Shown here one piece after another: positions 1 to 42,832 of a stretch of 42,832 nucleotides of DNA (within the stretch, counting starts at the first letter, position 1; each line of letters opens with the position of its first letter). The position numbers and the translations under genes are program-made. Source of the DNA: a virus; IMG/VR virus record IMGVR_UViG_3300030390_001047, positions 1 through 42,832 of that record, one strand, 5' to 3'. The notes beneath the pieces were generated by a model that ran no database searches, was not told the origin of the DNA, and saw only the letters and a program-made list of their open reading frames with translations.

Positions 1-1097
1 ACAAGTGATCTTTGTGGGTCTGGCCCTTTAAATTCAACTTTACCTTGATAGAAGTTATAAAGTTCAGACTTAAACATATCAAGAGTAAATGATGACTTGT
101 TATATACTCTTTTGAAAGAGTTATCTAACTGTGACCATAAACCTACAGATAATCTAATATCATCCGGTCCATCTTGTTTAATTCTACCACCTTTACCCCA
201 CATTAGGTAAGTTTCAATATCTGTTGCAATTTTAGATAAGTGTGCTGCTTCCATATTTGTAATGAAAGTTCTCGTAAGAGTTCCATTTTCAAATGCTTCT
301 CTAGCACCCGCTTTACCCATGTTTGCAACTAATCCTTCAATACTAGGTACTGATGGATTGTTTGGGTTTGTGTCAAAGTTTCTCCAAATTTCTGTTACAG
401 GTACTGTACCATCAGCGTTTAATCCGCCTTTGATCATTAAATCTGCTCTAGAAGAAATTGAATAGTGTACATGTGCTTCTGCTCCTCCTACAAAATTGTA
501 GAATTCACGGAAACCAGAACCTGTTTCAATGTCAGAAAATCTTTCTCCGTACTCTCCTCTTGCTGAACCTTTTCTAAAGAATTTTGTTCCTTTAGCAAGA
601 TACTTAGCATCAAGTACTGCTGCATTGTTGTTGTTAACTAATTGAACAGTGTAAACAAAACCGTCACCTGCAGGAATAATATCATCTGCTGTGATGTAAA
701 GTTCAAGTCCATTATACTTATCATAAGTAATAATGTCACCGTGTCCAAAAGTTCTTTTGTTGATCTTGATCTGGAATGTTGTTCCGTCAATACCCTTATT
801 AGTATTTGCAGGCTCAATGTCTGCTACTATGTAAGGAAGATCTTGTGCAATAGGAGTTTGCCACTTGTACTCACCTCTAGCGTTATCCACCATGATTGTA
901 TTCTTTCCACCGAATGATGCCATTTGATATAAAGGCATTTCTACCTTTTGGGTCATAGCCCATAAATCAATTGGTCCCATATCCATAGGCTCAGCGTTAC
1001 CAAGCATTTGGGTTAGGTGATAAGAATCAACATGAGAACTAGCATTGTAGCTTGTATCACGTAGGAAAATCCCATTATTTAAAACTGGAGTTGCCAT
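1..1097 (-). CDS. Major capsid protein, N-terminal 365 residues (runs off the left edge)
   Basis: An open frame starts at ATG 1097 (MATPVLNNGIFLRDTSYN...) and is still open at base 1, so the C-terminal part is missing. The visible part is rich in beta-type sequence and contains the stretches VEMPLYQMASFGGKN, ETYLMWGKGG and LSVGLWSQLDNSF, which look like crAss-like or Bacteroidota podovirus major capsid proteins. Position supports the call: it is the last gene after terminase, portal and scaffold-like protein on the same strand. It would form the icosahedral shell, presumably an HK97 fold. The leader at 1098-1164 is A/T-rich without a Shine-Dalgarno sequence, as in Bacteroidota. The family call is by recognition and context, not by alignment. 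Confidence 0.82.
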   Translation of the reverse strand, partial: MATPVLNNGIFLRDTSYNASSHVDSYHLTQMLGNAEPMDMGPIDLWAMTQKVEMPLYQMASFGGKNTIMVDNARGEYKWQTPIAQDLPYIVADIEPANTNKGIDGTTFQIKINKRTFGHGDIITYDKYNGLELYITADDIIPAGDGFVYTVQLVNNNNAAVLDAKYLAKGTKFFRKGSARGEYGERFSDIETGSGFREFYNFVGGAEAHVHYSISSRADLMIKGGLNADGTVPVTEIWRNFDTNPNNPSVPSIEGLVANMGKAGAREAFENGTLTRTFITNMEAAHLSKIATDIETYLMWGKGGRIKQDGPDDIRLSVGLWSQLDNSFKRVYNKSSFTLDMFKSELYNFYQGKVEFKGPDPQRSL

Positions 1098-1164
1098 AAT
1101 TTTTGATTGTTTTTAATTGTTAATAATTGTTTTCACTCTATTTAATTTACTAATTAAATTTCTT

Positions 1165-2493
1165 TTACATTCTTTTAAAAATGTTATTGGTTCTCTGTAA
1201 TTTTTTTCTTCCTGTAGTTCTTGTACTATCCGGCTCAGAGTCTTTAACTCCTAAAGAAGTTGACCCACCAGCATTAGACTGTTCTGTTTTTAATTTTCTA
1301 ACAGTTGCTTCAACACTTTTTTGTGCACCTTTCTGCATTATTTTACTTTTATAACCTTCTGGGTCTTGTAATAACCACAATGCTTCAGAAATCAAACTAT
1401 AGTTTGGTTCAACAAATTGATACTTTTCTAGTAGATGTCCTAATAAATTAGTGTTCTTCCCACTAACTGATGGATATGACGGTGAAACTAAACCATTATA
1501 CAACATTGCTTGTGTTTTCTTATCAACCTTGATTTCCCCTATTTTTCCATCTTTCAATGTATCATATACATTTTTCATATACTCTTGAGATGCATTTTCT
1601 TGTTGTTTCTTTTTCAACTCTTGTTGTTGAAGTTTTTGTGCAACAACCTTTTCTTGCATCTTATCTAATTTTGGTTTAAACTTAGATGCTTGTGTTTCAA
1701 GCTTTCCTAAGTCTTTCCAAATTTCTATTTCTTCTTGGATCTCTTCTTGTGTACCATAACCAGTAGCACCTAAGTACTCAGTTATAATTCTTTCTTGATC
1801 CTTTTCATCTTTTATATTTAAAGATTTATGTTCTTCAACAGCACCTAAGGTATTGAATAAACCTTTTAAATCTTTTCCTCCATCAGCTACATATCTTGCA
1901 GCTACTTGAAGTTCTTTAGGTAAACTTTCAAAAAATTGTTTTGGAGTCTCCCTTCTTACTTGATTTGCTTTTTCTTCAAGATTAGCTTGAATTAATTCTT
2001 CCCAATCTTTTGCAGAGTATTCTGTTAAATCTTTATCATCATCAAAAGGAACAATTTTATCATCACTAATTAACTTAGAAAATACATCAGCTATTCCATT
2101 AATAGGTTTTCTCCCTCTTTTAGCTTTAACTACATCTTCTTCAGTCTCATCATCTAATGTATCTAATATACTTTCTCCTTTTACATCAGATTCTTTATTA
2201 GTTGATTCTTCAACTTGTTCATTTACTTCTACGCCTTCTTCTGCTTTTGCTTCTGGCTCTTTTTCAACCTCTTCAACTTTTGCATTTAAATCATCCTTGT
2301 TATCTACATCAGGATCAGCAAAAGTAAAATCAGATTTAGTTTTTCTTGAAAAGATATTTTTTTGTGCAGGAGCACTTTTATTCTCCTCCGGTAAAGTTAT
2401 AGCATCACCACTAGGTGCACCATCAAAAATTTCATCTAAATTAATATCTAAAGTTTCAACTTTACTATTCATAGTATCTACGTTTGTACTCAT
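1165..2493 (-). CDS. Scaffold-like / head assembly protein between portal and capsid
   Basis: A 442-residue hydrophilic protein. The N-terminal 150 residues are strongly acidic (EVEEVEKE-type runs) and apparently disordered, followed by an AT-hook-like KRGRKP near residue 125. The middle is helical and ends in a Q/K/E-rich coiled-coil segment (around residues 285-310). The C-terminus is basic (TTGRKKLQRTNNIFKRM). It lies between portal and capsid genes, where many tailed phages encode an internal scaffold, and its low-complexity, charged, coiled-coil makeup fits that role. No enzymatic motif is visible. The scaffold role is inferred from position and composition; it could instead be an internal virion protein. 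Confidence 0.6.
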   Translation of the reverse strand: MSTNVDTMNSKVETLDINLDEIFDGAPSGDAITLPEENKSAPAQKNIFSRKTKSDFTFADPDVDNKDDLNAKVEEVEKEPEAKAEEGVEVNEQVEESTNKESDVKGESILDTLDDETEEDVVKAKRGRKPINGIADVFSKLISDDKIVPFDDDKDLTEYSAKDWEELIQANLEEKANQVRRETPKQFFESLPKELQVAARYVADGGKDLKGLFNTLGAVEEHKSLNIKDEKDQERIITEYLGATGYGTQEEIQEEIEIWKDLGKLETQASKFKPKLDKMQEKVVAQKLQQQELKKKQQENASQEYMKNVYDTLKDGKIGEIKVDKKTQAMLYNGLVSPSYPSVSGKNTNLLGHLLEKYQFVEPNYSLISEALWLLQDPEGYKSKIMQKGAQKSVEATVRKLKTEQSNAGGSTSLGVKDSEPDSTRTTGRKKLQRTNNIFKRM

Positions 2494-2610
2494 AATTATG
2501 TTGGTTTTAATAATTAATACTTTCTATATGTATAATATAATAAATGTTTTATTAATTAAACTTATAATATTTGAAAAATTTAAAAGTTTTTAGCAGTATA
2601 TAGCTAACGC

Positions 2611-5361
2611 CTATTTTTTATCTTCAGGCTTCTTGATATCGTACTTGTTTTTATTTTCACGTGCAATTTCAAGTTTAGTATTTGCTATATCTCTTTGAGC
2701 ATTTATTTTTTCTCTTTCAACAGTAAGTCTACTGCTTTCCATATTTTGTTTAGCAGCTACTTCATCACGTTTAAGATTCATCTGCTCACGATATTGTGTA
2801 GTTTCTTGAATATCCTTCAAAGCATCCTGATAATCAGATTGTTGATTTTGATTTATATCTACCTGAGAACCAAAACCTGCTGATCTTATTTCAGCTAAAG
2901 TAATTTTATTCTGTCTGTCTTTATCATTTTCTTGCATTTCAACTTGCAACTTCATTTGCTCTTCTTGAGATTTAGCTTGTATAGCTTGTTCTTGCATTTG
3001 TTGTTGTTGCTGCATTTCTTGTTGACGTTGCTGTTGTGTTCTTGTTTCTGAGTCTTTTAGTATATCAGTTACTTCAGCAATAGAATCTGCTTTAACTATG
3101 TTTCCTAATTCATATATACTAGCACCTGTAGTATTATTAGTAAGTGCCATTTGTTTTAAGTTTTCTAGTATAGCTCTATGATTTGTTTTAGTGGTAGCAA
3201 AAATATTAAAATCTCTTAATAATAAATCTGTACCATTGATTGTAAAATTAACTTTTTCTGCTTCACTAGATATATAAGATAATCTAATACTAGGATTATT
3301 ACTTTGGTAGTATTGAGCAAGGTCAGTTCTCATTTGATGTACTCTAGGCATCAGTTGATCTGAATGCTGTACAAAATACATCTCTGTTTGAGCGTATGAC
3401 TGTTGCATAGCTTGTACCACTCCTGTAGCAGTTTGAGCCGATACAGCGCCTCCTAGACGTTGTGGGTTAACTCCTATAGAATCAAAACATTGTTGTTTAA
3501 AGTAATTAGCTAATTGTATTCTAGACATTAATCTACTTGTCTGCTCCATGTTTAGAGTTTGATAGTGATTAAAGTTAGTTGCGTTTTCAGTGTTAGTAAT
3601 AGATGTATCTAAAGGTAGCATCTGAAAGTCTTTCATAGCTACATATGCTTTAGCATAATTATTCTTACCCCAGTCTTCACCCATTGAATGACGTGGTAAT
3701 GCATTTTGATCAAACATTATTACTGTACCTAACTCATCTATTAATATATCAGCAATTTGATTATTAACCATGTTATAACCTACTTGATATGCTTTCATTA
3801 AATCTACCAATGAAGTAGATCTAGTATTTCTGTCAGAAAATACTCTTCCCTCAACAGGAAGTTTACACCCATATAATGTATTGTTTCCTTTGAATTGAAA
3901 AGGTAATCTTCCAGGTTTAGTTCTATTAATGCCTACATATATAGGGTTTATATTATCACCCATTGTAGATCTCCACATAGCTGGTAAATTAGGTCCTATC
4001 TTTACTCCACCCCATACTTCATTAATCCATATCCATTCAATGTGTTCACCTTGAATTAAATTTTCTTTTGTTTTGTTTTTAAATAGTGATGTATCATATA
4101 CACCTTTCTCAGTTATTTTGAATGTTTCATCTACAACTTCTTGTATTACTTCACCATCCATTTCTATTTTAGTTAGATGACCTAACTTACGTTGTGTCTT
4201 CCAATAAATAGTTGATATTCTCATTAGGTTGCCTTCTTCTAATGGACCTGTGTCTTCACTTTGATCTAATATCTCACTAAGTATATCTCCTCCAGCTGCT
4301 GGATCATTCCAATAGTTACTTGTATATTGTCTATAAGCTAGTCCTGGCATTTGCGTATTCCATTCATGAGATCTAGTAGCATCATAATATGAACCATCAT
4401 TTTGATAACCATTTACCTGATACTGTGCAGATCTAGCTGGATATATTTTTTGTAATGATTTAAGTTGCTTCTCATCCATTAGATATCCATATCTATCTAC
4501 TACATCAGCAACTGTCATTAAGTCAATTTTACCAACATAATTTGAATCAGATATATATCTTTGATCTGGTGATTTTTGATAAAATGTTAATACAGGATTC
4601 CATAGTTCTACATCATAGTCATCCTCTAACATTCTGAAATGCCAGAATTCCCTATCTGCAATAAGCATATCTCTAAAGCCACGTTCTTCTAATTCCTGCA
4701 TATGAAATCTTTCTTCATCTACATTTAATTGATGAGTAGCCCATTCTTCAACCATACTCCTGTATGACTTACTAAAAAAGTCTTCTATTTCTGGTAATGA
4801 TTTTAAATTTTGTGGAGCAAGTTGTTCTTTAGCTTCTTGTGATGCAGGATCCATACCCATCTCAATCATTCTCATAACAAGATTTTTCTCTGCGTCTGCT
4901 AATAGAGCTTGTTCTACCTGCATTCTTTTATTCTCAAGCATCTCATTATAAGATGTATCATCTACTGCTCTGAATTGTACTTTGGAATATCTTTTGGCAA
5001 ACTCTCCTGTAAGTACATTAATAACATTTGGTACAATTGGATAAAACTTTAACTCTAATGCTGAATCATTTTCTTGAGTTAAAACATCCATCATTTCTTT
5101 ATAGTCATTGTCGGGTTCAACAATGTAATCAGTTTTGTCTATAATACCTTTAGCAAGTTTGTAATTTTTTAATAGTCTTCTGGCATTAACACGTAAAAAT
5201 TCAATTCCTTGAAGTTCAAGCCAATCTAAATTCCATGCTGCCCAATCATCAGTTTTTTTAGAATAAGGTAAGAATTGTGTTGGTTGGGTTAAGCTAGAAA
5301 AAGTTGGTCCACTTTCTGCTTTTGCACCATTCTTTAATTGCATTGCATTTAATACTCTCAT
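2611..5361 (-). CDS. Portal protein
   Basis: A 916-residue protein directly downstream of terminase (10-base gap). The N-terminal part has the pattern YKLAKGIIDKTDYI followed by LKFYPIVPNVINVLTGEFAKR, which I recognise from crAss-like and related Bacteroidota phage portals. The centre has tryptophan-rich segments (SNYWNDPAAGG, WIWINEVWGG). The last 170 residues are Gln/Glu-rich and predicted coiled coil (QQRQQEMQQQQQMQEQ). Portals form a dodecameric ring at one capsid vertex, through which DNA is packaged and to which the tail attaches. The size is typical of the long portals in this group. The 117-base gap between this gene and the scaffold-like gene (2494-2610) is very AT-rich and shows no clear motif. 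Confidence 0.85.
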   Translation of the reverse strand: MRVLNAMQLKNGAKAESGPTFSSLTQPTQFLPYSKKTDDWAAWNLDWLELQGIEFLRVNARRLLKNYKLAKGIIDKTDYIVEPDNDYKEMMDVLTQENDSALELKFYPIVPNVINVLTGEFAKRYSKVQFRAVDDTSYNEMLENKRMQVEQALLADAEKNLVMRMIEMGMDPASQEAKEQLAPQNLKSLPEIEDFFSKSYRSMVEEWATHQLNVDEERFHMQELEERGFRDMLIADREFWHFRMLEDDYDVELWNPVLTFYQKSPDQRYISDSNYVGKIDLMTVADVVDRYGYLMDEKQLKSLQKIYPARSAQYQVNGYQNDGSYYDATRSHEWNTQMPGLAYRQYTSNYWNDPAAGGDILSEILDQSEDTGPLEEGNLMRISTIYWKTQRKLGHLTKIEMDGEVIQEVVDETFKITEKGVYDTSLFKNKTKENLIQGEHIEWIWINEVWGGVKIGPNLPAMWRSTMGDNINPIYVGINRTKPGRLPFQFKGNNTLYGCKLPVEGRVFSDRNTRSTSLVDLMKAYQVGYNMVNNQIADILIDELGTVIMFDQNALPRHSMGEDWGKNNYAKAYVAMKDFQMLPLDTSITNTENATNFNHYQTLNMEQTSRLMSRIQLANYFKQQCFDSIGVNPQRLGGAVSAQTATGVVQAMQQSYAQTEMYFVQHSDQLMPRVHQMRTDLAQYYQSNNPSIRLSYISSEAEKVNFTINGTDLLLRDFNIFATTKTNHRAILENLKQMALTNNTTGASIYELGNIVKADSIAEVTDILKDSETRTQQQRQQEMQQQQQMQEQAIQAKSQEEQMKLQVEMQENDKDRQNKITLAEIRSAGFGSQVDINQNQQSDYQDALKDIQETTQYREQMNLKRDEVAAKQNMESSRLTVEREKINAQRDIANTKLEIARENKNKYDIKKPEDKK

Positions 5362-5371
5362 TCTTTTATTT

Positions 5372-7564
5372 TTATTTAATATTCTTAAAACCTGATCTTC
5401 TTATTTTTTTTGAAGAACTGTGTTTTCCACGTCCAATATTTTTAAACGGACTATACTTTAATTTATACAAATTTTCTGAGTTTACCAAAGAATTAGTCTC
5501 TGATTCACGTCTTTTAGAGTATCCTCTGTTAGATTGTTGTATTTTTACAAATGCAATCAAAGAACCAAATGCAACAAGTCTATCCACGTTCAATCCAGGA
5601 TAATAGGCTAACATCTCTTTTAAAAGCATTGGATCTGGTATTCTTTCTACACCCAATGTTTGATTCATAACGTTTCCATCATCATCTAAATCTTCATCAA
5701 TTACTTCTCTTATAAACTCTATTGCATATGATATTAAATGACTCTTAAATAGTGTTCCTGTATTCTTCCAGCCGTACTCTTGATAGACAGTTCTATTAGA
5801 TCCAAGATCTTTTAAAAATAATATTTGTTGTTTTGGAACTAAATATCTTTGCTTTTTTCTAGCAATCATATGTTGAATAAATAATGATATATTATTTTCA
5901 ACTAATGTCCAAGCATTATACCACTCTATTAATAACTCTAATCTTTCATGTGTCTTGTTTATATCATCAAATCTACCACACCAAGCTGCTACAATTTTAT
6001 CTTTTTCAATAAACTGTTCAGTATCTCCTGATTGAGTTGTTCTTGTTACTTCTACAGCATTTTTATAAATAAATATACTACATAATGAATCAGATGTAGT
6101 TGTTTTACCTTCTGATACTGGATCAATAGATCCATAGTAAGCTCCAAAATCAGGTCTTTTACTTGCAGGTCTTTCCCACACTACAATTGTTCCAGTTTTA
6201 TCTGTTTGTTTTTTGTCAACAGGAAATCTGGTTATTGGTAATTTATTTGTACGTTTAGCAATGATGCCTTCTTGTTCTCTTTCTAATTCTATTAATTCAT
6301 AAGGGTATTCTTTTTCATCAACTTTTTTAAGTTGTTTACTCAATACACCTTGTGGAAATATTGAGGCTTTTCTATATGCAAATGCTTCAGCTATATTTAA
6401 AGGTTTCTGAGATATCCTTAATTGAAACTGTTCACCGTTTAATTCATTTTTCCAACGCTCTCTTTCTTTATGAATTGCTTCTACTGCTTCTTCTATTTGA
6501 GAGTTACCATAACTATCTATATATGGTGGCATTGACCATTGTTCAGGTATAAACAAACCTGCTTTTCCAATTGTTCCGTCAGCATCTATTAGATCTGTTT
6601 CAACAGAAAATATATCATTTGCATCAGGGTTCATTATCATTTCCTTCAATGGTTTACATTGATCTAAATCACCCACTGATCCTGCAGCAATAAACATACC
6701 TGTAGTCATCATACCTGAAGACATTGCAGGACGTAAATATTCATATGTTTCTGACATCTTAGAAGCTATACCAGCTTCTTCATGAAAAAAGTATGTACAT
6801 GGTCCACCTACTCCAGTTGTAGCATTTTTCTCAAATGAACCACCTTGTATTTTAGATTTAAGACCTCTTGCAGTTTTTCTATTTCCAATTTTTACTTCTA
6901 TTTGTTGTTGCCAAAGTAATACCTTCTCAGGATTACTTGGTCTATACCAAGCAGTATGTTCATTTAAAAATATTTTGTATTCTTCTAAAAACTTCCATGA
7001 ACCTTTATCATTTATAAAGTCTTTTAATGATGCCCCTATCTTACATGTACTACCTTCTTCAAACCAATAAGTATTAATTAATTTAGCCATGTGAAAGTAA
7101 GAAGAAGCTATCTGACGTTTTTTAAGTATAGCTGAATGTTGATTATTTAGTTCAGCTAGCCATTCATATAATGCCATATGGTATTGTGCATCTCTTACTT
7201 TTGCAAATCCATATTTTTTTTCTTCTTTATCAAATATGGGTAAAAAATTTAGCCACATATAATAGTCTCTTGTTATATACCAAGTCTTGTGTTTATCTTT
7301 ATATATAACTCCATTACGGCATTTGATTTTTTGGTCATCCCAATATGTAGTAAAGTCTTTAGATCTAAAAGGACTACTACAATACAATCCTTCTTCATTA
7401 AATACTTTAGCTTGCTCATTAAATTTAAAAGCCATCTCTGTAAACCCGTATTTACCAGGCTCACTAAAGATGGATTCTAAAAACTCTCTAAATTTTAAGT
7501 CATTTTTAAATTCAGTAGTTGTCCAATTTCCATTGTCATATGTAGGTATAACCCTACTCATCAT
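5372..7564 (-). CDS. terL: Terminase large subunit (packaging ATPase and nuclease)
   Basis: A 730-residue protein. The ATPase half has a degenerate Walker A region (LKKRQIASSYFHMAKLI, about residues 147-163), a Walker B TYFFHEEAG (about 257-265) and a coupling motif MFIAAGSVGD (290-299). The C-terminal RNase H-like nuclease half begins with GAYYGSIDPVSEGKTTTSD (about 475-492), whose Asp is the expected first metal ligand; NVDRLVAFGSLIA near the end supplies the last. TerL pumps DNA through the portal and cuts concatemers. The start overlaps the end of the GroES-like gene by 11 bases. The lack of a classical GxGKT loop is usual in this phage group. No small terminase was recognised; the two unknown genes upstream are candidates. 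Confidence 0.9.
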   Translation of the reverse strand: MMSRVIPTYDNGNWTTTEFKNDLKFREFLESIFSEPGKYGFTEMAFKFNEQAKVFNEEGLYCSSPFRSKDFTTYWDDQKIKCRNGVIYKDKHKTWYITRDYYMWLNFLPIFDKEEKKYGFAKVRDAQYHMALYEWLAELNNQHSAILKKRQIASSYFHMAKLINTYWFEEGSTCKIGASLKDFINDKGSWKFLEEYKIFLNEHTAWYRPSNPEKVLLWQQQIEVKIGNRKTARGLKSKIQGGSFEKNATTGVGGPCTYFFHEEAGIASKMSETYEYLRPAMSSGMMTTGMFIAAGSVGDLDQCKPLKEMIMNPDANDIFSVETDLIDADGTIGKAGLFIPEQWSMPPYIDSYGNSQIEEAVEAIHKERERWKNELNGEQFQLRISQKPLNIAEAFAYRKASIFPQGVLSKQLKKVDEKEYPYELIELEREQEGIIAKRTNKLPITRFPVDKKQTDKTGTIVVWERPASKRPDFGAYYGSIDPVSEGKTTTSDSLCSIFIYKNAVEVTRTTQSGDTEQFIEKDKIVAAWCGRFDDINKTHERLELLIEWYNAWTLVENNISLFIQHMIARKKQRYLVPKQQILFLKDLGSNRTVYQEYGWKNTGTLFKSHLISYAIEFIREVIDEDLDDDGNVMNQTLGVERIPDPMLLKEMLAYYPGLNVDRLVAFGSLIAFVKIQQSNRGYSKRRESETNSLVNSENLYKLKYSPFKNIGRGKHSSSKKIRRSGFKNIK

Positions 7565-7832
7565 ATCTTACTATTGCAAAAACATCTCCTTCTTGAATTA
7601 ATAAGTGCTCTACATTCTGGTGCATCATAGGTGTTGGAATAGCATGTTCTGCGTATTGTACAACGTCTCCTACTTCTATCTCATAAACATCTTTGCCTTT
7701 ACCCACAACTGTGCCTTTAAATTCTTTTTTCTGAGCTATCTCAGGAATAATAAGTCCAGATGCTGTCTTAGTTTCAACTTTCCATTTTTTTAATAGTAAT
7801 TTTCTACCTACCGGTATAACTGTCATGCTCAT
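7554..7832 (-). CDS. GroES-like (Cpn10) co-chaperonin
   Basis: A 92-residue protein with the Cpn10 layout. The N-terminal strand is VIPVGRKLLLKKWK, followed by a mobile-loop region TKTASGLIIPE, then KGTVVGKGKDVYEIEVGDVVQY and a C-terminal strand LLIQEGDVFAIVRYDE. GroES-type proteins cap GroEL and help folding; phage versions such as T4 gp31 and RB49 CocO adapt host GroEL to fold the capsid protein. The mobile-loop sequence ASGLIIPE is close to the GroEL-binding loop (GGIVLP). It sits immediately before terminase in the head gene run and overlaps it by 11 bases, which fits a head-assembly chaperone. The role in capsid folding is inferred. Confidence 0.85.
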   Translation of the reverse strand: MSMTVIPVGRKLLLKKWKVETKTASGLIIPEIAQKKEFKGTVVGKGKDVYEIEVGDVVQYAEHAIPTPMMHQNVEHLLIQEGDVFAIVRYDE

Positions 7833-7850
7833 ATTTCTTTGATTTAATTA

Positions 7851-8369
7851 TTATAATTGGTCATAAGCTAATCCTGCACCACCACGTACAGAGCTTTCTT
7901 GTTCTTGTTTCATATCTAAAAATGCACCTTTATATGATTGTCTAATGTTCTCAAATTTAGCTGCAGCATTTATCATAGAGTTCATATTACCATCTCTACC
8001 ATGTTCTATAGGGGTAACCTCCATATACTTAGCTAATCTATCTAACATAGCTTTAATACCCACATAAGCTCTATACGTAGGTGTTTCATACATTTTTTTA
8101 CACATATCTAGTGCATATCTAATTTTACCATCTTCTGGAGATTCTTCTAATCCAATTTCTTCTATTATTATATCTTCTTTTTCATGTTCAGGAAGATTAA
8201 AGAATGGATTTAAATCTGGATCAGGACAACTAATATAAAATATATATTGATATACTTGCATATATGTATCCGGATAAACTTCCATTATTTTCTTTAAGAA
8301 TGGTAAAGAATAGCAATGCTCTGTTACCACTAATTTTTGATTCTGTACATCAAATAATTTTACTAGCAT
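7851..8369 (-). CDS. Unknown protein upstream of terminase (172 residues)
   Basis: A mixed alpha/beta protein of unknown function. It starts MLVKLFDVQNQKLVVTEHCY, has an acidic middle (EHEKEDIIIEEIGLEE) and a helical C-terminal half with YALDMCKKMYETPTYRAY. It ends in a polar tail (QEQESSVRGGAGLAYDQL). It overlaps the preceding 82-residue gene by 7 bases and lies 18 bases before the GroES-like gene, so it is part of the packaging/head run. Position just ahead of TerL makes a small terminase or other packaging factor possible, but I see no DNA-binding motif to prove it. Confidence 0.7.
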   Translation of the reverse strand: MLVKLFDVQNQKLVVTEHCYSLPFLKKIMEVYPDTYMQVYQYIFYISCPDPDLNPFFNLPEHEKEDIIIEEIGLEESPEDGKIRYALDMCKKMYETPTYRAYVGIKAMLDRLAKYMEVTPIEHGRDGNMNSMINAAAKFENIRQSYKGAFLDMKQEQESSVRGGAGLAYDQL

Positions 8370-8611
8370 TCTGTATCTTTTTTAAATTGTTTATAGCCTA
8401 TCTTTAAAACTATTGGTTTTTCAGCTCCTTTCATTAATATTTCTGTATAGTCTTTTTGAAAAGCTTCTCTCCCTAAATGAAAGTATTGTTTAAAATATGC
8501 TATATCCTCTAGATCTATAGTTATTAAAGTTTCATGAAACTGAAAATCAGTTGGAATTTTTGATGTAGATGATTGTATTGCTATTGCTGCTGTATATTCT
8601 TTTAATTTCAT
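8363..8611 (-). CDS. Unknown small protein (82 residues)
   Basis: This protein starts MKLKEYTAAIAIQSSTSKIP and contains LITIDLEDIAYFKQYFHLGREAFQKDYTE split around an aromatic-rich centre. It ends with LKIGYKQFKKDTEC. It overlaps the nuclease gene before it by 4 bases (ATGA-type junction) and the next gene by 7 bases, so translation is probably coupled. No family recognised. Confidence 0.65.
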   Translation of the reverse strand: MKLKEYTAAIAIQSSTSKIPTDFQFHETLITIDLEDIAYFKQYFHLGREAFQKDYTEILMKGAEKPIVLKIGYKQFKKDTEC

Positions 8612-9417
8612 TGGTTATCTTTTATCCACATCATTAATGATCTTACTTCATCTTTTAAATATGGTAGTTCATACATTTTTATACTATCTAAAACAGGCTC
8701 TCCGTCAATGTGTTCATTTATTGGATATCCATTGGAATCTTCACCAACTTGTTTAAATTTTACATGTTGAATAATAAGCTTGCCTATTTTAAGTTTAGGG
8801 TTGTGCTTTTTAATAATATACGCATAAATACTCAGCTGTAAGTTATAATGATTTAAATTACAATCATCTAAATGATTTACTGGTCTAAACATCTTATTAG
8901 TTATACCTTCCCAATTTGTAAAACCTTTATCTTTAATTTCTTTATTGGTTTTGTAGTCTGTAATATTTATATAACCATTTACTATTTCTACTACATCTGC
9001 CTGACCACATATACCAACAGATTTTAAATATACTAAATGTTCTGGATATACTCCTTCTTTAATTTTTTGTTCTGGAGAAAGTTTTACTCCGTCTACTATA
9101 ATAGGTTTTATTATTGGTACTTCTACACCATATCTTCCTATTGTATTTAAGTCAAGCATATCTGCTTCTCTTTGATTATGATAGAAATTACCTAATGTTA
9201 TAGCTCTATTTGTTTCACCATCCCATGCTGCTATAATTTCTTTGGGTGTCATTCCATACCACTTAGATCTTTTATTCTTAGAGGATTTTTTTGCTTGACC
9301 ATCTCTATCAAACTTTGGTTTAAATTTTGCAACTAAACCAGTAACACTAATCCAAGATATATTATCTTTATCAGTGCTTTCATAGATATGACCTTCTTCT
9401 TTAAATGCTATTGCCAT
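8608..9417 (-). CDS. PD-(D/E)XK nuclease (RecB/Cas4-like)
   Basis: A 269-residue protein with the signature of the RecB-like PD-(D/E)XK fold: an N-terminal ITLGNFYH (His80), GQADVVEIVNGY (Asp141), ITDYKTNKE (Asp154-x-Lys156), and LQLSIYAYIIKK, the Q-x3-Y motif found after the core. It would cut or resect DNA with metal ions. It lies between a zinc-binding protein and packaging-associated genes in the late strand, so it may process DNA for packaging or degrade host DNA. A second, unrelated-looking member of the fold is at 32962-33951. Fold assignment rests on motifs seen by eye. Confidence 0.75.
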   Translation of the reverse strand: MAIAFKEEGHIYESTDKDNISWISVTGLVAKFKPKFDRDGQAKKSSKNKRSKWYGMTPKEIIAAWDGETNRAITLGNFYHNQREADMLDLNTIGRYGVEVPIIKPIIVDGVKLSPEQKIKEGVYPEHLVYLKSVGICGQADVVEIVNGYINITDYKTNKEIKDKGFTNWEGITNKMFRPVNHLDDCNLNHYNLQLSIYAYIIKKHNPKLKIGKLIIQHVKFKQVGEDSNGYPINEHIDGEPVLDSIKMYELPYLKDEVRSLMMWIKDNQ

Positions 9418-9514
9418 TACTTTCAGTTATTAAATTTACAGAATCTGTAGATGTCCATATTAAATTAATAGGTCCACTTACACTACTGTTTTCATTAAGT
9501 ATATTATTTTTCAT
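9401..9514 (-). CDS. Possible 37-residue peptide filling a gap
   Basis: A short frame MKNNILNENSSVSGP...SNGNSI bridges the gap between the zinc-protein gene and the nuclease gene. It overlaps the first by 11 bases and the second by 17. The gap is otherwise 86 bases, long for this tightly packed run, and an overlapping start and stop at both ends is the usual junction here. No homology can be judged at this length, so it may be spurious. Confidence 0.4.
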   Translation of the reverse strand: MKNNILNENSSVSGPINLIWTSTDSVNLITESNGNSI

Positions 9515-9833
9515 TTTTAGATATTTGTTCAATAATTTTTATTTCAGTTTCTTCATCCATATAAGCTTTCCAATAACCCTTAGGACATTCAGATGATAAT
9601 GATCTTAACTTAAATTCAAGACTACATCCACAATCTGAACAACATGGTTGTGATCCAGGTGCTAAACAGTCTTTACCATCTTTGTCAAGCAATGAACACT
9701 TAGCACATATTTGATATCTATCAGTAAAGACTGCTTCAACATGTTGTTTCTTAAATACTTTATTAGTTATACCTTCTGCAATTTTATTTATATTACCCAA
9801 TGCACCTAATAAATTTTTAATATTAATTGCCAT
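9504..9833 (-). CDS. Cysteine-rich zinc-binding protein (109 residues)
   Basis: The N-terminal half is a basic/helical segment (INIKNLLGALGNINKIAEGI). The centre has ICAKCSLLDKDGKDCLAPG followed by QPCCSDCGCSLEFKLRS and SSECPKGYW. That gives eight cysteines in CxxC-type pairs, enough for one or two zinc ribbons. It overlaps the HU-like gene by 11 bases. Such small zinc proteins occur beside virion or DNA-binding genes in Bacteroidota phages, but the function is unknown. Confidence 0.75.
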   Translation of the reverse strand: MAINIKNLLGALGNINKIAEGITNKVFKKQHVEAVFTDRYQICAKCSLLDKDGKDCLAPGSQPCCSDCGCSLEFKLRSLSSECPKGYWKAYMDEETEIKIIEQISKNEK

Positions 9834-10188
9834 GCTTTTGTTCTTTAAAATCTTTTTTAGATAGTATATTCTTTTCTATTTGTTCCATTGCCTTATCCAT
9901 TTGTACAATGTTTTTTTTAATATCCTCACTTTTAGCAAAACCATTATATGTTCTCTTAGCTATATTACCTAATAAACTTTTATTTTTCATTATAGCTTTA
10001 TTAAGTTTAGATTTTCTTATTACAAACGTACCTAGTCCATCTACTTGTATTCTAGGGTATTCTAAATTAGAAAGTTTATACCTAAGTTTATCATAATAAA
10101 AAGATATAAAATCATCTACAACAGATTGATGAACCCCCACTTCTTCAGCTATACCTTTTTTAAAAGCTTTATGTTTTTTGGGATTCAT
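9823..10188 (-). CDS. HU/IHF-like DNA-binding protein
   Basis: A 121-residue basic protein. The first helices KKHKAFKKGIAEEVGVHQSV and VVDDFISFYYDKLRYKLSNL are followed by a beta-arm segment YPRIQVDGLGTFVIRKSKL, the usual HU/IHF order (helix-helix-beta with a G-x-GTF turn). Proteins of this type are a hallmark of crAss-like phages, where they are called IHF subunits, and bend or compact DNA. The C-terminal extension (KKNILSKKDFKEQKHGN) is longer than in cellular HU. It overlaps its neighbours at both ends (20 and 11 bases), so it is co-transcribed with the late genes. Confidence 0.78.
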   Translation of the reverse strand: MNPKKHKAFKKGIAEEVGVHQSVVDDFISFYYDKLRYKLSNLEYPRIQVDGLGTFVIRKSKLNKAIMKNKSLLGNIAKRTYNGFAKSEDIKKNIVQMDKAMEQIEKNILSKKDFKEQKHGN

Positions 10189-10540
10189 TACCTAATATCT
10201 TATAATCTAATAAAACCAAACCTTTATTTTGTACATTAATGTTTGTATTAATAGAAATAGTTTTTTTATTGTTGCCATTTTTAGTAAGTAAATCTTTTTT
10301 AGCAGCTTTAGTAATAGCATTCCTAGCTGATTGAGCACTCTTAAAAATATTTTTACTTACCAGTTCCAAACAGAACTTTGTTAATTCAACTCCATCTTGT
10401 TTAGATAACTCCATTAAGAACTTTAGATCTGAATTACTAATTACTATATTATTAAAAAAACAATATGACATAATTTGGTACATTATACATCTATCTAAAC
10501 TAATCTTTAATTTAACATCTACTTTGTTTACTGTTACCAT
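10169..10540 (-). CDS. Unknown protein, possible helix-turn-helix (123 residues)
   Basis: It starts MVTVNKVDVKLKISLDRCIM, has a hydrophobic Cys/Phe-rich helix (IMYQIMSYCFFNNIVIS), then helical LMELSKQDGVELTKFC and SAQSARNAITKAAKKDL, which could be a DNA-reading helix pair. It ends in a short beta-like tail. It overlaps the HU-like gene by 20 bases and lies one base after the amidase gene. A DNA-binding regulator is possible but not demonstrable. Confidence 0.65.
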   Translation of the reverse strand: MVTVNKVDVKLKISLDRCIMYQIMSYCFFNNIVISNSDLKFLMELSKQDGVELTKFCLELVSKNIFKSAQSARNAITKAAKKDLLTKNGNNKKTISINTNINVQNKGLVLLDYKILGNESQKT

Positions 10541-10541
10541 T

Positions 10542-11474
10542 TTACAAACTCATTATCATATCTACAAGATCAGGATGTGGATAACAATCCATTTTACCTT
10601 TTCTTACATTAGTATGCGTTAATAATCCTTCTACTTTTCCATAAAATGCATTTTCTTGAAATTCAAATCCTTTTGATGGTCCATATTTTTGTATAAACTG
10701 TTTTAAACCAAGTCTTACATCTACACCATCTCTTTCACCAACCCACTTGATCCATTTCTCAGTTTCTTTAATTTGTTTTTCACTATAGTTATGCCAATAT
10801 AATTTACCTTTGAATGCAGTAGGTAATTCACATACTTGATCAGCGTGACATTTGGATCCTACATATGTTTTAAAATCATTATCTAAATAACCCATATTAC
10901 ATATTTCAATTCCAACAGAAGTACGGTTCATTTTTCCAGAACCAGTTCTACCTAAATGATAACCTTGATTTCCTTCCGGAAATGCTTGAACCATTACCCC
11001 ATCATAGTCATCATTATTATTTCTATGATTTTGTCCACCCAATACAAACTCTGTAGCTATTCTACCTCTGTCATCTCTTCCCCATTGGTCTATACATCTG
11101 TATGGATTTGCATTACCTGCAGTATGATGTAAAAAAATGTATTTATTATCTGCAATACCATTTTTACTATGTTGAACATATTGTTCCTTTGCTAAATGGT
11201 ACTTATGGATTGTTTGATCAAAATTAGTTTTAAAGTATTGACTAGATAAATCATTATCTTCATCTATAGCATCCATATGTCTAGTTCCAAAAGAAAGCAT
11301 TAATGACCAAGTCTCTGAACCAACAATACCGTCAGCTTTCAAGCCATTGCTTAATTGAAATCTTATAACATGTTTTTCTGTTAATGGTCCAAAGTCTCCG
11401 TCTGGTGTTAATCCTAATTTTTGTTGAACCTTCTGTACGTCAGGATTCTTATCACCTAATTTTAATAGTCTCAT
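10542..11474 (-). CDS. Endolysin: N-acetylmuramoyl-L-alanine amidase with peptidoglycan-binding domain
   Basis: A 310-residue enzyme. Residues 1-60 are a PG_binding_1 domain (LKLGDKNPDVQKVQQKLGL, FGPLTEKHVIRFQ, GIVGSETWSLM). The amidase_2/PGRP domain follows: YIFLHHTAG with the first zinc His near 116-117, GYHLGRTGSG, RTSVGIEICNMG, and a C-terminal LTHTNVRKGKMDCYPHPDL, which gives the second zinc His and the catalytic Lys/Asp region. It cuts the amide bond between muramic acid and L-alanine. There is no signal peptide, so a holin or other membrane partner should release it; very small membrane proteins encoded at 12182-12265 and 12791-12979 in the same run are candidates. Confidence 0.9.
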   Translation of the reverse strand: MRLLKLGDKNPDVQKVQQKLGLTPDGDFGPLTEKHVIRFQLSNGLKADGIVGSETWSLMLSFGTRHMDAIDEDNDLSSQYFKTNFDQTIHKYHLAKEQYVQHSKNGIADNKYIFLHHTAGNANPYRCIDQWGRDDRGRIATEFVLGGQNHRNNNDDYDGVMVQAFPEGNQGYHLGRTGSGKMNRTSVGIEICNMGYLDNDFKTYVGSKCHADQVCELPTAFKGKLYWHNYSEKQIKETEKWIKWVGERDGVDVRLGLKQFIQKYGPSKGFEFQENAFYGKVEGLLTHTNVRKGKMDCYPHPDLVDMIMSL

Positions 11475-11475
11475 A

Positions 11476-11787
11476 TTATTCTATGTTTGCTGCTGCAGTT
11501 TCCATTGCCTCTTTAAAAGCTTTTGCTTCTTCAGAGTTTGGATCTACCTGTCCTTCTTCTTTTGATGCTGCATATGCTTGAGCTAAATACATTTGTGCTT
11601 GCATTCTTTCAGCTCTTGACTTTTCTATGTCAGCTAATAAAGCTTCATATTCTGCTTGAACAGTTAAGTGTGGGATATTATCTTTGTAGAAAGTTGTTAT
11701 TTCTTCTCTACGTTCAGATAATTGTTCTTTAGTAAGATTTTCTTGTGTTGGATCCGTATTAGGATTCAAGTTTACAGTTTTTGCCAT
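11476..11787 (-). CDS. Coiled-coil protein next to endolysin (103 residues)
   Basis: Almost entirely helical and charged: KEQLSERREEITTFYKD, YEALLADIEKSRAERMQAQM, then an alanine-rich end (EAKAFKEAMETAAANIE). No membrane segment and no cysteine. It ends one base before the amidase start. A TATATTTG -7-like element lies 30 bases upstream of its ATG on this strand, so it may begin a late sub-operon with the amidase. Function unknown; a virion or lysis accessory protein is possible. Confidence 0.7.
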   Translation of the reverse strand: MAKTVNLNPNTDPTQENLTKEQLSERREEITTFYKDNIPHLTVQAEYEALLADIEKSRAERMQAQMYLAQAYAASKEEGQVDPNSEEAKAFKEAMETAAANIE

Positions 11788-11816
11788 TTTCTTTGGTTTT
11801 AGTTAAACAATATACA

Positions 11817-11824
11817 CAAATATA
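11817..11824 (-). promoter_or_regulatory. Candidate Bacteroidota -7 element (TATATTTG)
   Basis: Read on the minus strand, TATATTTG matches the Bacteroidota sigma -7 consensus TAnnTTTG exactly. It lies 30 bases before ATG 11787, in a gap of about 70 AT-rich bases. No clear TTG -33 element is found at the expected spacing, so the call is weak. Confidence 0.35.
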
Positions 11825-11856
11825 TATAATTAGTTTAAATAAAAAAAGTTTATGAC

Positions 11857-12189
11857 TTATAATTTATATAGTGAATACATTAAAGTAATTTCTTCACCCT
11901 CTTCCACTTTACGTAGAGTTCTTACCTTTTTACAAGTCTTGTCAGACTCATCTTCTATTAATTCACAATTAGGTTGTTCTGAATGATTTATAAATCCTCC
12001 TAGTGGAGTACGTATATAATCATGTTGAAATTCTGGATCATAAACATGCGTAATACCCATATCTATTTCTGCTGGAATATCATCTTTAGCAAAGATTCCT
12101 GCTCCATGTATACTTGAAGGTCCAATTGATAAATATTCAGGTAATGGTTTGTATTGTTTGGTTTTTTCCATAGTGTTATTATTAATCAT
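11857..12189 (-). CDS. Small SET-domain protein (putative protein lysine methyltransferase)
   Basis: A 110-residue protein that is essentially a bare SET domain. SSIHGAGIFAKDDIPA (about residues 25-40) is the SAM-binding GxG region. GGFINHSEQPNCEL (64-77) is the NHSxxPNC signature that forms the pseudoknot and active site. VEEGEEITLMY (95-105) carries the G-E-E-[IL]-T-x-x-Y motif with the catalytic Tyr. SET enzymes transfer methyl from SAM to lysine side chains. No pre-SET or post-SET cysteine cluster is present. It follows, in the same gene run, five tiny lysine-rich proteins, which are obvious potential substrates (inference). Initiation at 12171 (second Met) is possible. Confidence 0.82.
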   Translation of the reverse strand: MINNNTMEKTKQYKPLPEYLSIGPSSIHGAGIFAKDDIPAEIDMGITHVYDPEFQHDYIRTPLGGFINHSEQPNCELIEDESDKTCKKVRTLRKVEEGEEITLMYSLYKL

Positions 12190-12265
12190 CTATAGTTGGG
12201 GCATTCTTTATTTCATAGAAAAGCCATATCCATACTGCTATAAACATTATTATTGCTACTACCAT
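12182..12265 (-). CDS. 27-residue single-span membrane peptide
   Basis: ATG 12265 opens MVVAIIMFIAVWIWLFYEIK..., a hydrophobic helix of about 17 residues with a short acidic tail (PTIDD). Its start overlaps the stop of the 96-residue basic gene by 7 bases and its end overlaps the SET start by 8 bases, so it exactly fills the gap between them. Overlaps at both ends and the clean membrane helix argue that it is real. A holin-like or membrane-regulatory role is possible because the endolysin is nearby, but this is speculation. Confidence 0.6.
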   Translation of the reverse strand: MVVAIIMFIAVWIWLFYEIKNAPTIDD

Positions 12266-12549
12266 TTTACTTTATCTGCCCAGTAGGCTGCTGACATTTT
12301 ACCTTTGGCAATGTTTTTACCATGTCTAGCTTTAAAACTTTTACGTCTTGCTTTTTGTTTAGCTGATTCACCTGCTTTAGGTTTACCTGCTGTCTTTACG
12401 CCTTGTTGTCCAAACCGTATTGTCTTTACTTTATCTCCTACTTTTGCTACAACTACATGAGATTTTTTTGGATGACTGGGTGTACGCTTAGGTTTATTAT
12501 ACCCAGATACACCTGCTTTTGTTAATCTACCATCTTTTTTTGCTGCCAT
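12259..12549 (-). CDS. Small lysine-rich basic protein (96 residues)
   Basis: Very basic: it begins MAAKKDGRLTKAGVSGYNKP and includes KRTPSHPKKSHVVVAKVGDK. A conserved-looking second half runs RFGQQGVKTAGKP, SAKQKARRKSFKARHGK and AAYWADKVKW. From memory, the second half resembles a small family found in large DNA viruses and marine phages (FGQ..G, R..YLARH, YWA....W); this is unverified. It lacks membrane segments. Its ATG shares one base with the stop of the preceding 80-residue gene (TAATG). It may bind nucleic acid. Confidence 0.75.
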   Translation of the reverse strand: MAAKKDGRLTKAGVSGYNKPKRTPSHPKKSHVVVAKVGDKVKTIRFGQQGVKTAGKPKAGESAKQKARRKSFKARHGKNIAKGKMSAAYWADKVKW

Positions 12550-12791
12550 TATCTTTTCTTTCCTTTGTGCAATCCATGAGATGCGTGTTGTTTACCTTTT
12601 TTTGTAGCAGCTCTTTTCTTTTTATTTGCTGCAGCTAATTTAGCTTTACCCTTTTTAGTACTTTTTAATTTACTAATTGTTTTAGATGGAGCATAGACTT
12701 CACCAGTAACAGAACTTTTCTTTCCGCTTGGTGTTCTCCATTTTTGCTTTGTCCATTTAGTAAGACTTTTTTGTTGTTTAGTTTTTGCCAT
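12549..12791 (-). CDS. DUF5872-like small lysine-rich protein (80 residues)
   Basis: About a third of the residues are Lys or Arg. The core LTKWTKQKWRTPSGKKSS, TGEVYAPSKTISKLKS and KKRAATKKGKQHASHG matches what I remember as DUF5872, a small family in giant DNA viruses and marine phages. The C-terminal half (KLAAANKKKRAATKKGK) looks like a histone H1 tail. It starts with a TAATG junction to the upstream lipoprotein gene. DNA or RNA condensation is a reasonable guess; no catalytic motif is seen. Confidence 0.75.
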   Translation of the reverse strand: MAKTKQQKSLTKWTKQKWRTPSGKKSSVTGEVYAPSKTISKLKSTKKGKAKLAAANKKKRAATKKGKQHASHGLHKGKKR

Positions 12792-12979
12792 TATCTTTTA
12801 ACAAATATATGTATTGAATAAATAATTAACCCTGATAAAAGCAATGTCATTAATGGATTTTTTTCACTACTCACTACTTCCTTTTTTGGCTCATCCTTTT
12901 TCTTTGCAGAAAGTTTTGATGAACCACAAGCAAATAATAGTAAAAACCATAACAATATCAAAATTATTTTTTTACTCAT
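12791..12979 (-). CDS. Lipoprotein with C-terminal membrane helix (u-spanin-like, 62 residues)
   Basis: MSKKIILILLWFLLLFACGSS is a classical lipoprotein signal peptide with the lipobox LFAC (Cys18), followed by Bacteroidota-style GSS. A lysine-rich hydrophilic linker (SAKKKDEPKKEVVSS) precedes a second hydrophobic segment (LMTLLLSGLIIYSIHIFVKR) with a basic end. Outer-membrane lipid anchor plus inner-membrane helix is the layout of unimolecular spanins such as T1 gp11, which fuse the two membranes at lysis. The linker, about 26 residues, is much shorter than in T1, so full span is doubtful. One-base TAATG junctions join it to both neighbours. Confidence 0.65.
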   Translation of the reverse strand: MSKKIILILLWFLLLFACGSSKLSAKKKDEPKKEVVSSEKNPLMTLLLSGLIIYSIHIFVKR

Positions 12980-13095
12980 TATCTTGTCTTTTTACGTACA
13001 CAATTGTTTACCATTTTATTTCCCTTTTTTTTCATACCCTTTTTAGTATAACCAGCCCAACAAGCTGTTTTCTTTTTAGATCTTTTAAGAGCCAT
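12979..13095 (-). CDS. 38-residue lysine/arginine-rich peptide
   Basis: Starts MALKRSKKKTACWAGYTKKG and ends NKMVNNCVRKKTR. Nearly half of the residues are Lys or Arg, with two cysteines that could bind metal or form a disulfide. Start and stop are tied to the neighbours by TAATG one-base overlaps, which supports it as a real gene although it is very short. It is part of the run of basic micro-proteins. Confidence 0.65.
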   Translation of the reverse strand: MALKRSKKKTACWAGYTKKGMKKKGNKMVNNCVRKKTR

Positions 13096-13289
13096 TATTT
13101 TTTTGTTTTATATCCGCCTCCGTTTGCTTTGTATCTTTTAGCTAACATCTGAGCTTTACGAGCAGACCATTGTCCAGCTCCTCCGCCTTTACTTCCTGCC
13201 TTGATTGAATTAAATAATCTTTTACGCATTCCAGGCTTAGTATAGTTACCAGAACTATTTACTGTACTTTTCTTTTTCTTTGCTGGCAT
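13095..13289 (-). CDS. 64-residue basic Gly/Lys-rich protein
   Basis: Begins MPAKKKKSTVNSSGNYTKPG, then MRKRLFNSIKAGSKGGGAG and QWSARKAQMLAKRYKANGGG. I recall similar sequences in marine phages and in uncultured viral contigs, but no function. The helix SARKAQMLAKRYKA could contact nucleic acid. One-base TAATG junctions occur at both ends. Confidence 0.7.
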   Translation of the reverse strand: MPAKKKKSTVNSSGNYTKPGMRKRLFNSIKAGSKGGGAGQWSARKAQMLAKRYKANGGGYKTKK

Positions 13290-13456
13290 TATTTCTTTGC
13301 TTTAAGTTTAGCTGTTTTAGATAAGTCTTTAAAATGAACTAAAAGTTTACTAGTCTTGGTATGTGTCTTACCAGTGTGTAATTTACCATTAGACATTTTG
13401 TGACTAACACCTTTCCATTCAGTTCCGTTTTTTAAATAATGTTTTACGCCTTTCAT
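13289..13456 (-). CDS. 55-residue basic protein
   Basis: ATG 13456 opens MKGVKHYLKNGTEWKGVSHK, which continues MSNGKLHTGKTHTKTSKLLV and ends DLSKTAKLKAKK. The first part looks like a small beta-sheet. It is lysine-rich like its neighbours and ends with a one-base overlap on the next ATG. Six bases separate it from the 108-residue gene before it. Confidence 0.65.
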   Translation of the reverse strand: MKGVKHYLKNGTEWKGVSHKMSNGKLHTGKTHTKTSKLLVHFKDLSKTAKLKAKK

Positions 13457-13462
13457 TTTTTT

Positions 13463-13789
13463 TTAATTATCGTTATTAATTGTATCTGGATACGTTTCGT
13501 TCATTATACTTTTTATCTTAGCACATCTTTCATACGCTTCAACATCTACATAATGAAATATCATATTCTCTAATTGTTCTTTTGTTGGCCCATCATCTGG
13601 GTCGTATGCCATTACGGCCTCATGACCAATATCAAACTTTGCTGCTATTAGTTCTGTGAATGTAACCTGTCCCGTTAATACTAAATATGAATTATCAAAA
13701 GCAGTGTCTAATAATATCTGATCTAACTGCATTTGTTCCATCTCAGTTAAACCATTTTCTTTATCAGATTCACCATCCCAATGTGACAT
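13463..13789 (-). CDS. Acidic protein, first gene of the minus block (108 residues)
   Basis: Strongly acidic, in contrast with the basic genes that follow: it starts MSHWDGESDKENGLTEMEQM and carries MAYDPDDGPTKEQLENM and YVDVEAYERCAKIKSIM. The C-terminal part, with its spaced Tyr/Glu helix, resembles UVR-like two-helix domains. It is the promoter-proximal gene of the leftward block, so it is probably made early in that transcript. Function unknown. Confidence 0.65.
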   Translation of the reverse strand: MSHWDGESDKENGLTEMEQMQLDQILLDTAFDNSYLVLTGQVTFTELIAAKFDIGHEAVMAYDPDDGPTKEQLENMIFHYVDVEAYERCAKIKSIMNETYPDTINNDN

Positions 13790-14030
13790 ATTACTTATTT
13801 TTTGATTAGTTACAATCCATCTATAAGAACAATATACTAAATTTTAAATTTGCAAAAAAATAAATTTGAACTAACATGCCCCCTAACTGATTAAAAAAAA
13901 TTCAACCCCCCACCCAAAAGTTATGTATTTGGCGTGCTTGAGATGTTCTACCAATTTGCTCCCCAACTAAATTCCGTGGTTGGGTTACCCCCCGTAATAG
14001 TTCCACAAAAATTAATTTAATTCTAATATT
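13790..14030. promoter_or_regulatory. Divergent intergenic region between the two transcription blocks
   Basis: These 241 bases separate leftward and rightward genes, so promoters for both blocks should lie here. Two perfect TAAATTTG boxes (13845-13852, 13861-13868) match the -7 consensus TAnnTTTG on the plus strand, though no -33 TTG lies at the usual distance. The rest holds C-tracts (CCCCC near 13880, CCCCCC and CCC near 13908-13917, CCCC at 13961, CCCCCC near 13988), which are exceptional in this AT-rich DNA. A CCCAAC/GTTGGG hairpin lies at 13962-13984. Confidence 0.5.
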
Positions 14031-14360
14031 ATGGCTTATTTACACAAGATCAACAAGGGTACACGTGCTGACGGCACTACGTACAAAACAATCATTGTTT
14101 CTGACCAACCAGTTGGAGCTACTCCTATCACAATAGGTAGTCAGACAGTCAACATGGGTAATGGTGCTAATGCTCGTTATGGCATATACAGCCCAAAAAC
14201 TGACAATGGTGCACCTATGAATGCGGACAACCCATTCTGGGCAACCTTTGAGCAAGAGCACAAACCCGGAGATGAAATACCGGCTCTTGTTGTTGGTGAT
14301 ACTAACTTCACATTCAGTGACGGAACTATCAGTGACAATCTGTTCTACTGCAAGGCGTAA
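14031..14360 (+). CDS. Unknown protein, first gene of the plus block (109 residues)
   Basis: It starts MAYLHKINKGTRADGTTYKT and has beta-type sequence such as TIIVSDQPVGATPITIG, then FWATFEQEHKPGDEIPALVV and a polar end. Codon use is visibly richer in G and C than the neighbouring genes (for example GGC, GCC, CCC and ACC codons). It has its own strong terminator 11 bases downstream, so it is probably a separately transcribed, highly expressed early gene. An OB-fold-like or single-stranded-DNA-binding role is imaginable from the beta-rich pattern, but no family was recognised. Confidence 0.75.
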   Translation: MAYLHKINKGTRADGTTYKTIIVSDQPVGATPITIGSQTVNMGNGANARYGIYSPKTDNGAPMNADNPFWATFEQEHKPGDEIPALVVGDTNFTFSDGTISDNLFYCKA

Positions 14361-14371
14361 GCTTTGTGGTC

Positions 14372-14398
14372 AAGCCGTGTGTAACAGCACGGCTTTTT
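14372..14398 (+). terminator. Rho-independent terminator
   Basis: A perfect 8-bp stem AAGCCGTG/CACGGCTT with an 8-base loop runs into TTTTT. It lies 11 bases after the stop of the 109-residue gene. Confidence 0.85.
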
Positions 14399-14433
14399 AA
14401 TATTGCAAATAACCACAAACACTATACATTATG
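14399..14433 (+). repeat. Repeated gene leader, copy 1
   Basis: AATATTGCAA, AACCACAAA, ACTA and a terminal ATTATGT occur here and again at 15001-15037 in the same order and nearly the same spacing, in both cases ending at the ATG of a gene. The shared leader suggests a common promoter, operator or translation element. It includes the ACCACAAA octamer discussed under the non-coding region. Confidence 0.6.
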
Positions 14434-14619
14434 TCTGAAATAAGAAATGGAAATATAAATAATGCTAAATCTTTATCTAGTATAGATAAATTGAATTGTG
14501 ATGTTTGTATATATTATACTCAAGGTGAACTTCATTTATATTATGACACTAATGAAGAACAAGTAATACAACTTAATGATTTGCAAAAGAAGAAATTAAT
14601 AGAAGTTCTTAGTAACTAA
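14431..14619 (+). CDS. Unknown 62-residue protein
   Basis: Starts MSEIRNGNINNAKSLSSIDK, then LNCDVCIYYTQGELHLYYDT and ends in a Leu/Lys helix (VIQLNDLQKKKLIEVLSN). It is a probable small alpha/beta protein with a CxxC pair. The start is the last codon of leader repeat copy 1. It is followed by the large non-coding region. Confidence 0.65.
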   Translation: MSEIRNGNINNAKSLSSIDKLNCDVCIYYTQGELHLYYDTNEEQVIQLNDLQKKKLIEVLSN

Positions 14620-14652
14620 TTTAACACAGAGGGATAAACATTAAATTGGATA

Positions 14653-14690
14653 ACACGCTGAGTGTAGTATGCAACTGCACTGGAGCGTGT
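14653..14690 (+). other. Strong bipartite hairpin
   Basis: ACACGCT pairs with AGCGTGT (7 bp). After a small G/GG internal loop, AGTGTAG pairs with CTGCACT (7 bp, one G-T wobble), closing a 7-base loop TATGCAA. No T-tract follows directly, so it is not a standard terminator. It may be an RNA element or an origin hairpin. Confidence 0.7.
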
Positions 14691-14840
14691 GACCTCTTTC
14701 CTGTAAGCGTTACTATACTTTCCCAGCTCTTTGCTCTCTTTCTTTCCCTCCTTTTGCTCCCTAACTATAGTTTGTGGTCATTAGTGCATATAAAAAAGAA
14801 ATTAGTGCACCAATGTGTGTGTCATTGTGAATATGACCTC

Positions 14841-14870
14841 ACATTACCACATATTACCACTCTTTACCAC
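14841..14870 (+). repeat. Three 10-bp tandem iterons (consensus nnWTTACCAC)
   Basis: The three units ACATTACCAC, ATATTACCAC and TCTTTACCAC follow each other without a gap at exact 10-bp period, about one helical turn, so a protein would bind one face of the DNA. AT-rich DNA follows immediately. Confidence 0.7.
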
Positions 14871-15000
14871 ACAATAATAATTATTGCTACTAAAGATATA
14901 AATATAGCTAACAACAATACAAGTGTAGCTATTACACACAACAATACAATAAGAGTAATCTAAGTCTCTTCCTCTATAGGATAAGAGGCATAGTACCCGC

Positions 15001-15037
15001 AATATTGCAATCAACCACAAATACTAATAAATTATGT
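15001..15037 (+). repeat. Repeated gene leader, copy 2
   Basis: Same elements as at 14399-14433: AATATTGCAA, AACCACAAA, ACTA and ATTATGT, ending at ATG 15034. The palindrome GCAATATTGC (14999-15008) covers its left end. Confidence 0.6.
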
Positions 15038-15183
15038 TTGAGTATACACATTATGTTCAAGGACCTGACAATACCAAATGGGGTATTTTCATTAATAGAG
15101 GACAAGCTATGATAATGAAGCTTGCTCTTTCTGAAAGATTCAACTCGGAAGGAAAAGAATTTGAAGTCAAAGAAATAAAATAA
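15034..15183 (+). CDS. Unknown 49-residue protein
   Basis: MFEYTHYVQGPDNTKWGIFI then a basic helix and EGKEFEVKEIK. The pattern of short strands around WGIFINRG is like a small beta-sheet protein. It starts at the end of leader repeat copy 2 and is followed after three bases by the next small gene. No family recognised. Confidence 0.6.
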   Translation: MFEYTHYVQGPDNTKWGIFINRGQAMIMKLALSERFNSEGKEFEVKEIK

Positions 15184-15186
15184 GTT

Positions 15187-15309
15187 ATGTTCTTTGAAGA
15201 TGCAAGAGATGCTTGGGAGATGTTTAGAATATCTCCTGAGCTAACATGCACTTGTGATGAGGTTCATACTTGTCAGCAGTGTTATGAAGAATCAAAAAAA
15301 GAAAATTAA
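15187..15309 (+). CDS. 40-residue cysteine-containing peptide
   Basis: MFFEDARDAWEMFRISPELT followed by CTCDEVHTCQQCYEESKKEN, with four cysteines arranged as CxC...CxxC, likely to bind one zinc ion. It is acidic overall. Its position in a run of closely spaced small genes supports it as real. Confidence 0.55.
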   Translation: MFFEDARDAWEMFRISPELTCTCDEVHTCQQCYEESKKEN

Positions 15310-15326
15310 TCACTAATACTAAACCA

Positions 15327-15668
15327 ATGAACAATCCAATAGGACATTTAAGTCACAAGGAATTTGATGACTTAACAAATACAGAAAGAGTACAAGTAAT
15401 TGCAGCATATAATGACTGCAATAGATACCCAGACATGAGAACCGATCCAGGTACTACTAAACTAGAACATTTTTGGAACTCATGGAACTATGATGGTGAA
15501 TCAATGCCTAATAACGCTTCAGAATTAAAAGTGCTTAGATCAGCAGCAGGTTATTACATAGGTCGTACCGAAGAAGGTATGCCTTATAGCCGTGAATCAA
15601 CTTACTTCAGTACATCTGAAGAAGCAGAAGAATTATTAAATCCAAACCCTAATATTAAAAAGTTATGA
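15327..15668 (+). CDS. Unknown 113-residue protein
   Basis: Begins MNNPIGHLSHKEFDDLTNTE. It contains an aromatic-rich middle (LEHFWNSWNYDGESMPNNAS) and YYIGRTEEGMPYSRESTYFS, which looks like a short beta-hairpin domain. It ends acidic then basic (EEAEELLNPNPNIKKL). Its stop overlaps the lipoprotein start by 4 bases (ATGA), so the two are probably translationally coupled. No family recognised. Confidence 0.7.
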   Translation: MNNPIGHLSHKEFDDLTNTERVQVIAAYNDCNRYPDMRTDPGTTKLEHFWNSWNYDGESMPNNASELKVLRSAAGYYIGRTEEGMPYSRESTYFSTSEEAEELLNPNPNIKKL

Positions 15669-15826
15669 AAAAGAAATTCCTTTACATTATGCTGTTCCTC
15701 TTCGTTGGAGGACCAGTACTTCAATCTTGTGGATCCAGTCGTGGATGCAAGAAGATGAGAAAATACAGAACTAATGCTTCTTGTGAACCAACAAAGAAGT
15801 TAACATATCCAAGAACTAAATACTAA
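15665..15826 (+). CDS. Small phage lipoprotein (53 residues)
   Basis: MKKKFLYIMLFLFVGGPVLQ is a signal peptide. The lipobox VLQSC puts the lipid on Cys22, followed by GSSRG. The mature part is only about 32 residues, rich in Lys/Arg and Cys (CKKMRKYRTNASC). Phage lipoproteins in early regions often block superinfection at the envelope; here that is a guess. It overlaps the previous gene by 4 bases. Confidence 0.6.
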   Translation: MKKKFLYIMLFLFVGGPVLQSCGSSRGCKKMRKYRTNASCEPTKKLTYPRTKY

Positions 15827-15845
15827 TCACTTAAATAACAATCAT

Positions 15846-16130
15846 ATGCAAATTACTATAGAAAATCCAGAACAATTCGTTACACATAATGGCAACATAG
15901 GTATCGTATTGTACAGTAGAGAACAAGACACACACGTAAACTTCTTCACAGAAGATATGAAACATACTCGTGTAAACAGAGAACAACTAGGTTCACCATC
16001 ATTGGTAGACCTTAAATTAGAACTCAATGAAAATTCACAGCTAAGATATATAGCTGAACATAACAATGTAATAACCGTTAACCATCAGCATAAGTTAGAC
16101 TTCCTTGAGTATGCTCTTAGTTACAACTAA
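15846..16130 (+). CDS. Unknown 94-residue protein
   Basis: MQITIENPEQFVTHNGNIGI, then VLYSREQDTHVNFFTEDMKH, a probable beta-rich fold, and a helical C-terminal half (LRYIAEHNNVITVNHQHKLD). No cysteines or membrane segments. It is followed after ten bases by another small acidic gene. No family recognised. Confidence 0.65.
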   Translation: MQITIENPEQFVTHNGNIGIVLYSREQDTHVNFFTEDMKHTRVNREQLGSPSLVDLKLELNENSQLRYIAEHNNVITVNHQHKLDFLEYALSYN

Positions 16131-16140
16131 AACCGCAAGC

Positions 16141-16383
16141 ATGCACGAAGATGACTTTTACAGATTAATTAGATTTTTAGCAGAAGAAACAGCACATCAT
16201 AGATTTGGTGAAGATGGTGTTAACTTCAACATACACACAGGTGAATGTGAATTCACAGAAGAATCAGAAAGGTTTATACATAATGAGATGTCAGTATTAG
16301 AAATGACATTTAATATATATGGCTTAAGACCAAAAGAAAGTTGGCTTAATAAGATAAAAAGACTATTAGGTATAATAGACTAA
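16141..16383 (+). CDS. Unknown 80-residue protein
   Basis: Starts MHEDDFYRLIRFLAEETAHH. The next part, GVNFNIHTGECEFTEESERF, is acidic, and the end SWLNKIKRLLGIID is an amphipathic helix. I chose ATG 16141 because upstream in-frame starts (TTG 16105, ATG 16111) lie inside the previous gene. Function unknown. Confidence 0.6.
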   Translation: MHEDDFYRLIRFLAEETAHHRFGEDGVNFNIHTGECEFTEESERFIHNEMSVLEMTFNIYGLRPKESWLNKIKRLLGIID

Positions 16384-16515
16384 CAACACCAGTAATATTA
16401 TATATATAATAACACTAGTAGTTAGGCTAAGAATATGGTTGAGTGGTTAACCTGATATGACACTTGTAGTTTAATGAGTAATACTATGAGTGTCCTCTAT
16501 CTTAAAGAATAACAT
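16384..16515 (+). other. Non-coding stretch with palindrome and hairpins
   Basis: These 132 bases contain a perfect 16-bp palindrome TATTATATATATAATA (16396-16411). A small GGTT/AACC hairpin follows at 16437-16452. A 12-bp hairpin GACACTTGTAGT/ACTATGAGTGTC (16459-16494, two G-T wobbles) closes a 12-base loop. No gene fits. It may be a structured leader of the next gene or a small RNA. Confidence 0.45.
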
Positions 16516-16650
16516 ATGACAAAAGAATTCAACGAATGGATGGCCAGTATAGGTAATATATACTATGCCAATGATAAACTAATGGACCAAGCGTTCCAAA
16601 AAATAGAAAAAGAAAAAAATAAAAGAAATAAAATATGTCAAACAAACTAA
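16516..16650 (+). CDS. Unknown 44-residue peptide
   Basis: MTKEFNEWMASIGNIYYAND, then a lysine-rich helix (QKIEKEKNKRNK) ending CQTN. It overlaps the following gene by 16 bases, a larger overlap than most here. Its A-rich leader AAAGAATAACAT fits Bacteroidota starts. Function unknown. Confidence 0.5.
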   Translation: MTKEFNEWMASIGNIYYANDKLMDQAFQKIEKEKNKRNKICQTN

Positions 16651-17126
16651 ATATATCAGAAGAGGTATTGAACAAGTTAATTTTAAACGTGTTTAATATA
16701 GGCACAGATCATAATAGTAAACACATAGAATCTATAATAATAAATAGATTACCAGACTATGCCAAAGAAATTATATTGCATCTAGCATGTGTTGGTAGTG
16801 ATTATACACCAGTATATCCAGGAGATTTTATAAAGGTGCAACCACCAGGCTATCACGCTGGATCAGAATTTGAATGGGACGTACTAACTGACTTAGGCTT
16901 GAATGCAGGAGATGGTTACGTATACGGTACAGTTATAGGAGATGGTTCATATAAAAATATAGATGAGTATGATCCTTTCTATAGCTTAATAAAAGTAAAT
17001 CTAATGTATCATGATGCAGATAGAAATTCTAAATCATTTGAGTATAGTGTTAGCCCAACTGATTTAATAAAGGTCAATGAGGAAGATATAAAGTATCTAG
17101 ATATAATACATGAATTAGATGCCTAA
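16635..17126 (+). CDS. Unknown 163-residue protein
   Basis: An N-terminal helical segment (LNISEEVLNKLILNVFNIG) leads to a beta-rich central part with VYPGDFIKVQPPGYHAGSEF and DGYVYGTVIGDGSY, reminiscent of a small barrel. The C-terminus is SPTDLIKVNEEDIKYLDI. The end overlaps the next gene by 8 bases. The beta-barrel guess is only a pattern impression; no family recognised. Confidence 0.7.
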   Translation: MSNKLNISEEVLNKLILNVFNIGTDHNSKHIESIIINRLPDYAKEIILHLACVGSDYTPVYPGDFIKVQPPGYHAGSEFEWDVLTDLGLNAGDGYVYGTVIGDGSYKNIDEYDPFYSLIKVNLMYHDADRNSKSFEYSVSPTDLIKVNEEDIKYLDIIHELDA

Positions 17127-17307
17127 GTTACCCAGAGATATAATAACTCAAGAGTATAGGTTACATACCTATGAAAAGAAAGGAACCTTTGGATCTCGTA
17201 TGAATAGTACTTATAATCTTAAAGATGATACACTATCTGATGAGTTAGATGATAACATGTCGTTATTGATATTACTTAAATATCATTTACATGATGGGGA
17301 CAGATAG
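17119..17307 (+). CDS. Unknown 62-residue protein
   Basis: MPKLPRDIITQEYRLHTYEK then KGTFGSRMNSTYNLKDDTLS and a leucine-rich acidic end. It overlaps the previous gene by 8 bases and the wHTH gene by 17 bases. No recognised motif. Confidence 0.55.
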   Translation: MPKLPRDIITQEYRLHTYEKKGTFGSRMNSTYNLKDDTLSDELDDNMSLLILLKYHLHDGDR

Positions 17308-17539
17308 ATTTGGTATAGTAATGAACCAAGTCTTGTCTGACCCAAGCCTTACTATACAAGCTAAAGGATTATATGCTTTATTATCCTGTTATGCAGATAA
17401 AGATAGAAAATGTTTTCCGTCAATATCTACATTAGCTGATCAACTAGATGTATCATGTGATACTGTTAGTAGATATATAAGAGAGTTAAAGCAACACAAT
17501 TACATTAAAAGAGTCGGTAGAAAGCTAATAATAACATAA
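17291..17539 (+). CDS. Winged helix-turn-helix DNA-binding protein (82 residues)
   Basis: The protein is a bare HTH domain: IQAKGLYALLSCYADKDRKC is a helix pair, FPSISTLADQLDVSCDTVSR holds the HTH core, and YIRELKQHNYIKRVGRKLII is the recognition helix followed by a wing. This layout is common in replication initiators and phage transcriptional regulators of the GntR/DnaD-like class. Small size and position in the early region point to a regulator or an origin-binding protein acting on the iterons at 14.8 kb (inference). Two Bacteroidota -7 boxes follow its stop. Confidence 0.75.
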   Translation: MMGTDRFGIVMNQVLSDPSLTIQAKGLYALLSCYADKDRKCFPSISTLADQLDVSCDTVSRYIRELKQHNYIKRVGRKLIIT

Positions 17540-17561
17540 CGTTAGCTATTATACTGCAGTT

Positions 17562-17628
17562 TATTTTTGAATTTGAACCAAGAAAGTTTAATATTATTCC
17601 GTCAGAAAGGTTTTGTTTTATATTTTTG
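17562..17628 (+). promoter_or_regulatory. Two candidate -7 boxes (TATTTTTG)
   Basis: TATTTTTG at 17562-17569 and again at 17621-17628 match TAnnTTTG exactly, in the 107-base gap before the next gene. Neither has a perfect TTG -33 element, so the pair is a weak promoter prediction. Confidence 0.35.
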
Positions 17629-17646
17629 TTAGAGATAATCTTACAA

Positions 17647-17919
17647 ATGATAATACAATTACCCAATGGCAGAATCATAGAATGCTCACTAGAGCAGTAC
17701 TTAGCATTGTCTGATGATGAGTACAATGATCTTAATGGTTTGAGTTCAGCCTATACAAAAGAAGTGGGTAATCCTTTTTACAATAGTTCATTAAATACAT
17801 CTACACCACCAGATATCAAACATTCAGTAGAATACATTGAAGAGTTTGAGCCTGCGTTAGATGAGATGAATGCATTTGAAAAACTGGAAGACCCGTATTT
17901 TCATTCAGATGACATCTAG
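17647..17919 (+). CDS. Unknown acidic 90-residue protein
   Basis: I take ATG 17647 rather than the upstream TTG 17626, because the TTG would sit inside a -7-like box. The protein begins MIIQLPNGRIIECSLEQYLA and has an acidic middle (LSDDEYNDLNGL). It ends in an acidic helix (EYIEEFEPALDEMNAFEKLE). Such acidic proteins often act as protein-binding factors, for example DNA mimics, but nothing specific shows this. Confidence 0.6.
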   Translation: MIIQLPNGRIIECSLEQYLALSDDEYNDLNGLSSAYTKEVGNPFYNSSLNTSTPPDIKHSVEYIEEFEPALDEMNAFEKLEDPYFHSDDI

Positions 17920-17956
17920 TCATCAACAAATCAATTACTAATTTAAATTTAAAAAA

Positions 17957-18505
17957 ATGCAAAACACCGTAACAATTACGGCTGATGACATGGGTAATGT
18001 TGTTCGCCAATCAAGTACCAGTACTGACTATGGATACGTAAGACTAGTTCAACAAAGGGTTACCTTTGGTAATAATAACTGGGTAAAAAACAGTAATGTT
18101 TCTACACTACTATTAGGAAAACTAGATGATTTAGTAGCTTTAAACTTAACTGCAAATCAAGAATTGCCAGGTAAAATAATTATCAAGGAACAATTGGTTC
18201 CATTTAATATTAATGATCCTGATAGAGATCTTAAATACGCAGGTGATACAGGTATCATATGCAGTGTTGATGGTCAACCTATCTATAGGAAAACATTCTT
18301 TATGTCAGATGTGACAGCACAGGATGTAACATTAGCTCATACTAATGGAGACGACATCAAAGCTCTATATGATACAGGAGAATCAGCAACAGCAGTACCA
18401 AATGCTACAGTAGAAGAAGCTTTTGACAAAGTGGAAGAAACTGAAGAGGTAGAAGACATTGTTGAACAACCTGTTGAAGAACTAGAAGAGACCTTTGACC
18501 TGTAA
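17957..18505 (+). CDS. SSB-like protein with acidic C-terminal tail (182 residues)
   Basis: The N-terminal 120 residues are beta-rich (TITADDMGNVVRQSSTSTDY, VRLVQQRVTFGNNNWV, LPGKIIIKEQLVPFNIN). The last 45 residues are acidic and disordered and end EELEETFDL. An OB-like body with an acidic tail ending in Phe plus hydrophobic residue is the design of single-stranded DNA-binding proteins, whose tail recruits partner proteins. The SSB candidate at 25878-26552 ends DDFDL, a very similar tip. A hairpin terminator-like element follows. I rate SSB-like as plausible rather than proven. Confidence 0.6.
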   Translation: MQNTVTITADDMGNVVRQSSTSTDYGYVRLVQQRVTFGNNNWVKNSNVSTLLLGKLDDLVALNLTANQELPGKIIIKEQLVPFNINDPDRDLKYAGDTGIICSVDGQPIYRKTFFMSDVTAQDVTLAHTNGDDIKALYDTGESATAVPNATVEEAFDKVEETEEVEDIVEQPVEELEETFDL

Positions 18506-18524
18506 ACTGTAAGCCAACAGTTAG

Positions 18525-18567
18525 AATGATGAGAGGGGCTCAAGCAAATGCTTGGGCCTTAATCATT
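18525..18567 (+). terminator. Hairpin after the SSB-like gene
   Basis: GGCTCAAGC pairs with GCTTGGGCC (9 bp, one G-T wobble) around AAAT, and flanking AATGAT/ATCATT extends the arms. The T-tract is poor (TTATATAT), so termination may be partial. Confidence 0.55.
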
Positions 18568-18609
18568 TATATATAATCATACTAATAATTACTAAACCAC
18601 TCAATAGAT

Positions 18610-19134
18610 ATGCTATCACTAGAACAAAAAGCTAAATTAGAAAATCAAAAGAAAATCTCACTATTACAATCCAGGAAGGAACGTTATGAATATTATGGTA
18701 TACTATCAGAATATCAACTACACCCGGAATCATTAGTAAACTCATTGGATTACTCCAAACTAAACCCTTATCAACATTTTTTGTTTAAACGTGTACTACA
18801 CGGTTTAAGGGTGTATAAACCTGAAGAAGTTATTAAACTACATTGGGATAAGAAACGCAGAATAACAAAGGTCTGGAAAAGATCTCAAAAAGAAATAAAT
18901 GTGTGGAAACAAACTATTTGTAATAAGAAAGTAAATGCTTATCTTAGTAAAACCTTTACTGGTAAGACTGTAGAAGCTATAGTTTCTATACCACCTGAAG
19001 AGGTACTAGAAGACTATCATAATACTATGACATTCAAAGACTTAGGTATTAAATATGAAGATGTTATACTTAAGTTTATGTCACTCGGATTATTACCTAA
19101 AAACTATTTTACTATAACACCTAATGGCAATTAG
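18610..19134 (+). CDS. Unknown basic helical protein (174 residues)
   Basis: Starts MLSLEQKAKLENQKKISLLQ, then SRKERYEYYGILSEYQLHPE and YQHFLFKRVLHGLRVYKPEE. A basic stretch (KLHWDKKRRITKVWKRSQKE) suggests nucleic-acid contact. The C-terminus contains MTFKDLGIKYEDVILKFMSL, possibly a helix-turn-helix. It overlaps the HNH gene by 11 bases and precedes a helicase, so a replication or recombination accessory is likely. No family recognised. Confidence 0.7.
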   Translation: MLSLEQKAKLENQKKISLLQSRKERYEYYGILSEYQLHPESLVNSLDYSKLNPYQHFLFKRVLHGLRVYKPEEVIKLHWDKKRRITKVWKRSQKEINVWKQTICNKKVNAYLSKTFTGKTVEAIVSIPPEEVLEDYHNTMTFKDLGIKYEDVILKFMSLGLLPKNYFTITPNGN

Positions 19135-19408
19135 AAACTTTTCTAAGAAGATGCAAAGATCAAATGCGGACTACAAGAAATTACGTGGTCCGTACTTGAC
19201 TAATCATCCAATATGTCATGCAAAAATACACAACTGTACTATAAACGCTACAGATGTACACCACAAGAAAGGTAGAGGTTTACACTATTTAGATGTAAAG
19301 ACTTGGTTACCTGTATGTAGAAACTGTCATATGTGGATTGAAGAAAATACAGTAGATGCAATTGAACTAGGGTTTTCATTACCCAGAACACATGAAACAG
19401 ATGAATAA
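19124..19408 (+). CDS. HNH-type endonuclease-like protein (94 residues)
   Basis: CHAKIHNCTINATDVHHKKG (about residues 31-50) has the Cys pair and the central His-His typical of HNH motifs. It is followed by RGLHYLDVKTWLPVCRNCHM, with the second CxxC and a late His (about 68). This ordering (C..C, DVHH, N/D, CxxCH) fits the zinc-bound HNH fold that nicks or cuts DNA. At 94 residues it is a bare domain, seen alone in phages and often near packaging or replication genes. It overlaps the helicase start by 17 bases. Confidence 0.75.
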   Translation: MAIRNFSKKMQRSNADYKKLRGPYLTNHPICHAKIHNCTINATDVHHKKGRGLHYLDVKTWLPVCRNCHMWIEENTVDAIELGFSLPRTHETDE

Positions 19409-20501
19409 TAGAGAAGTAGTCCAGGCAGATGCATTAGCAATTGCTGCACAATTTAAAAGATGTGGGTTAGGTATATCTATGGGTGTAGGTAAAACACGTA
19501 TAGCTATAGAACATCTACAAAGAAACTTTAATCCTCTTATAGAGGTTCTAGTAGTAATACCAAAACACTCAGTAGCACAATCATGGGTTGATGAACTGGG
19601 TAAGATGGATCTTGAGAAATTAGAAAAGCATATAACATTTACTACATACTTATCATTAAAGAAACATAATCCTAATGAGTATGATGTAGTATATTTAGAT
19701 GAGTGTCATTCATTACTAACAAGTCATGAAGAGTTCTTATCTAGATTTCAAGGTAAAATACTGGGTTTAACTGGTACACCACCAAGAGATAAACAATCAG
19801 AGAAAGGTAGATTAGTACAAAGATACTGTCCTATAAGATATAGTTTTGATGTAGATAAAGCTACTGACTCTAAAATTCTTAATGACTATAAGATAATTGT
19901 ACATGAGATAGCACTATCTAAACTACCAACATTAAAAAAGAAAAATAAAGCAGGAGGTGTATGGTATACATCAGAACAAAAGGATTATAACTATGTAACC
20001 AATAGGTTGGCTAACTGTAATACTCAAAAGCAAATACAATTTGCAAGAATAATGAGAATGAGAGCACTAATGGACTATGCAAGTAAAGAGAGCTATGCTA
20101 TAGGTATATTAAAAAATATGAATGACAAGTGCATTGTATTTGCTAATACCCAAAAGCAAGCAGACAGAATATGCAAGTATAGTTATCATTCTAAAAATCT
20201 GAAGTCAGAGGATAATCTAGAATTGTTCTCTGATGGTAGGATAAATAAGTTATCCTGTGTGTTACAATTATCAGAGGGTGTTACAATACCTAACTTAAAA
20301 CAAGGTATTATTATGCATGCATATGGTAATGAAAAGAAGACAGCTCAAAGAATAGGTAGGTTGTTAAGATTAAACCCTTCAGAAGTAGCTACATGTCACA
20401 TATTATGTTACAAAGGCACACAAGATGTTAAGTGGGTACAATCAGCTTTAAAAGGATTTGATCAAAATAAAATTAAATATTATAACCCTTTAAATAAATA
20501 A
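19392..20501 (+). CDS. Superfamily 2 (SNF2/DEAD-like) helicase
   Basis: A 369-residue protein with the SF2 motifs in order: SMGVGKTRIAIEHL (motif I, about residues 29-42), VVIPKHSVAQSW (Ia), VVYLDECHSL (motif II, DECH at 103-106), GLTGTPPR (III, 125-132), KCIVFANTQKQADR (IV), and AQRIGRLLRLNPS (VI). It uses ATP to remodel or unwind nucleic acids. A similar SNF2-like helicase is part of the conserved replication module of crAss-like phages. At 369 residues it is compact, with no extra domains. Confidence 0.88.
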   Translation: MKQMNNREVVQADALAIAAQFKRCGLGISMGVGKTRIAIEHLQRNFNPLIEVLVVIPKHSVAQSWVDELGKMDLEKLEKHITFTTYLSLKKHNPNEYDVVYLDECHSLLTSHEEFLSRFQGKILGLTGTPPRDKQSEKGRLVQRYCPIRYSFDVDKATDSKILNDYKIIVHEIALSKLPTLKKKNKAGGVWYTSEQKDYNYVTNRLANCNTQKQIQFARIMRMRALMDYASKESYAIGILKNMNDKCIVFANTQKQADRICKYSYHSKNLKSEDNLELFSDGRINKLSCVLQLSEGVTIPNLKQGIIMHAYGNEKKTAQRIGRLLRLNPSEVATCHILCYKGTQDVKWVQSALKGFDQNKIKYYNPLNK

Positions 20502-20503
20502 CT

Positions 20504-20656
20504 ATGTGTATATCAGCAGCAATATTTGAATACGAAGATGAGGAGCACTTCCAAAGAGAAGAACTCAAAAAACATGAAACTACAGACAATATATGTCACT
20601 ACTCAGGATTATTGTCAACAGAAAGTTATAGTAGTGATGAACCAAAAAAGAAATAA
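20504..20656 (+). CDS. Unknown acidic 50-residue peptide
   Basis: MCISAAIFEYEDEEHFQREE and a C-terminal part with NICHYSGLLSTESYSSDE then PKKK. It starts two bases after the helicase stop. The acidic/serine-rich makeup gives no clue to function. Confidence 0.5.
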   Translation: MCISAAIFEYEDEEHFQREELKKHETTDNICHYSGLLSTESYSSDEPKKK

Positions 20657-20658
20657 CT

Positions 20659-20910
20659 ATGGGAAGAATGAAAGAAAAATTTATGGAACAACAAATGGAA
20701 TATGAAGGACGTGGTGGACATGATGCATTTATACATGACCTAGCACGTGTCACATGTGAAGAGTTCATTCCGGACGTAGATCATGTGTGTCCTAATTGCT
20801 ATGATAAAAAACAATTACATAGTATGATACGTAATGAAACAGAAGCAGAGTGTTTAGATTGTGGACAAGGATATGATATAATTGATAGAAATACATTAAG
20901 ATTTAAATAA
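20659..20910 (+). CDS. Zinc-ribbon protein (83 residues)
   Basis: The N-terminal helix MGRMKEKFMEQQMEYEGRGG is followed by HDAFIHDLARVTCEEFIPDV and then a ribbon: HVCPNCYDKKQLH... with EAECLDCGQGYD (two CxxC knuckles about 20 residues apart). One zinc ion is expected. The stop shares bases with the next start (TAATGG). Zinc ribbons of this size often bind nucleic acid or polymerase subunits; the partner is unknown. Confidence 0.7.
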   Translation: MGRMKEKFMEQQMEYEGRGGHDAFIHDLARVTCEEFIPDVDHVCPNCYDKKQLHSMIRNETEAECLDCGQGYDIIDRNTLRFK

Positions 20911-21176
20911 TGGAAATAGGAACATATTATTATGACAATGAAGGACATCGTTTAGAGATAGAATATACATATCAATCAGGAGAAAGAGAGGTTACTTATA
21001 ATCCTGATGGAAGCGGATACCCAGGCTCTCCACCACTAATAGAAATAGTAAATGTTTGGTGTGCATTAAAAGATACAAGAGGCCATGAAATTATGGTAGA
21101 TATAAAAGATATAGTTACACTAGATCCTTTAAATTTTGAAATATTAGAAGAACAAATATTAGAATCATTAGAATAA
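20910..21176 (+). CDS. Unknown 88-residue protein
   Basis: MEIGTYYYDNEGHRLEIEYT and QSGEREVTYNPDGSGYPGSP give a beta-rich start. The middle LIEIVNVWCALKDTRGHEIM and acidic tail ILEEQILESLE complete it. It is joined by TAATGG to the zinc-ribbon gene. The fold may be a small barrel; no family recognised. Confidence 0.65.
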   Translation: MEIGTYYYDNEGHRLEIEYTYQSGEREVTYNPDGSGYPGSPPLIEIVNVWCALKDTRGHEIMVDIKDIVTLDPLNFEILEEQILESLE

Positions 21177-21180
21177 TAGT

Positions 21181-21312
21181 ATGGAAGAAAAAAAAAGAAA
21201 AGAGAAAATCAAAGAGATAAACAGCATGATAATTAATTTAAAAAAAACATCACAAACTGTAAAAACTAAAAAAACAATTCAGGGTTTACAACAACAAATA
21301 GATAAATTATGA
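21181..21312 (+). CDS. Lysine-rich 43-residue coiled-coil peptide
   Basis: MEEKKRKEKIKEINSMIINL then KKTSQTVKTKKTIQGLQQQ form one long amphipathic helix. Its stop overlaps the next start by 4 bases (ATGA). Short but consistent with the coupled-gene style. Confidence 0.5.
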   Translation: MEEKKRKEKIKEINSMIINLKKTSQTVKTKKTIQGLQQQIDKL

Positions 21313-21494
21313 AACATTGGTTAAACGAAGGTAAGGAAATTTTAAAAAAAGATAAGAAACAAAGACAATATAGAAGTAATCAAGGAAGATCTCCTCAAGA
21401 TATGGAAAGTATGTATAAAGGATGCTTTTGGATAATGATAGTATTTATAACTTTTGTATCTGTATTTGCTATATATAATATCATAATAGAATGA
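21309..21494 (+). CDS. Single-pass membrane protein (61 residues)
   Basis: A basic, hydrophilic N-terminal half (MKHWLNEGKEILKKDKKQRQ, with PQDMESMYKG) precedes a membrane helix (CFWIMIVFITFVSVFAIYNI). With its basic cytosolic part it would be N-in. Function unknown; a holin-like or superinfection-related role is possible but not supported by any motif. Its stop overlaps the next gene by 4 bases. Confidence 0.65.
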   Translation: MKHWLNEGKEILKKDKKQRQYRSNQGRSPQDMESMYKGCFWIMIVFITFVSVFAIYNIIIE

Positions 21495-21874
21495 AAGATC
21501 AATTATTTGTACAAGCCACTATAAAGGATGGTAAGCTTCATTTTCCTATAAAGGCATATGAAACCAAGTATAATAAGTTTATAAGTAGTCAACCGGACGG
21601 TATACGTGTAGAGTTATTCATAGGTGTACAAGATGGTAAGGGTAGTAATCCGCAGCTAGCTAGAATACACGCTATGATAAGAGAAATAGCCAATGAAGTG
21701 GGTCATACATTTGAGGAAATGAAACTACAAGTCAAGCGTAAAGCTGGCCTATGTTTTAATAAGAATGACGTAGAGTTTTGTAAGTCTTTTGGTAAATGTG
21801 ATAAAGAAGAACTAAACTTGGCTATACAAGCTTGTTTAGAAATAGGAGACTTTGCAGGTATGCAGTTAAGATGA
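21491..21874 (+). CDS. Putative recombination protein, NinB/Orf-like (127 residues)
   Basis: The pattern PIKAYETKYNKFISSQPDG then ARIHAMIREIANEVGHTFEE followed by MKLQVKRKAGLCF recalls phage lambda Orf/NinB-type recombination mediators (helical core with a conserved HAM..EI region), though the match is weak. These bind single-stranded DNA and help load recombinases. It sits ahead of the UDG and helicase genes. Its stop overlaps a reversed gene by 9 bases. Confidence 0.5.
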   Translation: MKDQLFVQATIKDGKLHFPIKAYETKYNKFISSQPDGIRVELFIGVQDGKGSNPQLARIHAMIREIANEVGHTFEEMKLQVKRKAGLCFNKNDVEFCKSFGKCDKEELNLAIQACLEIGDFAGMQLR

Positions 21875-22300
21875 TTGTTTATCCTCTTCTTCTTTATAGT
21901 CTTTAATTTTATTAGCTAAATGTTCTAATGCTTCAGGCAAGCTACCTTTCTTTTTAGCATCCTCAGCAAATTCTTTTAACTTGTCATCATTCACAGGTAA
22001 TGTTGTAAGTTTTTCTAGATTTTGTTTTTTAGCAAAGGACTTAAGTAAATTAGTCAAAGAAAATATTGTATATATTTCATGCTCTATAGGAGAGAGTGCA
22101 GCATCATCACCAGTTAGTTTACCATCTATAATTTGGTTGAACTTGGTTATAAGGTTGCCCATCTGTTCTGGTGCATTATGAAACTCAGTAAGATATCTGT
22201 AATATACATTTTGTAGACCTGGTATAAAAGCTGTAGATACTTCTACATCTTTAATTAGTTTTGTAAAATCATATGTAACTAACTTTCTGCTTTCTGACAT
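21866..22300 (-). CDS. Reversed helical protein inside the plus block (144 residues)
   Basis: This is the only convincing gene on the minus strand between 14.0 and 38.7 kb. It starts MSESRKLVTYDFTKLIKDVE and has helices such as FIPGLQNVYYRYLTEFHNAP and FSLTNLLKSFAKKQNLEKLT, with a charged end (EHLANKIKDYKEEEDKQSS). It overlaps the tail of the previous gene by 9 bases. A TATATTTG box lies 18 bases before its ATG on its own strand, so it may be expressed separately. Function unknown; reversed, separately promoted genes in phage replication blocks are often regulators or accessory genes. Confidence 0.65.
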   Translation of the reverse strand: MSESRKLVTYDFTKLIKDVEVSTAFIPGLQNVYYRYLTEFHNAPEQMGNLITKFNQIIDGKLTGDDAALSPIEHEIYTIFSLTNLLKSFAKKQNLEKLTTLPVNDDKLKEFAEDAKKKGSLPEALEHLANKIKDYKEEEDKQSS

Positions 22301-22317
22301 AACTTAAATTTTAAATA

Positions 22318-22325
22318 CAAATATA
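22318..22325 (-). promoter_or_regulatory. Candidate -7 element (TATATTTG) for the reversed gene
   Basis: Read on the minus strand, TATATTTG lies 18 bases before ATG 22300 in the 35-base gap shared with the uracil-DNA glycosylase gene. It is identical to the element at 11817-11824. No TTG -33 is visible. Confidence 0.4.
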
Positions 22326-22335
22326 ATAATAATAT

Positions 22336-23019
22336 ATGAAAAAATTAGATATAGATATTAATAATCTAAGAGAAAACTTAATTAATAGGCTCACTGACAC
22401 TGGTTGGGAACCAGCCTTATCACCTTTTATAAATGGATTGAGTTTTGATATGATAATGAATAACCTTATATCATTAGTAGAGTCTGACCGCAGATTTACT
22501 CCTAAGTTTAAGGATATAATGAATGCATTTATAGAATGTCCTTATGATAATGTAAATGTTATTGTAATAGGACAGGATCCATATCCTCAGCTAGGAGTTG
22601 CTGACGGAATAGCTTTTAGTTGTAGTAAGACAGGTAAAATAGAGAAATCATTAAAATATATAAACACAGCTATAGGTACAGAACATACTGACTTAAGATG
22701 CTGGGCTAATCAAGGTGTGCTTTTACTTAATACAGCATTTACAGTAGAGGTAAATAAAATAGGATCACATATGGATATGTGGAAACCCTTTGTAGAATAT
22801 TTATTTGACTTACTCAATAGACATAAGAAAGACATACCTGTAATCATGATGGGTAGAAAAGCAGAAGATTGGCAAAAACATTTATCACATCAAAAGTTAT
22901 TTAAAGTATCTCACCCTGCTTCAGCAGCATATAGAGGTGGTACATGGGATTGCAAAGATGTCTTTAATCTAGTAAATGAAGAGCTTGAAAAACAACAAAA
23001 AGCTAGGATAAACTGGTAG
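22336..23019 (+). CDS. ung: Uracil-DNA glycosylase, family 1 (Ung-like)
   Basis: A 227-residue enzyme with VIVIGQDPYPQLGVADGIAF (GQDPYP at about 79-84, containing the catalytic Asp81), LLLNTAFTVEVN (the uracil-pocket Asn) and KVSHPASAAYRGG (His193, the HPSPLS equivalent). It removes uracil from DNA, leaving an abasic site. The usual GQDPYH is GQDPYP here, and the leucine-loop HPSPLSxxRG is HPASAAYRGG, so substrate handling may differ. UDG is a common gene in crAss-like replication modules. It protects the genome or acts in replication. Confidence 0.88.
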   Translation: MKKLDIDINNLRENLINRLTDTGWEPALSPFINGLSFDMIMNNLISLVESDRRFTPKFKDIMNAFIECPYDNVNVIVIGQDPYPQLGVADGIAFSCSKTGKIEKSLKYINTAIGTEHTDLRCWANQGVLLLNTAFTVEVNKIGSHMDMWKPFVEYLFDLLNRHKKDIPVIMMGRKAEDWQKHLSHQKLFKVSHPASAAYRGGTWDCKDVFNLVNEELEKQQKARINW

Positions 23020-23056
23020 TGTTTTGTATATTTATAAACTTTTAAACCAATAAAAT

Positions 23057-23647
23057 ATGTGGGAAATATTTCAGAAAATACAAGCTGAAAAGCTAACTCC
23101 TAACCAAGCTTTAATACTTTTTGCCAATAAAGAAAAGATCTCTCTACCAAGTGTAAGTAAACTAGATAAAGATATACTTGTAGCAAATGGTATGCTTATA
23201 AAGGAAGGTAATAATTATATAATGTCAGCACAAGCAAACAAGTTCTGTATAAGATTAAATAATTATTTTACTAAAGCCAAAAAGAAAACAGATATACAAC
23301 TGATGGGTAAAAACTTTGTAGATAAGATAAACAACTACAGAGAAATATTTCCTGCTAAAAAACTACCTAGTGGTAAACTTGCTAGAAACAATGTCAAAGC
23401 ATTAGGAGAAGCATTTAGGTGGTTCTTTGAAACATATGATTATACGTGGGAAGATGTCGTTAAGGCCTCTAGAATGTACGTTAATGAGTACAGAGATGCT
23501 GATTACCTGTATATGCAGACAAGTCAGTACTTCATATGTAAGCAAGATAAGCACAGAGTTAAACACTCTACGCTAGCAGATTATTGTGATATGATAGTAG
23601 AAGGAGTAGACACAGAAGATAAACATTTTAAAGAAAACGTAGTATGA
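23057..23647 (+). CDS. Conserved replication-associated protein, possible helicase loader (196 residues)
   Basis: MWEIFQKIQAEKLTPNQALI opens a probable wHTH domain (LPSVSKLDKDILVANGMLIK). The C-terminal half has EIFPAKKLPSGKLARNNVKA, then LGEAFRWFFETYDYTWEDVV and YLYMQTSQYFICKQDK with STLADYCDMIVEG. I recall similar C-terminal halves in Bacteroidota phages just upstream of the DnaB-type helicase. Position (overlapping the helicase start by 4 bases) suggests a helicase loader or primosome factor, an inference only. Confidence 0.65.
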   Translation: MWEIFQKIQAEKLTPNQALILFANKEKISLPSVSKLDKDILVANGMLIKEGNNYIMSAQANKFCIRLNNYFTKAKKKTDIQLMGKNFVDKINNYREIFPAKKLPSGKLARNNVKALGEAFRWFFETYDYTWEDVVKASRMYVNEYRDADYLYMQTSQYFICKQDKHRVKHSTLADYCDMIVEGVDTEDKHFKENVV

Positions 23648-24597
23648 AGAAAAAAGAATCTTGGGTTGGACAGTATGCAGCTTTTAATGAAGCACTTAAA
23701 TATATGTATGCTAGATCAACTGGAGAAGAGAAGTCTATTTATACTCCGTGGCCTAAGTTTAATGATGCTGCTACTGACGGTATAGAATGGAATACATTGA
23801 CTGTAATTGGTGGTAGACCTGGCTCAGGTAAAACATTGATTAAAGATCAAATTATTAGAGAATCATTTGCCCTTAATCCTAATGACAAGTTTAGAGTATT
23901 AGAATTTCAGTTTGAGATGGTTGGTAGAACATCAGCTATTAGAGAGTTTAGTTCTATTACTGGTAAGACTTATAAAGAACTTTGTAGTGCAGGTAGTATA
24001 TTAACAACTGATACACTAAACAAGTGCCATCAGTATGCAAAAGAAAGAGTAAAGAATCCAGTAGATATAATTAGTACACCTATGACTGTTAACCAGATGC
24101 GTGAGCAGATAGATGTATATATGAATATGCACAAAGGAGTAAATACAATGATAACTCTTGATCATACTATGTTAGTAAAGAGAGCACCATATCAAAATAG
24201 CACATTAGACATGTTGTTTGAGTTAGGTGAGTTCTTTACACAATGTAAGAGAGATTATCCTTGCCTGTTTCTGGCCTTATCTCAACTTAATAGGAATATA
24301 GATAACCCGGATAGAGCTATAGATGGTAAGTATGGTAACTATATACTTGAGTCAGATATATTTGGCTCAGATGCAATGCTACAGCATGCAGATATGTTAA
24401 TAGGTATAAACAGGCCAGCTAAACAGAAGATTAGATTCTATGGGCCTGATAGGTATATAATAGAGAATGATAGAACATTAGTTCTGCATTTTCTAAAAGC
24501 AAGGAATGGTGATGCTAGAATGAGTTTCTTCAAAGCAAAGTTTGAGCAAATGCAAATAGAAGAGATGGCTACACCAGGACAACAAGACAGAAGATGA
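23644..24597 (+). CDS. Replicative DNA helicase, DnaB-type RecA core (317 residues)
   Basis: The Walker A motif is VIGGRPGSGKTLIKDQII (about residues 55-72, GRPGSGKT). Walker B is MITLDHTMLVKR. ALSQLNRN is motif H3, a DnaB hallmark (LSQLNR), and the end part has VLHFLKARNGDARMS with the arginine region. It lacks the DnaB N-terminal domain, so it is a compact ring helicase that unwinds the fork. It overlaps genes at both ends by 4 bases, within the replication operon. Confidence 0.87.
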   Translation: MKKKESWVGQYAAFNEALKYMYARSTGEEKSIYTPWPKFNDAATDGIEWNTLTVIGGRPGSGKTLIKDQIIRESFALNPNDKFRVLEFQFEMVGRTSAIREFSSITGKTYKELCSAGSILTTDTLNKCHQYAKERVKNPVDIISTPMTVNQMREQIDVYMNMHKGVNTMITLDHTMLVKRAPYQNSTLDMLFELGEFFTQCKRDYPCLFLALSQLNRNIDNPDRAIDGKYGNYILESDIFGSDAMLQHADMLIGINRPAKQKIRFYGPDRYIIENDRTLVLHFLKARNGDARMSFFKAKFEQMQIEEMATPGQQDRR

Positions 24598-25166
24598 TAA
24601 ATACTAAAAATATAAATAATGAAAATATGGGTTTAACACCTACAGAAAGAAAAACAAAAGTTGCAAAACTTAAAGAAGAGCACAATGATTACTTTGAAAC
24701 AGAGAATATCAAAAATGCACTATACATTCCTAAGATGGCTTATAGGCCAGCTGGCAAGGATGAATTATATATTAGCTTTTTCCCAAGTGAAATGGAGAAA
24801 GAAGAAGATATATATACAGAATTTGTATCTATAGACTATGATACAGAAGATCCTAAGAGGACACTATATCTTTTAAAACATAATCCACACTGGAAAGGTG
24901 AGTATGAATTAATTAAGTCCAGTTCTGGATTTGTTAGACATATGATTCCTGTAAGTGAGCTAAAGGTTATTAGAGATGTAACAACAAAGGTTGCAAATAG
25001 AATGAATCAGCAGGTAGATGAATTGATAGGTAAGAAAAAATCTATAGAATTCTTTAATATTGCTGACCCAGAAGCAACACCATCTTCAGAGTTAGTAAAT
25101 AAACTAGAAGATATTAATCAAACATTAATAACATTAACCAAAGTAATCAATAAATTAATTAAATAG
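24594..25166 (+). CDS. Unknown replication-block protein (190 residues)
   Basis: The N-terminal part is charged and helical (LTPTERKTKVAKLKEEHNDY). The middle is beta-type (MAYRPAGKDELYISFFPSEM, EFVSIDYDTEDPKRTLYLLK). The C-terminal 45 residues form a coiled coil (LVNKLEDINQTLITLTKVIN). It overlaps the helicase by 4 bases and abuts the RecA-like ATPase. An interaction partner of helicase or ATPase is likely, but no family was recognised. Confidence 0.65.
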   Translation: MINTKNINNENMGLTPTERKTKVAKLKEEHNDYFETENIKNALYIPKMAYRPAGKDELYISFFPSEMEKEEDIYTEFVSIDYDTEDPKRTLYLLKHNPHWKGEYELIKSSSGFVRHMIPVSELKVIRDVTTKVANRMNQQVDELIGKKKSIEFFNIADPEATPSSELVNKLEDINQTLITLTKVINKLIK

Positions 25167-25850
25167 ATGGCACAAAGCGTATTAGTAATTGCAGATTCAG
25201 GTACAGGAAAGTCTACCTCAATCAGGACATTAGATCCTAAAGAGACTTTCATTATAAACATTGCAAATAAACCATTACCTTTCAAGGGCTACAAGAGTAA
25301 GTATACTCAAATTAGTAAAGATAATCCTAAAGGTAATTTAACATCAGCAGCTAGCGCTCCTGGTATTATTAAAGCAATGAATCATGTAAATGATAAAATG
25401 CCAGGTATTAAAACTCTTGTAGTTGATGACTGGCAGTATATGAGTTCTTTTGAATATTTTGATAGAGCTAATGAGAAGGGTTATGATAAGTTTACTCAGA
25501 TAGCAGCTAACCTTGCCATGGTGGCAAAGTTGCCTAAAGATCTAAGAGATGACTTAACTGTAATTTTCTTAACTCACTCAGAAGATTCAACTGATATAAA
25601 TGGAAATAGAAAAGTTAAAGCAAAAACAATTGGTAAAATGATTGACAATACATTAACTTTGGAAGGCCTATTTTCTATAGTATTATTTGGTAAAGTAAAT
25701 AAAGATGATGATGGTGAACTTGAATATGGTTTTGAAACTCAAAACAATGGAGAGAACACATGTAAATCACCAATGGGTATGTTTGAGGATAAGTTTATTC
25801 CAAATGACCTAGCGTATGTAAAAGAATGCATGCAAAAATATGAAGAGTAA
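25167..25850 (+). CDS. RecA-like / Sak4-type ATPase (227 residues)
   Basis: A short NTPase: Walker A VIADSGTGKSTSIR (about residues 7-20) and Walker B KTLVVDDWQYMSS (about 82-94), followed by LTVIFLTHSEDS with the sensor His. This layout (AAA_24 / Sak4) belongs to phage single-strand annealing or strand-exchange ATPases, and such ATPases recur in crAss-like replication modules. It starts immediately after the previous stop and precedes the SSB-like gene, a usual partner of this ATPase. Assignment is by motif only. Confidence 0.8.
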   Translation: MAQSVLVIADSGTGKSTSIRTLDPKETFIINIANKPLPFKGYKSKYTQISKDNPKGNLTSAASAPGIIKAMNHVNDKMPGIKTLVVDDWQYMSSFEYFDRANEKGYDKFTQIAANLAMVAKLPKDLRDDLTVIFLTHSEDSTDINGNRKVKAKTIGKMIDNTLTLEGLFSIVLFGKVNKDDDGELEYGFETQNNGENTCKSPMGMFEDKFIPNDLAYVKECMQKYEE

Positions 25851-25877
25851 TTATAAATCAATTAAAAAAAGTAAATT

Positions 25878-26552
25878 ATGTTAAGTACTAAAGACATGTC
25901 TGCAGGTTCAGGCAGCACAAAACCAGTTATCGGAACAGGAAATCACCTAATTAAAATCAATTCTATTACGTTTGATCAGACACCATATGATTCTGATGCA
26001 TATAATATTATGCTTCATGTAGAGTCTGAACCAGTTACAGGAGAGTTTAATGGTTTCTTAAAAGATGTGAATAATCCTAATGGAGACCGTTATGAAGGCC
26101 AGGTAGGTAGAGTAAGATTCTCTCCATACCCATATAAAGATACTGTTTTAGATAATGGTAATGAAATCAAAAGAGATAATGAAGTATTAAAAGCTATGGT
26201 CTTTTTATCAGAAGTAGTTGGTAAAAGAAATGAGCTAGATGCTATTGAAGCAAATACAATTGAAGACTTTATGATTAAAGCAGCAAAGGTATGTTCAGAG
26301 ACTGGATATATTAGAGCATGCTTAGGTGCACGTGAATGGGAAAACAAAGAAGGTTATGTAAACAATGACTTGTTCTTACCTAAAAGAAATAGAGATGGAG
26401 CACCATTAGAAGCTAATGATCTAGAAAATAATAATATCTTAATATTTGATTCTAATAACAAACAACATTTCAGACCTTTAATTAAAAAAGATAATCCTAC
26501 TACAAATAACTTTGAACCAGCTGTAGCAAATGGAGATGATTTTGATTTGTAA
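25878..26552 (+). CDS. Single-stranded DNA-binding protein candidate (224 residues)
   Basis: The protein has an OB-like body (LIKINSITFDQTPYDSDAYN, IMLHVESEPVTGEFNGF, VGRVRFSPYPYKDTV) and an Asn-rich part (KKDNPTTNNFEPAVANG). The C-terminal tip is DDFDL, resembling the acidic SSB tip DDDIPF that recruits partners. It follows the RecA-like ATPase, which is the typical gene pair for recombination. At 224 residues it is longer than cellular SSB. A hairpin lies between it and the primase gene. Confidence 0.72.
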   Translation: MLSTKDMSAGSGSTKPVIGTGNHLIKINSITFDQTPYDSDAYNIMLHVESEPVTGEFNGFLKDVNNPNGDRYEGQVGRVRFSPYPYKDTVLDNGNEIKRDNEVLKAMVFLSEVVGKRNELDAIEANTIEDFMIKAAKVCSETGYIRACLGAREWENKEGYVNNDLFLPKRNRDGAPLEANDLENNNILIFDSNNKQHFRPLIKKDNPTTNNFEPAVANGDDFDL

Positions 26553-26567
26553 TTAATCAGTAATGAT

Positions 26568-26600
26568 AGGGGTGGTTCTCGTGGTTGACTTTCCATCCCT
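26568..26600 (+). terminator. Hairpin between SSB-like and primase genes
   Basis: AGGGGTGG pairs with CCATCCCT (8 bp, one G-T wobble) around a 17-base loop. A good T-run is absent, so this may be partial termination or RNA processing. The place after an SSB-like gene mirrors the hairpin at 18525-18567. Confidence 0.4.
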
Positions 26601-26623
26601 TGATTTACATAAATAATAAAAAG

Positions 26624-27598
26624 ATGATTAGTACTAAAAATTTAGTTCTTAGTCCATCAGATATTCCAAGTTATTGGGTATTTCAATATTATTTAAACTT
26701 ATCAGAACGCCTAACAGGCCAGGACATTAAGATTAAATCAATCTTTAATCCTTTAGAGAAGACACCAAGTTTTTGCATATACGTTGATAAAAAAATAATG
26801 CAATATAAATTTAAAGACTTTTCAACTGGTAAAAGTGGTAATAAAATTGATCTTGTCAAAATGATGTTTGACTTAGACTTTGTTAATGCATCACAAAAAA
26901 TAACTAATGACTATAATTTACATGTGAAGTCTAATGGCTTTGAAGCTCAATCCATTACAGTACAACCCAAATGGGAGGTGCAGTTTATTAAAGACACAGA
27001 GTGGACAAAGGCGGATGCTTCCTTCTGGTTAAAGTTTAATATTGGTAAGACTATGCTTAATAAGTATAACGTTAAACCAATAAAGTACTATAGCTTAGTA
27101 AAAGAAGAAAACCTTAAAGTTAAAGACTTAAAGATAGAGGGTAAACATATATATGGTTACTATAATAAAGATGGCAGTGTATATAAAATATATCAGCCAT
27201 TTAGTAAACATAAATTTCATAAAGTTTCTAAATATCTACAGGGCTATGATCAGTTGCAATACAATCAACCTTACCTAGTAATATGTTCATCTCTTAAAGA
27301 TGTGATGTGTCTTGCTAGTATAGGTTATAACATTGAGACTATAGCTCCAGATAGTGAGAACACTATGATTAAGCCACATATAATAGAATACTTTAAGAAA
27401 AAATATAAAAAGGTTATAACTTTCTTTGATAATGATGAGGCAGGAGTTAATGCTGTAGATAAATACAAAACTATGTACAACCTTGATGGTTTTGTATTAC
27501 CTATCTGTAAAGATATATCTGATGCAGTAAAAAAACACGGTGTAAATCATGTACACTCCAAACTAAAACCATTATTAAAACAAACATTAAACAAATAA
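26624..27598 (+). CDS. DNA primase, TOPRIM-type (DnaG-like, 324 residues)
   Basis: I start at ATG 26624, since the upstream TTG 26585 lies in the hairpin region. The N-terminal domain has SIFNPLEKTPSFCIYVDKK and YKFKDFSTGKSGNKIDLVKM, the pattern of the DnaG N-terminal domain but without zinc cysteines. The TOPRIM part has PYLVICSSLKDVMCLASIGY and VITFFDNDEAGVNAVDKYK (D-x-D at about 269-271). The usual first TOPRIM Glu is Ser (CSSLKD rather than xEGxxD). It makes RNA primers with the DnaB-type helicase encoded just upstream. Confidence 0.8.
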   Translation: MISTKNLVLSPSDIPSYWVFQYYLNLSERLTGQDIKIKSIFNPLEKTPSFCIYVDKKIMQYKFKDFSTGKSGNKIDLVKMMFDLDFVNASQKITNDYNLHVKSNGFEAQSITVQPKWEVQFIKDTEWTKADASFWLKFNIGKTMLNKYNVKPIKYYSLVKEENLKVKDLKIEGKHIYGYYNKDGSVYKIYQPFSKHKFHKVSKYLQGYDQLQYNQPYLVICSSLKDVMCLASIGYNIETIAPDSENTMIKPHIIEYFKKKYKKVITFFDNDEAGVNAVDKYKTMYNLDGFVLPICKDISDAVKKHGVNHVHSKLKPLLKQTLNK

Positions 27599-27599
27599 C

Positions 27600-27992
27600 A
27601 TGGGTGAAATAAAAGAAGTAATGCGTTGGTGGATTCCGGGCAATGTACCTTCAAGTAAAAACGGAAGACGTTGGACAGGTAAATACTTTATAGCTAGTAA
27701 AGCAACTATGAATTATAGAAAAGCTACGAAAGATATTTATTTAAGTTACACTAAAGAGTTTAAAGAAGCATTAAAGACACGTGATTTACCAGTAAAGATA
27801 TCTTTTGAATTTATAAGAGGCAGCCGTCATAAGTTTGATTATATAAATCCTGCACAAACTGTACAAGATGATATGGTTAAGTATGGGTGGATTGAAGATG
27901 ATAATGCTGAATTTATAATACCGGCATTTGAAAAATATAAATATGATAAAGAAAATCCAGGTGTATGGATAGAAATAGTTGATTTTGAATGA
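27600..27992 (+). CDS. rusA: RusA-family Holliday junction resolvase
   Basis: A 130-residue protein with the RusA layout: WWIPGNVPSSKNGRRW (N-terminal PSSKN), a central FEFIRGSRHKFDYIN holding the first catalytic Asp (D80), then AQTVQDDMVKYGWIEDDNAE with acidic residues (D90/D91 and D100/D101), which together bind Mg2+. RusA dimers cut four-way junctions that arise in replication and recombination. It lies one base after the primase stop and overlaps the next gene by 4 bases. Confidence 0.85.
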   Translation: MGEIKEVMRWWIPGNVPSSKNGRRWTGKYFIASKATMNYRKATKDIYLSYTKEFKEALKTRDLPVKISFEFIRGSRHKFDYINPAQTVQDDMVKYGWIEDDNAEFIIPAFEKYKYDKENPGVWIEIVDFE

Positions 27993-28318
27993 ATAAAAAA
28001 ATAATAACTTTAGATGAATTTTTTAGATTTAAAGAAATGTTCAGAGGTTCTGATGAAGATATAGAAGTAGCGTTGGCCATATGGAATTCACAATATAAAG
28101 ACAAAAAGTTGCTTGATATACTCATGTGTAAAGCACTGGTGTTTAATGATAGGGTAAAATTTTCTATTGCAGTTAAACATAAATTTACTATTAGAAAAAA
28201 TAGTCCGTCTATGCAAACACAATCTCTATATGCATTTATAGAAGCTAAAAAGTTGCATCAAGTATATGCAGACATAATTGAAACCATAAATAATAAAAAA
28301 AATGATGACAATAATTAA
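27989..28318 (+). CDS. Unknown 109-residue helical protein
   Basis: KIITLDEFFRFKEMFRGSDE then DIEVALAIWNSQYKDKKLLD and a basic middle (VKFSIAVKHKFTIRKNS). It ends TINNKKNDDNN. It overlaps the resolvase by 4 bases and the metallopeptidase/VWA gene by 17 bases. No family recognised. Confidence 0.65.
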   Translation: MNKKIITLDEFFRFKEMFRGSDEDIEVALAIWNSQYKDKKLLDILMCKALVFNDRVKFSIAVKHKFTIRKNSPSMQTQSLYAFIEAKKLHQVYADIIETINNKKNDDNN

Positions 28319-29474
28319 TGTACAAGAACTAGTAGCAAAAACTACTAAAACTTTAATCTTTACCGAGCCCTTTTATGGGCTCTTTTTGATTGGAGTAAAT
28401 AAGAAATATACAACTAATATACCCACAGCGGGTGTAAGTAAAAATAATATTGGTGTACAACTGACAATTAACCCAGAATTTTATAATGATCTAAGTCAAG
28501 ACCACAGGTTTGGTTTGATTAAACATGAAATATTACACCTTGCATTTGGACATTTACTTTTAAGAGATAAATATTCAGATCATAAGTTATTTAATATTGC
28601 TGCAGATCTAGAAATAAATCAGTATATAGCAGGAGATAAACTTCCTGATGGAGGATTGTTATTATCTAGTTTTCCTGAAATTAATCTTCCTGTAAAAGCA
28701 GGTACTAGAGTTTATTATGATATGCTTAAAGAAGCAAAGGAAGATGGTACGTCGCCAACACTTGACTCTTTAATGAGTGAAATGGATGGCACAACTCCTC
28801 ATTGTCATTCTACTTGGGATGAGTTTTCTGATATGTCTGAGTCTGATAAAAAACTAATACAAAAACAGGTTGAACATCAATTAAAAGAAGCCGCAGAACA
28901 AACAATTAAAAAACAAGGAAGTATACCAGGTGAGCTTTCTGATCTTATACACAGATTAACGCACATTGAACCACCTAAGTTTGATTGGAAAGGTTATCTA
29001 AGAAGATTTGTTGGTAATTCTTCCATAGTATATACTAAGAAGCTAAGACGTAAATATAATAAACGGTATGCAGGTAGTCCTGGCCTTAAAATTAAGTTTA
29101 AGAATCATATCCTTGTTGGTGTTGATACAAGCGGGTCTGTAAACAATGATGAGCTTAAAGAATTCTTTAGTGAATTAGCACATATGCATAAGACAGGTCA
29201 TAAAATTACAATTGCACAGTGTGATACCAGCTTGAAGAGCGTGAAAGAATTTAAACCCAAACAAGATTGGGAAATACATGGTCGTGGTGGGACATCGTTC
29301 CAACCAGTTATTGACCACTTTAATGAAAAGAAAGGAGTTTATACAGCTCTAGTATATTTAACAGATGGTGAAGCACACTCTCCTGATGACTGTCCTGCAA
29401 ATACCTTATGGGTACATAGTAGTATTAGTGACATCAATGAGGAATTACCAGGACAAAAAATTAAATTAAATTAA
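28302..29474 (+). CDS. Metallopeptidase-like plus VWA-domain protein (DUF2201-type)
   Basis: A 390-residue protein. The N-terminal half has a zinc-protease-like motif LIKHEILHLAFGH (H75-E76-x2-H79). The C-terminal half is a VWA domain: HILVGVDTSGSVNNDE (MIDAS D-x-S-x-S near 275-279), RGGTSFQPV (Thr331) and VYLTDGEAHS (Asp355). Genes of this build occur next to MoxR-type AAA ATPases, which are thought to act as chaperones on a partner; here the MoxR gene follows nine bases on. A terminator-like hairpin lies inside codons 22-29. The role in phage is unknown. Confidence 0.82.
   Translation: MMTIINVQELVAKTTKTLIFTEPFYGLFLIGVNKKYTTNIPTAGVSKNNIGVQLTINPEFYNDLSQDHRFGLIKHEILHLAFGHLLLRDKYSDHKLFNIAADLEINQYIAGDKLPDGGLLLSSFPEINLPVKAGTRVYYDMLKEAKEDGTSPTLDSLMSEMDGTTPHCHSTWDEFSDMSESDKKLIQKQVEHQLKEAAEQTIKKQGSIPGELSDLIHRLTHIEPPKFDWKGYLRRFVGNSSIVYTKKLRRKYNKRYAGSPGLKIKFKNHILVGVDTSGSVNNDELKEFFSELAHMHKTGHKITIAQCDTSLKSVKEFKPKQDWEIHGRGGTSFQPVIDHFNEKKGVYTALVYLTDGEAHSPDDCPANTLWVHSSISDINEELPGQKIKLN
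28365..28387 (+). promoter_or_regulatory. Terminator-like hairpin inside the VWA gene start
   Basis: GAGCCC pairs with GGGCTC over a 6-base loop TTTTAT and runs straight into TTTTT, within codons 22-29 of the VWA gene. It has the form of an intrinsic terminator. It could set a lower level of the downstream genes, or be tolerated coding sequence. Confidence 0.5.
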
Positions 29475-29483
29475 TAAAAGAAA

Positions 29484-30755
29484 ATGGCACAAGTAAATTT
29501 AAATGTAACAGAATTAAAAGGATTTGTAAATCACATAATTACTAACAACAGATATCTGCAAGAAGCAGGAAAAAATTCTGTATCAGTAGAAGTTGTAGGT
29601 GAATCTGGTATTGGTAAAACATCCACCATAGTAGAGCTTGCTCAAGATAATAAACTAAAGTTTGTAAAACTTAACCTTGCACAGATAGAAGAGTTGGGTG
29701 ACTTAGTAGGTTTCCCTGTACGTCAATTCCAAATGTATAAGGAAAAAACTATAGCACCTAAAATAGATGACTTATCAATGGTTACTGCATCACAAAGAGC
29801 TGCTGGTGCAAGCTTAGCTAACCTTAATAAAGGTGTAACTACTAAGAAAGTTGGTATGTGGGTTGATGAACTCGCAGTACAAGAATATCTAAAGAATGGA
29901 TACAAGATGACAGGCAAGAATAGAATGTCTTATTGCGCTCCTGAGTGGATTGCTGATGCAAAAGAAGGTGGTATCTTATTACTAGATGACTGGAACCGTG
30001 CAGATACTAGATTTATTCAAGCAGTTATGGAATTGATTGACAGACAATCCTATATCTCATGGACCTTACCAAAAGACTGGCATATAATTTTAACAGCTAA
30101 CCCGGATAACGGAGATTATATGGTTAACAGTGTAGATAGTGCACAGAAGACTAGGTATGTAACTGCAAATCTTAAGTTTGATGTTAATGTATGGGCTCAG
30201 TGGGCAGAAGGTGCAGGTATTGATACTAGATGTATTAACTTCTTACTACTTCATCCAGAATTAGTGACACAAGAAACAAATGCAAGATCTATTACTACGT
30301 TCTTTAATGCAATATCAAGCTTTGAATCATTTGAAGATAATCTAAGTATGATTCAGATGATTGGTGAAGGTAGTGTTGGTGATTCATTTGCTTCTATGTT
30401 TACAACGTTTATTAATAATAAACTAGATAAGCTTGTTACACCTAAAGATCTGTTGACACATGATAATGAAACATATATTCTTGGTGAGCTTAGAGGTTGT
30501 GTTGGTAAAGATGATGCTTATCGTGCAGATATAGCTGCAACATTAGCAACAAGGCTTGGTAATTATGCTGTTGTATATTCTAAGGAAAATACAATTAATC
30601 AGAAAATTACTGATAGACTTAAAGCTTTGTGTACTATGGATTATTTTACCAATGATCTACAGTATTTAATAATACGTACAATCTTTAATGGAAATAAGAA
30701 AAAGTTTAATAAATTAATGATGATCCCTGAGATTGTTAAGATGACAATGAAATAA
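29484..30755 (+). CDS. MoxR-type AAA+ ATPase
   Basis: A 423-residue protein: Walker A VEVVGESGIGKTSTIV (about 35-50), Walker B EGGILLLDDWNRAD (about 161-174) and sensor 1 HIILTANPDNGDY (about 200-212), matching MoxR/dynein-type AAA+ ATPases. MoxR proteins pair with VWA proteins and act on large assemblies or metal-centre maturation. It lies between the metallopeptidase/VWA gene and two unknown paralogues, forming an apparent four-gene unit. The role of this unit in phage infection is unknown. Confidence 0.87.
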   Translation: MAQVNLNVTELKGFVNHIITNNRYLQEAGKNSVSVEVVGESGIGKTSTIVELAQDNKLKFVKLNLAQIEELGDLVGFPVRQFQMYKEKTIAPKIDDLSMVTASQRAAGASLANLNKGVTTKKVGMWVDELAVQEYLKNGYKMTGKNRMSYCAPEWIADAKEGGILLLDDWNRADTRFIQAVMELIDRQSYISWTLPKDWHIILTANPDNGDYMVNSVDSAQKTRYVTANLKFDVNVWAQWAEGAGIDTRCINFLLLHPELVTQETNARSITTFFNAISSFESFEDNLSMIQMIGEGSVGDSFASMFTTFINNKLDKLVTPKDLLTHDNETYILGELRGCVGKDDAYRADIAATLATRLGNYAVVYSKENTINQKITDRLKALCTMDYFTNDLQYLIIRTIFNGNKKKFNKLMMIPEIVKMTMK

Positions 30756-30756
30756 T

Positions 30757-31797
30757 ATGGCAAACAAATCAGTATATCAAAATCTTGATGCTGATGCTTT
30801 AACTCATTTTGGACTAGAGCAGGACACTATTTACGGTGTTCTGTCTGGTTCATATGAGATAAATAAAGTATTATGCACTGAAGATCAAACAACATATGAA
30901 AAAATACAACGTATATTAACGGTCCCTACAGAAGATGACCAAACTTTTAGAACCAAAAAGAAAGCTTTTATATTACCTAAGTGTAGTGTATCACAAGATA
31001 GATTAAAAGCAGCCCTCAAAGAGCATAGTATAACTGTAACTAATGATTATGAATTAGCAGATTTAATTGTAGGTCATACAGATATATTTCCATATAGTAA
31101 GTTATCTAATGGAGAGAATATCCCTAGTACTATCATGATGTCAAAATTATGGAACTATGAAACTACTTTAGGCCGTCAATCTGCAATACAACCAGCTGAA
31201 ATATCAATTTATAATTCAGGTTTGGAAGTTATAGTAACTGCTAAGCTTACTGATAAAGTAAGATACTATGATTTAGATATAAAAGACAATATTTATGACT
31301 CTTGGTTGCTAACAGGAATGGCGATTAATCTTGCACATATAATTGATACTACTGATGTAAGTGTAATTGATCCTGAAACAGTATTGCATAGTTCAGCTAA
31401 TAAGATTATCTTAGATGAACAATTACTATCAGATCTTAAAATACAAATTGGATCATATGGTGATGATAAAGCTTTAGCAGTTAAAATACTTCCTACTATT
31501 TGTTATAAGACAAACTATCATTTACTATGGCAGCTTGCTCGAGACTGTGGTGAAATTACATATGCAGACAATAGAGATAAAGATCTACAGTACTGGATTA
31601 AAGAATCAAGGTTTCAAGCTTTAGGAAGAAAAAGCGCTGAAGATATGATAATGTGGTTAGAAAGAGAAGAAAAACTGTGTAAAACAACATTCAGATATCT
31701 AGAACCTATTGTAAGAAGAGAGATTAGTATACAAAACAGAAATCTTTATACATTTAAAGTAGCTGTAAAAAAAGAATATCAACAGTATTTAAAATAA
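30757..31797 (+). CDS. Unknown protein A of a paralogous pair (346 residues)
   Basis: Residues 71-110 read FILPKCSVSQDRLKAALKEH and SITVTNDYELADLIVGHTDI, which align without gaps with the same residues of the next gene (see below). A second region, LSDLKIQIGSYGDDKALAVK, followed by CYKTNYHLLWQLARDCGE, also has a counterpart there. The C-terminus is basic (VRREISIQNRNLYTFKVAVK). It starts two bases after the MoxR stop. No catalytic motif is visible; it is likely part of the MoxR/VWA unit. Confidence 0.72.
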   Translation: MANKSVYQNLDADALTHFGLEQDTIYGVLSGSYEINKVLCTEDQTTYEKIQRILTVPTEDDQTFRTKKKAFILPKCSVSQDRLKAALKEHSITVTNDYELADLIVGHTDIFPYSKLSNGENIPSTIMMSKLWNYETTLGRQSAIQPAEISIYNSGLEVIVTAKLTDKVRYYDLDIKDNIYDSWLLTGMAINLAHIIDTTDVSVIDPETVLHSSANKIILDEQLLSDLKIQIGSYGDDKALAVKILPTICYKTNYHLLWQLARDCGEITYADNRDKDLQYWIKESRFQALGRKSAEDMIMWLEREEKLCKTTFRYLEPIVRREISIQNRNLYTFKVAVKKEYQQYLK

Positions 31798-31801
31798 AAA
31801 T

Positions 31802-32977
31802 ATGCATAAACAATATAACATTACAATAAGCAGTAATGACCCAACGAGTTGGACAGATAATAAATTAAATAAAAGCTCCTTTAATCTAAGAGAAGTAGGT
31901 ATCTTTTTATATAATACAAATAATTATACATTTACAGAAGAAGATGCTAGGGAACTAGGTCTAGGCAGTAATTTAAATGGGAGACCTTTTAATTTAGAGG
32001 ATAAAACATTATACAGATATCCTAAACTAGCTTTACCTAGACAAAAAATGGATTTATTAAAAGATTCATATAATATAAGCATTACAAGAAATCCAGATAA
32101 AGCTGATATACACGTTATTTCTGCAAAGTTTGTGCAAAGTCTTATAGATTTTGAATGGAAAGCTTCTTTGTCAAAAAGACAGTTGTATAATGTGTTAGTC
32201 AAGATGAGAGAAGAAGATCTTTTACATGATGATTTATTAGATACCTTACGTATAACTTTGGAAAATACTTCTGAAAGTGATTATTTTAAAATTGAGACTA
32301 AATATAATTATGGTAGCTCTCATAGTAATAGTGCTAATGCAGACGTTATAAGTAAAATAATTAGTGAGAATAAATCTCTAAAACATAGATCAGGTATAAT
32401 TAAAGGTTCTAAGAACATTGATATGTATAATAAGCTTACAGCAACCAGTGCTTTAATTGTATTAGATAATGATATAATAAATAAAGTAAGTGAAGGATTG
32501 AGTATAATTACTAAAGATGATTATGAATCATTACAACAACAGCTTCTTAGTGATGATATAGAAACTAGAACTCTGGCTATGGAGTTAATGTCAAATTGTA
32601 ATTTTGAAGAATCTTTTGATATTTTAGCTTTACTTTTTTATTTCAATTTTGACTGGTGTAAACATACAACTAACTGGACTACTGTAAATGTTAGAACTTT
32701 TAGAAATAGATTTGAAGGAATAAGTGGAGGCTGTCATAAAAATAATGGTCATTCGTATAGCAGGTTAATCCGGTATCTAAAGGAACAGGATAAGCTTACA
32801 ACATTTGCTGTTGAAATATGTAAGAATAACATTTGTAATGATGTACTAAAATCTGCAGGTATAAATTACAGTGATGATTCTTTCAACGTAAATGTAGATG
32901 ATATATATATCAACGATAGTTTTAAAGATTATATTAAAGAATCAAACATAATTAAAAAAGAATGTATAAAAATATAA
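31802..32977 (+). CDS. Unknown protein B of a paralogous pair (391 residues)
   Basis: Residues 74-106 (PKLALPRQKMDLLKDSYNIS then ITRNPDKADIHVI) match protein A at the same positions: P-K, L-K, I-x-[VI]-T and A-D are shared. Further on, LLSDDIETRTLAMELMSNCN then ESFDILALLFYF resembles the second shared region, a helical repeat. A Cys/His-rich insert (ISGGCHKNNGHSYSR) is specific to B. It overlaps the nuclease gene by 16 bases. Function unknown. Confidence 0.72.
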   Translation: MHKQYNITISSNDPTSWTDNKLNKSSFNLREVGIFLYNTNNYTFTEEDARELGLGSNLNGRPFNLEDKTLYRYPKLALPRQKMDLLKDSYNISITRNPDKADIHVISAKFVQSLIDFEWKASLSKRQLYNVLVKMREEDLLHDDLLDTLRITLENTSESDYFKIETKYNYGSSHSNSANADVISKIISENKSLKHRSGIIKGSKNIDMYNKLTATSALIVLDNDIINKVSEGLSIITKDDYESLQQQLLSDDIETRTLAMELMSNCNFEESFDILALLFYFNFDWCKHTTNWTTVNVRTFRNRFEGISGGCHKNNGHSYSRLIRYLKEQDKLTTFAVEICKNNICNDVLKSAGINYSDDSFNVNVDDIYINDSFKDYIKESNIIKKECIKI

Positions 32978-33951
32978 AGAAAGAAGAGGAATTCTATGCT
33001 AAAAAAGATTTTTGCTTTAGTTATTCCTCTCTAAATAAATTACTATTTACACCCTCCTTATTCTATAAGGACTATATATTAAATGATCGTGAGGTTAGAA
33101 CAGATAAGCACTTAATTGAAGGTAAAGCAATACATTGTCTATTGTTTGAGCCAGAAGAGTTTGCTAATAAGTTTAATGTTGTGCCTGGCAAGCTACCAAG
33201 TGATAATGTAAGAAAGGTTTTAAAGGATATGCGTTCAAATACTAACACCAAAAAGTTAGATCTAGTACAGCCCTTTTGTATATTGGATTCTTTAAAAACT
33301 TTAAATTTATATCAATCTCTAAAGACAGACGATTCTAGAGTACTGAAGATAAAAACAGTTGAAAATGAACCTTATTGGGATTTCTTATCTAAGCCTGATG
33401 TAGATGTTTTAGATTCAGACACTTACTTAAAGTGTAAAGAACGTGTTGATATTCTCAAAGAAAACAAAGATGTTATGTCTTTATTTGATGAACAGACAAC
33501 TGACTTTGATCTAGATCCTATAGAAACTCACAGCGAGAAGTATTTAAAGGCTAATTTGGTAGATTGTAAATTTGGTTTACATGGTTATATAGATTATTAT
33601 AAAATAGACAATGATAAAAAGGAAGTTGTTATATGTGATCTTAAGACAACCGGCAAGACTGTAAGTGATTTTAGAGAAACGGTTGACTTTTATAACTATT
33701 GGTTACAAGCCGCTATATATATGAAACTTGCTTATGAATCATTAGGTGATAATAAAGATGAATATAAAATAATGTTTAAGTTTATTGTTATAGATAAATA
33801 TGATCAGGTGTATGTTTTTGATGTGAGTGATCAAAGTATAAATGACTGGGCTGATGGATTAGGTGGTGTTATTAATACTGCTAAGTTTCATTACAATAGT
33901 AAAAACTACTCATTACCTATGGATTTGTTAGTAAATAAAATTAAATTATAG
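32962..33951 (+). CDS. PD-(D/E)XK exonuclease (RecB/Cas4-like, 329 residues)
   Basis: FSYSSLNKLLFTPSLFYKDY (residues 19-38) leads to IEGKAIHCLLFEPEEF (52-67, GxAIHxLLF), as in phage exonucleases with the RecB/RecE nuclease fold. The active site is LHGYIDYYKIDNDKKEVVIC (Asp212) then DLKTTGKT (Asp227-x-Lys229), with LQAAIYMKLA (Q250-x3-Y254). A 5'-3' resection role beside the RecA-like ATPase and SSB would make a recombination system. It overlaps gene B by 16 bases and is followed one base later by the next gene. Confidence 0.82.
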   Translation: MYKNIKKEEEFYAKKDFCFSYSSLNKLLFTPSLFYKDYILNDREVRTDKHLIEGKAIHCLLFEPEEFANKFNVVPGKLPSDNVRKVLKDMRSNTNTKKLDLVQPFCILDSLKTLNLYQSLKTDDSRVLKIKTVENEPYWDFLSKPDVDVLDSDTYLKCKERVDILKENKDVMSLFDEQTTDFDLDPIETHSEKYLKANLVDCKFGLHGYIDYYKIDNDKKEVVICDLKTTGKTVSDFRETVDFYNYWLQAAIYMKLAYESLGDNKDEYKIMFKFIVIDKYDQVYVFDVSDQSINDWADGLGGVINTAKFHYNSKNYSLPMDLLVNKIKL

Positions 33952-33952
33952 T

Positions 33953-34531
33953 ATGAGCAAGGTTTATACAGAATATTTTCAGAAGAGTAAAGTCTTTCTG
34001 TATCCATTATTAAAGTTGAGAAGGGGAATGAAATATGTCCCCGCTCAAACTTATTGTGGTTGGAATAACATTTATGAAGCTGAAGATATGATGTTCCTTT
34101 GTTTATATAATACTAAGCTTTCAAGATCCTTTGAAAGATTTGCTAATAAATACTTAAAGGAGAACCCCCATTTTAGAGGATTTCTATCTTTAGAATCTAA
34201 CAAACAATTATTTATATTTGATTTTTCAAAATATAAATCAGACTGGTTTAGATTTCTTGATGGTAAATACTCCCAATATTCATTGAACTCAAAAATAAAT
34301 ATATTAGACTATTTTGATGATGAGAGCACTTTAAATTATATTAAAGGCTTTCTTGCACCAGAAGATGTCCACGAAGAATATGCAAGTAATCTAAATATAG
34401 ATATTGATATAGTAAAAGCAGTACATGAAGTGTGTACAGCTCCAGAAATGGAAAAGGAAATTTTAATAGATAATAATTATATATTGTATCAATTATTAAA
34501 GGAAAGTTCCATATATTTGACAAACAAATAA
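33953..34531 (+). CDS. Unknown 192-residue protein
   Basis: Begins MSKVYTEYFQKSKVFLYPLL with KLRRGMKYVPAQTYCGWNNI. It contains LKENPHFRGFLSLESNKQLF and IFDFSKYKSDWFRFLDGKYS, rich in Phe/Tyr/Trp and probably a compact alpha/beta fold. Helical C-terminus (EYASNLNIDIDIVKAVHEVC). It follows the exonuclease by one base. No family recognised. Confidence 0.65.
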   Translation: MSKVYTEYFQKSKVFLYPLLKLRRGMKYVPAQTYCGWNNIYEAEDMMFLCLYNTKLSRSFERFANKYLKENPHFRGFLSLESNKQLFIFDFSKYKSDWFRFLDGKYSQYSLNSKINILDYFDDESTLNYIKGFLAPEDVHEEYASNLNIDIDIVKAVHEVCTAPEMEKEILIDNNYILYQLLKESSIYLTNK

Positions 34532-34539
34532 ATAATAAA

Positions 34540-34959
34540 ATGGCACAAATAGGACAAAATATGATGTTAGTAAATTCTACATTTAGAAATGCTAAATCAT
34601 TTACAATTATTCCAGTGAGTTTAGACTCACCATACACAGAAGCTATGTTTGACCCTGCGTCAGGTATTTTAGCTGTCATTAGTAAAGTGATGAAACAATC
34701 TTACCATATGGTTCCAAAGTTAGATGATAACGGTGAACCACAAAGGTTAAAGAATCCAAATCCTCAAACAGGTAAAACTGTAAAAGAAGAAAGAAGATTA
34801 GTAGATACCTTCTCTGAATTTTATTTAAGTGATAAAGCAGATATTGAAACATTTATTCATATGTTTGCAGTAAATGCAACTGACTTTGACTATGTTCAAT
34901 ATATGCAAACTGATGTGAAAGACACAAAAGTATCTAAGTTAATATTACCTGCTCAATAA
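34540..34959 (+). CDS. Unknown 139-residue protein with its own terminator
   Basis: MAQIGQNMMLVNSTFRNAKS then FTIIPVSLDSPYTEAMFDPA and a beta-type middle (GILAVISKVMKQSYHMVPKL). It ends VQYMQTDVKDTKVSKLILPA plus Q. I recall similar proteins in Bacteroidota phages but with no function. A strong terminator follows, so it closes a transcription unit and may be abundant, since single genes with strong terminators often are. Confidence 0.65.
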   Translation: MAQIGQNMMLVNSTFRNAKSFTIIPVSLDSPYTEAMFDPASGILAVISKVMKQSYHMVPKLDDNGEPQRLKNPNPQTGKTVKEERRLVDTFSEFYLSDKADIETFIHMFAVNATDFDYVQYMQTDVKDTKVSKLILPAQ

Positions 34960-34989
34960 AGGTCTAATACTTTACTGATCATAAAAAGG

Positions 34990-35015
34990 AAAGCTCATTG
35001 AATTGGGCTTTTTTT
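34990..35015 (+). terminator. Rho-independent terminator
   Basis: AAAGCTC pairs with GGGCTTT (7 bp, one G-T wobble) around an 8-base loop and is followed by a T-run. It lies about 30 bases after the stop of the 139-residue gene. Confidence 0.8.
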
Positions 35016-35033
35016 GGCTCTAACAAATAAAAT

Positions 35034-35168
35034 ATGACAATAAAAGAAATGCAAGAGAACACGATGGATAAAGCTCTGATTAAATTTGACACTGTAGAAA
35101 AAGCAGCTAGAGCTTTAGGAATAACCACAAGAACTCTATTTGCATATAAATCTAGAAGAAAAGAATGA
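35034..35168 (+). CDS. Small Fis-type helix-turn-helix peptide (44 residues)
   Basis: MTIKEMQENTMDKALIKFDT then VEKAARALGITTRTLFAYKS and RRKE. The part AARALGITTRTLFAYKSR is a Fis/HTH_8-like turn (AAxxLGIxxxTLxxxxxR). It is preceded by the terminator and overlaps the polymerase start by 4 bases (ATGA), so it may regulate or be translationally coupled to the polymerase. The peptide is short but has a convincing motif. Confidence 0.7.
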   Translation: MTIKEMQENTMDKALIKFDTVEKAARALGITTRTLFAYKSRRKE

Positions 35169-37156
35169 AGCATTGGGTAATGGATTATGAGACTTTATAT
35201 GATTGTTTCACCGGGGTATTTGAAAATTATAAAACTACAGAGACAAAAATCTTTGTGGTTGCCCGTATGAGAAATGATTTAGTAGAGTTTATAGAATTCT
35301 TAAATCAAAACATAAATAATAAAGAGTGGCACATATCCTATAATGGATTAGCATTTGATGCACAGGTCACTCACTATATATTAGATAATGAAAAAGATTG
35401 GAGAGTTCTAGATGGTCATGAAATAGCACACATAATCTATCAATATGCTCAACGTTGTATTCAGAAGTCTAACAATAAAGAGTTTAGTGATTATCCTCAA
35501 TGGAAGATGAAGATTGGACAAATAGATGTATTTAAGATGCATCATTGGGACAACCCGGCTAAGCGTTCTAGTCTTAAGTGGATACAGTATAGTATGGACT
35601 GGCAAAACATTCTTGATATGCCTATACACCATGAAACTAAGATAGCTACAGATAAAGATCTGGATACTATATTAGAATATTGTATAAATGATGTTAGATC
35701 TACTAAAGAAATATATAATAGATCTAAGTCTCAGATAGGATTAAGAAAAGAACTTACTAAGACATATGGTATAAATCTGTTTAGCGCTTCAGAACCAAGG
35801 ATTAGTAAAGAAATCTTTGGGTACTTTTTAAGGAATATGTTAAATATACCTAAAAGAGATTTGAAGGCCATGAGAACACATAGAGATAGTGTAAAGGTAA
35901 AAGATATAATTTTACCATACATTTCTTTTACTTCTCCAGAGTTTAACATGTTACTTGATAGGTTTAAATCTTTAGAAGTAAAAGGAGATAAACTTAAAGG
36001 TAGTTTTAAATATGGTGTAAACTATAAAAATGTTAAAACACATTTTGGTTTAGGTGGTGTTCACGGTGCTACTAAGAAAGGTGTATATGAAAGCACTGAA
36101 GACATGGTAATCATGTCATCAGATGTTACTAGTTATTATCCTAATCTTGCTATAAAGAACAAGTGGTCTCCAGGACACTTCCCTAAAGAAGAGTTTTGTA
36201 ATCAATATGAGTGGTTCTTTGAAGAGCGTAAGAAGATACCTAAGAGCAATCCAATGAATTATGTATATAAGATTATACTTAACTCAACCTTTGGCCTTAG
36301 CAATGATGATAAGAGTTTCTTCTATGATCCTGAGCTATGTATGAGGATTACAATTAATGGTCAATTATCCTTAATGATGCTATATGAGCAGATAATGGAA
36401 AGAATTCCGGGATCTATAGCGCTAATACACAATACAGATGGTGTAGAAACGTTAATACCTAGAGAGTTTATTGATGATTATATGGGCATATGTAAACAAT
36501 GGGAAGAGAAGACCAATCTTAATTTAGAACATGATGAATATCAAAAGCTTATCTTAGGTGATGTTAACAATTATATTGGTGTGAATAACTACATAGATGT
36601 TGACATTACTAAATGGAGAGAAGTTAAACAAAGTCAGCCTCACTATCTGTTTAAGGTGGATAATGACAAGTTTAGCTTCGCTCCTGTTAAGCTTAAGGGA
36701 CGCTTTGATTTTCATGAATTACAATTACATAAAAATAAATCTAAGTTGGTGATACCCAAGGCTATATATGAATACTTTGTAAATAATATATTACCAGAAG
36801 ATTACCTGGAACAAAACAAAAATATATTGGATTATTGTATTGGTGGAAAGTCTAAAGGTGATTGGCAGCAAGTATCTAAAACAATCAAGCAGGGAGAATA
36901 TGAAGAAGTAAAGCTGCAAAAGATTAATAGATACTATATCTCTAATAATGGAGTAAAGATTGTAAAGGTTAACAAGAATGATAACCGTGAAATACAATTA
37001 GAAGCCGGTAGATGGGTGCAAACACTTTTTAATGATATGAAAGTTGAACCTAAATGGGAAAACTATGATATTAATAAAACATACTATCTACAAGCAATAG
37101 AGACAGAAATCAATAACATCTTGACTGTATCTACAAATCAACTTAAATTATTTTAA
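35165..37156 (+). CDS. DNA polymerase, family B (compact, with exonuclease domain)
   Basis: A 663-residue polymerase. The 3'-5' exonuclease motifs are VMDYETLYD (D7/E9), SYNGLAFDAQV (D65) and EYCINDVRST (D176). The polymerase motifs are MSSDVTSYYPN (motif A, D320), YKIILNSTFGLSN (motif B, 368-380) and IHNTDGVETL (motif C, 421-430). In motif C the usual D-T-D is N-T-D, so the first Asp is replaced while the essential second Asp is kept. It is much shorter than cellular family B enzymes. It is expected to replicate the phage genome with the helicase, primase and SSB. Confidence 0.87.
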   Translation: MKHWVMDYETLYDCFTGVFENYKTTETKIFVVARMRNDLVEFIEFLNQNINNKEWHISYNGLAFDAQVTHYILDNEKDWRVLDGHEIAHIIYQYAQRCIQKSNNKEFSDYPQWKMKIGQIDVFKMHHWDNPAKRSSLKWIQYSMDWQNILDMPIHHETKIATDKDLDTILEYCINDVRSTKEIYNRSKSQIGLRKELTKTYGINLFSASEPRISKEIFGYFLRNMLNIPKRDLKAMRTHRDSVKVKDIILPYISFTSPEFNMLLDRFKSLEVKGDKLKGSFKYGVNYKNVKTHFGLGGVHGATKKGVYESTEDMVIMSSDVTSYYPNLAIKNKWSPGHFPKEEFCNQYEWFFEERKKIPKSNPMNYVYKIILNSTFGLSNDDKSFFYDPELCMRITINGQLSLMMLYEQIMERIPGSIALIHNTDGVETLIPREFIDDYMGICKQWEEKTNLNLEHDEYQKLILGDVNNYIGVNNYIDVDITKWREVKQSQPHYLFKVDNDKFSFAPVKLKGRFDFHELQLHKNKSKLVIPKAIYEYFVNNILPEDYLEQNKNILDYCIGGKSKGDWQQVSKTIKQGEYEEVKLQKINRYYISNNGVKIVKVNKNDNREIQLEAGRWVQTLFNDMKVEPKWENYDINKTYYLQAIETEINNILTVSTNQLKLF

Positions 37157-37171
37157 TATATAAACAAGCAT

Positions 37172-37198
37172 AAAGGGTGATTTAACTTCATCCTTTTT
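37172..37198 (+). terminator. Rho-independent terminator after the polymerase
   Basis: AAAGGGTGA pairs with TCATCCTTT (9 bp, one G-T wobble), a 7-base loop and a TT run after the stem. It lies 16 bases after the polymerase stop. Confidence 0.8.
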
Positions 37199-37208
37199 GG
37201 CTTAAAAC

Positions 37209-37239
37209 TTGGTGCGTGAGCATTTATTTACTATATTTA
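37209..37239 (+). promoter_or_regulatory. Bacteroidota-type promoter for the DUF932-like gene
   Basis: TTG (37209-37211), a 20-base spacer and TATATTTA (37232-37239) match the Bacteroidota primary-sigma pattern TTG/N19-21/TAnnTTTG except for the last base. It follows directly on a terminator and precedes ATG 37261 by 21 bases, a very sensible place. Confidence 0.65.
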
Positions 37240-37260
37240 CACTTCAAAAGTTTAAACAAA

Positions 37261-38142
37261 ATGGGATATACAAAACCAAAAGAAACAACCAGATGGCATT
37301 TAGAAAATGCGGCATTACCTAACCATGCAGAATCATATACTGTGGTATCACATGGTGAAGTAATTAACAACACTTACAAACTATTAGAAAAAAATGGTTT
37401 TATGGTGTCTAGAGAATTATATAGAGCTAGCAAGAATTGCAGTGTTGCTCAAGGAGTATATCATATATACCCTGTTAATACAACTGATATTGAAATTGAA
37501 CAAGAAAGAGAGTTAGGTATGATGTTCGCATGGACTAACTCATATGATAAATCTAAAAGCTTTGCATGCGCAGTAGGTGCATATGTAGAGGTTTGTTACA
37601 ATGGTATGTTGTCAGGAGACATGATGAATTTTAAAAGAAAACATAGATGGTCAGCATCCAGAGATATATACATGCAAATGATGGACCAAATAAAAAGTGC
37701 TAATAAGTATTACAAAACGTTGATACAAGATAAACAGTTTCTAAAAACCGTTTCATTAAATAAGACACAATGTGCTGAACTGCTTGGTAGATTATATGTA
37801 GAAGAAGATATACTAGACTCTCATAAGTTAACCCGTGTTAAGAAAGAGATGTTGAACCCAACTTATAACTATTCAACATCAAAGGATACTGCTTGGTCAT
37901 TCTATAATCATGTAACACATGCGTTAAAGACTGAGCACCCAAGAGATTGGATTATAACACAGCAAAACTTTCATGATTTTATAACAGTAGAACTAAAAGG
38001 CGCACCTGCCTCTAAGGTTATGTTTGAAAAACCACCAGAATACGAAGATCTAGGGGACATGTCACAAATAATAATTGATGAGAGTTCTGACATGATTGTA
38101 GAAGTTGATGAGCAACAATTACAAATGGATCTAGAAATATGA
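37261..38142 (+). CDS. DUF932-like phage/plasmid protein (293 residues)
   Basis: ATG 37261 is taken, because the in-frame GTG at 37216 lies inside the promoter. The protein has VVSHGEVINNTYKLLEKNGF, then MVSRELYRASKNCSVAQGVY and a central MMFAWTNSYDKSKSFACAVG with YVEVCYNGMLSGDMMNFKRK. These are the features of DUF932 (TIGR03299) proteins, common in phages and plasmids (W.N.y.kS, aG.Ry..CtNGl). The C-terminus is a Ser/Asp-rich acidic tail (ESSDMIVEVDEQQLQMDLEI). DUF932 proteins have no firmly established function; some are linked to nucleic-acid recombination. Confidence 0.7.
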   Translation: MGYTKPKETTRWHLENAALPNHAESYTVVSHGEVINNTYKLLEKNGFMVSRELYRASKNCSVAQGVYHIYPVNTTDIEIEQERELGMMFAWTNSYDKSKSFACAVGAYVEVCYNGMLSGDMMNFKRKHRWSASRDIYMQMMDQIKSANKYYKTLIQDKQFLKTVSLNKTQCAELLGRLYVEEDILDSHKLTRVKKEMLNPTYNYSTSKDTAWSFYNHVTHALKTEHPRDWIITQQNFHDFITVELKGAPASKVMFEKPPEYEDLGDMSQIIIDESSDMIVEVDEQQLQMDLEI

Positions 38143-38216
38143 TAGTAAACATTCTAGCATTAATACTAATGATATCTTTAATGTACTTCACTTGGAATGA
38201 TACATTAGATAAATAG
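38139..38216 (+). CDS. 25-residue membrane peptide
   Basis: MIVNILALILMISLMYFTWN plus DTLDK, a single membrane helix. It overlaps the previous stop by 4 bases (ATGA). A terminator hairpin follows 13 bases later. Because of the coupled start it is likely real, though the function is unknown. Confidence 0.5.
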   Translation: MIVNILALILMISLMYFTWNDTLDK

Positions 38217-38228
38217 GAGAAACCAACT

Positions 38229-38252
38229 GGGGTAGGTCTGCATTCCTGCCCC
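38229..38252 (+). terminator. Terminator-like hairpin
   Basis: GGGGTAGG pairs with CCTGCCCC (8 bp, one G-T wobble) around an 8-base loop, unusually GC-rich here. The following run is ACTCCTATATAA rather than T, so it may be a weak intrinsic or factor-assisted terminator. Confidence 0.6.
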
Positions 38253-38298
38253 ACTCCTATATAATACCTCTATAAATATAGTAACATAAGAAACAAAG

Positions 38299-38460
38299 AT
38301 GGATAAAAAAAAAGAAAGATTTATTCCTTGCAGTGAGAATGCACAAACTTACAACTGGCAAAGAACAACAAAAAAATCGTCACAAGATCATAAATTAAAA
38401 GTAACTGGGGCATTATATAAACCCACTACTGGTATAAGAAAAAAAGTAAATAAAAAATGA
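38299..38460 (+). CDS. Basic 53-residue protein
   Basis: MDKKKERFIPCSENAQTYNW then QRTTKKSSQDHKLKVTGALY and a Lys-rich end. It overlaps the next start by 4 bases (ATGA). It may be a small nucleic-acid-binding protein; nothing specific shows this. Confidence 0.5.
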   Translation: MDKKKERFIPCSENAQTYNWQRTTKKSSQDHKLKVTGALYKPTTGIRKKVNKK

Positions 38461-38774
38461 AGAAAACAATAAAATGTAAATCCTGTAATATGGGAGTTAA
38501 TGAAGGTAAGGACCCTTATAAATATTATTGTAATGTATGTAAAAAACCTAAGTTCGGATATCAAACTTATGAGTTTGTTTCACTCTTCGCAAAAGGTATA
38601 CTAATGTTTTCGTTAATTATATCTTGTAAGTCAACTACCTATAACCCAGACAATGACTCTAATATATTAGACTGGTATATAGATGGTGATACAATTATAT
38701 ATACAAAACAAGACTCTATAAAAGATGAGTATGAAAGACGTAAATATATTGATTCATTATTTAAACCAAACTGA
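38457..38774 (+). CDS. Zinc-ribbon membrane protein (105 residues)
   Basis: The first 31 residues form a zinc ribbon (IKCKSCNMGVNEGKDPYKYY, CNVCKKPKFG; two CxxC). A membrane helix follows (FVSLFAKGILMFSLIISC), ending in a lipobox-like IISCKS. The C-terminal half is acidic (IDGDTIIYTKQDSIKDEYER). It is the last plus-strand gene and its 3' end overlaps the convergent minus gene by 18 bases. No family recognised. Confidence 0.65.
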   Translation: MKKTIKCKSCNMGVNEGKDPYKYYCNVCKKPKFGYQTYEFVSLFAKGILMFSLIISCKSTTYNPDNDSNILDWYIDGDTIIYTKQDSIKDEYERRKYIDSLFKPN

Positions 38775-39179
38775 TCCAATTATCTGATTGCTCCCAACAG
38801 CTGTACTATCTCCTATAGTAGCAGCACCTGTTATATTTAAACCTAATCCATTTACCAATCCTAAAGGAATAGGTAAAAAGAAATTGTTTACACTATCTGC
38901 TGGTATACAATAAGTTGCTATAGGTGTGTCTGATCCAGATACAGGTATAGTTGCCTTATCAAATATTCTTACAAATGCATCTGTAGCTGCTGTATTACAT
39001 AATGATATACCATAAAATGAGCCTCTGCTTTTTTTAATAAAGTTTTCATTAACTGTTGCAGCTGATATAATCATTTTTTGTTCTACTCCACCAAATCCAT
39101 ATTGATTTGGCATAGACATAGTTTTAGGATAGTCTGAATTTAGACTAGATGATTCTGATGTATTAAATTGTACTCCCAT
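38757..39179 (-). CDS. Unknown virion-associated protein (140 residues)
   Basis: Starts MGVQFNTSESSSLNSDYPKT and has beta-rich sequence such as MIISAATVNENFIKKSRGSF and CNTAATDAFVRIFDKATIPV, ending IGDSTAVGSNQIIGSVWF plus K. It resembles small receptor-binding or fibre-tip domains. It is the last gene of the late minus block, 21 bases after the fibre-like gene. The end overlaps the plus-strand gene by 18 bases, with no terminator hairpin seen. Confidence 0.65.
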   Translation of the reverse strand: MGVQFNTSESSSLNSDYPKTMSMPNQYGFGGVEQKMIISAATVNENFIKKSRGSFYGISLCNTAATDAFVRIFDKATIPVSGSDTPIATYCIPADSVNNFFLPIPLGLVNGLGLNITGAATIGDSTAVGSNQIIGSVWFK

Positions 39180-39200
39180 TTTATTTCATTTATTAATTTA

Positions 39201-42200
39201 TTATTTGTACATGGTAATTGCTATTGTATAATTTAAGCTTGATCCATTTATAATAACTGCATCTTTATCAATTACATCTAATAGAAATTGGGTTGTGCTA
39301 GCTCCTCTTGTTCTACATTGAAGCATTTTTACACCTGCATTATCAAAAACACTTGCTTGAATTAAATAATTTGCATTGCTTCTTGTTGCATTTAATGTTA
39401 TTGTATAAAGACCTGTTCCTGAATTATATGCCACAAGATTGTTTCCTGCAAAAACAGATTGTCCTTGATTAACAATACCAGAACTATCAAAAGAGAAATA
39501 ATCAGTTGGTCCTGGATCAGATATAACTAAGTGTTTAACTTGAGTATATTTAACAGTATTATTATCATCTACATCTTGATATATTATTAAATCAGCACCG
39601 TCAGGAATAGCCCCAGATGCATTTGTTGCTGATTGAATAATAGAATCCGTTCCTATATAGTCAACTGCAATCTCATCTGCACTAGTTAATAATCCTGCTC
39701 CGCCTGTAACATTTAAAGTTATTGCTCCAGTTGGTCCACCTACTGATGAACAACCTGTTCCTGCAGTTAAGCTTGTTACTACTGGTAATGCACTAATAGC
39801 AGTTTTTTTAACAGAATTACCATCACTAGCATCATTAAACAACATAATATCAGTTGCATCTGCTGTACCTGCTCCTGGAACTAACATTATATTAGATCCT
39901 CCAGTATAATTTACTCCTATTGTAGGATTAACTGTGGTTGATCCTGCTTCTAATTCTAAACCTTCTCCTGGTGTAACAGATGTAACTGTACCAACTGTTG
40001 GTGCTGTACCTTGTACAATAGCTGTTATGTGTCCTGAACCATTAAATGTTATAGATGATGGATTTGTTACAGTAGCTGCTGTAATAGAATCAGTGTGATT
40101 TATTGTTAAAGTATCTGTTGCTGATACAGCAGTTGTTAAACCTGTACCACCAGCAAAAAGAACCGTGTTTAAATTTAAAATATCTTGAGCACTACCACCA
40201 TCACCATTTAATGTCCATTTCTGATAGTAACCTGGTAAATTATTTATAGTTGCTTTTTTAACTGTATTATCTGAAATATCACTGAACATGATATAATCAG
40301 TTGGACTTAGATTTACTTCGGTTGTTCTAACGTTTATTATATTATCAGTACCTACCGTATCTATAGAAAGAGTAACTGTATCTGTTGCACTTACTACACT
40401 AGTAATTCCTCCTGATCCTGCCCCAGATCCTGCTAATACACTTAATGTATTACCTAAATTAATAGTTTGTTGTGTTGTTCCATCAGTAAGAGTAAAGCTA
40501 CCTTGATTTAGAAGTTTTGCTACCGTATCTTTCTTTATGTTTCCACTATCACTAGTATCACTATACCATATAAAGTCTGGACCTGCAACGTCTGCAGATG
40601 GTGCTTCTAATATAGCATTGTCTGAACCTAAATAATCAATTCCAACAATAGGACTGCTTGCAGTACCTGTTACTGTAATACCTAATCCTTCGTTTACAGT
40701 AGTACTACCACCTCCACCAGCTGGAACTTGCCATGTGCCATCTGCTCTTAAGAAAGCAGTTGATTGATTTGATCCTGATGAAGAAGGAACATATCCTACT
40801 AAGTTATTACCTCCAAATTTATTGGAGTTTATTGTAAGTGTTGTTCCTGAAACACTTCCTGTTAAAGGAACAGTTGCTCCTGTTATTAATGCAAAAGCTA
40901 CAGCAGTAACTCCCGTTGAAGGTGTTATCCATTGTCCATCGCCTCTATAAAAAGTTGTAGCACTTGGAGTACCTCCAGCATTTACAAGAGCTATTGTCAT
41001 ATCACCAGCACTTACTGCTGAGTCAGTTGCTATACCTGCTCCTCCTGAAGTAACAAGTCCTGCAAATTTTAAAGTCGTTCCTGAAGTTACATTTATGTCT
41101 GTACCCTGATCAGAATCTGCTGTCCATGATGTATACTGATCAAAAGGTAAAGCAGATATTGCTGCTTTTCTTACAGTATTACTATCACTGATATCTGAAA
41201 ATACAATAATATCAGATGCTACTGGTGTTGCAGCGTTCCAAACTTGTACAAAGTTATCTGTTCCTACAGTATCTAAATTAAATGTTAATGTATTAGGATT
41301 AGCACTTACTGCAGCTGCATCTAATCCAGGACCTCCAATAAAGTTTATTGTTTCACCGTTACTTATATTGACTGATGAACCGCCATCTCCTTGAATATTA
41401 AAAGATGACATGCTTCCACCACCACTAGCTGGAAGAGTTACTGTTTTAACATTTAAAGCAGTAGGATGTCCTGTAGCATCTTGTGTTACACTATCTATTA
41501 CTGTGAATGTAGCTCCTGCTGCAGGGGATACTGCAGAGGTTGTATCAGTTCTTGTAGTATTAAGATGACTAAATGTTATTTTCTCTGGGTTACCTCCTGC
41601 TACAGTTAGTGTAGTTGCTATTTTTGCACCTCCTAGAAATTGAACTACTTCTCCATCAGTTACTGTACCTGTTATGGTGCCATCATTAAGTTTCCAAGTA
41701 TAAGAACTACCATTAGCTCCCCAAAGGACTTGACTGCTACCATCAGATATTAATACCTGACCAGCTGTTCCAAGATTCCCTCCTGCATCTTTTACAGGAC
41801 CATTAATATATAATATAGCGTCTGTTATTACAGTTTGGGTATCTGCAGTACCTATTGTTAATACGCCTGCTCCCCCTGGAGTTTGTATCATAGGGACAAT
41901 AGATCCATTACCTATTGTATTAGTTCCAGTCCACATTGTCATATGATTTGCAGTACCAGTTCCTGTTACCACATTTTGTGAAGCAAGTGTTTGATAAGAT
42001 ATAGTTGTACCATTACTTACTAATATAGTACCTGCTGCTCCTATACATAGTTGAGATTGCAAGTTTGAAGCATCACCAACCCAAATACAACCTTGATTTA
42101 AAGTTACTACTGGATCATCGTTAGACCACACAACTCTACCATCTGCTAAAGATCTTAATATTCTATTAGCTCCACCTGCTTCTGCACCGGCAGAATCAAG

Positions 42201-42644
42201 AACTCTGTTAAGTAGTGATGTACCATTTACAACATCTCCTGCTGTACCTAATACAACTTTTGTTTTTAATACAGCATCCTGTTCAACAATTAAACCACCA
42301 TTAATATTAATTGAAGTAAGACCAGCAGCAGTAGATTGGCTTGCAATACTATCTTCTATAGAAGTATTCTGAGTTACACATGATCCTGATACCGGGGCAT
42401 ACATAGGAAGAGTCTTTACTGTAGCTGTACCATTTTGTAGAACAACATCAGTGAGTATATCACATTTAAGATCACCAAACTTGATAACAAAAGGCTCCAT
42501 CTTAGGTGCATAACTTGTCCCAGTATTAAGAGTACCGGAAGAGTATAGTCTACCAAACTCAAAATGATCCTTTTGACCATCTAACTTTAATTTCTTTTTA
42601 TTTCTGTTTAATAGTCCTAAGACTTCTTGTATATAAACACTCAT
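39201..42644 (-). CDS. Large repetitive tail-fibre/receptor-binding-like protein
   Basis: A 1147-residue, Gly/Ser/Thr/Asn-rich, beta-type protein without hydrophobic helices. A short block of type D-[IF]-I-x-[FY]-x-D-x-[SD]-D-x-x-x-[VI]-[KR]-K/Y occurs about five times (near residues 478-500, 690-712, 783-804, 932-954 and 1018-1039), spaced 90-210 residues apart. In between are stretches like GTLTITGTVTDGEVVQFLGG-type beta helices. The C-terminus (FLLDVIDKDAVIINGSSLNY) resembles the fibre-tip domain of Bacteroidota phages. It would bind the host surface. The repeats suggest duplication, with possible variation in host range. The fibre role is inferred. Confidence 0.72.
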   Translation of the reverse strand: MSVYIQEVLGLLNRNKKKLKLDGQKDHFEFGRLYSSGTLNTGTSYAPKMEPFVIKFGDLKCDILTDVVLQNGTATVKTLPMYAPVSGSCVTQNTSIEDSIASQSTAAGLTSININGGLIVEQDAVLKTKVVLGTAGDVVNGTSLLNRVLDSAGAEAGGANRILRSLADGRVVWSNDDPVVTLNQGCIWVGDASNLQSQLCIGAAGTILVSNGTTISYQTLASQNVVTGTGTANHMTMWTGTNTIGNGSIVPMIQTPGGAGVLTIGTADTQTVITDAILYINGPVKDAGGNLGTAGQVLISDGSSQVLWGANGSSYTWKLNDGTITGTVTDGEVVQFLGGAKIATTLTVAGGNPEKITFSHLNTTRTDTTSAVSPAAGATFTVIDSVTQDATGHPTALNVKTVTLPASGGGSMSSFNIQGDGGSSVNISNGETINFIGGPGLDAAAVSANPNTLTFNLDTVGTDNFVQVWNAATPVASDIIVFSDISDSNTVRKAAISALPFDQYTSWTADSDQGTDINVTSGTTLKFAGLVTSGGAGIATDSAVSAGDMTIALVNAGGTPSATTFYRGDGQWITPSTGVTAVAFALITGATVPLTGSVSGTTLTINSNKFGGNNLVGYVPSSSGSNQSTAFLRADGTWQVPAGGGGSTTVNEGLGITVTGTASSPIVGIDYLGSDNAILEAPSADVAGPDFIWYSDTSDSGNIKKDTVAKLLNQGSFTLTDGTTQQTINLGNTLSVLAGSGAGSGGITSVVSATDTVTLSIDTVGTDNIINVRTTEVNLSPTDYIMFSDISDNTVKKATINNLPGYYQKWTLNGDGGSAQDILNLNTVLFAGGTGLTTAVSATDTLTINHTDSITAATVTNPSSITFNGSGHITAIVQGTAPTVGTVTSVTPGEGLELEAGSTTVNPTIGVNYTGGSNIMLVPGAGTADATDIMLFNDASDGNSVKKTAISALPVVTSLTAGTGCSSVGGPTGAITLNVTGGAGLLTSADEIAVDYIGTDSIIQSATNASGAIPDGADLIIYQDVDDNNTVKYTQVKHLVISDPGPTDYFSFDSSGIVNQGQSVFAGNNLVAYNSGTGLYTITLNATRSNANYLIQASVFDNAGVKMLQCRTRGASTTQFLLDVIDKDAVIINGSSLNYTIAITMYK

Positions 42645-42654
42645 GATTTGTTTT

Positions 42655-42832
42655 TTATAAGTACAGTGCAGCTAGTTTAATACCAGTTTTGACTGAACAC
42701 GTTATTAATATATTGCCATTAACATCATTAAAGGCATCAACTTCAAAAGGGCCAATAAACCCATCTTCATTTGCACCTAAAGATAATACAGCATTCTCTT
42801 TTTTTAATGTACCTAGTAATGGATCAACCACC
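42655..42832 (-). CDS. C-terminal 58 residues of a virion protein (runs off the right edge)
   Basis: The frame enters from the right edge and stops at TAA 42655-42657. The visible part, VVDPLLGTLKKENAVLSLG followed by GFIGPFEVDAFNDVNGNIL and ITCSVKTGIKLAALYL, is beta-rich like the C-terminal domains of the other late proteins here. It ends 10 bases before the fibre gene. It is probably an adjacent tail or fibre protein. If the window were a closed circle it would be the C-terminus of the capsid protein, as the frames match. Confidence 0.6.
   Translation of the reverse strand, partial: VVDPLLGTLKKENAVLSLGANEDGFIGPFEVDAFNDVNGNILITCSVKTGIKLAALYL

Follow-up and report, generated by a model that had tools for sequence, protein, structure and literature searches.

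Several described SET proteins resemble the one considered here. Paramecium bursaria chlorella virus 1 encodes vSET (A612L), named as a histone H3-Lys27 methyltransferase, which likewise consists of one SET domain, is similar in length and has its motifs in the same order. Its structure matches the model of the phage protein with a Z of 11.8 and an rmsd of 2.3 Å over 90 residues; 20% of the structurally aligned residues are identical, and phmmer gives an E of 0.55. However, the target of vSET is Lys27 of histone H3, whereas the bacterial hosts of the phage studied here lack eukaryotic histones. Go1-SET of Methanosarcina mazei is likewise a prokaryotic SET enzyme, a likeness taken from its published description and not from sequence, and methylates MC1-alpha in vitro (PMC3980110); this substrate is DNA-associated, of the kind that the original prediction proposed for the phage enzyme. 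Nearer in sequence, the marine tailed phages Kolga EXVC016S, P-RSM6 and P-SSM7 carry members of the same family, PHROG 28741, with 40-47% identity over 89-100% of the length, which are annotated as hypothetical proteins and lie in other gene settings. Entries named 'SET domain containing protein' are also found for uncultured Caudovirales phages in BFVD. Assemblies of marine Flavobacteriaceae and Porticoccaceae encode short SET proteins of about 97-125 aa with roughly 40-52% identity and the same invariant residues, but in neighbourhoods of chromosomal type. In the literature searched, ORF62 of Stenotrophomonas phage Ps15 receives a passing mention as a phage SET enzyme (PMC9025141), but neither a functional study of phage SET enzymes nor a paper pairing a SET domain with a cyanophage was found. 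In the crAss001 atlas, 'SET domain' refers to an immunoglobulin domain of the 'C2-set' type and not to a SET enzyme.

The window analysed here, a stretch of 42,832 bases with a G+C content of 32%, corresponds to one IMG/VR virus record (IMGVR_UViG_3300030390_001047). Homology suggests that it is part of the genome of a marine crAss-like phage, with a terminase and a portal protein of the type that defines Crassvirales (PHROG 6681 and 6547). The terminase shows 26-27% identity to those of gut crAss-like and Flavobacterium phages, and a relative of 110 kb keeps the same gene order as the window. Genes start divergently near 13,800-14,030, with mostly replication genes on the plus strand and a late-type run on the minus strand. 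This run proceeds from an acidic protein (A108) through the basic genes, the SET gene and the gene that follows it (C103) to an endolysin, and continues past the endolysin to a GroES-like gene, the terminase and the portal, as listed here by ascending coordinate:

2611..5361, minus strand, portal protein, crAss-like (PHROG 6547, E 1.4e-89)
5372..7564, minus strand, large terminase, crAss-like (PHROG 6681, E 5.3e-61)
10542..11474, minus strand, endolysin with peptidoglycan-binding and amidase domains (Pfam, 2.5e-12 and 1.1e-9)
11476..11787, minus strand, C103, gene directly downstream of SET, kept in relatives with and without SET
11857..12189, minus strand, SET-domain protein of 110 aa, single domain (Pfam, PHROG, AlphaFold2, invariant residues)
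12259..12549, minus strand, B96, basic protein of 96 aa (PHROG 7595, E 5e-43; 58 phage records)
12549..12791, minus strand, B80, basic protein of 80 aa containing KKKRAATKKGK (PHROG 14910, E 3.6e-15)
12791..12979, minus strand, lipoprotein-like ORF of 62 aa within the basic run (lipobox-like LLLFACGSS by eye; weak PHROG matches only)
12979..13095, minus strand, B38, basic peptide of 38 aa (PHROG 9737, 1.9e-7; PHROG 727, 1.1e-6; others)
13095..13289, minus strand, B64, basic protein of 64 aa (PHROG 17747, E 8.6e-34)
13289..13456, minus strand, B55, basic ORF of 55 aa with relatives in other marine phages
13463..13789, minus strand, A108, acidic protein whose gene opens the late run and is kept even where SET and the basic genes are absent

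Other genes of the window can be mentioned in passing. A GroES-type co-chaperonin gene (7554-7832; Cpn10, 4.1e-12) lies directly upstream of the terminase gene, and a protein of 121 aa (9823-10188), which the relatives of the clade keep, has an HU/IHF-type DNA-binding look by eye, with no convincing match in Pfam. A second small lipoprotein-like ORF (15665-15826) shows by eye a lipobox-like ...QSCGSS, and it and the ORF at 12791-12979, which belongs to the late run and is close to the endolysin, are possibly spanin components.

The SET ORF begins with an ATG and contains, as originally reported, the motifs HGAGIF, NHSEQPNC and GEEITLMY. Profile search and structure prediction both bear out its identity. 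The Pfam SET profile PF00856 is matched at E 7.4e-10 (39.6 bits against a cut-off of 22.4) over profile positions 63-104 of 105, and PHROG 28741 at E 1.7e-24. AlphaFold2, fed with an alignment of 40 rows, returns a SET fold (pLDDT 87.9, pTM 0.76) that matches SET structures in Foldseek at E 1.4e-6 and aligns with the SET domains of MLL and vSET (3kma) at Z of 11.9-11.8. In sequence searches of the PDB the best matches are SUV4-20 and MLL, with vSET among the weaker matches to further SET domains. A Legionella SET effector family, the only NCBIfam match, fell far below its cut-off and was discarded. With 110 aa and one domain, the protein has the build of vSET-type enzymes, a single SET domain of ~120 aa devoid of pre-SET and post-SET segments. 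The N-terminal GxG and NH...N motifs of the SAM site are in place, as is the catalytic tyrosine; G29, G31, N68, H69, N74, E100 and Y105 are identical in all of the 40 phage and bacterial sequences compared, the catalytic Tyr being lost in none of them. The dN/dS of the gene against its relatives is about 0.14, indicating purifying selection, and those of the basic genes are about 0.03-0.3; therefore, all of these are real genes rather than chance ORFs. As every relative examined retains the SAM site together with the catalytic tyrosine, a minimal single-domain protein-lysine methyltransferase is the natural reading of what this fold and these residues predict. Such an enzyme, expressed late in infection to judge from the position of its gene, would be expected to bind S-adenosylmethionine through its N-terminal GxG and NH...N loops and would use Tyr105 for methyl transfer to a lysine of a protein.

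The five basic proteins of 96, 80, 38, 64 and 55 aa do lie upstream of SET on the same strand, and the KKKRAATKKGK tail belongs to the one of 80 aa. The original description of these genes as directly upstream holds in that the run is adjacent, but it passed over the 62-aa ORF inside the run and the gap of 69 nt between the B96 and SET genes. In any case, B96, B80, B64 and B55 are a widespread module of marine phages in its own right, separate from SET. B64 and B96 are present in isolated roseophages, pelagiphages and HMO-2011, and B96 also in cyanophages, and none of the 16 isolated-phage records of B64 is found among the phage matches of SET. Of 75 newly retrieved B64 loci, 68 have B80 no more than 3 kb away from B64 and 43 have B96 at such a distance, while a SET, and a remote one, occurs in a single case.

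On their own account, B96 and B64 reach 74-89% identity in cyanobacterial and alphaproteobacterial phages that are otherwise unrelated. B38 matches a segment of longer profiles from about ten larger phage protein families, and its motif WxGYxKKGxKKKGxKxVxNCV recurs inside larger phage proteins like a detachable domain. The Pfam families DUF6321, DUF5754 and DUF5872, considered for the basic proteins, all stayed below their cut-offs.

The conservation of the linkage was examined in 80 close relatives of the window's terminase (83-95% identity), among which 42 viral contigs contain the complete interval from A108 to C103. The basic genes occupy this interval in 38 of them, and the other four hold neither basic genes nor SET. 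The proposal that the neighbours of SET hint at its substrate fares poorly in this comparison, as SET accompanies the basic genes in only three of these 38 intervals and the remaining 35 (of the 42) have the basic genes and no SET. When 40 SET-less records were searched over their whole length, one more SET appeared, on the contig of locus L104, adjoining a DNA polymerase gene and away from the basic genes; many of the contigs are fragments, so that a SET elsewhere in the genome can escape detection, although contigs as long as 116 and 115 kb also have the basic genes and lack SET. Similarly, none of 80 B96 loci contains a SET.

The linkage also breaks from the other side. The window's own subclade (L002 and L005-L010) keeps SET and the basic genes together, but the close relative L004 still has SET in the late operon with no basic gene remaining. 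The late operons of genomes G009 and G013 match that of the window in nearly every gene, but in these two genomes SET lies tens of kilobases off, adjoining a giant gene for which searches suggested no name, and both lack the B64 and B96 families; G009 has other small basic proteins at about 16 kb from SET, and G013 a few scattered ones. A third genome, G017 (90 kb), whose first bases recur near its end and which is therefore probably close to complete, has almost no small basic proteins. In the clade as a whole, 43 of the 50 informative loci besides the window have their SET outside the window's type of late operon. Nor is a footprint of the enzyme evident in the basic proteins. The window's B96 shares 96-97% identity with the copies of the SET-less L101 and L103 and 76% with those of the SET-bearing L006 and L009, and SET-less relatives conserve the lysines of these proteins as well as SET-bearing ones do. 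No position of B96, B80, B64 or B55 has a lysine that depends visibly on SET, the excess reaching at most 0.20 as a fraction; for the three larger families, 4-5 SET-bearing were compared with 22-25 SET-less sequences, and the power of the comparison is modest because lysine is conserved throughout these proteins. As the linkage fails in both directions, the neighbourhood is not supported as a guide to the substrate, and the best reading is a local accident in which an accessory gene landed near an unrelated module. We regard this accidental linkage, taken jointly with the identity of the enzyme, as probable.

The SET gene has its own history. Together with the window's copy, 53 SET sequences form one clade with a support of 100/100. 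Besides the window, it comprises 35 cases in the order terminase-SET-portal, where SET overlaps or abuts the 3′ end of the terminase gene, and seven in a late operon with endolysin. Four copies follow a giant gene of 1,800 aa, two a 2OG/minor-coat-like gene and one a tail-region gene, another lies in a run of nucleotide-metabolism genes (L030/G017), and two are cut. SET thus changes place within genomes across the clade, mostly in packaging or late-type runs. It was probably gained once by the ancestor of this phage clade, and would since have moved among at least five gene settings, most of them in late runs of packaging and virion genes. On the other hand, the SETs of two other crAss-like phages, L462 (G026:C1:4755-5066) and L445, branch separately and adjoin a DNA polymerase gene, which suggests repeated uptake, and crAss-like phages seem to have acquired SET more than once. 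The family spans crAss-like phages, T4-like cyanophages and a pelagiphage, and the SET alignment, run against IMG/VR, recovered at least 593 confirmed relatives. SET is consequently a common accessory gene in marine tailed phages and not a rare one, and the initial impression that tailed phages seldom carry SET domains was wrong for marine phages. A more remote SET-like segment, with 30% identity, is embedded in a larger protein with a tail-fibre-like annotation in Rhodoferax phage P26218 (L463:2422-3297), with a gp10-like DNA stabilisation protein nearby.

Bacterial and archaeal assemblies yielded 54 SET loci, mostly from marine Flavobacteriaceae and Porticoccaceae. Among the others, several resemble phage contigs in bins, and one of these (L361) groups very near Pelagibacter phage Kolga. 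In three bacterial assemblies (L345:3679-5749, L343 and L359) SET sits inside an arginine operon, in the order argC-SET-proC with gaps of a few bases, and in L370:3087-5285 and related Porticoccaceae loci a short SET lies directly 3′ of fabA-fabB. A further cellular neighbourhood combines an SBF-family transporter and a GDSL esterase. These neighbourhoods are fixed within lineages and differ between them, so that no common substrate emerges.

What the phage enzyme may act on can be weighed from these distributions. The candidate put forward tentatively, at somewhat less than even chances and on the basis of gene position, is a late phage protein belonging to the virion or the packaging machinery, since the commonest placement of SET, at the terminase and before the portal, makes such a protein the first guess. 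The narrower proposal, in which the phage methyltransferase acts during assembly on a protein of the virion or the packaging motor, is more doubtful still, and our searches found no report of lysine methylation of such a protein by a phage enzyme. The copies of L030/G017, among nucleotide-metabolism genes, and of L462 and L445, beside DNA polymerase, speak against a target of this kind. A host protein, be it ribosomal, nucleoid or metabolic, methylated during infection for takeover or protection, comes next and is possible, if a little less so than a virion or packaging target; it would suit a family spread over phages that have little else in common and the apparently repeated uptake by crAss-like phages. 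The homologues in marine Flavobacteriaceae assemblies, 42-46% identical, mean that a cellular target may exist, and their location beside unrelated metabolic genes fits a host target equally well. However, most SETs of the phage clade lie directly within packaging or virion gene runs, and the cellular neighbourhoods, variable by lineage, indicate no candidate.

The five basic neighbours come as a distant third in this ranking. Methylation of small proteins that pack or coat the phage DNA would tune its condensation in the capsid, and the adjacent, same-strand and lysine-rich genes, kept together with SET in the window's subclade, recommend the idea, as does the precedent of Go1-SET acting on MC1-alpha (PMC3980110). 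It is nevertheless improbable, given that the basic genes persist without SET in close relatives and isolated phages, that SET persists without B64 and B96 in L004, G009, G013, G017 and the terminase-SET-portal clade, that no lysine of the basic proteins is retained exclusively alongside SET, and that B96 is closer to the window's copy in SET-less than in SET-bearing relatives. A last possibility is that the domain, very small and with no post-SET segment, has kept the fold for binding and has no methyltransferase activity. This is the least likely of all the readings, as the SAM-site and catalytic residues are invariant in phage and cellular members and vSET, similar in size, is named in the PDB as an active histone methyltransferase.

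The SET protein of the window is a new member of an existing enzyme family, which with its catalytic motifs intact is widespread in marine phages and marine Flavobacteriaceae. An argument from gene neighbourhood that seems convincing in one genome dissolves across forty. If the target is indeed a virion or packaging protein, the terminase-SET-portal order found in most of the clade would reflect the co-production of the enzyme with its target.

Follow-up and report, generated by a model that had tools for sequence, protein, structure and literature searches.

The window analyzed here (i.e., the whole stretch of DNA, 42,832 bases, which is the complete IMG/VR record IMGVR_UViG_3300030390_001047) carries late genes on the − strand up to position 13789, early and replication genes on the + strand at 14031–38774, and − strand genes again beyond, the opposed early/replication and late/structural blocks of a Crassvirales layout. 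The early block encodes a DnaB-like helicase, a primase, and a DNA polymerase, and the terminase gene (5372–7564) sits in the late block, far from the element at 14812–15008 studied here. Because of its portal (matching phrog_6547, 1.4e-89), terminase (TerL, matching phrog_6681, 5.3e-61), and DNA polymerase (33% identity to Cellulophaga phage phi14:2) genes, the first two being Crassvirales hallmarks, we placed the window among the crAss-like phages. It is a fragment of an uncultured crAss-like phage (Crassvirales), probably from a marine habitat, and is far from any named member; the phage records that its TerL matched (134) were mostly crAss-like, Flavobacterium, and Cellulophaga phages, and identity was highest, at about 27%, to gut crAss-like records. 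A 1147-aa open reading frame (ORF) near the window edge (39201–42644), a candidate position for a giant virion RNA polymerase, had no Pfam or PHROG match, and no tRNA or tmRNA was found in the window.

An initial annotation had singled out the stretch at 14620–15033 as a candidate replication origin or regulatory center and held that no other gap in the window came close. With 14620–15060 as the query, 42 of 87 loci of relatives matched (28 distinct; many contigs end before the site), and a conservation profile was drawn from 25 relatives picked among those with matches. A wider set came from the CTATAGG string of the second hairpin described below, found in at least 119 stretches of the viral collection; 164 CTATAGG matches yielded 87 distinct rows when 200 nt upstream and 80 nt downstream were required. 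The features listed in the initial annotation are present, but their conservation is partial and the statement about other gaps fails, since the divergent late/early intergenic region (13790–14030) is as conserved as the studied element (25/25 chosen relatives) and the gap at 16384–16634 is also structured. The former contains C-runs and one TTTGCTCCC copy (13955), and qualifies as a candidate for a bidirectional promoter or for an origin no less than the studied element does. A TGTGTGT-N13/14-GAGGT motif seemingly common to this gap and the studied region had raised the idea of a duplicated promoter, which was dropped when a PWM of the 38-nt core of 13790–14030 found no second site in the window or in four near-complete relatives (G001–G004). 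Further upstream, the sequence at 13275–13468 is 83–93% identical in relatives, and its order relative to its neighbor differs in several of them (e.g., L002, L023, and L024), as if it were mobile.

The first early gene (14031–14360, + strand) encodes a 109-aa protein whose predicted structure weakly resembles OB-fold/SSB proteins, and is conserved, with 55 of 76 rows falling in one cluster. The AlphaFold2 model is confident (pLDDT 86) and was best re-aligned in the PDB with SSB, PriB, and mtSSB, all weakly (Z ≤4.3; for the best, rmsd 3.7 with 69 residues aligned); there was no Foldseek match in the PDB at E ≤ 0.001 and no Pfam or PHROG match, and one viral structural match was to a protein of unknown function (E 5e-4). 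The terminator scan placed an intrinsic terminator-like hairpin behind this gene (14372–14395, + strand), as behind its homologs in 36 of 76 rows, window included. It is followed by a 62-aa ORF (14431–14619, + strand), apparently a lineage-specific insertion, whose leader resembles 15001–15026 (a 26-nt repeat with 88% identity), and then by the bipartite hairpin (14653–14690, + strand) that headed the initial annotation; positions 14400–14699 were aligned in 0/25 chosen relatives. This hairpin is present and stable at −20.3 kcal/mol by folding, a value reached by two of 14,265 38-nt windows on the + strand, itself included, and by none on the − strand (sampled every 3 nt). It is not conserved, and relatives carry a terminator-like hairpin in its place. 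Because the window's own terminator sits upstream, followed by an ORF unaligned in relatives, we infer that the bipartite hairpin is part of the insertion. Further very stable short + strand hairpins occur at 15205 and 18529.

Conserved block and direct repeats

Conservation in the profile was concentrated in a block with sharp edges at about 14812–15008, with 91 to 100% of positions aligned per 50-nt bin across 14850–14999, and the DNA flanking it was hardly alignable among relatives. The block contains TACCAC repeats, the element TATAAATATAGCTAAC, and the string CTCTATAGGATAA.AG.CATAGTACCCG. One strong match to it was found in each of the 12 records searched whole (12/12), and the CTATAGG element of hairpin 2 occurs once each in G001–G004 and the window; the element is thus single-copy in the genomes examined. 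It sits 3′ of the OB-fold-like early gene and 5′ of varying genes, the position of the first downstream ORF (49 aa in the window; 15034–15183, + strand) being occupied by members of 29 protein clusters in 79 rows. The phage collection held no match to the block at E 1e-5, with only short matches at E about 4, and no named phage carrying it was found there. Among bacterial and archaeal genome contigs, the sole CTATAGG-pattern match was L285 (WLWP01000004.1; 114,697 bases), a phage-sized contig that was assigned to a Pseudomonadales MAG and is perhaps a mis-binned phage.

Upstream of the block, the pyrimidine tract reported initially is present at about 14694–14762 and holds two copies of TTTGCTCYC, a motif found three times in the window, all nearby (13955, 14730, and 14753), a count that 0/100 shuffles reached. 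Pyrimidine-rich direct repeats ending TTTGCTCTC / TTTGCTCCC, 23–24 bp apart (14718–14768, + strand), form a candidate promoter/operator. The ATTAGTGCA pair (14780–14788 and 14801–14809) is there with its 21-bp spacing as described, and is outside the conserved block or variable in relatives. Inside the block, TACCAC recurs at 14845, 14855, and 14865, so that the repeats (14845–14870) are spaced one helical turn apart. The 10-bp repeats reported initially could be corroborated by Tandem Repeats Finder (14836–14873, + strand; period 10, 3.8 copies) and by comparison with shuffles, with TACCACNNNNTACCAC at up to one mismatch occurring twice in the window vs 0.12 times expected (2/100 shuffles had two or more). 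Such tandem direct repeats, a feature of iteron-type origins, kept to the strict pattern in 46 of the 87 distinct rows, 37 of which had it starting 127–129 nt before the CTATAGG of hairpin 2; the strict pattern was missing from the other 41 rows, many of which keep ACCAC-like repeats by eye. The 10-bp repeats, put forward initially for a conservation check, were conserved; the bipartite hairpin and the ATTAGTGCA pair were not.

Downstream of the repeats lies the AT-rich element TATAAATATAGCTAAC (14897–14912, + strand), conserved in relatives; ATATAGCTA is invariant in 30 aligned rows and has one exact copy in the window. The 12-bp direct repeat ACAACAATACAA reported initially is exact (14911 and 14938). 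The AT-rich DNA is likewise present, but modest and unremarkable, the best 80-bp window within 14870–14950 having 77.5% AT, a value that 6.6% of windows reach.

Hairpin folding and variation in relatives

Two features of the block had been overlooked in the initial annotation, i.e., hairpin 2 (14953–14998, + strand), with its near-invariant loop CTATAGGAT (CTATAGGATAA), and the RNA folding of the block in relatives. Both strands of the region from TAGCTA to the end of hairpin 2 (about 68–212 nt) were folded in 86 of the 87 rows and compared with dinucleotide-preserving shuffles. The mean fold z was −2.77 for the + strand vs −1.23 for the − strand, and the + strand was better in 76/86 rows; raw MFE was lower on the + strand in just 41/86 rows, and thus the strand signal rests on the normalization. 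In the folding proposed as a check, the headline hairpin is stable and unconserved, and the conserved fold appears to be a sense RNA within 14812–15008.

Hairpin 1 (14904–14932, + strand) is reduced in the window's lineage (ATAGCTA/TAGCTAT), and is longer in relatives, where its arms covary. In a distant group (n = 17), the duplex of a row's own arms averaged −15.8 kcal/mol vs −9.8 kcal/mol for arms exchanged between phages, with 0/5000 permutations as good, and a second group with longer hairpins gave p 0.002 in the arm-swap permutation (n = 20); in the window's own group the effect was small (−5.03 own vs −4.44 swapped; p 0.003, n = 50). At fixed register, 152 of 180 pairs were canonical vs a permuted mean of 132 (p about 2e-4) in 15 rows whose 3′ arm was placed by hand. 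L193, L176, and L213 were omitted because they lack a clear arm in this register, and L220 because it shares its hairpin with L166. These permutation p-values are optimistic because the rows share ancestry. Position 7 was seen as CG, GC, TA, AT, and TG, and hairpin 1 cells held 12 G-T against 4 A-C, an excess expected of sense RNA and thus suggestive of RNA. In these alignments the arms of hairpin 1 are hypervariable yet covary; the hairpin forms well in distant relatives, but is weak in the group to which the window belongs. Hairpin 2 is mostly without changes, and those found are one-sided or mismatched, so its support comes from sequence conservation and not covariation; RNAalifold on 47 equal-length rows gave 3 pairs only. 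A covarying helix and strand-specific folding, as expected of a structured RNA, are thus found in relatives, with weak signal in the window's group.

A further module, lying around ATGAGTCAAGCAATACCAC, was found in 10 of the 87 rows, either in the hairpin 1 apex (L145, L174, L180, L216, and L227) or downstream of hairpin 2 (L114, L126, L132, L139, and L159), and is absent from the window. It occurs in 41 stretches of the viral collection, and 11 of the 24 distinct stretches examined lie within 1.5 kb of a hairpin 2. Its closing stems differ yet are complementary by eye in 18 instances (one cut at a contig end), e.g., CTTAGAG/CTCTAAG, ACTAGAG/CTCTAGT, ATTAGAG/CTCTAAT, and CAATAGAG/CTTTATTG. By its sequence, the module looks compact and RNA-like, with a closing stem that seems to covary, and it is apparently placed at different positions. 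Elsewhere in the window, a second structured element was observed at 16376–16512, upstream of the gene at 16635, with hairpins CTAAC../..GTTAG and GATA.GACACT../..AGTGTC..TATC. In blastn, 17 of the 25 chosen relatives had this element, with arms of the second hairpin that vary and are complementary by eye, and it had a fold z of −2.13 and no relevant Rfam match.

Rfam 15 gave no gathering-score match in the window, and nothing relevant for 14380–15060 at E up to 10 or in 18 relative loci at E up to 1. No description of such an RNA was found in the full-text literature searched, a body mostly without subscription papers and preprints, and the zeta crAss-like phage paper (PMC12386605) held no mention of the terms sought. 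A stand-alone RNA ending in a terminator was rejected: the terminator scan accepted none in the 24 rows that leave 100 nt or more from hairpin 2 to the first ORF (in L200, a hairpin whose T-run is distant did not pass it), and the RNA thus appears to continue into the mRNA. A TROVE/Y-RNA partner was also considered and set aside, with no TROVE match among the 20 window proteins scanned against Pfam; crAss001 carries an early TROVE gene according to two papers (PMC8375218, PMC10136315).

Regulatory, replicative, and other readings of the block

The order of repeats, fixed AT-rich element, block folding as sense RNA, and early genes is conserved and, in the genomes examined, single-copy. With slightly better than even confidence, we read 14812–15008 as the operator/promoter and structured 5′ leader of a second early transcription unit in this crAss-like phage. 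A multi-site operator or regulatory center had been offered initially next to the origin, and this part of the proposal is supported, since conservation extends over the 10-bp repeats, the distance from them to the element downstream, and the block as a whole. Mechanistically, a phage DNA-binding protein, perhaps the wHTH protein encoded at 17291–17539 (+ strand), would bind the 10-bp repeats as a side-by-side oligomer and control a promoter adjoining the AT-rich element; the transcript would start near TATAAATATAGCTAAC and carry the two hairpins at its 5′ end. The terminator-like hairpin behind the upstream gene suggests that the block would need its own promoter, and a sigma-70 scan was at background (12 found vs 9.6 expected). 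An RNA that stays the same in front of varying downstream genes probably acts on the entire early transcript and not as a one-gene switch, and it may do so through RNase III-like cleavage of the variable helix, through transcript stability, or through antitermination via the conserved loop.

The cumulative GC-skew minimum in the window falls near 14.5 kb, where gene orientation flips. In G001–G004, the main + skew sector is confined to the early block of roughly 25 kb, and − strand genes had GC3 skew values that were alike to the left and right of the element (0.25/0.26, 0.25/0.23, 0.26/0.20, and 0.28/0.25, with overlapping intervals), a comparison made on the assumption that the map is circular and that the terminus lies opposite the element. 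A small island of + strand genes in the late block had weaker skew (−0.02 to 0.10 over 3–4 genes). Coding strand is a sufficient explanation of skew in these four near-complete relatives, and because skew follows it there, the skew that had been proposed as a check lends the origin no support; the inflection is explained by gene orientation, and the minimum was dropped as evidence for an origin. The finding also calls for caution more generally, as GC-skew inversion tracks gene orientation in these relatives, whereas a review (PMC10136315) reads the inversion in crAss-like phages as likely separating replichores; the same review describes Crassvirales replication as proceeding by an unknown mechanism.

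The block as a replication origin is a tentative and rather unlikely alternative, in which the O/DnaD-like wHTH protein would bind the 10-bp repeats, melt the AT-rich element, and load the DnaB-like helicase, and the origin may be activated or primed as the structured RNA is transcribed. It stays alive because the wHTH protein matches DNA-binding domains of the replication-initiator O and DnaD type; about three quarters of the 25 chosen relatives had aligned DNA over its gene, and a partnership with the repeats, as suggested initially, is plausible from the sequence. The repeats could equally be initiator sites, given their helical-turn spacing beside an AT-rich element and near-fixed distance to hairpin 2, and the single copy per genome, the early-block genes for a DnaB-like helicase, a primase, and a DNA polymerase, and the adjoining OB-fold/SSB-like gene would also suit an origin. 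However, the skew inflection has its explanation in the coding strand, the AT-richness is ordinary, the divergent gap at 13790–14030 is an equally good candidate, and an origin does not need the sense-RNA signal. Moreover, classical iterons have a spacing of roughly 20 bp, and the 10-bp spacing here is below that. A combined version appears improbable to us, i.e., an RNA-assisted origin in which a new class of phage RNA would be joined to an iteron-like array, the wHTH protein would bind the repeats, the AT element would open, and the transcript would serve as regulator or primer, with a hairpin apex that takes interchangeable modules, one of them at least about 70 nt long and present at other places in related phages as well.

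A DNA-level site for packaging, resolution, or recombination, with the hairpins as cruciforms, would fit the single copy, the covarying arms of hairpin 1, and the palindromic motifs TAGCTA and CTATAG, but we judge it very improbable, as one strand folds better after normalization in most rows, the excess of G-T over A-C suggests RNA, and the element keeps its place on the early-gene side, well away from the terminase. Hardly credible is a small or decaying protein-coding gene. A TTG frame of 105 aa (14646–14963) is open in the window, and variation shows some third-position excess (p 0.06, not significant), but relatives share no start, their frames stop at differing places and are shifted by indels, the frame meets a stop ahead of the shared one in 15 of 47 equal-length rows, and conservation continues past the stop. 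The initial view that the stretch lacks a credible gene is thereby upheld, and a T/N-rich peptide, as several rows read, was rejected on the same starts, stops, and indels. A diversity-generating template, an idea prompted by that peptide reading, was also dropped. The block lacks a convincing second copy in the window, and across whole relatives a significant second match lay at just one other place, a 50-nt stretch in G002 that is part of an open frame by eye. Read as an operator/promoter with a structured leader, the block provides a cis element that is conserved, single-copy, and open to testing, located where the second early operon begins in a large uncultured group, together with a structured RNA without an Rfam match.

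Comparison with known systems

Lytic phages carry leader RNAs and processing hairpins in their early regions, e.g., the T7 RNase III sites and HK022 put. The window element is similar in that a putative structured sense RNA would occupy an untranslated portion of an early transcript, but its hairpin 1 is hypervariable with added modules, and 10-bp repeats precede it. With iteron-type origins that use O- or DnaD-like initiators it shares direct repeats by an AT-rich element and an initiator-like wHTH protein 2.3 kb downstream, and it differs from them in its 10-bp period, strong sense-RNA signal, and lack of independent skew support.

A shared layout is seen in phi14:2 (NC_021806), which has the same gene-block arrangement and an early noncoding region that encodes an RNA, a tmRNA by ARAGORN prediction (L283 4031–4500). 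Unlike this layout, the DNA is not similar, and none of the short matches at E about 4 was to phi14:2. The early genes of phi14:2 are reportedly transcribed by its virion RNA polymerase, as stated in two papers (PMC10136315, PMC8375218). The RNA-based origins of mycobacterial prophages (PMC7157519) would be an analogue if the window RNA takes part in replication initiation; those phages are different, and such a role would be by analogy. As for the large ornate phage RNAs GOLLD and ROOL (PMC12286853), which are 600–800 nt long, the element differs in being about 68–212 nt, without an Rfam match, and with no intrinsic terminator found after it. It resembles them as a putative structured phage RNA of unknown function, and in GOLLD the 3′ part is conserved and the 5′ part is variable.

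Follow-up and report, generated by a model that had tools for sequence, protein, structure and literature searches.

A conserved MoxR-VWA gene set with two distantly paralogous partner proteins in the replication operon of a marine crAss-like phage

Gene content of the locus

The stretch of DNA analysed here (hereafter the window, 42,832 nt in full) was assigned by its genes to a marine crAss-like phage (Crassvirales), infecting bacteria, of which it is a fragment. In the PHROG search, the portal protein matched phrog_6547 (E=1e-89) and the terminase matched phrog_6681 (E=5e-61), giving the window the crAss-like portal/terminase/head assignment. The matches of the portal in tblastn were dominated by crAss-like phages. 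Four genes were studied, encoding a metallopeptidase-VWA protein, a MoxR-type ATPase and two further proteins, which we named uA (30757-31797) and uB (31802-32977). They were located on the strand opposite to the portal and terminase genes and were flanked by genes for Sak4, a candidate SSB, primase, RusA, an exonuclease and DNA polymerase. This agreed with the preliminary description, which had placed them in a phage replication block. The genes around the four-gene set were as follows.

25167..25850, + strand: Sak4-like ssDNA annealing protein, in the same operon (phrog_2872, E=8e-62; BLASTP to N4 gp44, E=5e-6)
25878..26552, + strand: candidate phage SSB adjoining sak4, with an acidic tail, -DDFDL, kept in relatives (tail survey)
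26621..27598, + strand: DNA primase (PF01807 and PF13155 above cut-off; phrog_12622, E=6e-21)
27600..27992, + strand: RusA-like Holliday junction resolvase (phrog_1682, E=7e-21)
27989..28318, + strand: small unknown protein of 109 aa, upstream of VWA in most loci (linkage patterns)
32962..33951, + strand: PD-(D/E)XK exonuclease of the exonuclease VIII type (PF12705, 28.9 bits; phrog_412, E=1.5e-19)
35165..37156, + strand: DNA polymerase (phrog_1252, E=2e-129)

The SSB at 25878..26552 is named as a candidate only, since it had no match in the family searches; it also gave no alignment with N4 gp45. A search with the SSB family PF00436 found 0 in 13 relatives, a result of little weight because the same run also missed the annotated SSB of csAssE-Sib. 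No counterpart of the csAssE-Sib SSB was found in the relatives.

The VWA and MoxR proteins

The preliminary description had read the first two genes as a MoxR and metallopeptidase/VWA pair, and the domains and motifs listed below bore this out.

28302..29474, + strand: metallopeptidase-VWA protein, 390 aa, DUF2201_N + DUF2201, homologue of N4 gp25 (Pfam, PHROG, BLASTP)
28524..28538, + strand: HEILH (HExxH) zinc-peptidase motif, VWA residues 75-79
29124..29138, + strand: MIDAS motif DTSGS, VWA residues 275-279, read from the sequence
29484..30755, + strand: MoxR-type AAA+ ATPase, 423 aa, homologue of N4 gp24 (phrog_1297, E=3e-36; family HMM to N4 gp24, E=2e-6)
29598..29621, + strand: Walker A GESGIGKT, MoxR residues 39-46
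29976..30002, + strand: Walker B LLLDDWNRA, MoxR residues 165-173

The VWA protein scored 70.3 bits against PF13203 (cut-off 23.2) and 60.8 bits against PF09967 (cut-off 26.4), which placed it in the DUF2201 group. It also matched phrog_1314 (E=3e-66) and, in BLASTP, N4 gp25 (E=3e-19). HExxH was present in 139 of 140 distinct frames of the VWA family; a first-match search located DTSGS or DTSAS in 137 of the 140. The label of phrog_1314, 'HNH endonuclease', was rejected for this protein; Pfam showed PF13203 and PF09967 only. The same label recurs in many phage records and looks wrong.

The MoxR protein carried both Walker motifs of an AAA+ protein, with DD in place of the usual DE in Walker B. 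Walker A was kept in 133 and Walker B in 129 of 139 distinct frames. Among PDB sequences, only Midasin AAA modules matched (E=6e-8), and the match to Pfam AAA_5 (E=1e-3) was slightly under the cut-off. From these matches, the protein was classified as an AAA+ protein of the MoxR/Midasin group and a predicted ATPase. In relatives, interruptions of the MoxR coding sequence were seen at positions just 3' of Walker B.

Linkage of the four genes

The frames of VWA, MoxR, uA and uB were confirmed at the coordinates given earlier, all on one strand and separated by 9, 1 and 4 bases, the compact run that had been described. The gene-neighbourhood survey that the preliminary description had proposed showed the order VWA-MoxR-uA-uB in 51/51 untruncated loci retrieved via VWA alone, with no member missing from any. 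There were 117 distinct cassettes overall and no exception to the linkage among all loci. The gap between MoxR and uA was 1 base in 105/121 loci. Gene order was constant in all relatives with enough sequence. Their uB proteins were only 21-46% identical to that of the window, and a chance arrangement was therefore excluded. Conservation within the block was highest for MoxR (median identity 89%) and lowest for uB (median 31%). This pattern would be expected if the motor were common and the adaptors variable.

Families and paralogy of uA and uB

Neither uA nor uB matched a family in Pfam, PHROG, NCBIfam or PADLOC (a single PHROG appeared at E=0.08). Their sequence and structural features are listed here.

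30757..31797, + strand: uA, 346 aa, of an unnamed family with a conserved C-terminal end (alignments; AlphaFold2 pLDDT 89.8, pTM 0.81; Foldseek, VIA)
30946..31404, + strand: uA BRCT-like module, residues 64-216, interrupted by a long insertion (Foldseek, PARP-1 BRCT at prob 0.84 and 0.80 over 40-51 columns; VIA Z up to 4.5 against BRCT domains)
31405..31629, + strand: uA helical region, ARM/HEAT/annexin-like, residues 217-291 (VIA Z 2.2-3.8, weak)
31802..32977, + strand: uB, 391 aa, a fast-evolving, distant paralogue of uA (bridging copy and identities; AlphaFold2 pLDDT 86.3, pTM 0.68)
31991..32500, + strand: uB BRCT-like module with an insertion, residues 64-233 (VIA Z 7.2 to the PARP BRCT domain 2le0, 78 residues, 3.0 A)
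32510..32737, + strand: uB ARM/HEAT-like helical region, residues 237-312 (VIA Z 6.8 to an AP-3 subunit and 6.2 to beta-catenin)

The paralogy named in the preliminary description was invisible to BLASTP between uA and uB (E=0.5), and hhalign gave no more than a suggestive result (P 6e-4 to 1e-3, Prob 19-30%). It was nevertheless supported by a third copy of 339 aa at one locus (L173), where the uA HMM (30 bits) and the uB HMM (106 bits) matched the same protein colinearly. In addition, a uB-type profile cross-matched the uA protein of another genome (E=0.002). Because of this bridging copy, the cross-match and the structural matches that the two proteins have in common, uA and uB are genuine but distant paralogues.

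The common matches were found in BFVD. The models A0A8S5QMV2 (crAss-like ctYsL76), A0A8S5TL70 and A0A8S5TKB2 (Podoviridae ctz6O13) and A0A6J5LXR8 were top matches of the uA and uB models alike (E 3e-6 to 3e-11, prob 1.00), with modest overall TM-scores of 0.3-0.5. All four are unannotated. The phage ctz6O13 has two such proteins, which parallels the uA/uB pair. In tblastn, named phages yielded nothing usable for uA or uB, nor did plasmids for uA. VWA was not found in Lbo-JY46, csAssE-Sib and the five reference crAss-like genomes searched, and the uA and uB profiles had no match there either.

Modelled folds of uA and uB

The models suggested the same architecture for both proteins, with a split BRCT-like module ahead of an ARM/HEAT-like helical region, and pointed to protein-binding folds. 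The VIA list for uB consisted mostly of BRCT domains. The beta-alpha-beta-beta core of BRCT domains (PARP-1, XRCC1, BRCA1) superposed on the core of uA and uB. However, the phage proteins differed in a long insertion ahead of the last elements and had no match to BRCT at the sequence level; with a limit of E<=1, Pfam BRCT models matched neither uA and uB nor their divergent members. The BRCT and ARM resemblance is structure-only and partial, with Z values under the range that VIA deems clear, and VIA rows naming no other fold do not exclude one. No OB-fold was seen in uB, which had no Pfam match and whose model resembled BRCT/ARM structures; the missing match does not exclude an OB-fold.

C-terminal tips of uB

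An SSB-type tip, [DEN][ILVM]PF (for example -DDLPF), ended 13 of 127 distinct uB proteins and 1 of ~6,140 other distinct open frames, the latter being the annotated SSB of csAssE-Sib. The enrichment (Fisher p=7e-22) was post hoc, as the tip was noticed before counting, and related sequences are not independent. The tip-bearing proteins formed a deep uB subclade spanning several deep branches, and the C-terminal tails of uB changed type between clades. The uB of the window ends in KKECIKI without the acidic -DDxPF tip, and most uB are likewise tipless. The acidic-hydrophobic -DLPF end of the subclade was like those of SSBs (E. coli DDDIPF; HK620 SSB NDYPPF; csAssE-Sib SSB EEEDLPF). Unlike SSBs, uB was modelled as BRCT/ARM-like rather than as an OB-fold, and the window uB has a different tail. 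The NDYPPF tail of the HK620 phage SSB is required for stimulation of Sak4 (PMC5928155). A Sak4 is encoded in the window operon as well. A literature search for phage proteins combining BRCT and an SSB-tip found nothing.

Comparison with known MoxR-VWA systems

Cellular MoxR-VWA systems (RavA-ViaA, CbbQ-CbbO, NorQ-NorD) and Midasin combine an AAA+ protein with MIDAS/VWA logic, as here. The window set differs from them in having no close sequence match, in the fusion of VWA to a metallopeptidase-like domain and in its two extra linked proteins.

Among phages, Escherichia phage N4 has the same MoxR-type ATPase and metallopeptidase-VWA protein, gp24 and gp25, which are adjacent in the early/middle half and co-occur with replication genes like those of the window, including the Sak4-like gp44. 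The order in N4 and its Schitoviridae orthologues is MoxR then VWA, the reverse of the window. Homologues of gp24 and gp25 are core genes of N4-like phages, expressed as middle genes in N4, with function unknown (PMC4193335). A like pair has also been published for group 2.2 jumbo phages, where a role in virion assembly was proposed (PMC7824862); the published description gives the same domain architecture and does not describe uA or uB. Phage use of MoxR-VWA is thus not undescribed, contrary to what had been suggested. What is new here is uA and uB and their linkage to the pair. A literature search for crAss-like phages and MoxR found nothing. The uA and uB profiles had no match in the tested proteins of N4, three other Schitoviridae records, PBS1, S-TIM66, phiFa and MTATph1, so the pair seems to work there without detectable uA/uB. 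In the present loci MoxR-VWA is invariably joined to uA and uB, which makes these two natural candidates for partners through which the role of the pair could be tested.

Discussion

We infer that the four proteins act jointly, that uA and uB are adaptors and that the target lies in replication or recombination. MoxR would form an ATP-driven AAA+ ring paired with the metallopeptidase-VWA protein as co-factor. The pair would remodel, and perhaps clip, protein complexes in phage DNA replication and recombination. Recruitment to clients might be provided by uA and uB through the BRCT-like module, the ARM/HEAT-like region and the short C-terminal tail. We rate the chance that the set is one such machine, a remodelling motor with paired adaptors, at about even. 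The preliminary description had proposed substrates or adaptors for the two proteins; their relatedness and linkage stand, and an adaptor function is what they could have. It had also proposed remodelling of a replication or host complex. The place of the genes in this operon and the SSB-like ends of some uB proteins lean towards replication, although operon position by itself is no proof of such a role.

A more specific version is plausible but less likely than not. The motor might do its remodelling at the replication fork, steered by uA and uB, with one adaptor borrowing the SSB tip in some lineages to dock onto SSB-binding replication/repair proteins. For an adaptor that is predicted not to be an SSB, such a tip would be an unusual entry into the SSB interaction network. 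If this reading were true, it would give a first concrete lead on the role of N4 gp24/gp25.

Other functions were weighed against the replication-remodelling machine. The pair could be a virion-assembly chaperone that matures or clips a structural protein, with uA and uB as assembly adaptors or clients. The proposal for the jumbo phage pair, with the MoxR-vWA precedent of Acidianus two-tailed virus (PMC7824862), the second structural module near the gp24/gp25 homologues in N4-like RPP1 (PMC4193335) and the position of the pair near annotated structural genes in S-TIM66 are consistent with this role. However, the window genes belong to a replication operon and lie on the strand that does not carry portal and terminase, and SSB-type tips on uB are ill-suited to a structural adaptor. 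Assembly is rated as rather unlikely. We considered it improbable that MoxR-VWA dismantles a host complex in takeover or counter-defence, with uB picking the host target. Although no gene of the block evolves faster than uB, and its tails switch type between clades, fast evolution could also reflect relaxed constraint. There was no convincing defence-family match (the best in PADLOC was DolB for MoxR, weak at E=0.003), and the strict presence across the lineage is unlike typical accessory counter-defence genes.

The least probable reading takes uA and uB as replication proteins themselves, for example ssDNA-associated scaffolds, that merely share an operon with MoxR-VWA. The SSB-type tips of some uB would fit such proteins, and a contact between adaptor and MoxR is a predicted one. 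However, the gene next to sak4 already supplies a candidate SSB distinct from uA and uB, whose -DDFDL tail is conserved. The gap between MoxR and uA was almost always one base, and the four genes were never apart.

Linkage and operon setting of the cassette

The cassette is located in a 42.8 kb virus record whose minus-strand portal, terminase and head genes matched crAss-like phages. The plus-strand operon contains a DnaB-type helicase, Sak4, a candidate SSB, a primase, a RusA resolvase and a small unknown protein. It also contains the metallopeptidase-VWA protein (VWA), MoxR, the two family-less proteins uA and uB, a PD-(D/E)XK exonuclease, two unknown proteins and a DNA polymerase.

25878-26552, plus strand, candidate phage SSB adjoining sak4, with a conserved -DDFDL tail; no family model matched
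28302-29474, plus strand, VWA
29484-30755, plus strand, MoxR
30757-31797, plus strand, uA (346 aa)
31802-32977, plus strand, uB (391 aa)
39201-42644, minus strand, 1147-aa protein; no PHROG or Pfam match

The linkage of the four genes, suggested in the preliminary description, was found again in the relatives, which were chiefly IMG/VR contigs of at most 120 kb. Loci fetched with VWA only numbered 80, in a locus sample skewed towards relatives of the window. All four genes were complete and in order in 51 of the 80, and the contig ended before the set was complete in the remaining 29. None of the 80 VWA-fetched loci was without a cassette member, and no locus in the full set showed a changed order or a lost member. 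The loci with all four genes held 117 distinct uA proteins. The cassette was also present on two contigs binned in bacterial MAGs, which look like phage contigs.

The MoxR/metallopeptidase-VWA pair

The catalytic motifs of VWA and MoxR were retained in almost every relative. The Walker B motif of MoxR (window 29976-30002) carried DD rather than the usual DE in nearly all of them. VWA was present in 420 named phage records by tblastn. In Escherichia phage N4, gp25 aligned with the window VWA (E=3e-19), and gp24 was matched by the MoxR family HMM (E=2e-6). The genes for gp24 and gp25 are core genes of unknown function, found on middle transcripts in N4 (PMC4193335). PHROG (phrog_1314) and many phage records label VWA as an HNH endonuclease. 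No HNH domain was found in VWA (28302-29474), and phrog_1314 members matched metallopeptidase-VWA models despite this label. The label is likely a spreading misannotation.

Kinship and predicted folds of uA and uB

BLAST gave no similarity between uA and uB. However, the related locus L173 carried three tandem members of the uA/uB family, and the middle one (6968-7987) was matched colinearly by the HMMs of both proteins, with 30 bits for uA and 106 bits for uB. This protein was intermediate between uA and uB. The uA and uB models also matched the same four BFVD proteins (A0A8S5QMV2, A0A8S5TL70, A0A8S5TKB2 and A0A6J5LXR8), with no other BFVD match at E < 0.001. A motif of the form Y/F-x-x-P...R/K...T-x-x-x...AD was common to both proteins. 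The AlphaFold2 models were good, with pLDDT of 89.8 for uA and 86.3 for uB. Judged by moderate structural matches, the N-terminal part may resemble a BRCT domain interrupted by an inserted segment, and the helices that follow may resemble ARM/HEAT repeats. Sequence comparison did not place uA or uB among BRCT proteins.

Rates of change and C-terminal tails

Identity to the window was compared across the relatives.

Median identity of the relatives' proteins to those of the window
MoxR: 89%
DNA polymerase: 80%
VWA: 78%
uA: 74%
109-aa protein: 46%
uB: 31%

The uB C-termini (e.g. window 32954-32974) were clade-specific, with KKECIxI, DDLPF and -I(N/D)E ends that were alike though the remaining sequence diverged. 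The -DDLPF type was found in several deep branches and the KKECIxI type in the window and one related clade, and other uB proteins had short acidic ends. These tails may be swappable docking peptides. Among the distinct frames of all loci, [DEN][ILVM]PF ends were found on 13 uB tails versus one other frame, annotated as the csAssE-Sib SSB. When the tail pattern was widened slightly, it hit uB alone among about 300 frames in each of the near-whole relatives G005 and G012, and it matched no frame in a further relative, G009. In nearly all lineages, the candidate SSB ended in -DDFDL or a closely similar sequence. Loading of Sak4 by the HK620 SSB requires the NDYPPF tail of that SSB (PMC5928155).

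Proposed function of the cassette

A strongly constrained motor was fixed to two related partners within a replication operon. This is best explained by a putative remodelling machine, equipped with adaptors and associated with replication or recombination; we give this reading an even chance. The MoxR-VWA motor would remodel replication or recombination complexes. The proteins uA and uB, which are predicted to be protein-binding and one of which is fast evolving with variable tails, would act as the adaptors of this motor.

A like MoxR/metallopeptidase-vWA pair has already been published from jumbo phages, where a role in virion assembly was proposed (PMC7824862). The same role is conceivable for the present cassette, but its place among replication genes speaks against it, and we regard virion assembly as unlikely. 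A host-takeover or counter-defence machine appears somewhat more improbable still.

Interrupted genes in relatives

In highly conserved genes, it is usual for introns to be inserted at catalytic codons. The MoxR frame was broken shortly 3' of the Walker B codons in several relatives (L173, L179, L178, L335 and L263). In L173, the interruption (4124-5133) was a group I intron (79.9 bits) carrying a GIY-YIG/NUMOD1 frame. In one lineage, about 1 kb of sequence broke the VWA gene close to its HExxH codons (L161:3227-4293). Rfam searches found no intron in L179, L058, L294, L263, L335 or L161, and for L058 a short gap or an error may account for the interruption. In addition, uA, VWA or polymerase frames were in pieces on single contigs (L186, L114 and L016), which are probably frameshifts or sequencing errors.
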